DNA from: a virus
Strand: one strand, 5' to 3'
DNA: 30,224 nt
IMG/VR virus record: IMGVR_UViG_3300042469_001036
Location: 1-30,224 of that record
The position numbers were made by a program, and so were the translations under genes. The notes under the pieces are model-generated. The model saw only the letters and a program-made list of their open reading frames with translations, was not told where the DNA came from and searched no databases. Each line of letters starts with the position of its first letter. Position 1 is the first letter of the stretch. This document shows positions 1 through 30,224 of this stretch, piece after piece.

Positions 1-43
1 GATGATTTTAGATAGCAACATATTATGTTTTTTTTGAGGAAAA

Positions 44-430
44 ATGGAAAAAAATCACAAGCACATGATTCTTAATGCAACAGTTAGGAATCCTATCGTT
101 TCTGAGGAATCTTGCAAAAATTGGTTAAAGAAACTTGTCGAAATTGTTGACATGAAAATTCTTATAGAACCTGTGGCAAAATACTGCGATACATGTGGAA
201 ATGAAGGAGTTACAGGAACTGTCGTTATTGAAACGAGTCATAGCAGCATTCATGTTTGGCACAAAGAGGAAGAGCCTTACATAAAAATGGATGTTTATTC
301 TTGTAAAGATTTTTGTCCTGATGTAGTTGTCGATTTCGTCAAGGAAACGATGGACATTGTTCATGGTGGATACATGATTATTGATCGCAATGGATCTTTG
401 CCAGAATTAATTCAAACTGGTATTATTTAA
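44..430 (+). CDS. speD: SpeD-like S-adenosylmethionine decarboxylase family protein (pyruvoyl enzyme)
   Basis: The 128-residue protein fits the prokaryotic AdoMet decarboxylase proenzyme family. These enzymes cleave themselves before a serine, which becomes the pyruvoyl cofactor, and normally make the aminopropyl donor for spermidine. The sequence shows the core S65-H66-x-S68-I69-H70-x-W72, which is the cleavage and active-site motif. It is followed by DVYSCKDF at residues 83-90, where C87 matches the catalytic cysteine. The residue before S65 is threonine, not the usual glutamate; an ST-S form also occurs in phage homologues as I remember them. Length is normal for a single-chain proenzyme. 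The start has a GAGGA SD at 36-40 after a T-rich run. The stop overlaps the convergent gene at 423 by eight bases. The family call is fairly sure. The substrate is not, because viral SpeD homologues have been reported to decarboxylate ornithine or arginine instead. Confidence 0.78.
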   Translation: MEKNHKHMILNATVRNPIVSEESCKNWLKKLVEIVDMKILIEPVAKYCDTCGNEGVTGTVVIETSHSSIHVWHKEEEPYIKMDVYSCKDFCPDVVVDFVKETMDIVHGGYMIIDRNGSLPELIQTGII

Positions 431-1292
431 TTTTTCCTCGTTGATCCAATATACTTTTTGCTAAAATAGCCATATAGTGTGCGTTTGGCGTATTCATACA
501 TTCGGAAATTATTTTTATTGGGTCGCCAAATGAAAAATGTTCTGGTGATGGGTAGGAAAACATAGACTTATTGAAATGAGGTGGTACGCCATGTTCGTAA
601 TCTATGAACATGGTTTTCTTCCCATCATTCATAATTGAGCAAAGATTATCGACATTTAAAATTTGAATATCTTTTTGATAATCAATCATTGCTATGATCC
701 AAGACAATCTGATTGTTTCTTTCCAAATTTCTTTATTTTTGATAATTTGTCCCAACATAATTTCTTCTGCGATTAAAATAATTTTCCAAAGAATGGCTGG
801 ATGAAATGCATTTATGACAAAAACATTACCGAGGTTTATCCATTTTTCTTGGTAATATTCTTTGGTGTTTTTCATTTTTTCCCAAAATCCATTACAGTTT
901 TCTTCGGCAAAATCAAATGTAAAAAATGGATCTTGAGCATATAGAAAAACACGCTCTTGTTTTATTTTTTTTATTTCATCAATTGGATTTTGTAATACAA
1001 CATGTGATTTCATTATTACAACTGGCGCATCGATAAGTTTCTTTTCTACAACAAAATAAATTTGATACAACTCATTGAGGCCAGAAAATCCTTTTTTCTT
1101 GCCAAAATCTTCAAAAGCAAATATTTTTTTATGATTTTTAAGATTAATTATTTGATCATATCTGTATCTTTTGTCTGAATTATAACAAATTGCAAGATCT
1201 TTTTCTATTCTATTTTTTTTGAAACTTTCAATTAAAAGTTCCATTTGCCAATCATGATAGGCGCATTGGTTAACACTTACGAAGTAATTCAT
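423..1292 (-). CDS. Putative glycosyltransferase-like protein
   Basis: This 289-residue protein is soluble, with no signal peptide or membrane helix. It begins with a beta strand and the sequence VNQCAYHDWQMELLIESF. This resembles the N-terminus of GT-A-type glycosyltransferases related to the plant hydroxyproline glycosyltransferase group. A later KWINLGNVFVIN stretch and a C-terminal segment FIDYEHGVPPHFNKS are typical in style of a sugar-transferase acceptor side, but I see no convincing DxD metal motif. It would glycosylate a virion or cell-surface component if the assignment holds. It is the last gene of the leftward cassette, 15 bases after the SprT-like gene, and has no clear SD of its own, so it may depend on coupling to upstream translation. 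Its 3' end overlaps the stop of the speD-like gene. The assignment rests on recalled similarity only. Confidence 0.4.
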   Translation of the reverse strand: MNYFVSVNQCAYHDWQMELLIESFKKNRIEKDLAICYNSDKRYRYDQIINLKNHKKIFAFEDFGKKKGFSGLNELYQIYFVVEKKLIDAPVVIMKSHVVLQNPIDEIKKIKQERVFLYAQDPFFTFDFAEENCNGFWEKMKNTKEYYQEKWINLGNVFVINAFHPAILWKIILIAEEIMLGQIIKNKEIWKETIRLSWIIAMIDYQKDIQILNVDNLCSIMNDGKKTMFIDYEHGVPPHFNKSMFSYPSPEHFSFGDPIKIISECMNTPNAHYMAILAKSILDQRGKIK

Positions 1293-1307
1293 AATATAAA
1301 ATAGTAA

Positions 1308-1652
1308 TTATTTACAGTCTTTTGTAAAAAGATAAAACTGTTCATATGTTCTATAAACTTCGCTATATGCTACTCCCCAAGAAGCATCATGCGATCTTAG
1401 TTCAAATTCTTTATCATTTAAAGAATCATGAAGGTGGTTCCATGCTCGTGCGTGTGCCCATTCGTGAAGAAGAGTGTCAATTGCTGATCCTTCACTCATT
1501 TGATTATTGATTCTTATATAGAATTTTTTATTTTCCAACATGCAGTCGCCGTCTAGTCCTTTCATTTTCACTCGACGAACTGTAACTGGATAAGCGGGAG
1601 GTAATTTTTCCCTTAGCATGGAAACAATTTTTCTATAGACTTCATATCCCAT
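1308..1652 (-). CDS. SprT-like zinc metallopeptidase
   Basis: The 114-residue protein carries the zinc-protease signature HEWAH at residues 63-67. It sits in a helix after IDTLL and is followed by SHDASWG, where H88 is placed to be the third zinc ligand. This spacing is that of compact SprT/Spartan-like domains, which in cells degrade proteins cross-linked to DNA. Small SprT-like proteins occur in many large phages, where the target is unknown. Both histidines and the catalytic glutamate (E64) are intact, so activity is expected. There is no signal peptide, so it should act in the cytoplasm. The start is supported by a GGAGG SD about three bases upstream. It sits 15 bases after the HAD phosphatase gene, in the same leftward operon. 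The fold call is good. The substrate is unknown. Confidence 0.72.
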   Translation of the reverse strand: MGYEVYRKIVSMLREKLPPAYPVTVRRVKMKGLDGDCMLENKKFYIRINNQMSEGSAIDTLLHEWAHARAWNHLHDSLNDKEFELRSHDASWGVAYSEVYRTYEQFYLFTKDCK

Positions 1653-1667
1653 TTGCCTCCAATAGGA

Positions 1668-2219
1668 TCAGAACTCGTGCATGTTACCTGTTACTGCATC
1701 ATGTATAATTATTCTTTCGATGGTTGATTTTTTTTGTTTTAATTCTTTTGCTAGTTCAGAAAATTCTTTTATATGTTCTGGTCGATCTTCCCATATTTTT
1801 AAAACATTATATTTTGGACTCATTAGTTTAATTAAATTATTTTTTTTAATTTCAAATATTGTTGATCCAACAGAACCATGTTGTCCAGAAAAAAAATAAT
1901 GATCAAAAATCATGTCATTGTATTTTAATATTTGAATTATTCTATTTTTAAAAAAATATGGTCTACCAGTCATTAGGACTACGGTGGAATTTTCATCTGC
2001 TGAATCTAATTTTTGATGATTAACAACATTGTTGACATACCAATTTTGATCTGGTTTTTCTGGAACAACAGGAGGGGACAACGATTCTTTTCGTCCCCAC
2101 CAGCCTTTAAAGGGCCATTTTTTTCCAGTTGATTTTTCATAGAGTTGCTCGCCTAATTCTTTATTAGGCGAGTGAAATAAAGTACCATCAAAATCATAAA
2201 TCATTAGACTTTTTGGCAT
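1668..2219 (-). CDS. HAD-superfamily phosphatase, Swiss-Army-Knife RNA-repair (SAK) type
   Basis: The 183-residue protein shows HAD motif I as D9-F10-D11-G-T-L-F, motif II as MTGR (T84-G85-R86), a possible motif III lysine near K125, and the acidic motif IV IWEDRPEHI (E144, D145). The combination TGR, then F-D-H/Y-F-F, then T-x-F-E-I-K, then EDR-x-x-H matches the HAD domain first described in fungal 'Swiss Army Knife' RNA-repair proteins and found in many phages. Known HAD enzymes of this class use the first aspartate as nucleophile on a phosphate ester. All catalytic positions look intact. The C-terminus is short, with no cap domain visible. It follows the nucleotidyltransferase gene by 34 bases and precedes the SprT-like gene, suggesting cotranscription. 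An RNA 2'- or 3'-phosphatase role is an inference from the family name and context. Confidence 0.72.
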   Translation of the reverse strand: MPKSLMIYDFDGTLFHSPNKELGEQLYEKSTGKKWPFKGWWGRKESLSPPVVPEKPDQNWYVNNVVNHQKLDSADENSTVVLMTGRPYFFKNRIIQILKYNDMIFDHYFFSGQHGSVGSTIFEIKKNNLIKLMSPKYNVLKIWEDRPEHIKEFSELAKELKQKKSTIERIIIHDAVTGNMHEF

Positions 2220-2253
2220 TTCCGATTCTTTCTGTTAATGTGTGAATCGAATT

Positions 2254-3723
2254 TTAACATTTATTATTTTTAATTGTATCTTGCCAACGATTCGTTAGCA
2301 AGAGTTTATTGATAGAATCAAATTCATTTCCAACTGGTTCTCTTCCTAAAGCATGAATATAAATTGGATTAATTTTTTGAACACCAAAGGCATCAATGTT
2401 ATGACTATTGAGGTCATCACCGTTGAAATTCATGAAATTATCAACTTCATGGCTATAGTTGTTGGTAACGTGCATCCACTCTTTAATTTTAGATTTTGTT
2501 AAACCAGTGTGGCTTTTTATCATATTGTAAAATTCTGATGAATCGAATTTGTTTTTACCCCACTGATAAAATTTAACCAGATAAGAAATATCATTTGCTT
2601 CTTGTTTGTTCCATCCGCCAGCAATTAGAAGATCTTTTACATCGTTTGGGTTATTTTTTCTTAGTACCCAAGCACAAGCCATCCAACGGTCAGACCTTAG
2701 ATCGGCAGGTATTTCGCTGGGATCAAATTCAATGTTTGGGAACATAAGTCCCATAAGCCCTGTTGAATGATATGTGTTTAAAAATTTCTTGGCATCAACA
2801 TCAGGATTTTCTAAGCCTTTAACAAATTCATCTTTCATTTGTTTTGGATCAATGCTGGAAAAAATTTCATTTGAATCAATTTTCTTGTTGTATTTTTCGG
2901 GGAATTTGCCTTTGCCGTAACGATTGAAATGATTGACCATTCTGAAAATGGTGAGTGGATCTTCTTCCATTCTTTCACCAAATTTTTCCCCAACAACCTT
3001 TAGTTCTCCTGATTTAAGGTGATGAGCGCCGCCAAATGGATCGACTAGATCGCTATTTTCTCCATCAGCTTTGGTCAATGGAATATACATGGCATTGATT
3101 GTTAAGTCACGATTGGAGGCATCTTCTTCAATGCTGGATGCCATTTTAGCATCTTCTGGATTAAAGTTTTTACTTTTTGGTGATTTAGATAAAGTTGAAA
3201 TACGAAAAGGTTGACTTTTGACAACAGCCAGTATTTCCATTTCTTTGCCACGCTTGTCCCAGCGGCTTGCATAGAAAATTTTTCCACTCTCTACTGTATT
3301 GGGCAACTTATCATTTTTTGGTTTATCGCCTTGTGATTTTACTTCTTTAAAGCCAGCGTTTTTAAGAATCATGCGTATTTCACTGGGAGTTGCATCTGTG
3401 ACAAGATCATAATTTTTTGGTGTTTTGCCAACAAGGTGATCTCTGACAGCACCACCAGTTAAATATAATGATTTCTTTTTTAGTTGTGGCTCAACTTCTC
3501 CCTTGTTTTTTTCAATTGTGGTGTAGCCTAAACCAACTTTATCTGAATTAACAAATGCTTTGACAATTTTAGCTAAATTAGCATGATTAGACTTATCGAT
3601 AACAAATGGTAAAAACTCATTATTTCCTTGTTTTTTTTGAAGCTTAACGTGTGAAGTTACTGTGTTAGAAGAATTTTCTTCACTTTCTTCACGAATTCTA
3701 AAATATCTGGAGAATAGGCTCAT
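2254..3723 (-). CDS. tRNA nucleotidyltransferase / poly(A) polymerase family protein (class II), motifs altered
   Basis: The 489-residue protein has the class II nucleotidyltransferase head. This comprises LTGGAVRDHLVG (GGAVRD at 90-95), then PKNYDLVTDATP (102-113), the FRIST strand near 173, NRDLTINAM (204-212), LVDPFGG (226-232) and a MEEDPLTIFRM helix (252-262). The remainder is helical, as in the neck-to-tail domains of CCA-adding enzymes and poly(A) polymerases. These enzymes add CCA to tRNA or A tails to RNA. Three signature residues differ from the usual pattern: N104 where the first Asp of DxD is expected, N204 for the first Arg of RRD, and T258 for the Arg of EDxxR. The N-terminal extension of about 85 residues and the long gap between motifs are also unusual. 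The start has a TAGGAAA SD. The family is clear. CCA versus poly(A) specificity, and activity itself, are open. Confidence 0.8.
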   Translation of the reverse strand: MSLFSRYFRIREESEENSSNTVTSHVKLQKKQGNNEFLPFVIDKSNHANLAKIVKAFVNSDKVGLGYTTIEKNKGEVEPQLKKKSLYLTGGAVRDHLVGKTPKNYDLVTDATPSEIRMILKNAGFKEVKSQGDKPKNDKLPNTVESGKIFYASRWDKRGKEMEILAVVKSQPFRISTLSKSPKSKNFNPEDAKMASSIEEDASNRDLTINAMYIPLTKADGENSDLVDPFGGAHHLKSGELKVVGEKFGERMEEDPLTIFRMVNHFNRYGKGKFPEKYNKKIDSNEIFSSIDPKQMKDEFVKGLENPDVDAKKFLNTYHSTGLMGLMFPNIEFDPSEIPADLRSDRWMACAWVLRKNNPNDVKDLLIAGGWNKQEANDISYLVKFYQWGKNKFDSSEFYNMIKSHTGLTKSKIKEWMHVTNNYSHEVDNFMNFNGDDLNSHNIDAFGVQKINPIYIHALGREPVGNEFDSINKLLLTNRWQDTIKNNKC

Positions 3724-3778
3724 ATTTATTTCCTAGCATAAGATTATACTTTATTTATCAATAGATCAGCTTTTTTAG

Positions 3779-4075
3779 TTAACTTGGTGGAGATTGTAAT
3801 TTTAAAAAATACAAAATAGTTGCACCTATAACCATTAATGCTAATTTCCACGCACTATCAAAAACTTTTTCCCAAAACCCATTCATATTATCAATTTTTA
3901 ACTTATATGATTCAAGAGACAACTTCAAATCTATCAATTCTTTTTTTAAGGCTTTGATTTCTTCAGAAATAGAATCATTGTTTCCAATTAAGTTGTTGAT
4001 ACGTTCATCATGCCTTGAAGATGTCTCAACAAGTGAGTCGATACTTTCTTGTGTTTGATTTTTAGGCGGTGACAT
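3779..4075 (-). CDS. Small coiled-coil protein with C-terminal membrane anchor
   Basis: I do not recognise this 98-residue protein with certainty. Residues about 12-64 form a polar heptad-like helix rich in Leu, Ile, Lys, Glu and Asn, predicted as a coiled coil. A Trp-containing junction (GFWEKVFDSAWK, 66-77) leads into one hydrophobic segment of about 16 residues (75-92), and the protein ends in a short polar tail. This layout resembles XhlA/hemolysin-like phage proteins, which sit in the inner membrane and can accompany a holin, but the resemblance is architectural only. It is the first gene of the leftward cassette and starts only 41 bases from the divergent gene at 4117. The SD is weak (CGGAAAA). 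Other possibilities are a membrane-tethered scaffold or a spanin-like partner, though no lysis enzyme is visible nearby. Confidence 0.55.
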   Translation of the reverse strand: MSPPKNQTQESIDSLVETSSRHDERINNLIGNNDSISEEIKALKKELIDLKLSLESYKLKIDNMNGFWEKVFDSAWKLALMVIGATILYFLKLQSPPS

Positions 4076-4116
4076 AATTTTCCGTTTCTAGTTCTTTAAA
4101 CCTATATATTCTAGCC
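4076..4116. promoter_or_regulatory. Divergent intergenic region, likely promoters for both directions
   Basis: These 41 bases separate the leftward gene ending its start at 4075 from the rightward gene at 4117, so transcription should start here or within the neighbours for at least one direction. An AT-rich CTATATATTC core is near-palindromic and could act as a minus-10 or late-promoter-like element on either strand. No convincing minus-35 box is seen. There is no good SD before the rightward ATG. The call rests on position more than on motif. Confidence 0.3.
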
Positions 4117-4638
4117 ATGAATAACTCAGAAAATATAAAAGAAAAGCCAGAAGTGGTGATTGCAGAAGAAGTAGCGAATGATATTTCGCAAAACGACGAA
4201 GACACCATTGAATCAATGATTCCTTCTATGAATTTAAGTGTTCCTGAAAATGGAGTACCCAAGGAAAACCATTTGATTTCTGATGAAAAATATTTGGAAG
4301 TAATTGATGAAATCATGACCAATATGCGAGAAGATCGAAAAGAAGTCACGAATTTCATCGATACTTTTTCTAATATGGTTATAAATGATGGCGATGCAAC
4401 AACTTCAACCAAAGAAGCCTTGGTTAATTTAATTAAAACAAAAGTTGACTTGCAAGATAAAATGCTCAAGGCAGCAGACTTAATGACAAGACTAAAACTT
4501 AAAAACACTTATGCTTATTCTGGCCCACATTTAAATGCTCTACAGCAAAATAACATAAATATTGGGACAGACAATACAAATTTTAATCGCAAAGAAATAA
4601 TTAGAGCAATCAACCACGCTAAGAAGAAAAAGGAATAA
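4117..4638 (+). CDS. Hypothetical phage protein, helical with basic C-terminus
   Basis: I do not recognise this 173-residue protein. The first 55 residues are acidic and Asn/Ser-rich, probably disordered. Residues 56-128 look alpha-helical with regularly spaced Leu, Ile and Met (for example DEIMTNMREDRKEVTNFID). The C-terminus turns polar and ends in a Lys-rich tail. There are no cysteines, signal peptide or membrane helix. It is the first gene of a rightward run: the next gene starts two bases after its stop, with an AAGGA SD lying inside its 3' end, so the two are very likely co-translated. No SD precedes its own ATG. Its place between accessory genes and the tail block would suit a structural or assembly role, but nothing in the sequence proves that. 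Confidence 0.6.
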   Translation: MNNSENIKEKPEVVIAEEVANDISQNDEDTIESMIPSMNLSVPENGVPKENHLISDEKYLEVIDEIMTNMREDRKEVTNFIDTFSNMVINDGDATTSTKEALVNLIKTKVDLQDKMLKAADLMTRLKLKNTYAYSGPHLNALQQNNINIGTDNTNFNRKEIIRAINHAKKKKE

Positions 4639-4640
4639 AA

Positions 4641-5963
4641 ATGTCAAGACACGCAATCAATTCATGGCTGGCTGAAGCTTCTGGAGATGTTGCTTCTGGT
4701 CAATCCCCAATGGGGCAACCAGATTCTCCTCCTAGTGCTGGTGGGCCACCTGCTGGCGATCCAAATGCTGCCAACCCATCAACTGAAATGACGCCTCCTG
4801 TTGCAGGCCAACAACAAAATAGTCCAGATGCTGCCAATAAATCACAAGAAATGCCAGATGTGAGTAATGATCCAGCCGCTCCTGACATGCCTGAAAATAA
4901 ACAAAATCAAGATTTTGAAACTTGGAAAAATGAATTTTTCAAAGAAAGCGTTCGTGGCGATGTAGGTAAACTAATTGAAATGATTCAAAATATTCGTGAC
5001 GCAAAACTAGAGCCATATCCACGAAAATTTGTAGAAGACAATCTTCAAATATGTTTTTTACGTCAAAATGCAAATATAGATAAGGCTTGTAAAAATATTC
5101 GCAACAATATAAAGCAAAACCTTGATCAGAACAATCCTTCCGTTAGTGTTGTCAATCATATTAACACAGCATTGCAAACTACACCTGATATGAATAATAT
5201 TTTCATAAAACTTAAAGGATTGCTTGGCATGAAAGGTGATCTACATAGAAAATATTTATGCAGCCTTTTAGGAGCCGTTCAAGTTGGAAGCGGTGGCAAC
5301 AATGAAGATTTAATTTATAACGAAAGAGATTATTCTATTCGTATTTCCACTAGATTTAACGATAAGTGGGGTAAGGTTGATATTGGTAAATGGAGCTTGC
5401 GTGAAGATGATCCAGAAAGATATTTGACTGAGCCTGAACAAAAAAGAATGGACGATGGAAGCCCAGAAGAAAAGGATGTTTTGCGTCGTCGTGTTGTAAT
5501 GGAAGCAATAGCAGAAACATTCAAAAAACGCTCGTTTATCATCAATGTCGTTGGCACAGATGGAACCATTCACACACTTGGCTGGGACATGGCGGTTAGT
5601 CTGAGAAACGCTTACGCAAACGGCAAATTAATTGTAAAAACAATTCTAGGCGATAACAGCGAAGCCATGATTGATGAAGAAGGAACAATCATTCCTTATG
5701 TTGACATAAAAATAAAATATGTCAAAGACGCAGAAGGAGGAGTCGATGATGACGGAAGACCAGCCAAAGAAGAACATGAGTTTATGGAAAGAATTGATGG
5801 AATTCTTTTTTTAACAGCACAATTCCCAATTTTAAAAGAAGCCTCTACTTCATTTGGAGGAATTGTTTTAAAAGAAATTCCATATACAGGAAACCCAAGT
5901 GATTTGAATGTTTTAATGAGATGCGTTCCATCAGCACCAGAAATTTTACTTCGCAATTGTTAA
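4641..5963 (+). CDS. Hypothetical phage protein with Pro/Gly/Asn-rich N-terminus (possible virion protein)
   Basis: This 440-residue protein has two parts. Residues 13-90 are low complexity, rich in Pro, Gly, Ala, Asn, Gln and Ser with repeated 'P-x-A-A-N' flavour, and are surely disordered. Residues 91-440 are a mixed alpha/beta globular region: a helical part, then a strand-rich part (YSIRISTRFNDKW, FIINVVGTDGTIHTLGW, PYVDIKIKYV). There is no catalytic signature I can name, and no transmembrane segment. The start follows an AAGGAAT SD in the preceding gene's end. The gene is followed by a 77-base gap. Large disordered N-termini followed by a compact domain are common in virion-associated proteins of huge phages, which is my best guess, held loosely. 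Confidence 0.6.
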   Translation: MSRHAINSWLAEASGDVASGQSPMGQPDSPPSAGGPPAGDPNAANPSTEMTPPVAGQQQNSPDAANKSQEMPDVSNDPAAPDMPENKQNQDFETWKNEFFKESVRGDVGKLIEMIQNIRDAKLEPYPRKFVEDNLQICFLRQNANIDKACKNIRNNIKQNLDQNNPSVSVVNHINTALQTTPDMNNIFIKLKGLLGMKGDLHRKYLCSLLGAVQVGSGGNNEDLIYNERDYSIRISTRFNDKWGKVDIGKWSLREDDPERYLTEPEQKRMDDGSPEEKDVLRRRVVMEAIAETFKKRSFIINVVGTDGTIHTLGWDMAVSLRNAYANGKLIVKTILGDNSEAMIDEEGTIIPYVDIKIKYVKDAEGGVDDDGRPAKEEHEFMERIDGILFLTAQFPILKEASTSFGGIVLKEIPYTGNPSDLNVLMRCVPSAPEILLRNC

Positions 5964-6040
5964 CATATTTGACTTAAAGATCGTAAATAGTAATTGATTA
6001 GTTTTACAGAAATATAAACCAAAAAGCAATTAGGGGAAAA

Positions 6041-6517
6041 ATGAAAGTTTTTCTTGAATTTATTGATAGAAAACAGCGGGAAGCAAAAAGACAATTGAAA
6101 ATTGTCGAAAAATCTCTTCGCAAAGGTAAATTGCACGTTTATTCACACATAGAAGACGATGATCCACATCTTTTTGTCAAAGCGAATAATAAAAAGTTAA
6201 GTTTTGAAGGTATAAGAATTTATCATATTGGCGATGGGATTGCATATAGAGTGCAAAAACTTGAAAAAACAGAGCCTTATGGTAAATCATATGCGCTCAA
6301 TGTCGAAGAAATGTACAATGACTTCATGAGCGAAAACATGGATGAAAAAGAAGCCGCCGAAAAAGTTATGGAGGCAATGGTAAATGAAATAAAGAAATTT
6401 TTCCACCATAGCGCACAAGCAGAAGATAAATTGAGAACTGGACAGAAAGATGGAGTAGGAATGATTGTAAAAACAGGCGGATCTGATTACAGCAGCACTG
6501 TTTTAAATAGAATCTAA
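6041..6517 (+). CDS. Hypothetical phage protein
   Basis: I do not recognise this 158-residue protein. It begins with an amphipathic, strongly basic helix (residues 8-29), followed by beta strands (KLHVYSHIE, HLFVKANNKK, IRIYHIGDGIAYRVQKLEK). An acidic helical section follows (NVEEMYNDFMSENMDEKEAAEKV), then a flexible Gly/Ser-containing tail. No membrane segment or catalytic motif is visible. The AGGGG SD is well placed before the ATG. In the upstream gap, TATAAACC at 6013-6020 is a loose variant of a T4-like late box, but nothing more supports a promoter there. Its stop codon overlaps the SD of the Pmp3-like gene, so the two are probably translationally coupled and share the terminator at 6734. 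Confidence 0.6.
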   Translation: MKVFLEFIDRKQREAKRQLKIVEKSLRKGKLHVYSHIEDDDPHLFVKANNKKLSFEGIRIYHIGDGIAYRVQKLEKTEPYGKSYALNVEEMYNDFMSENMDEKEAAEKVMEAMVNEIKKFFHHSAQAEDKLRTGQKDGVGMIVKTGGSDYSSTVLNRI

Positions 6518-6525
6518 GGAGCAAT

Positions 6526-6717
6526 GTGGAAGACAAAGTAAAATATCAAAATGAAACTGATGACACAATAGCTTTAATTATGGCTATTTTTCTTCCGCCA
6601 CTTGGCGTTGTAATTAAAAGAGGAATAGATATTCAACTTGTTATAAACATTGTTTTGACTATGTTTGGATGGTTCCCGGGAATAATTCATGCTCTTTATG
6701 TTATTTTAAAAAAATAA
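6526..6717 (+). CDS. YqaE/Pmp3 family small membrane protein
   Basis: The 63-residue protein matches the YqaE/Pmp3 (proteolipid membrane potential modulator) family. A first hydrophobic helix (about 14-31) contains the hallmark LPPLGVVIKRG, and a second (about 37-60) ends in GWFPGIIHALYVILKK. These are the two conserved segments of the family at the expected spacing. Members are tiny inner- or plasma-membrane proteins linked to salt, cold or membrane-potential stress; their molecular activity is unsettled. The start is GTG at 6526, preceded by AAGGAG at 6516-6521. An ATG at 6524 is out of frame and stops after five codons. It is the last gene before a strong terminator. A polar N-terminus of about 13 residues is longer than in many members. 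Its role in a phage is unknown; membrane conditioning or a holin-like helper are guesses. Confidence 0.85.
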   Translation: MEDKVKYQNETDDTIALIMAIFLPPLGVVIKRGIDIQLVINIVLTMFGWFPGIIHALYVILKK

Positions 6718-6733
6718 TTTGCCCAATTTCACT

Positions 6734-6764
6734 AAAAGCCCTGCATTAATGCAGGGCTTTTTTT
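6734..6764 (+). terminator. Rho-independent terminator
   Basis: A perfect 12-bp stem, AAAAGCCCTGCA / TGCAGGGCTTTT, closes a TTAA loop and runs into seven T residues. It lies 16 bases after the Pmp3-like stop codon. The A-run on the left arm means it could also stop leftward transcription. It separates the gene group 4117-6717 from the tail block. Confidence 0.93.
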
Positions 6765-6791
6765 ATTTAAACATTTTAAATACATAAAATT

Positions 6792-7277
6792 ATGGCAGTA
6801 CCTTTTATTGACGCAATGTTGCCGGGAGATAAGGCATCACCAAATAAACCAATAGGTCGTGGAAGTCTTATTACATTTAATTATATTTTCCACAAATCTG
6901 GACACGATCCCTATCCAGTAGTATTGGTAACAGATATTTGGCCTAACTATATTCGTGGTATAAACTTAAATTATTTAACATTCCCAACTATCAAAAAAAT
7001 GGTATTTCCAGCACCAAATCAAACAGTTTGCGATAACCCATCATTCACATATCAATATATAAAAGGTAGTGAATATATAGTTTCAGCATTCCGTCAGTAT
7101 AAGCGCAATGGAATTCAGCGATTAAAAAAACTAGACTGCGCTTTTATAGTAAAAGCTCTTGGACTTTCTCGGTCTTTTGATCCAAATGAGATAGAAGCAA
7201 TTCGTAGATCAGTTCGAGAGCAAATTCGCCAGCTAGCTAATGTAAGAGCAGCACCCACTGGTGAAATGACGGTATAA
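6792..7277 (+). CDS. Conserved phage structural-type protein upstream of tape measure
   Basis: This 161-residue protein has a beta-rich N-terminal half with RGSLITFNYIF (23-33), PYPVVLVTDIWP (40-51) and RGINLNYLTF (55-64), followed by helices with many Arg and Lys. A strand of the form 'P-V/L-V-L' followed by 'G-x-N-L-x-Y-L' recurs in small virion proteins of T4-like cyanophages and their relatives, as I recall. Its location just before the tape measure supports a tail or head-tail role, but I cannot name the T4 equivalent. No SD is seen before the ATG, and only 27 bases separate it from the preceding terminator, so the transcript may have an unusual or very short leader. The next in-frame Met (residue 9) has no SD either. 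Confidence 0.6.
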   Translation: MAVPFIDAMLPGDKASPNKPIGRGSLITFNYIFHKSGHDPYPVVLVTDIWPNYIRGINLNYLTFPTIKKMVFPAPNQTVCDNPSFTYQYIKGSEYIVSAFRQYKRNGIQRLKKLDCAFIVKALGLSRSFDPNEIEAIRRSVREQIRQLANVRAAPTGEMTV

Positions 7278-7280
7278 ATA
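7273..7280 (+). promoter_or_regulatory. TATAAATA box, candidate T4-like late promoter (distal)
   Basis: An exact TATAAATA, the T4 late-promoter core, overlaps the stop codon of the gene ending at 7277. A transcript from here would carry the hairpin at 7291-7317 in its leader before the tape-measure gene. The DNA is AT-rich enough to give such octamers by chance, so the call is weak. Confidence 0.25.
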
Positions 7281-7291
7281 AATTATCTTTT

Positions 7292-7316
7292 TATTCGATA
7301 AGTGTTTTATCGAATA
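7292..7316 (+). other. Intergenic hairpin upstream of the tape-measure gene
   Basis: Arms TATTCGATAA and TTATCGAATA (10 bp, perfect) enclose a GTGTT loop. No T-run follows, so it is not a classic intrinsic terminator. It could stabilise or mark the 5' end of a transcript from the distal TATAAATA box, or be an RNA processing site. Confidence 0.5.
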
Positions 7317-7327
7317 CTAAATACTCA

Positions 7328-7335
7328 TATAAATA
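7328..7335 (+). promoter_or_regulatory. TATAAATA box, candidate T4-like late promoter for tape measure
   Basis: An exact TATAAATA followed by AAG lies 26 bases before the tape-measure ATG. In T4, transcription starts five or six bases after this core, which would leave a leader of about 20 bases containing the TTTAGG SD. Position and exact match favour it. Chance occurrence in AT-rich DNA and lack of a visible gp55-like sigma gene in the window argue for caution. Confidence 0.4.
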
Positions 7336-7361
7336 AAGACAATTATTTAATTTAGGCGTTC

Positions 7362-10300
7362 ATGGATCAACCCATATTAGACAATCTTAATCGTAATGTT
7401 GGAAGCGTTATAACAAGCCTTCAAGCATTAAAAAGTGCATTAGATACTGCTTCTACTGGCACAGCACAACCTGCTGGCGGTGGAAACGTAAACATGGATG
7501 ACTTAAAAGACATACTAGGAAAATTCGTCAAAGATTTTAAAGAAGTATCAGAAGAGCAAAAAAAATATACAAAATCTGTCGTCAAAGCAATGAAAGATGT
7601 TATAAAAGCTCGTAGCAGTGGCGGCGGTGGCGGCGGTGGTGGCGGTGGTGGTGGTGGTGGTGGTGGTGGTGGTGGTGGTGGTGGTAAAAAATCCAAAGCA
7701 GACCAAGAAGAAATTAAAAATCTTCAAAGTAAATTGAGCTTAGAATCTCAACTTATCGATTTTGCTGAAAAAAATAGTTTTTATGGTGAAAATAGTGTCG
7801 ATACTTTAACTGAAGCATTAAAAATAACTGTTGCTCAACATAAAGTAAGAGCCAATGCTTTAGTCAGCATACAAGGAATTAGTGACGTTGAAAAACAAGC
7901 ATTGAAAACAGAATATAAGCGTTTAGAAGCTATTAAGAATGGCCAATATGCTTATTATAACATGGTTAACCAGTTAAGAGAAATTACTGGTTACATGAAT
8001 ACATTTGAAAGTGGCCTTGGTCTAAAAACCATGGAAACACTGACAAGCGGAATTGTTCAAGAGGAAATGAAATTTACTCAAGAAGTTCGCAAAGCAGCTT
8101 ATGAAACAGCAGGACTAACCAAAAATAGTCAATCTCTTCAAAGAACATATGAAGAAATTGGCACTTCTGTTAAAACAACTGGCTTTGATAGAACTAAATT
8201 TCAACAATCTTATTTAAAATCTTTAAAGAGTGGTGTTAAAGATTTAAAGCAAGCTGTATCATTAACAACAACTCAACTTAACACTGAAAGCCAATTGGGT
8301 CTTGAAGCAGGATCATTACAAGAAACATTCCAATCATTTGCCCAAACAGGAAGAATGACTAATGGTCAACTTGCTGATATGGGTCGTGGTATGCGTGATG
8401 TAGCTAAAAATACTGGATTAACAGGCGAAGCATTAAAAGGAGCAGTTGATTCAAGTCGTGAAATAATTAATCAACTCAGAAATGCAGCAAGCCTAACAAG
8501 CACTGCTGCTAAAAATGTTATAGAAATGAATGCAAATGCCAAAAAACTTGGTGTTGATCAACAGATGTTGCAATTGCAAGGTGGATTGACAAGCGGCGCT
8601 AAATTACTGATGGACTCATCTTCACAAACTCAGTCAATGATATTTTTAGCAGCAAGTAAAGTTGGAAAAGTAAACGAAGCAATGAACGGAACTCTTCTTT
8701 CAACAAAAGAAGGAATTAAATCTCTTGGCACTGGATTGCAAGGAATTCTTAAAGATTTCGGTGTCGGAAGCCTTGAAGAAATTGATCAACTGTCAGCAGA
8801 AGCAAAAACAAGATTAAATATTCAACTAAAATCCGTCGTTGGAATGGAATTAGGAGAGTTCCGTTCTTTGATAGAATCTGTAAATGAATCAGGAAAAGGT
8901 CTTGGAGACAGACTTGGCGATATCAATAAGAAAATGAAAGATAATATAACCGCTGATGAAAAAAGAGCTTTAGTTGAACAAAAGCGCCAGTTGAAAGCTA
9001 GCAAGCAACTTGAAATATTGACAGCACTAGATGAAGCAGCAAAAGGCGCAAAAGATATGAATGGTGCCTTAGCTAAATTTGGCGAAAGAAGAAAAGATTT
9101 TGAAGGCGATTTACAAGCATTAGGATCAAGCTGGCAGAATGAAACACAAGTTGCTAAAGATGCAATCAAGGGAGCAATTGAAAGCGTTAACAAAGGGCTG
9201 AAAGAGGCTGGTAAATCAGAACTTAAAATAGATTCTTCAGAAATAGAAAAGGCTGTTAAAGACCCATCTATGTTAAGGGAATTGACTGCTAAAATAAGCA
9301 AGGGTGAACAACAATTAGCCACTGCACAGAAAGCACAACTTGATCCTGTAACAGAGACAAATCAAAAACTAACTGAAATAAATGACACTCTAAGAAATAT
9401 GTCTCAAAATGTTATATCAAAAATAATGAGCAGCATTTTTGGAAAGTTATTGGTTGTTGGAGCAGTAATTTCTGGAATTGCAGCTTCAGTTATTGGTCTT
9501 GGAATTCAATTAATTGCGATTAAGAAGACATTGCAAAAAATTGCCTTTGGAGATATGAGCAAAGGAGAATCTGAACTAAGTCTTTTAGATAACCTAAAAT
9601 CTGTTTTCACTAGCAAAAAACCAATTGAAGGCGTTAATATTGGTAAAACAGAAACGGAAAAACTAACAGGTCAAACATCTCCAACTAGTACTGTTACATC
9701 AGAAGCGCAAAAGAAAACAAAAGCAGAAACGCAACCGCAAACTCAAACTGTTGCACCTAAACCAGAATCAGTAAACGTAGAAGAAAAAATAAGCAAGTCA
9801 TCAGAAATTCTTACAAAAATTTTAACTACTTTAGATACAATTAAAGATTGTATTTGTAAACCTTCTACACCATTGACTCAACCACCAGCAGCAGCACCTG
9901 ATCCAATGGCTGCATTGACACAAGCAAAACCAGCAGCAGCACCTGATCCAATGGCTGCATTGACACAAGCAAAACCAGCAGAGCCAGAACCTGTGCAAGT
10001 TGCTGAAAAAGCTGCTGGAAAAGCAGCTAAAAAGAAAAAGCTAACTCCAGAAGAAATTGCAGCACTTAAAGCTGAAGGTCAGGCAAGAAAAGAAGCCGCC
10101 AAAGCTAAAGGACTTGATCCAGCAGTTGAAAAATCCATCAGAAGAAATCAAGAAAAGAATATAAAGATGGATACGAAATTAAACAATATAGAGAGAAAAG
10201 AACAAATAAAAGAAATAAGAAGAGGCAAAAAAGACGATAGAATATTAAGATTAGAAGAGCAAGCTGTAAAACATGAAAGGAAAATGCAGAAAAAAGAAAC

Positions 10301-13300
10301 AGCTATGCCTAAAGAAGTAGATGCTCCTAAAGAAGCAGCTACGCCTTGTCCTAGTGTTCCAGATGATGGTTGCCTCGATCCAAAAGCAATGGCGGCTAGT
10401 GGCGGAAGCATGGTTAAAACAGCAGCCGCTGTTGCTATTTTAGCCGCTGGAGCTTTGGTGTTGGGAACTGCATTGATATTCCTTGGCAGTAAAGTTCTTA
10501 AAGCACTTGGTCTTGATTTAAACAAAATAATGGAAACTGCTGCTGCAATCGCTGCGGTCATCGGCGTTGCTGTAGCCATTTCAGTTGCTGGCGCTCTTGC
10601 AATGAATTGCTTGTCTGAAATTGAACCTGAAATTTCAAAAATACAAAAAAATCTTGGCAAGGCCGTAAAAACAGGAGCAATTCTTGTTGTCATGGGAACT
10701 ATTTTGGTCATTCTTGGCGCAGCAATGATTTACTTGGCACGGATGGTTCTAAAGGCACTCAATATGGATGCCTCTACAGCAATTGAAGTTGCCACTACAG
10801 TTGGAGCAATTGCTGGCGTTGTAGGAACAGTTGCCTACGCAACTGTTAAGTTTTTAGAAGCACTTGAAGAACTTGACGCAAACCCAATGTGGAAAAAAAT
10901 TAAAACAAATTATCCAGCAATAGTAAAGAATATTGCCTTGGGAGGATTAGCACTTTTAGTCATATCAGGCGCAATAGTTATCCTTGGCGCAGCATTGATA
11001 AAATTTTCTCAATATATATTAGGAGCATTAGGAGTTGATGCAGCTACTGCTTTTAAAGTTGGATCAACAATAGCCGCAATTATGGTCGCTGTGGGATTAA
11101 TTGCACTTGCCACAATTGGATCAATTGGTGGATTACAAGCTCTCGGACAATTAACTGCTTACCTTGTAACACCAGTACCGGGTCCATTTCCTATTCCTGC
11201 TGGTGCCTTGATGCTACTTGGCGCTGACGTTTTGCTTAAACTTGGTCTACCAATTCTTTTGCTTGCTACAGCACTTATGTTTTTTGGCAAAATAATTCTT
11301 GGGGCAGCTGGAATTAATGCAGCTACAGCAATGAAAATTGGAATGACAATTTCTGCCATATTTTTAGCAGTTGGTCTAATTTCTTTGGCTTTAGGGTTTG
11401 CTATGGAAGGCCTAACGTATCTAGGAGCAATAGCAACTATAGTTTTAACTAGTCCTCTGGTAGTATTAATGGAACTAGGAGCATGGGCATTATTGCTTGG
11501 AGGAGGAGGAATTCTTCTTCTTGGAGTCGCAATAATGTGGCTAGCTAAAACTCTTTTAGCTATTTCGGGATTAAATTTAGCTTCAATTGCAATGACAACA
11601 TTGACCGTATATGCATTATTTGCTGGAGTTGCATTAATATCGATTGCTTTGGGTGCTGCGATGGAAGGCCTAATGTATCTAGGAGCAATAGCAGGTATAC
11701 TTATACTTGCAATTCCTTTAATGGAGATTGGCGCAAGAGCTTTATTATTTTTCACACCAGCAATGCTTCTTCTTGCATCTGCAATAATATTGATGGGAAT
11801 GTTAGTATCGAAATTTATTGTATCGCCAAAACTAGCTGGTCAAACTGCTTACGCTATTGCAACTATTCTTGGCGCTGCTGCACTTATTGCTGCCGCTGTT
11901 GTCGGATTCGCAACTATCGGAATAGCTTTAGGACTTATTGGACTTCTTTCTCCACTTATTGCAGGTCTTATGTTGCCTGCCGCATGGGGTCTTGGCGTAT
12001 TGGCTTTCCCAATGATTGAATTTGTACAAGCTGCTGTAAGAATAGCCAAAGATTTGGCAGGAGCAATGCCATTAAACAAAGTAAATGAATGTGTTGGCGC
12101 TATAGCATCAATTCTTGGTGCTGCTCTGTTAATAGCAGGTATAATACTTGGATTTGCTACAATTGGCACAGGCTTGGGACTTATTGGACTTCTTTCTCCA
12201 CTTATTGCAGGTCTTATGTTGCCTGCTGCATGGGGTCTTGGCGTATTGGCTTTCCCAATGATTGAATTTACACAAGCTGCTGCCAATGTAGCCAAAGATT
12301 TGGCAAAAGCTTTGCCTCCAGCACAAGTGGAAGAAGTAGTTAATGCTGTAACAACAATTTTGAATGGAGCAGCAAAGATAGGCGAATCAGTATCTGGAAT
12401 GATTCCTTCAATGCAATATATGTCAATGATAGGACTTATTGCGCCAGTCATTGCTTGGTCAATGAGTGGTGCTGGTGGAGCACTTATCACACTTTCTAAA
12501 CCACTTGCTTTTTTTGCAATTGCCGCACTATATGTTGCGATTTTACTTAATTCTATAATGAAACCCAAAGATGCAGAAGAAGCTGCAAATGCTGTGACAA
12601 CAATTCTGAATGGAGCGGCTAGTATTTCGGATTCCCTGATGAAAATGGTTCCTAAACTTACGGCAATTGGATCAACTGCACTCATCATGTTTATGATTGC
12701 TCCTATTATGCGTCTTGCTGCTTCAGCACTTTATATCATGTCATGGCCTGTTGTTGAATATGCTAAAGCAATTGTTAGTTTTGCAATGTCATTGGCAAGT
12801 GTAGTTCATCCCGATAAGGCTAAATCTTTATCGCAAGGTGTTGCTTCTATGCTTAGTGCTATAGGAGAAGTGTCGGATGAGTTCCAAAAAATTAGAAATA
12901 AAATTGTCAGTATAGGAATGGGAGAAGGAGTTTTCAAACTTTTCCTTTTTACTTTGCCTGCACTTCGCATGGGAGTCTTTGCTTTCAAAGCAATGAAAAA
13001 ACCAATAACTGATTTTATAATTGAAATTGTAAACTTCAGTACTTCCTTGTCAACTATTGTAACTCCAGCTGTTGCTAAAACTGCCACAAAGACAATAAAT
13101 GCTACATCTGAAATAATTGCAAAAGTATCAGATATTATGAAGAATTTGAATGAAAAGATTGTTCCCATGACAAAAGCTGGATGGTTTACAAAATCTCCTG
13201 TTGACATATTGATAGAAGCAAAAAATAAACTAGCAACTTTCTTCCCAGCAATGTTTGGTTTAATAAAATCAATTGTTCTTCAAGTTAACGCTAGCTTTAC

Positions 13301-16300
13301 CGAAACGCAAGGCATTAAATCTGCTTTGAAAATATTGACCTTAATTGGCATGGTTGTAAATGAAGTTTCTAACGCAATTAAATCTCTTTCAGAAAAGGTT
13401 GCTCCATTTGTTAAAAAGGGATGGTGGAGTGGTAAATCGGCATCAGATGAGATAATTGCTGCCAAGACTGACATTAAAAATTTAATATTGGCAATTGTAG
13501 ATTTGATGGGAACTGGAATTGTTGGTCCAATTGCAAAAATGGACAATATTGAAGAAATGAAAAAGGCTGCAAAAATAATGGCCGTAGTAGCCGTTCTCAT
13601 GGAATTGACTGGTAAGGCAATTAAGGGGATGGCAGAAGTTGTAGGGACAATGAAATCGGGTTATATTAAAAAAGGTTCTGCTGACATAATAAAAGAAAAT
13701 AAAGATACATTTAAAGAATTTTTTGGAGAAGTTACAAAATTTATCGGTGAAGGAATTGTTGATTCTATTTCTATTATTCCTGATAGTTCAAGTTTAAGCA
13801 AGGCATCATCAACTATGATTGATGTTGCTAGGCTTCTTTGTGCTACAGGATCTACAATCAAGTCTCTTGCTGAAGTTATGAAATTAATGGACCCAGTTTC
13901 ACTTTTCGATAGAAAATCACCAATGCAAAAAATTGTTGAAAAAACTGATAAATTTACAGATTGGTTTGGTAAAATTGGAAAATTTGTCAAAGAAGGAATA
14001 GTAGATCCAACAAATTTAATTTTCACTGACTCAAAAGACATTAATTCTGCTTCGATAATTATAGTTGCTATGGCTAAGATTGCAGCATCAATTGTTCCGA
14101 TGATTAAGAATCTTGCTGAAGCCGTTGCTTTAGCCACAGAAGGTAAAGGAATTTTTGATGCGGCTCCAATGAAGAAAATTGTTGATAGTAAAGATAAATT
14201 TACATATTGGTTTGAGATAATTGGCGTATTTGTGCGTGATGGTATAGTTAAACCAACTTTGAGCGTCATGAAAGATATAGATATAGGAAAAGCCACTCAA
14301 ATAATTGTTTCGATGGCAACCATTGCCGCACAAATTGTTCCAATGATAAAAAATCTTGCTTCTGCTGTTGGATTAATGAGTGAAGGAGGCGTTGACAACA
14401 TTGATACTGAATGTCCTGTCGATAGAATAATCTCATCAAAAGATAAGTTTACTGATTTTTTCACACAAGTAGCAATGTTTATGCGTGATGGAATTGTCAA
14501 TCCAATTTTGAATGAGTTGAAAGATTTAGACGGAATTCAAAAAGCAGCAAGAATAATGAATGCAATGAATCAATTAATTATAATGATTCCACAAGTTATC
14601 AATAATTTTGTTACAGGACTAATTCCTTTGGTGGAAAACAGTATACAAGACATAGCCAAAGACACACCTGAAGAAAAAATTAAGGCAAACTCTGAAAAGC
14701 TTAAAGCATTTTTCACAACAACAGCAAGATTTATGCGTGAGGGAATTGTCAATCCAATTTTAAAGGAATTGGATGATTTGGACAGTATTCAAAGGGCTGC
14801 AAGAATTCTTAATGCTATGAATCAATTGTTGATAAATGTTACAGGTGTAATTAGAAGTTTGGTTTCATTGTTTGGTCCGCTTGATCCTAATCAGTGTCTT
14901 AAAGAGGCACCTATTCAAATGATTTCGAGAATGGCACCTCAATTTACCTTGTGGTTTACAAATGTTGCTTTGTTGATGAGAAATGGCATTTTATATCCAA
15001 TTTTGTTACTATTCCCATCTGAAGAAGAAATGAAAGAGGCTGTTGCTCAGTTGGCAAGAATGATTGAGTTGGTTAAATTGTTACCTGCATTTTTAATGCA
15101 ATTATCCAATTCTATGGATATGTTTTCTGGAGTTGTAGGTGCCTTCAACATAGGACTAAAAGTTACATTTTTTGCAAGTGTATTTACTTATTTGGCTGAT
15201 ACTTTGAAATATGGAGTTATTAATCCAATATTTGAAATGCCTACTGTTGACGAATTAGATGATGCTATTGATCGCATGAGTGGAATGGCAGATGTAACTG
15301 CGACTGCATCTGGTTTAATGAAATTCTTGTTTGACGTGTTTAATGATTTCAGTAATTCTATTGGCTTATATACAATATTTTTTGGTGCAAGAAATACAAA
15401 TTATTTTGCGGACACATTTACTTATTTGGCTGATACTTTGAAATATGGAGTTATTGGTCCAATATTGTATATGCCTACTGTTGATCAATTAGATGATGCT
15501 ATTGATCGCATGAATGGAATGGCTAATGTAACTGAGACTGCATCTGGTTTAATGAAATTCTTGTTTGACGTGTTTAGTGATTTCAGTAATTCTATTGGCT
15601 TATATACAATATTTTTTGGTGCAAAAAATACAAATTATTTTGCGGACACATTTACTTATTTGGCTAATGTTTTCATGGATGGAATTATCGTACCGATTAG
15701 AAAATTACCTAGTGTTGATGAATTAAGAGATGCTGTTAATAGAATAGAAGGAATGTCGAATGTTTGTAGTGCGGCTTCTTACGCTATGGGTAAAATGTTC
15801 CGAATATTTGGCGAATTTTCAGAAAAGACAAGCTTTTTTGGAATGATTTTTGGTAGATTTGATCAATACTTCTTCAATAAGACATTTACAACTATGGCTG
15901 ACAGTTTGAAGTACGGTATAATTCAACCAATTCTAAAAAACATGCCTGCTGTATCTGAATTGAATTTAGTTGTTGATAAGTTAAAGGGATTGGTTAATAT
16001 TCTTGATGAAGTTCAAAAAATCATGAATAAAATGCAGGAAACTGTAAGTAATATTGGAAATATTGGTTTTGATTTTAATGCAATTAAAGAAATGCCTATT
16101 GATAAACTTTTGCTTCTTGCAAATCATGCAAAGAAGGGTCTTGATATAGCACAGAGTGTAGAAACAAGTGTATCAAAAACAAGTGTGAAAGAAGAGCCTT
16201 CTGTTGCGGCAACTAAAAAGGCAAACGCAGAGATTTCTGCAATTGTTGAAAATAATTCAAGTAATAAAAATATTACATCTGTAACAGCAACTCCAACATC

Positions 16301-16637
16301 TAAAATTGGAGGAGAATCTTCTATTCAGAGCAAGATAGCTGCCAAGAAGGCATCTGAAGAACCTCAAGCTGCTAAGATTACTGGTAAAGAGTTGACTGAA
16401 ATTTCTGAATCTTCAAAAGAACAAACTGAATTAACAGGAGAGCTTGTTGAGTTATTCAAGAAATTCTTAGACTTAATGAAGCCAACATCTGGTGGTGGAG
16501 GATCTGGCGCAGATACTCCTTCAACTGGACTCAATAGAATCAAGGGTAAGCCTCCGAAAATTTACAAAGCAACTAGTGGATTATTGTCTAAGGGACCACA
16601 AAGACAAGTTGTTAACATGAGTCCATTGCCATCTTAA
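7362..16637 (+). CDS. Giant tail tape-measure protein
   Basis: This 3,091-residue protein sets tail length in the family and is threaded inside the tail tube before ejection. In order it contains a short helical start and a polyglycine tract (87-108). A long coiled-coil-like region (110-680) and a hydrophobic segment (about 689-721) follow. Next is a Thr/Pro/Lys-rich linker (745-1005) with a duplicated 15-residue unit. After it come strongly hydrophobic helical repeats (about 1017-1560), then amphipathic repeats with a recurring F-x-x-x-G-I-V-x-P-I core (about 2030-2870), and a polar Gly-rich tail. Size, helicity, hydrophobic centre and position just before baseplate genes all identify it. 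No peptidase or transglycosylase domain is seen. The SD is modest (TTTAGG). No frameshifted chaperone pair, as in many siphoviruses, is visible upstream. At about 1.5 angstrom per residue it would measure roughly 460 nm. Confidence 0.9.
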   Translation: MDQPILDNLNRNVGSVITSLQALKSALDTASTGTAQPAGGGNVNMDDLKDILGKFVKDFKEVSEEQKKYTKSVVKAMKDVIKARSSGGGGGGGGGGGGGGGGGGGGGGKKSKADQEEIKNLQSKLSLESQLIDFAEKNSFYGENSVDTLTEALKITVAQHKVRANALVSIQGISDVEKQALKTEYKRLEAIKNGQYAYYNMVNQLREITGYMNTFESGLGLKTMETLTSGIVQEEMKFTQEVRKAAYETAGLTKNSQSLQRTYEEIGTSVKTTGFDRTKFQQSYLKSLKSGVKDLKQAVSLTTTQLNTESQLGLEAGSLQETFQSFAQTGRMTNGQLADMGRGMRDVAKNTGLTGEALKGAVDSSREIINQLRNAASLTSTAAKNVIEMNANAKKLGVDQQMLQLQGGLTSGAKLLMDSSSQTQSMIFLAASKVGKVNEAMNGTLLSTKEGIKSLGTGLQGILKDFGVGSLEEIDQLSAEAKTRLNIQLKSVVGMELGEFRSLIESVNESGKGLGDRLGDINKKMKDNITADEKRALVEQKRQLKASKQLEILTALDEAAKGAKDMNGALAKFGERRKDFEGDLQALGSSWQNETQVAKDAIKGAIESVNKGLKEAGKSELKIDSSEIEKAVKDPSMLRELTAKISKGEQQLATAQKAQLDPVTETNQKLTEINDTLRNMSQNVISKIMSSIFGKLLVVGAVISGIAASVIGLGIQLIAIKKTLQKIAFGDMSKGESELSLLDNLKSVFTSKKPIEGVNIGKTETEKLTGQTSPTSTVTSEAQKKTKAETQPQTQTVAPKPESVNVEEKISKSSEILTKILTTLDTIKDCICKPSTPLTQPPAAAPDPMAALTQAKPAAAPDPMAALTQAKPAEPEPVQVAEKAAGKAAKKKKLTPEEIAALKAEGQARKEAAKAKGLDPAVEKSIRRNQEKNIKMDTKLNNIERKEQIKEIRRGKKDDRILRLEEQAVKHERKMQKKETAMPKEVDAPKEAATPCPSVPDDGCLDPKAMAASGGSMVKTAAAVAILAAGALVLGTALIFLGSKVLKALGLDLNKIMETAAAIAAVIGVAVAISVAGALAMNCLSEIEPEISKIQKNLGKAVKTGAILVVMGTILVILGAAMIYLARMVLKALNMDASTAIEVATTVGAIAGVVGTVAYATVKFLEALEELDANPMWKKIKTNYPAIVKNIALGGLALLVISGAIVILGAALIKFSQYILGALGVDAATAFKVGSTIAAIMVAVGLIALATIGSIGGLQALGQLTAYLVTPVPGPFPIPAGALMLLGADVLLKLGLPILLLATALMFFGKIILGAAGINAATAMKIGMTISAIFLAVGLISLALGFAMEGLTYLGAIATIVLTSPLVVLMELGAWALLLGGGGILLLGVAIMWLAKTLLAISGLNLASIAMTTLTVYALFAGVALISIALGAAMEGLMYLGAIAGILILAIPLMEIGARALLFFTPAMLLLASAIILMGMLVSKFIVSPKLAGQTAYAIATILGAAALIAAAVVGFATIGIALGLIGLLSPLIAGLMLPAAWGLGVLAFPMIEFVQAAVRIAKDLAGAMPLNKVNECVGAIASILGAALLIAGIILGFATIGTGLGLIGLLSPLIAGLMLPAAWGLGVLAFPMIEFTQAAANVAKDLAKALPPAQVEEVVNAVTTILNGAAKIGESVSGMIPSMQYMSMIGLIAPVIAWSMSGAGGALITLSKPLAFFAIAALYVAILLNSIMKPKDAEEAANAVTTILNGAASISDSLMKMVPKLTAIGSTALIMFMIAPIMRLAASALYIMSWPVVEYAKAIVSFAMSLASVVHPDKAKSLSQGVASMLSAIGEVSDEFQKIRNKIVSIGMGEGVFKLFLFTLPALRMGVFAFKAMKKPITDFIIEIVNFSTSLSTIVTPAVAKTATKTINATSEIIAKVSDIMKNLNEKIVPMTKAGWFTKSPVDILIEAKNKLATFFPAMFGLIKSIVLQVNASFTETQGIKSALKILTLIGMVVNEVSNAIKSLSEKVAPFVKKGWWSGKSASDEIIAAKTDIKNLILAIVDLMGTGIVGPIAKMDNIEEMKKAAKIMAVVAVLMELTGKAIKGMAEVVGTMKSGYIKKGSADIIKENKDTFKEFFGEVTKFIGEGIVDSISIIPDSSSLSKASSTMIDVARLLCATGSTIKSLAEVMKLMDPVSLFDRKSPMQKIVEKTDKFTDWFGKIGKFVKEGIVDPTNLIFTDSKDINSASIIIVAMAKIAASIVPMIKNLAEAVALATEGKGIFDAAPMKKIVDSKDKFTYWFEIIGVFVRDGIVKPTLSVMKDIDIGKATQIIVSMATIAAQIVPMIKNLASAVGLMSEGGVDNIDTECPVDRIISSKDKFTDFFTQVAMFMRDGIVNPILNELKDLDGIQKAARIMNAMNQLIIMIPQVINNFVTGLIPLVENSIQDIAKDTPEEKIKANSEKLKAFFTTTARFMREGIVNPILKELDDLDSIQRAARILNAMNQLLINVTGVIRSLVSLFGPLDPNQCLKEAPIQMISRMAPQFTLWFTNVALLMRNGILYPILLLFPSEEEMKEAVAQLARMIELVKLLPAFLMQLSNSMDMFSGVVGAFNIGLKVTFFASVFTYLADTLKYGVINPIFEMPTVDELDDAIDRMSGMADVTATASGLMKFLFDVFNDFSNSIGLYTIFFGARNTNYFADTFTYLADTLKYGVIGPILYMPTVDQLDDAIDRMNGMANVTETASGLMKFLFDVFSDFSNSIGLYTIFFGAKNTNYFADTFTYLANVFMDGIIVPIRKLPSVDELRDAVNRIEGMSNVCSAASYAMGKMFRIFGEFSEKTSFFGMIFGRFDQYFFNKTFTTMADSLKYGIIQPILKNMPAVSELNLVVDKLKGLVNILDEVQKIMNKMQETVSNIGNIGFDFNAIKEMPIDKLLLLANHAKKGLDIAQSVETSVSKTSVKEEPSVAATKKANAEISAIVENNSSNKNITSVTATPTSKIGGESSIQSKIAAKKASEEPQAAKITGKELTEISESSKEQTELTGELVELFKKFLDLMKPTSGGGGSGADTPSTGLNRIKGKPPKIYKATSGLLSKGPQRQVVNMSPLPS
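7620..7685 (+). repeat. Trinucleotide microsatellite encoding 22 glycines
   Basis: Eight mixed GGC/GGT codons are followed by fourteen consecutive GGT codons. All are glycine codons in the tape-measure frame (residues 87-108). Slippage would change length by whole residues without breaking the frame. It stands out in AT-rich DNA. Confidence 0.95.
9885..9974 (+). repeat. Two exact 45-bp tandem copies in the tape-measure linker
   Basis: The unit encodes a 15-residue Pro/Ala-rich peptide (PAAAPDPMAALTQAK). Copies at 9885-9929 and 9930-9974 are identical in DNA, followed by six bases of a third. This points to a recent slippage or unequal-recombination event in a flexible linker. Confidence 0.95.
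11931..12269 (+). repeat. Near-identical 93-bp direct repeats, 246 bp apart, in the tape-measure hydrophobic region
   Basis: Positions 11931-12023 and 12177-12269 differ at one base by eye (GCC versus GCT, both Ala). They encode a Gly/Leu/Pro-rich hydrophobic segment ending in FPMIEF. The 246-bp offset (82 residues) matches the period of the later repeat array, so they look like two units of one repeated element, homogenised recently. Confidence 0.9.
13515..15929 (+). repeat. Array of about eleven ~80-residue units in the tape measure
   Basis: The core Gly-Ile/Val-Ile/Val-x-Pro recurs with its Gly codon at 13515, 13752, 13995, 14241, 14490, 14742, 14985, 15213, 15447, 15681 and 15915. The spacing is 228-252 bp, always a multiple of three. 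Each core follows an aromatic helix of the type W/F-F-x-x-x-x-x-F and precedes a helix rich in Ala, Ile and Met. The second unit lacks the proline. The feature spans first to last core, so flanking parts of the end units lie outside. Confidence 0.88.
15183..15650 (+). repeat. Two 234-bp tandem units, about 94% identical
   Basis: Units 15183-15416 and 15417-15650 differ at about 13 positions by my count. A third, more diverged unit starts at 15651 with the same TTTACTTATTTGGCT opening. The near-identity at DNA level in just two members of the larger array indicates recent duplication or gene conversion. Confidence 0.92.
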
Positions 16638-16658
16638 TTAATTTAAAAGGAATAATAA

Positions 16659-17231
16659 ATGAACGCTACCATACCTGATGGTCAAATGAATGTACTGGAA
16701 AAATGTTACATTGATATTCCATCATTATCAATTACACTAAAGATGCAATCTTTGCCAGATATTAGTGATGGAAAAGGCGCACAATATGGAGATGAAACAT
16801 CAATCGGTAGAAGTACTCCTTTCAAAACTTATCAGAATTCTGATAATAGGACAATTGGATGGACTGCTCATTATATGGTAACTCAAGAAAAAGATATACC
16901 ATTGCTTTTTAGTTACATAAGAGCAGTTCAGGCGGCAGTTTATCCATTTGACTCAAAAGATTCAAATTTAGGCGGCAATGTTGCTGGTAATGGAGGTGCT
17001 CCATATGCTCCTCCTCCTGTTTGTAAGCTTCAGTGTGGCGATCTTTTATCAAAAGTAGGACCAATTAATGCTGTGTTAAAATCATATAGTATTAAATTCG
17101 ACCCTTCTGTTCCTTGGGATGAAAAAACTTATTTGCCTTATAAATTTGATTTAGACTTAAGTTTTGATGTTATTTATAATCAATCGGATTTGCCGGGTGC
17201 AAATAGAATTTTTAATGATAGTAGTCTTTAA
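16659..17231 (+). CDS. Baseplate / tail-tube-initiator-like protein (T4 gp48/gp54 type)
   Basis: The 190-residue protein is beta-rich. Its C-terminal section has PPPVCKLQCGDLLSKVGPI (118-136), then strands around VPWDEKTYLPYKFDLDLSFDV. The combination of a 'PP-x-C/V-x-L' strand, 'V-P-W-D' and a late alternating strand is typical of tube-fold proteins that cap the baseplate hub and start tube polymerisation, such as T4 gp48 and gp54. Its position immediately after the tape measure and before the gp53/LysM-like gene fits that job. A Gly/Asn-rich loop at 104-116 interrupts the fold. The start follows AAAAGGAA. Alternatives are a tube-like baseplate protein of the gp19 family or an unrelated hub accessory. 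The specific T4 equivalent is not certain. Confidence 0.5.
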   Translation: MNATIPDGQMNVLEKCYIDIPSLSITLKMQSLPDISDGKGAQYGDETSIGRSTPFKTYQNSDNRTIGWTAHYMVTQEKDIPLLFSYIRAVQAAVYPFDSKDSNLGGNVAGNGGAPYAPPPVCKLQCGDLLSKVGPINAVLKSYSIKFDPSVPWDEKTYLPYKFDLDLSFDVIYNQSDLPGANRIFNDSSL

Positions 17232-17244
17232 TTATCGAGGAAAT

Positions 17245-17571
17245 ATGGCTAATTTAATAGAAGAGACGGCAATAAACCCTAAAAGATTTGTTCCAGTATC
17301 TAGCAGATATTCTGATGCTACTGTCATTTATTATACTGAAAACAAATTAATGACATATAAAATTTACAAAAAAAATATTATACAAACGAGTAACAGAGAT
17401 AGATATTATGTAGTAACAGCAGGATCTGAATATCGTCCTGACTTAGTTTCAAATAAAGTTTATGGTTCTCCTGATTTTTGGTGGAAAATAATGGAGGCCA
17501 ACAATATAAAAGATATTTTTGATTTCAAGACGGGTATTAATATTCGTTTACCAGATGCTATTTTAGGATAA
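17245..17571 (+). CDS. LysM-like / gp53-type baseplate protein
   Basis: The 108-residue protein ends in a LysM-type module. The strand RYYVVTAGSEYRPDLVSNKVYGSPDFWWKI (53-82) is followed by EANNIKDIFDFKTGINIRLPD. This has the order: strand, 'Y-R-P-D' helix, 'Y-G-x-P-x-x-W-W' helix, 'N-x-I-x-D', 'G-x-x-I-x-I/L-P'. In contractile-tail phages this fold is found in the wedge protein gp53 and in LysM-bearing hub proteins that hold the spike complex together. I chose ATG 17245 because it has a GAGG SD at 17237-17240. An in-frame ATG at 17164 lies inside the previous gene, lacks an SD and would add a basic, unfamily-like leader. The hub gene starts two bases after its stop. Confidence 0.68.
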   Translation: MANLIEETAINPKRFVPVSSRYSDATVIYYTENKLMTYKIYKKNIIQTSNRDRYYVVTAGSEYRPDLVSNKVYGSPDFWWKIMEANNIKDIFDFKTGINIRLPDAILG

Positions 17572-17573
17572 CT

Positions 17574-19145
17574 ATGCCCCCAAAGCCTTGTCAATTAAAT
17601 AAAGAATGTTTGGAATCATATGCATGTTCTGCTCCGATGGCAGTAATGGAAGGTGCTATTTATTCTCCTTATGTGGAATTATCTTTTGGTGCTGCGAAAA
17701 CGATTACTGGACAAGATCCAGAAAGATTAATTCTTACGGTTGGCAATCAATCTCAACCAAATGCTAATTTAGCTGCAATTACTTCTTTTAGTTATGGTTT
17801 TCAAAATGGTGGTGGAACTGGTCAGGGCGCTGAAATTGAGGTTATAGATAATGGTGGGGCAATGTATAGAAGCATTATTAGGGCTTTGAACAAATCTGCT
17901 GTAACGAAGAAACAAGAAGTATCTTTTACTGAATTTGATTTTGGGTGGATTGTTACGGATACATCTGGGAATAGTATGCCAAAATTAATTACAGCGAAAA
18001 GAATTAGTGGAAAAATAATCAGAAGTATATTTTTAGAAGCCGAGACTAATTTTGATGGAGGAAATGTTAAAATAAAGATTAAACTGGCACCTCCCTCTAA
18101 TGAAGACACATCTGTGCCTCAAACTGGTAGTATTGGAACATCAGATCAGCCTGTTGATCTTAAGTATGCAATTACTCAGCTTTTGACTAGACCTGAGGTT
18201 GGTTATTCTGGTGTTGATTTTTTAGCGGCTGGTTATTATGACGCAGACAAAAAGTATGTTCCAAGTACATCAGAGCTTAATTTTCCTGCAAACATTGGTG
18301 GTGCAAAAGGACCGAAGGCAAGCTGGCCTTTAGAGCAACAGAGTGCGTTGAATGTTGTTCGCAACTGGTTGTCAACAATTACAACAGAAAATGGAAGAGG
18401 AATTTTAATTCTTTACAATAATGAAAATAATAAAATAATTATTCAGGAAGATCCTACTGATCCAAATGGAAAATGTTGTGCTGGTCACATTGCCACATAT
18501 GTTGTTAATGGTGGAGGTTGTTCACCAGTTCTTGAATTTAATCCATCAATAAGTTGGCCAAAGGGTTTAATTCCCGGTAATGGTGGTACTGGTGGTGGTG
18601 CGTCAGGAGGAGGAGGCCAGAATATAAATCCTATGATTGATATTCAAAAAACTGGTGCCCAAACAAATCCTGTGCTTCAGCAGCATGAATGGCAATTTAG
18701 ACCTCCTGAAGAGCATGTGGAAGCTGCTGTAATTGGTTATTCTACAAATACTAAGTCTGAGCAGTCTAGTGGAGCAGCCCCTTCTGGTGGCAAGCCAGCT
18801 TGGTCGGCAGATTTAAAAATAATGGGTGATCCTTTTTATTCTAATCCAATTTTATTTGTTGGTACTAAATTTGTTTCAATAGTTTTTATAAATCCATATT
18901 TTTTTGGTGATGCTGCTAGTGGAACTTGGCTACAAACTTCAACATGCAATAGTATGTTGAGCAATAAAAAATATCAGGTAACTGGCGTGAGCCATAATAT
19001 TGGAAATGGAACTTATACCACTACATTAAAATTAATGCTACCCGTGCCAAATATTGATGTACCATCTGGAGATTCAGCAGGAGGCAATGGTTGTGGTAGT
19101 AAAGATCAAAACTTTGTTGATGCTTCGGGCAAATCAACAACTTAG
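17574..19145 (+). CDS. Baseplate hub protein (T4 gp27-like)
   Basis: The 523-residue protein lies between the gp53/LysM-like and gp5-like genes, the place of the hub that binds the central spike and tube. The N-terminal third contains strands such as ERLILTVGNQ and GAEIEVIDNGGAMYRSIIR, typical of the tube-like domains of gp27 and gpD hubs. A Gly-rich linker (about 340-350) precedes a C-terminal domain. There ADLKIMGDPFYSNPILFVGTKFVSIVFINP (from about 411) and YQVTGVSHNIGNGTYTTTLKL (from about 467) carry the 'G-D-P' and 'Y-x-V-x-x-V-x-H-x-I-x-x-G-x-Y-T-T-x-L-x-L' pattern of this family. It is longer than T4 gp27 (about 390 residues). Cysteines in CCAGH and GGGCSP, and elsewhere, are plentiful for a phage tail protein. 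Confidence 0.7.
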   Translation: MPPKPCQLNKECLESYACSAPMAVMEGAIYSPYVELSFGAAKTITGQDPERLILTVGNQSQPNANLAAITSFSYGFQNGGGTGQGAEIEVIDNGGAMYRSIIRALNKSAVTKKQEVSFTEFDFGWIVTDTSGNSMPKLITAKRISGKIIRSIFLEAETNFDGGNVKIKIKLAPPSNEDTSVPQTGSIGTSDQPVDLKYAITQLLTRPEVGYSGVDFLAAGYYDADKKYVPSTSELNFPANIGGAKGPKASWPLEQQSALNVVRNWLSTITTENGRGILILYNNENNKIIIQEDPTDPNGKCCAGHIATYVVNGGGCSPVLEFNPSISWPKGLIPGNGGTGGGASGGGGQNINPMIDIQKTGAQTNPVLQQHEWQFRPPEEHVEAAVIGYSTNTKSEQSSGAAPSGGKPAWSADLKIMGDPFYSNPILFVGTKFVSIVFINPYFFGDAASGTWLQTSTCNSMLSNKKYQVTGVSHNIGNGTYTTTLKLMLPVPNIDVPSGDSAGGNGCGSKDQNFVDASGKSTT

Positions 19146-19159
19146 TAAAGGCTATAAAA

Positions 19160-21547
19160 ATGGGATTTGTTAGCGATTCAGATTTTTCTTCTCTTAAAAA
19201 AAGACTAGAGACCATTGAAAATCAAATGGGTGGCATGACTTATGATATGCGTGAAGTCGTTAGAAACGAAATCATGATGAATGCCGATGTTGTTGAGCAA
19301 TCACAGACTCAATTTGGGCTATACACAGGACTATGCGTTGATACAATTGATATATGGAAGCAAAATAGAATAAGATTTTATTCTCCGATATTTCATACGC
19401 CTAACATGAAGATAGAAGAATTGCCTTGGGCACATGCTGTGAGCAATATGGGTGGTTTTGATGATTGTGGAATGACATGGGTTCCTCCTGCTGGATCGAC
19501 TGTTTGTATTTTATTTGAAAATGGAAGTAGAACATCACCTTTTTATATTGGAACAACTTGGCATAGAAACAGAGGTCCTGATGGAAAGCACAATTGGGGA
19601 TATAATATTGATGAATATTATCGCATATGGGATGGAAAAAGAAAAGGATATTTAGTTGGACCAGATGATGGTTCACAAGTCTTTCCGCCTTGGAACACTG
19701 AAAATTACAATGGTTTTGATTTAACTTCTTTGGTTGATTTTGATAGCAATACTGAGGCTCAAAGACTAATTACTTATCCTCATATTTATGGATTTAAAAC
19801 GCCTGAAAAGCACATGATAAAGATGGTCGATGGCGATGCAAAATGCAATCGCAAGTGGAAAAGATTCGAGATTATGTCTAGTTGCGGCAATTGGATCATG
19901 CTTAAAGATGATCATCTTCATTATTCAGGTCAATGGGCGCATCAAGATTGTGGTGGTTCAGTTATTGATGGTGAAACTAGTTGTGTAGAAGATGCGTATA
20001 ATCAAAGTCAAATAGATAAATATCGTTTAAATCAAGGAAAAGATGCTTCTGATAAAAATAGTCCGAAGCAAATTTCTAATGTTGCAGCAACAAACCCAGC
20101 ATCTGTGACATCTGACGGTCATGGTTTACAAACTGGTGATCAAATACATATTAGAGACACAAATTCAAATCCACCTATTGATGGATTTTATTCAATTAAT
20201 GTAACTGGCCCTAATTCATTCACAATTGACTTAGATCTTTCTGGTGGAGCTTCAGGTTTTAGTGGAACTTTTGATTTATATAATAGTCCAACAGCAAGTG
20301 AAGAGGATTATTTAAGTGCAAATACAAAAGATATTTCTCCAGAAATTGGCAAAAAATTAGAAGATTTCGATTGTGAAGGTAAATTAAGTAATAGAAAAAT
20401 TATTGGTGGTCATCCTAGAACTGGCGCTCCTAATACAACATATTCTTATAATTCTCAAATTGGAGCTAATCCTTATTTTAAACATAGGCAGGAGTGTCGT
20501 CCATACAGGGGATCTCCAACCCCTCAAAACAATCAATGTGATTTGCCGCAAAGTGGTATTCAGTTGCAATCAATTTCTGGACATACATTTGTAATGGATG
20601 ATTCTGTTGAAGAACCGAGTGGTTCTCCAACATGGGATCGTGAATTTGATTTTGGATGTAATAATAAGTATGTTGGCAGAACATATTGGAAGTCGGCTAC
20701 TGGTCATTATATTGAAATGAGTGATGTTGAAGGTCAGGCTGGAGACAGCAATTCAACATTAAGAAATCAAGATAACTTTATTCGTATAAGATCAGCAACT
20801 GGAAACAGTATTGAACTTAATGATCATACTGAATCGCAGCCAGATTGTTCAGGTTGTCCGCCTAATATTGCAGGAAATCGTCGTGGTATTCATTTGAGGA
20901 GTACCAGCAATCATACCATTGACATGTCTGATGAAGGCAATGAACAATGTGGATCATGTCGTGTTGAAGGTGGTGTTCCAAAATCGAAGGCTAAAAAGGC
21001 TTATGTTAGGATTAGGACTGGCTATGGTCTTGAAATGAATTTTTCTGATGATTCAAATCAGGAAATAGCTGAAAATCAACACATACAAATATTTTCACCT
21101 CACAAGGGTAATATAAAGGGTCCTCATATTTTGAGGTTTCAAGAATCTGCTCCAAGTAATTCTGGATTAGTACTACTAAGAGTTGGTGGTAATTATGTTT
21201 GTTATACGGTAGATAATCATTACACAGTTGTTGGAACTGAAGACGATCCGAATAATTTAGTTGAATATGTAACTAAATTCAATGTAGTATATACTAAAAA
21301 TGCTTATGTAAATGTTACTGAAAAGTCTCATTTATTTTTAGCTAAAAGTAAAATATTCCTTTTGGCTGGAGAAGATTGTCCTAGTCCAGAAGGAATACTT
21401 GGTCCTTGTTTGGCTCCAGTATGCGTTTTGAAAGATGGCGCAATTAGGGCTAGTGATCGTGTTTTTGCAAGTGCATCACCAAGTGCTCCTGTATTGAGTA
21501 TTTTCCAATTGAAACCGTTCTATAAGACACCACCAGCAACAGGATGA
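19160..21547 (+). CDS. Central spike protein (gp5/VgrG-like) without lysozyme domain
   Basis: The 795-residue protein has a gp5-type OB fold (about 52-140: FGLYTGLCVDTIDIWKQNR, then GMTWVPPAGSTVCILFENGS and FYIGTTWHRN). This domain docks the spike to the hub. Residues about 305-371 form a small beta domain resembling the E1 FCCH module. Residues about 468-634 contain five S-x-T/S-G-H/N-x-I-E-M-x-D type repeats (GHTFVMDD, GHYIEMSD, GNSIELND, NHTIDMSD, then GYGLEMNFSD), the pattern of a triple-stranded beta-helix needle. Several CxxC pairs lie in the loops (for example CSGC, CGSC). T4 gp5 has a lysozyme between OB fold and needle; here no lysozyme motif is seen. It forms the trimeric cell-puncturing tip. 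The C-terminus (about 730-795) is Cys/Pro-rich. Confidence 0.82.
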   Translation: MGFVSDSDFSSLKKRLETIENQMGGMTYDMREVVRNEIMMNADVVEQSQTQFGLYTGLCVDTIDIWKQNRIRFYSPIFHTPNMKIEELPWAHAVSNMGGFDDCGMTWVPPAGSTVCILFENGSRTSPFYIGTTWHRNRGPDGKHNWGYNIDEYYRIWDGKRKGYLVGPDDGSQVFPPWNTENYNGFDLTSLVDFDSNTEAQRLITYPHIYGFKTPEKHMIKMVDGDAKCNRKWKRFEIMSSCGNWIMLKDDHLHYSGQWAHQDCGGSVIDGETSCVEDAYNQSQIDKYRLNQGKDASDKNSPKQISNVAATNPASVTSDGHGLQTGDQIHIRDTNSNPPIDGFYSINVTGPNSFTIDLDLSGGASGFSGTFDLYNSPTASEEDYLSANTKDISPEIGKKLEDFDCEGKLSNRKIIGGHPRTGAPNTTYSYNSQIGANPYFKHRQECRPYRGSPTPQNNQCDLPQSGIQLQSISGHTFVMDDSVEEPSGSPTWDREFDFGCNNKYVGRTYWKSATGHYIEMSDVEGQAGDSNSTLRNQDNFIRIRSATGNSIELNDHTESQPDCSGCPPNIAGNRRGIHLRSTSNHTIDMSDEGNEQCGSCRVEGGVPKSKAKKAYVRIRTGYGLEMNFSDDSNQEIAENQHIQIFSPHKGNIKGPHILRFQESAPSNSGLVLLRVGGNYVCYTVDNHYTVVGTEDDPNNLVEYVTKFNVVYTKNAYVNVTEKSHLFLAKSKIFLLAGEDCPSPEGILGPCLAPVCVLKDGAIRASDRVFASASPSAPVLSIFQLKPFYKTPPATG

Positions 21548-21553
21548 TAAAAA

Positions 21554-21970
21554 ATGGTAATATTTGCAGGTCTACCTTATCCAACTCAAAAAACACCGAG
21601 AGGTTACTGGTATTCACAAGGTGGAGTCAATCAAATAAAATCAGACTTATTATGTCTTTTGCTAACAAACCCCGGCGAAAGAGTAATGCTTCCTGAATTT
21701 GGGACTCCTCTTAAAAAACTTTTGTTTGAACAAAATGATTCTACATTGCAGAATGAAACTCTTCGTGTAATTAGCAATTCAATATCCAAGTGGGAGCCAA
21801 GAATAGCAGTTAGAAATATTGAAGTTTCTTCGACAGTTGACTCATCTTCTTTAGACTCAGATGATGATGGAACTGAAAAAGAACATATTTTGTTTATAAG
21901 AATAATTTTTGTCGATCCACAGAATATAAAAGAAGTACAAGAATTAACGCTAGAAATGCCGTTAACATAA
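21554..21970 (+). CDS. Baseplate wedge protein, gp25/GPW family
   Basis: The 138-residue protein matches the gp25-like lysozyme-related fold that joins each baseplate wedge to the sheath. It has the helix GGVNQIKSDLLCLLLTNPGERVMLPEFGTPLKKLLFE, including the family hallmark N-P-G-E-R (39-43) and the E-F-G-T-x-L-x-x-L-L-F-E strand-helix. A helix with I-S-K-W-E-P-R-I and two C-terminal strands follow. Length is typical. It starts six bases after the spike stop with an AGGATG SD, and is followed by the gp6-like gene eleven bases later, the standard gp25-gp6 order. This is the most secure baseplate assignment in the window. Confidence 0.9.
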   Translation: MVIFAGLPYPTQKTPRGYWYSQGGVNQIKSDLLCLLLTNPGERVMLPEFGTPLKKLLFEQNDSTLQNETLRVISNSISKWEPRIAVRNIEVSSTVDSSSLDSDDDGTEKEHILFIRIIFVDPQNIKEVQELTLEMPLT

Positions 21971-21981
21971 AAGGAGAATAA

Positions 21982-23541
21982 ATGGCAACCACAAATAATT
22001 GTCCATTTGATATTGCACCGTATACGCAATCACAGTTGATTACGACTCCGAACATTTTTAATTTGAATTATACTAATCAGGACTTTTGGTCCATGAAAAC
22101 ACGTTTGGTTGAATTTACCAGACAAAAGTTCAGTAATGATTTTGCTGATTTTGTAGAATCATCAATTGCTATCATGTTGATTGAAAACTGGTCATTTATT
22201 GCAGACACTTTAAGTTTTAAGATGGATCAGATTGCGAATGAAATATTTATTGATACAGTCACTGAGTTGGAGAATGCTTTTCGTCTTGCGAAGCTTGTTG
22301 GTTTTGAGCCACAGCCGCCGATTGCTGCAAGATCATTATGGACAGCCAGTTTAAATAATTCAATTTTATCTGACTGTGTAATTGCTACTCCTTTCAATAT
22401 TACTGTTAATGCTGGCGGAACAGCTATTACGGTTGAATTATTTCCAGCAGACTCAGATAATAATCCTATTTTTGATGATCAAATTGTTATTCCAGCAGGA
22501 AGTCTAGTTAACGCTAGTGTTGTTGGTCTGGAAGGTTCGACTCGTCGGATAAATACTGTGGGCAATGGCATAGTTGGTCAGACGATTACTTTGGCTGAAA
22601 GTCCTGTTATTTTTGATTCAATTAGAGTTTATGTTGATGGTGTTAAATGGCAACAAGTTCCATTTTTCACTGATTCTCAGCCTAGGCGTGAGTATAGAGT
22701 TGAATATGATTCGACCTATACTGCTTTTGTAATATTCGGTAATAATAGAGCGGGACTTATACCCAATCAGGGAAGTAATATTTTAATTGTATACCGTCAA
22801 GGTGGTGGTTCGGTTGGTAACATTGTCAGTGGAACCATTGAAAAACAAGCTATTGTCAATGTTCCCGGTATTCCTTATGGAATTCCCGTTTCATTTAGAA
22901 ATTACACTAAAGGTGAATTTGGTTATGATGGAGATACAATTGATGATATTAGAAATAAGTTACCAGCTTGGTCAAGATCACAAAACAGGGCAGTAACAGG
23001 CCTTGACTATAAAACTTTAACTGATCAATTTGCGACTCCATATCAAGGTCAAATTGGTAAAAGTACAGCTGTTCTTAGAAATCATGGTTGTTCTGGTAAT
23101 ATCATTGACATTTATATTTTAGCTAGGAATGGTGTTGATGGCCTTCAAGAAGCAAGTAGTGATCTTAAAGTTTCATTGGAAAATTATTTAAATAATGTAA
23201 AAATGATTACTGATTTTATTTGTATTAGAAATGGTTTTGTCGTAGCCGTAGATATTACTATTGATATAACAATGGATCGTTTGTACAAAAAATTTGAAGA
23301 AGAATTTAAAGTTAAAATACAAAGAAGGATAAATCAATTTTTTGCTATTTCTAACTGGGAATTTGGCGAACAATTAAAAGAAATTGATATTACGAAAGTT
23401 CTTTCTGATTTGAAGGAAATTACGAATATAGACATTACATTTACTACAGACGATCCAAATAATGGTGGAAATATTGTACTCGCAAGATTTTTTGAAATCA
23501 TTCGTCCAGATGTAACAACAATTGGGTTTACATTTGAATAA
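21982..23541 (+). CDS. Baseplate wedge protein J / gp6-like
   Basis: The 519-residue protein belongs to the baseplate J (T4 gp6) family, which forms the ring dimer linking wedges around the hub. The N-terminus shows the usual SIAIMLIENWSFIADTLSFKMDQIANEIFIDTVTE helix, then ENAFRLAKLVGFEPQPPIAAR (about 96-116). The middle is beta-rich, and TGLDYKTLTDQFA marks the junction to the C-terminal part, where 'K-S-T-A-V-L-R' and 'I-D-I-Y-I-L-A' strands are typical. It starts with a strong AAGGAG SD, directly after gp25. The pair gp25-gp6 followed by a gpI/gp7-like gene is the core wedge cluster of contractile tails. Confidence 0.87.
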   Translation: MATTNNCPFDIAPYTQSQLITTPNIFNLNYTNQDFWSMKTRLVEFTRQKFSNDFADFVESSIAIMLIENWSFIADTLSFKMDQIANEIFIDTVTELENAFRLAKLVGFEPQPPIAARSLWTASLNNSILSDCVIATPFNITVNAGGTAITVELFPADSDNNPIFDDQIVIPAGSLVNASVVGLEGSTRRINTVGNGIVGQTITLAESPVIFDSIRVYVDGVKWQQVPFFTDSQPRREYRVEYDSTYTAFVIFGNNRAGLIPNQGSNILIVYRQGGGSVGNIVSGTIEKQAIVNVPGIPYGIPVSFRNYTKGEFGYDGDTIDDIRNKLPAWSRSQNRAVTGLDYKTLTDQFATPYQGQIGKSTAVLRNHGCSGNIIDIYILARNGVDGLQEASSDLKVSLENYLNNVKMITDFICIRNGFVVAVDITIDITMDRLYKKFEEEFKVKIQRRINQFFAISNWEFGEQLKEIDITKVLSDLKEITNIDITFTTDDPNNGGNIVLARFFEIIRPDVTTIGFTFE

Positions 23542-23547
23542 GGAGTT

Positions 23548-26500
23548 GTGGTGCCAGTAGAATTAGATCAAAATCCGAAAATTACTGATGATGTAAGATT
23601 TTTACTGCAAACACCAGATGCAGATGGTTGTTTTTTAACATTTCCTTACAAAATTGATAATATCACAATTTATTATGTTGAAAGAAACTTTTCAAGTGGA
23701 AATCAAAATGAATATGCTGATAAAACTTATGATCCTAAAAAATTAGTTTTAGCGGAATCAGCAGAAGTTAACGCATGTTTAAATCCAACTTCTGAAAACA
23801 TATCAATAGCTAAAAAATTAAGATTAGATGCAGAACAAACTGTAACAAATAATTCTTTTTACTTTGATCAAGCCAATCCTGTAAAAATAGTAGGAATTCC
23901 AACCAATCCAGCTTGGTTGACAGGCAAGCAAATTACAGGAATTAGCACTACTAATCCATCAATTATTACCTCTCCTTCTCATGGTCTTAATACAGGAGAC
24001 AAGATTTTAATTTATGGTTCAAATTCTGTCCCTGCAATAGATGATGAATATGTAATAACCTACATATCAGCTAACACTTTCTCAATTCCTTTTAATCTTA
24101 ATGATATTTCATATACAGCAGGAACAAGTGGTATTTGGTTTACTCAACAACAAAATGTAGATAACATACTAACTCCAATTGTTATTGACAATAAAACTAC
24201 GATAGGAACATTCGAGTATATTTGGAGTCCTTTGGGTTGCAGAGAAGGAGATTATTTTATTTGTTGGACTTGGACGCCTTTAATTGGAGGGACAAGTTTA
24301 TCATCACATATAAGATTTTCTCTTGCTGGAAACACTCAAGTCACAACAAGTATACCAACACATTTTACTAATCCTGAAAAATATAAAACATTGCTTGAAA
24401 AGTATACGCCTGAAATGTTCAAGACAATGATTTCCGACAAAGATTTAACACCAATAGTTTTGAATAATTTCAATCAAGCAGTTGCGATGGGATTCACAAC
24501 TCTTGAAAATCTTGCCAATCAAATTGTTGACTTACAAGATGCTAATTCATTACACGAAGCTTTACTTCCATATCTTGCTAATTTATTTAACTTGAAATTA
24601 AAAACAGCAGATCCAACTAAATGGCGTGGTCAAATAAAACGTGCTATACCTTTATTTAAAACCAAAGGAACAAGGAAATCACTTGAAGAATCATTCTTTC
24701 AAGCTGGAATGAGACTCGTAAGTTATAAGCAACTTTGGCAAGTAATTTCAAAATACACTTGGCAAGAATCTTTTTTATACGAAAATTTAAGTTTTGATTT
24801 TATTTTAGAAAAAACACTGATAACTCCTTTGGATAATGATAATTTTGAACTTTACATTAGACCAGTCAATAGTGATTTTTACACAACATTAACATCTGAT
24901 TATGTAACATTTTCAACTGTTGATGGCGTAACAACAATGACATGGGTTGGAGACACTCTTCTTGTTGATCCAATTGTTTTGGTTGCTGGAGACATTATAA
25001 GAGTTTTATATCAGTATCAGACAATTCCTTCGCCAACAGAACAATCACTTGAAGATTACGTTCGACTTTTACCATTAATTGATAATAGAGATGAAGTAAA
25101 TCAAACCTATCCTCTTAAAAATTGGAATGTTCGTGGGATAGAGCCAGATGATGTTTTGTTCAACTTGATTATACCATCTAGACATCCTTATCATGATTTT
25201 ATTGTTTATGGTAAAGTAAGAACAGAATTTCCATATAGTGAAAATATTTACAATATGGAAGAATATAATGGCAGTATTCGCAATTCCAAAGCACCATGTG
25301 ATATTGATAAAAACTTTGTCGATACATGTTTTTCTTGCATTAGTAGCAGTTATAACATTGATGTCGAAATAGAAAACATATCAGATGATAGAATTAGAGA
25401 GTTTCATGAAGTTATAAGGGAATTTGTTCCATTTCATGCTGTCCTAAACACAGTTAGGTTTTATGGAGGTCTACAAGAGTTTATTACATCACCAATTGAA
25501 AATATTGAAGTTTTAATTAAACATAGTATTAATCAATATTGTATTTCAGGTGAAGGACAAGTGTACTTTAATAGAACAATGAAGGGAAGCAATTTAAATA
25601 ATTTATCAAATAGCAATTGTGTTTTCAGAGATGAATTGGCGGATAAGACACAAATAGTTAATTCCGTTTCAGGAACTGCTTATAATAGCGACATTGTAGT
25701 TTATTGTCCTTCTGCCAAATTGACTAATCGTGGAATGAGAAATGATGGGAGCGCCATCATGGAAATTCTTAGCGGATCATATATTGGATCATATCTTATC
25801 GATAGAGTAGAAGACAATATCGTACATTTTACAACATCGCCAACTGAACCTATTGATGAGTGTAATAATTTATTTGCATATGATGGAACACAAAGCACTT
25901 GCTCTTTTGCTTTTAGGATTATCAATCCTGTAATTGATAATTTTAATTATGGTTCGCTTTGTGAAATTTATCAAGATGATTATGTTGTTTTTACAGATTC
26001 AGATAAAGATTTTGCCGATCTTGGCGTTGAGTCACAATTTGATGTTAATCAGGGAACATCAGTTTCGGCGTGGGAGATTCAAATACCAGCTTATAGTATG
26101 ACTAATTATACTATTTTGAATATTGATCCAAATGGTAAATTAATTTTATCATATGATGGTACAATGCCAACATCTTCTGTTAGTGGTTTAACTTATACAA
26201 TTTATAATGGATTGACAGCAGTGGCTACGGGAACAATTGGTGTTTTAACTGTTACAAACAGAGGAAGAACAATTGTAAATAATCCAGATTTATTGCCAAT
26301 TAGTAGTATGATCAGAGGGTCAAATTTTTATCAGAAAATTTCTTCAGTTGATTATCAAATTACAAGTCTTGTAACTGGAACAGATGATCAGTTTTATATT
26401 TCTGGTTATATTGGCGGCACAATTGTTGGAACAAATTTATTGGTAAATCAAAGACTTATTGAAGATGTTGTTGGCTACATGACACATCGTGGATTAAATG

Positions 26501-26997
26501 TTGAAATTTCTGGTGTTGATTACGAAACAAATTTTGGAATTCAAAACGGTGCCAATACTATACTACCTTATACAGATCCAATCATAAATAATTTTAAAGA
26601 AAATTATATTGTTCAGGTGAATGGTGAAGATTATTGGATTGCAGATATTGATGGAAATGATCCTATTGGCAGCACAACAATTAAACTATATGGTAGAGAT
26701 TCTTATTGGACAACATATTCTAATGGCGGAACGCCTGCTACTGTAAGCATATATAAATATGAAAGTAAAGGTGCTACTATTAAAGGGCCATATCCAAATC
26801 AGCCAGAACATACTTTTGAAAATATAAATAGGAACGGAAGTCCTTTTGTTACTGGAACAGAAGAATCATTGGATACAGTGGTTACATCGTTGTCTAATAA
26901 AAATGATTCTATGCTAAATGAATTAATTAAACACAACGAGGTGATATCTTATAGAATTGAATATTCAAATGGATCGAAAGAAGAAGGAAAAATATGA
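23548..26997 (+). CDS. Large wedge protein with gpI-like domain and FCCH-like module (gp7-like)
   Basis: The 1,149-residue protein follows gp6 and contains a tail protein I-like helical domain (about 272-420). Its LEALLPYLANLF-type motif, here NSLHEALLPYLANLFNLK, is followed by RAIPLFKTKGTRKSLEES. That module is shared by P2 gpI and T4 gp7 and clamps gp6 in the wedge. Before it lies an E1 FCCH-like beta domain (about 127-198); after it comes a long beta-rich region (about 650-1100) of unknown fold, perhaps an arm or fibre dock. Start codon choice: GTG 23548 is two bases after the AGGAG SD at 23541-23545, while a second GTG at 23551 is five bases away and better spaced; the difference is one residue. 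The stop overlaps the next ATG in ATGA, implying translational coupling. Confidence 0.75.
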   Translation: MVPVELDQNPKITDDVRFLLQTPDADGCFLTFPYKIDNITIYYVERNFSSGNQNEYADKTYDPKKLVLAESAEVNACLNPTSENISIAKKLRLDAEQTVTNNSFYFDQANPVKIVGIPTNPAWLTGKQITGISTTNPSIITSPSHGLNTGDKILIYGSNSVPAIDDEYVITYISANTFSIPFNLNDISYTAGTSGIWFTQQQNVDNILTPIVIDNKTTIGTFEYIWSPLGCREGDYFICWTWTPLIGGTSLSSHIRFSLAGNTQVTTSIPTHFTNPEKYKTLLEKYTPEMFKTMISDKDLTPIVLNNFNQAVAMGFTTLENLANQIVDLQDANSLHEALLPYLANLFNLKLKTADPTKWRGQIKRAIPLFKTKGTRKSLEESFFQAGMRLVSYKQLWQVISKYTWQESFLYENLSFDFILEKTLITPLDNDNFELYIRPVNSDFYTTLTSDYVTFSTVDGVTTMTWVGDTLLVDPIVLVAGDIIRVLYQYQTIPSPTEQSLEDYVRLLPLIDNRDEVNQTYPLKNWNVRGIEPDDVLFNLIIPSRHPYHDFIVYGKVRTEFPYSENIYNMEEYNGSIRNSKAPCDIDKNFVDTCFSCISSSYNIDVEIENISDDRIREFHEVIREFVPFHAVLNTVRFYGGLQEFITSPIENIEVLIKHSINQYCISGEGQVYFNRTMKGSNLNNLSNSNCVFRDELADKTQIVNSVSGTAYNSDIVVYCPSAKLTNRGMRNDGSAIMEILSGSYIGSYLIDRVEDNIVHFTTSPTEPIDECNNLFAYDGTQSTCSFAFRIINPVIDNFNYGSLCEIYQDDYVVFTDSDKDFADLGVESQFDVNQGTSVSAWEIQIPAYSMTNYTILNIDPNGKLILSYDGTMPTSSVSGLTYTIYNGLTAVATGTIGVLTVTNRGRTIVNNPDLLPISSMIRGSNFYQKISSVDYQITSLVTGTDDQFYISGYIGGTIVGTNLLVNQRLIEDVVGYMTHRGLNVEISGVDYETNFGIQNGANTILPYTDPIINNFKENYIVQVNGEDYWIADIDGNDPIGSTTIKLYGRDSYWTTYSNGGTPATVSIYKYESKGATIKGPYPNQPEHTFENINRNGSPFVTGTEESLDTVVTSLSNKNDSMLNELIKHNEVISYRIEYSNGSKEEGKI

Positions 26998-27476
26998 CAG
27001 ACATCAGTACTAAAATTAAAACCCGTGGTGATGTTCAAATGATCATCAACTATACTTCGGGAGAACAAAAAATCATTGAGTTTAAAAATACCGTTTTAGT
27101 CGGTGGCCGTGAGGCTTTGGCTGCTTCTTTGGCAAACAAATTTACAGGTAACTACCAATATTACATTAATCGTATGATTTTTGGTACGGGAGGCACTGCT
27201 GGCGGCAATCTTAAATATGTTAATGCCAGTAGAAATGGTTTGTTTTCAGGATCTCCAGTTTCAGTAAAGCCAGTAATTTCGGCTCTAGATCCTGAGATTC
27301 CTTCTCAAGTTACTTTAACATCAGTACTTACAACTAGCGATGCTGTTGGAGAAACTTTGAATGAAATGGCCTTACAAATGGCCAATGGTGATCTTTACAG
27401 CATGGTTTCTTTTCCAGATTTGACCAAAACGAGTGAAATGAGCATTATTTGGAATTGGACTTTGAGTTTTATTTAA
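26994..27476 (+). CDS. Putative tail/baseplate structural protein
   Basis: This 160-residue protein has a beta strand MIINYTSGEQKIIEFKNTVLVGG, a helix REALAASLANKF, and strands around YINRMIFGTGGT. It ends in the well-ordered LNEMALQMANGDLYSMVSFPDLTKTSEMSIIWNWTLSFI. The pattern of N-x-V-L-x-G-G-R-E-A-L-A followed by F-G-x-G-G-T and a Trp-rich final strand looks like a family recurring after the wedge genes in large phages. I cannot give it a T4 name. The ATG overlaps the previous stop by four bases (ATGA), with AAGGA upstream, so its output is tied to the gp7-like protein. It probably joins the baseplate periphery or fibre attachment. A gp8-like or collar role is possible but not shown. Confidence 0.6.
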   Translation: MTDISTKIKTRGDVQMIINYTSGEQKIIEFKNTVLVGGREALAASLANKFTGNYQYYINRMIFGTGGTAGGNLKYVNASRNGLFSGSPVSVKPVISALDPEIPSQVTLTSVLTTSDAVGETLNEMALQMANGDLYSMVSFPDLTKTSEMSIIWNWTLSFI

Positions 27477-27493
27477 ATAATTGAGGAGAAAAA

Positions 27494-28330
27494 ATGCCGG
27501 ACCTTAATAGCCTTCCAGTTCCACAATATCAAAGCAATCAGCCTTATCATTGGGAATATGACAATCTGCCTTTAAAGACACTGGCAGATCGTGATGAATT
27601 GATTAATGGTGTAGTTAATGTACACCAAGAAATTCTTAGAAATTGTTCAGGTACTGTTGGCACACTTGCCAATAGATTAAATCAATCAATTCAAGAAGAT
27701 GGCAATTTAAGTTCTGTTGCTGTTGACGAATCTTTACATAATATTGCTGAACATACAGATGGAGCAAAAACAATCAGTGCAGGCGATTTATTGACCTATC
27801 AGGAGCTTGGATACCCTTTGATATCCAATCCTGTTCCTTTTGTCAGAATGCTTGAAGCTGAAAGAAATAAGCTGGCCATTATTGCCGATGAATCAACCAA
27901 ATTAACCATTGATGTTAACACACCATCGTTGATTCTTACATTTGGTGATGGATCAATTGATTCGTTGAATCTTATTGAATCAAGTTCAATACAATGGACA
28001 TTTGAAGCGCCAAATTCTGTAAAGCCAGAAATAAAGTTTTCTTTAGAATATGCACATAGACATTATTATGATCTTGAACCCATTACTAGTAATTATTTAA
28101 ACTATTCTGTTACAGGGGCATCAACTCCTTACATCGAAGACAGTCTTCGTGTTTTCATTAATGGCATTAGAATTAATTCTGAATATGATGTTTATGTTCC
28201 TAACCAACAAGTAACTGTATGGACGGCAAACAAGTTTACTCCTAATCATTTATTAGGTACATTTGCTTTATCAACAGCAATTAGTTACAATGACATAATT
28301 AGGATTGATTTTGATGTCAGTGTCACATGA
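27494..28330 (+). CDS. Putative tail structural protein (fibre or baseplate accessory)
   Basis: The 278-residue protein opens with a conserved-looking segment. PYHWEYDNLPLKTLADRDELINGVV (17-41) is followed by GTVGTLANRLNQSIQEDGNL (53-72), resembling N-terminal attachment domains of phage tail proteins as I recall them. Beta-rich segments follow, including SLILTFGDGSIDSLNL and a final SLRVFINGIRINSEYDVYV sandwich-like part. Such a layout (short attachment head, strand-rich body) suits a trimeric fibre or connector, though at this length it is no long fibre. No enzymatic motif is visible. The SD GAGGAG is strong. It closes the tail block; the next gene is enzymatic. The function is inferred from position. 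Confidence 0.58.
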   Translation: MPDLNSLPVPQYQSNQPYHWEYDNLPLKTLADRDELINGVVNVHQEILRNCSGTVGTLANRLNQSIQEDGNLSSVAVDESLHNIAEHTDGAKTISAGDLLTYQELGYPLISNPVPFVRMLEAERNKLAIIADESTKLTIDVNTPSLILTFGDGSIDSLNLIESSSIQWTFEAPNSVKPEIKFSLEYAHRHYYDLEPITSNYLNYSVTGASTPYIEDSLRVFINGIRINSEYDVYVPNQQVTVWTANKFTPNHLLGTFALSTAISYNDIIRIDFDVSVT

Positions 28331-28339
28331 GGATAAAAA

Positions 28340-29062
28340 ATGAGTAAATTTTTGAACTGGATCAAAAATAAAGATGCCATTCTTTACGAGTCCATTTCTC
28401 AAGATGAATTCGGCACTGAAAATAATGAAGGAAAATTAGAACTAGTTGTTTTAATTGGTCCTCCTGCAATTGGTAAAAGCACTTATATTGCTCAAAAATT
28501 TGCGCCTCAAAATGTATTTGTCGTTAATAGAGATGATATTGTCAATGAAGTATCATCTTCTATGAGCATGACATATGATGATATGTTTGCTTATCCTCCG
28601 CCAGATGCATCTTTAAATGCTTCTGTACAAGGGATGGAGCAATATGGTGTTGTTAAAGAGGCTCCCAAATACATGAGATGGACAAAATATGTTTATGATA
28701 AAATTCAAAATGCCAATGATAGAATCAATGAAATTCTGAAGCAAAAATTCAAAGAAGCGATTGATTCTGGCAAGAATGTAGTTGTTGACATGACAAATAT
28801 GACATATGATTCTAGAAAAAATTGTTTAAATTATGTAAAAAATAAAGATTATTTCAAAAGAGCGGTTGTTTTTACGATGCAAGATTCTGATTTAACAACA
28901 TTATTTAATCGAATGAGATCTCGTAGTGAAAAAATAAAATCACAAGGCGGTAGTAAAACGATTGGCGAAGATATTGTCAACAGGATGATTTCTAGTTTTC
29001 AAAAGGTAAATCCAGATGAGGGATTTGATAAAGTTGACACAATAAATAGTTTTTCAATTTAA
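28340..29062 (+). CDS. P-loop kinase of the T4 polynucleotide kinase (5'-kinase) type
   Basis: The 240-residue protein has Walker A GPPAIGKST (40-48), then VFVVNRDDI (59-67), which matches the N-R-D-D of the T4 Pnk kinase domain and carries the general-base aspartate. VVVDMTNMTYDSRK (147-160) parallels the D-x-N-L-x-x-x-R-R strand, and an R-x-R-S lid (191-195) precedes a GEDIVNRMISSF helix (209-220). T4 Pnk phosphorylates 5'-OH RNA ends and has a second HAD phosphatase domain; here that domain is absent. An insert of about 50 residues (70-120) and a 30-residue N-terminal extension are added. The SD GAGGA overlaps the previous stop. Substrate could be RNA, DNA or a small molecule, since this AAA_33 fold is used widely. 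Confidence 0.75.
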   Translation: MSKFLNWIKNKDAILYESISQDEFGTENNEGKLELVVLIGPPAIGKSTYIAQKFAPQNVFVVNRDDIVNEVSSSMSMTYDDMFAYPPPDASLNASVQGMEQYGVVKEAPKYMRWTKYVYDKIQNANDRINEILKQKFKEAIDSGKNVVVDMTNMTYDSRKNCLNYVKNKDYFKRAVVFTMQDSDLTTLFNRMRSRSEKIKSQGGSKTIGEDIVNRMISSFQKVNPDEGFDKVDTINSFSI

Positions 29063-29072
29063 TAATTTGAAT

Positions 29073-29115
29073 ATGAAGAATCGTTTCTCTTATTATTTTA
29101 AGAGAGGTGCTTCAT
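29073..29115 (+). promoter_or_regulatory. Stem-loop enclosing the ribosome-binding site of the downstream glycosyltransferase
   Basis: Two stacked stems form across the gap after 29062. The outer one is ATGAAG (29073-29078) with CTTCAT (29110-29115). The inner one is an 11-bp stem, 29082-29092 with 29099-29109, that includes three G-U pairs and a six-base loop. Three bases, AAT/T-rich, bulge between them. The only good SD in the gap, GAGGTG at 29104-29109, is fully inside the stem. No T-run follows, so it is not a terminator. Confidence 0.75.
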
Positions 29116-29116
29116 C

Positions 29117-29653
29117 ATTAAGAGTTTTACATTAAAATCTTTAAAAACATGCTTTGTGATTCTTGCGCCTGAAAATGCATTGAATATGATTAAAGTTACA
29201 ATTAATTCTATTAATTATCACTATCCTAATATAAGTCATATATGCGTGACAGATTCATCTGCCAGCAAAGAAGAAATACTAGAAATTAAAAAACATTGTC
29301 CGACATACAAAGGCAAAGAAACAATTACATCGCTAATTAATGTTGGGATGCGTCATGCGCCATTGGATTGGGTTTTTTTAATTTTTGCTGGTACTAATGT
29401 TCGTCCAAGACTCGATGAGAAGTTTAGTTTTTATGTTGGCAGCGAAAAAGATATTTTGTTTCCTGTGGCAGAAAAAAAACATAACTTTATAGAAGCAACC
29501 TTGAATGGTTTGTTTATGAATAAAAAAACATTCAAGGAAATTGGAGAAATCGCAGACGAAGGTAAATTAGAATTAATTAAAGCTGAATGGGCCATGAATG
29601 CGATTGAATATGGCTGTAAATTCAGAGCTATTGTTGGAAGCAAGATGTGTTAA
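29117..29653 (+). CDS. GT2-like glycosyltransferase fragment or small glycosyltransferase
   Basis: The protein starts with a Rossmann-like strand TCFVILAPENA, then a helix NMIKVTINSINYHYPN and a strand HICVTDSS. It continues with INVGMRHAPLDWVFLIFAGTNVRPR, where a GT2 glycosyltransferase would have its D-x-D; here the acidic pair is missing (FAGTN). A standard start would be GTG 29156, but this cuts the first strand and lacks an SD. The frame is open back to 29102 with no ATG, GTG or TTG. ATT at 29117 is about seven bases after the GAGGTG SD, so I place the start there (178 residues) with limited confidence; ATC 29114 is also possible. At about 180 residues it is shorter than usual GT2 domains. 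It may modify virion or envelope sugars, or be a degenerate binding protein. Confidence 0.5.
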   Translation: MKSFTLKSLKTCFVILAPENALNMIKVTINSINYHYPNISHICVTDSSASKEEILEIKKHCPTYKGKETITSLINVGMRHAPLDWVFLIFAGTNVRPRLDEKFSFYVGSEKDILFPVAEKKHNFIEATLNGLFMNKKTFKEIGEIADEGKLELIKAEWAMNAIEYGCKFRAIVGSKMC

Positions 29654-29665
29654 TTGGAGAATAAA

Positions 29666-30224
29666 ATGAGTGAAGCGAATTTAATGAAAGATGAGATTGA
29701 TGAATTGCTCAAGACCAATAATATCAATCAAAGACATAGTTATTTCCAATTGAAATATTTTCTTATTGGAAAAGAGCCTACTCTTCAATCAAAAATGTGG
29801 CAATGTTTGCGTGAACTGAAGACAAGAAGCGAAAGTTTAAAAAATATTGTTCTCGAAAACGATGATTTAAAAGATAAGATTGAAATACTAGATATTAGTG
29901 TTAAGAGAATTTTATATGATATGAAAAATCATAAAATTTCTGATGAATTTTTGGCAGAACTATTTCTAAAAGAAAGTGAAATAAAAGTCCGCCAAGCAGA
30001 GCGTCAAAAGAATTCTTTAGAAATAAGCATTAAAGAACTAGCAGAAAGGGAACGTGGCATAAAAGAAGAATGTAAATTTTTCTTTGAAGTTTTTAAAAAT
30101 CTGGAAAAAATAGAACCTATAAAACATTTTGATGATCTAGAATCACAAAAAGAATATTGGCATGAGAAATTAAGTCAAAAAATTAATCTTAAAATTCTAA
30201 CTCAAGGTTCAATTGATTCGGAAA
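29666..30224 (+). CDS. Coiled-coil protein, truncated by the window end
   Basis: An open frame runs from ATG 29666 to the end of the window (186 codons so far) with no stop. The protein is strongly helical and charged. MWQCLRELKTRSESLKNIVLENDDLKDKIEIL and a long segment full of Lys, Glu and Leu suggest one or two coiled coils from about residue 45 to 135, followed by a further helix. There are no enzymatic motifs in the visible part. A GGAG SD at 29656-29659 supports the start, and it follows the glycosyltransferase gene by 12 bases. I do not recognise the family. Similar short coiled-coil proteins sit near tail genes in large phages, but the role is unknown. Confidence 0.6.
   Translation, partial: MSEANLMKDEIDELLKTNNINQRHSYFQLKYFLIGKEPTLQSKMWQCLRELKTRSESLKNIVLENDDLKDKIEILDISVKRILYDMKNHKISDEFLAELFLKESEIKVRQAERQKNSLEISIKELAERERGIKEECKFFFEVFKNLEKIEPIKHFDDLESQKEYWHEKLSQKINLKILTQGSIDSE

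Follow-up and report, generated by a model that had tools for sequence, protein, structure and literature searches.

Introduction

CCA-adding enzymes occur almost everywhere in life and show very little variation at their catalytic residues. Proteins that keep a nucleotidyltransferase fold without catalysis are found in eukaryotes, in other branches of the superfamily (e.g., MiD51, NF45/NF90 and Utp22); to our knowledge, these do not include any phage protein of the class II CCA type. A literature search for inactive or pseudo CCA or nucleotidyltransferase proteins of phages found no such protein in the portions of the papers that it covered.

The metal of class II enzymes is bound by three carboxylates, e.g., Asp31, Asp33 and Glu74 in AaL, an A-adding enzyme, whose base in turn pairs with one Asp and one Arg of the protein (PMC3925840). 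An E. coli CCA enzyme with the DxD motif changed to AxA does not complement (PMC8563995). Surveys of huge and jumbo phages list CCA-adding enzymes among the translation and RNA-repair genes, and the parts of these surveys consulted do not mention inactive forms (PMC7162821, PMC7824862). In phage T4, a 10-residue N-terminal peptide directs internal proteins into the head; residues 4 and 7 of this peptide count most for targeting, processing depends mainly on residues 8 and 10, and the cleavage by gp21 follows Glu (PMC9026906).

The phage protein described here resembles the class II CCA-adding enzymes (PF01743; PDB 4x4w, 6qxn and 1miv) in its whole fold from head to tail and in its GG..RD loop, second Asp of DxD, R205-D206 and E254-D255. 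It differs from them by an N-terminal extension of ~85 residues and by replacement of the first Asp of DxD, the third carboxylate, and the Arg residues of ATFR, RRD (the first) and EDxxR. Its nearest canonical relatives are the jumbo-phage CCA-adding enzymes (phrog_2244). Among these the copy of the 595-kb phage LR756511, which at 40% identity comes closest within the phage collection, shares its neighbours and N-terminal tag but is fully canonical, with D, E, RRD and EDxxR all kept; many nearer relatives came from scans of IMG/VR. The T4 internal head proteins (ipIII, ipI and Alt) are similar in having aromatic residues at positions 4 and 7 and an [LI]xE site near residues 10-12. By contrast, the body of the protein has a CCA-enzyme fold, and its packaging is predicted here from sequence.

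Results

The window (the whole stretch of DNA analysed, a 30-kb viral fragment of 30,224 nucleotides) contains an open reading frame at 2254-3723 on the minus strand that translates to 489 amino acids. The protein was found to match the PolyA_pol head domain of Pfam (PF01743, E 7.2e-23) and the tRNA nucleotidyltransferase family of PHROGs (phrog_2244, E 4e-30). An AlphaFold2 model based on 25 aligned sequences (pLDDT 82, pTM 0.75) displayed the PF01743 head domain within the head-neck-body-tail arrangement of class II enzymes. The best PDB match to this model was the human mitochondrial CCA-adding enzyme 4x4w (Z 25.4, rmsd 6.0 over 354 residues), and all 29 Foldseek matches in the PDB with E < 0.001 were CCA-adding enzymes, poly(A) polymerase or related tRNA-processing enzymes. 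A canonical relative (L019) was modelled from its single sequence and, at pLDDT 40, was set aside.

The initial annotation of this DNA had read three signature residues as replaced (N104, N204 and T258) and D106, D206, E254 and D255 as retained. Translation agreed at all seven positions and revealed R205 to be retained as well. The number of replaced signature positions was, however, more than three (REPLACEMENTS), as alignment with relatives added R174, S179, N264 and Q295. Asn replaces the first Asp of DxD at residue 104 (3412-3414, minus strand, as for all codons given here), such that the motif reads N104-Y-D106, and Asn likewise replaces the first Arg of RRD at residue 204 (3112-3114). 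In place of EDxxR the protein has EDPLT, with Thr for Arg at residue 258 (2950-2952). Arg occupies the position of the third catalytic carboxylate, the Glu of EIATFR, at residue 174 (3202-3204), although E163 is nearby and could stand in, and Ser substitutes for the Arg of ATFR at residue 179 (3187-3189). Two further Arg residues are replaced by N264 and Q295. The GG..RD loop, D106, R205-D206 and E254-D255 are kept. Judged by spacing and motif, residue 174 would be the equivalent of Glu74, and residues 255 and 258 of Asp149 and Arg152.

Ordinary relatives served as a control for how variable these positions are. D104, D106, E174, R179, R204 and R258 were kept in 64 of 64 distinct ordinary rows (80 loci), a figure that may overstate conservation, as the scan used canonical peptide patterns that doubly substituted proteins could escape. 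All of the positions replaced in the window protein, including 264 and 295, were conserved in the 64 ordinary relatives, and no fewer than 19 of the 20 reference rows kept them.

The replacements were then followed among close homologues. The DNA of the gene was identical in two longer IMG/VR contigs of 61 and 82 kb, and thus the substitutions did not arise from miscalled bases in a single assembly. They were common to a clade of 26 distinct viral rows (42-100% identical), all of which were without an intact DxD and without the three Arg residues at 179, 204 and 258. A mutation of a single clone, which the initial annotation had named as the outcome that would undo its reading, was excluded on these grounds, as was a sequencing error. 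Within a narrower set of 23 clade rows, residue 104 was Asn in 22 rows and Gly in one, residue 179 Ser in 21 and Thr in two, residue 204 Asn in all 23, and residue 258 Thr in 17, Ile in three and Val in three. The position of the third carboxylate was filled by unrelated residues, with any of eight (R, P, N, E, I, S, D or Y) at 174. By contrast to these replacements, D106, R205, D206 and D255 were invariant in the 23 rows. The wider row set was more varied: one member (L243) had Asn at both Asp positions of DxD, another (L223) retained the first Asp with the second replaced, and residue 204 was Gly, Ser or Tyr in five (L222, L227, L230, L236 and L243). The second Asp of DxD was Asn in L223, L232 and L233, Gln in L241 and Glu in L244.

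When the scan pattern allowed either Asn or Asp at 104, Asn was detected only in the clade of the window protein. One of the alignments comprised 47 rows, 42 of them outside the clade; residue 104 was unscorable in one row (L047), which is split over two frames. A single scan of bacterial genome contigs found no relatives.

Phylogenetic analysis was performed with IQ-TREE on 52 rows from which the nine signature columns and, beforehand, four near-copies (L215, L218, L228 and L231) had been removed; the label all-lost was given to L223, and the label partial to L241 and L244. By this approach, the 26 rows without an intact DxD and without Arg 179, 204 and 258 fell on one side of a branch with 100/100 support, and one of the 11 outgroup rows fell on the other side from the rest. 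The same clade was recovered by FastTree with another set that included 23 substituted rows (support 0.91-0.92). In an earlier FastTree analysis rooted on one outgroup row, canonical rows were placed inside the smallest group that held all substituted rows. Two pairs of rows were placed outside the 26-row clade by IQ-TREE: L232 and L233, in which the second Asp is Asn and the other signature residues are canonical, and L241 and L244, which have lost DxD and two of the Arg residues but kept R258. DxD was found to change three times on this tree, with the starred branches forcing three changes for the canonical label, and was lost independently in two lineages besides the main clade. All of the losses fell in the subfamily that has a T4 capsid-targeting-like N-terminus. 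The loss in the main clade is best explained by a single ancestor in which the metal-site and nucleotide-selecting residues would already have disappeared.

L232 and L233 are members of the canonical sister group that lack only the second Asp; this separate and probably recent loss makes them a good natural control.

Selection on the gene was estimated from pairwise Nei-Gojobori comparisons. The dN/dS ratio was 0.038 for L087-L088 (dS 0.19), 0.091 for L074-L077 (dS 0.31), 0.045 for L074-L075 (dS 0.97), 0.18 for the window protein and L013 (dS 1.28) and 0.068 for L085-L089 (dS 1.46). Two further pairs were near saturation (L013-L014, 0.10 at dS 2.4; window protein and L071, 0.12 at dS 2.8). Synonymous sites were saturated in the pairs left unused (window protein and L014, L079-L081, L003-L019, L018-L019 and L074-L078), and the identical or near-identical pairs L014-L016, L072-L073, L075-L076 and L079-L080 gave no ratio. 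Reading frames were intact in the clade rows examined. Ratios of 0.04-0.18 reveal that the gene is not decaying, and a pseudogene was ruled out. With domain limits set by our own estimate, mean identity within the clade was 0.70 in the N-terminal extension, 0.66 in the head, 0.41 in the neck, 0.52 in the body and 0.44 in the tail, compared to 0.80, 0.84, 0.72, 0.75 and 0.61, respectively, in the canonical sister rows. Thus, the base-selecting neck was the domain relaxed most.

The one candidate for a relocated carboxylate is residue 163 (3235-3237, minus strand), a clade-specific Glu at a position where canonical proteins have Val. Glu was present in 18 of 19 clade rows, with Val or Thr in others, and Ala or Ser was found in L223, L244 and L214. 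E163 lies on strand 161-168, which adjoins strand 171-177, and could face the site and partly replace the third carboxylate. Filling of the metal site by other carboxylates, the second outcome held by the initial annotation to count against its reading, was accordingly excluded only in part.

The window protein begins with MSLFSRYFRIREE, and its N-terminal 12 residues (3688-3723, minus strand) form a capsid-targeting-like peptide with aromatic residues at positions 4 and 7 (F4 and Y7) and a cleavage site like that of T4 gp21 (I10-x-E12); the corresponding N-terminus of T4 ipIII is MKTYQEFIAE. A tag pattern that was written after seeing the family, and was partly tuned on it, was present in 37 of 40 subfamily rows, whereas all 12 short canonical relatives lacked it. 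A more stringent T4-derived pattern, which picks up T4 ipIII, was found at the first Met of 11 of 71 open reading frames of the window phage (counted on 74 kb of its 82-kb contig) compared to 1 of 412 internal Met residues (p 3.6e-9). The same pattern gave 6 of 43 frames versus 1 of 246 internal Met in G006 and 2 of 32 versus 0 of 109 in the stretch of LR756511 analysed (p 0.05), and was weak in G018 (4 of 535 versus 4 of 1770, p 0.09). A looser pattern gave 15 of 71 versus 0 of 418 in the window phage and 17 of 535 versus 5 of 1826 in G018. One of the tagged genes in the window phage encodes an ADP-ribosyltransferase (PF18760, E 1e-18) and is thereby reminiscent of T4 Alt. A prohead protease of the T4-type S77 family (PF03420) was detected in 11 of 18 distinct related records; none was found in the 82-kb record of the window phage, which is itself incomplete.

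About a dozen genes, the one for the ADP-ribosyltransferase included, lie in an array at 3609-18825 of the 82-kb contig (L063); they have T4-capsid-targeting-like N-termini (e.g., MISFKQFLE and MNFKQWLILSE) and are candidates for injected proteins. In the window, a polynucleotide-kinase-like P-loop protein (28340-29062, plus strand) has the tag-like N-terminus MSKFLNWIKNKDAILYE.

The gene is flanked on the minus strand by three syntenic genes. These encode a HAD phosphatase (1668-2219; PF10307, E 1.2e-15) that belongs to the Swiss-Army-Knife RNA-repair type and keeps its DxDGT motif, a SprT-like protein with an intact HExxH (1308-1652; 7e-5, below the Pfam cut-off) and a 98-residue protein with a coiled coil and a hydrophobic tail (3779-4075). 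A 440-residue protein without family assignment is encoded on the plus strand (4641-5963). Among 22 loci, the 440-residue protein was beside the gene in all 22, the coiled-coil protein in 19, the SprT-like protein with HExxH in 18 and the HAD protein with DxD in 14. Thus, the neighbours keep their catalytic motifs whereas the nucleotidyltransferase does not. Homologues of a DNA end protector and of baseplate proteins were encoded in the same window. The HAD protein is tagged in several relatives (L053, L059 and L003) and untagged in the window (region 1668-2260, minus strand), where a short stretch upstream of it in another frame may be a tag remnant. The first half of a 3091-residue open reading frame (7362-16637, plus strand) gave no clear PHROG match.

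A second PF01743 gene was detected in 8 of 40 records that hold a DxD-less copy (7, 18 and 15 records from three scans, near-copies included), a lower bound, as the records are probably fragments. All eight second copies were canonical at DxD, RRD and EDxxR; one has Asp as the third carboxylate. In one alignment, the second gene of G008 had Asp at 174. In G008 and G036 (L055 and L282), a compact CCA-like protein with Asp as third carboxylate, in a frame of ~240-260 codons, was present besides the long copy. By contrast, the 533-kb record G018 was found to have the substituted gene and no second copy; none of the 42 tRNA genes in the 400 kb of it that were read encoded CCA.

The tail after the discriminator was CT in 39 of 42 tRNA genes of G018 (L098-L117), 45 of 51 of LR756511 (L283-L302) and 11 of 12 of G028 (L303-L318 and L092). 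For the tRNA genes near the 15 best matches each (L319-L348), the tail was CAA in 46 of 53 of LR745206 and CCA in 17 of 22 of Atu_ph07. The tail of these huge phages, which is fixed and non-CCA, seems to be characteristic of the lineage, and some route must exist by which it becomes CCA.

Discussion

The explanation that best accounts for these results, with a probability of about 0.6, is that the window protein is a maintained, dead CCA-enzyme paralogue that is probably packed in the phage head, injected, and acts by binding. The modelled fold, the fixed loss of signature residues, the selection on the gene and the repetition of the loss only in the tagged subfamily are the basis of this explanation. 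The ancestor of the protein would be a class II tRNA CCA-adding enzyme; the ancestor of the clade would have lost the metal-site and nucleotide-selecting residues, and purifying selection would keep the gene. Based on its motifs, the protein very probably performs no catalysis, although the retention of D106, R205, D206 and D255 in the 23 rows speaks against a dead enzyme, as does E163, the strongest structural objection. The T4-type head-targeting peptide suggests that packaging in the head is fairly likely; the peptide would send the protein to the head, the prohead protease would trim it, and injection with the DNA would deliver it. Against this count the partial tuning of the tag pattern on the family, its weak signal in G018 and the lack of a protease in the incomplete 82-kb record. 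Together, the lineage-wide loss of catalytic residues, the selection that maintains the gene and the tag make it most likely that the protein works by binding and not by catalysis. On the most economical account, the tagged subfamily would already have served in binding, either during delivery or after it, such that catalysis could be lost; the host enzyme or a second copy in the phage would then carry out the canonical reaction. The fold, the GG..RD loop, D106 and R205-D206, all of them retained, would mediate the binding together with the head domain, which is conserved. As to the ligand, our best guess, a tentative one, is the acceptor end of tRNA or another RNA; the lower identity within the clade of the tRNA-binding body and tail compared to the head does not favour tRNA.

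Of the three possibilities raised by the initial annotation, an inactive protein is strongly favoured by the 26-row clade and by the member without both Asp residues of DxD, whereas altered base choice and action on another substrate are weakened, as both need an intact metal site. A decoy, or a protein that acts on host RNA, is conceivable.

The protein could instead be an internal structural protein of the head (core), with the fold serving as scaffold or filler in the capsid and having no role with RNA or nucleotides. The head-targeting-like N-terminus, the linkage to the 440-residue neighbour in every locus, the DNA end protector and baseplate homologues, and a base-selecting neck that is conserved less than the head are all consistent with such a role. 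A mere filler would have no need of the GG..RD loop, D106, R205-D206 and D255, which are invariant in 23 rows, nor does this role agree with RNA-repair-type HAD and SprT-like neighbours that have intact motifs, and we find it unlikely. An anti-defence sponge or decoy, that is, an injected protein that binds a signalling nucleotide or that shields or mimics the target of host defences that attack tRNA, is rather doubtful: many phage nucleotidyltransferases perform ordinary tRNA repair, according to the parts of one survey consulted (PMC7824862), even though an ADP-ribosyltransferase like T4 Alt is among the probably packed proteins of the window phage and conservation is highest in the head and the N-terminal extension.

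An active nucleotidyltransferase with changed chemistry would require a remodelled metal site, built from D106, E163 and a further group, together with either a changed preference for the base or a new substrate. That the N104, S179 and N204 replacements are near-fixed and not random, that E163 is clade-specific, and that D106, R205, D206 and D255 are retained would all be expected of such an enzyme. This reading is improbable, however, given that L243 is without either Asp of DxD, that the second Asp varies in L223, L232, L233, L241 and L244, that residue 174 can be any of eight and E163 is Ala or Ser in three rows, and that Arg is gone at 179, 204 and 258 alike. A decaying gene without function, to which the loss of at least five catalytic positions might point, is highly improbable in view of the low dN/dS ratios, the intact frames and the shared and old nature of the losses.

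The dead, binding paralogue may be extended to a more specific and speculative scheme, for which we see only a small chance. Huge T4-like phages would inject a premade pseudo-CCA enzyme that, during the first minutes of infection, caps the 3' ends of tRNAs or acts as their chaperone, whether the tRNAs belong to the host or are the non-CCA tRNAs that the phage itself encodes. Translation would in this manner be shielded from tRNA-attacking defences without chemistry, and this role would have made catalysis dispensable and so allowed its loss on at least three occasions.

A fold that is under strong selection while its catalytic residues have been dropped three times has a second use, which is probably non-catalytic. 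Inactive proteins can be present among the 'tRNA nucleotidyltransferase' annotations of huge phages, such as those in the portions consulted of two surveys (PMC7162821, PMC7824862). Judging by the head-targeting-like tag, huge phages may bring tRNA-related proteins into the host along with their DNA, and this would make an early takeover of host translation directly testable.
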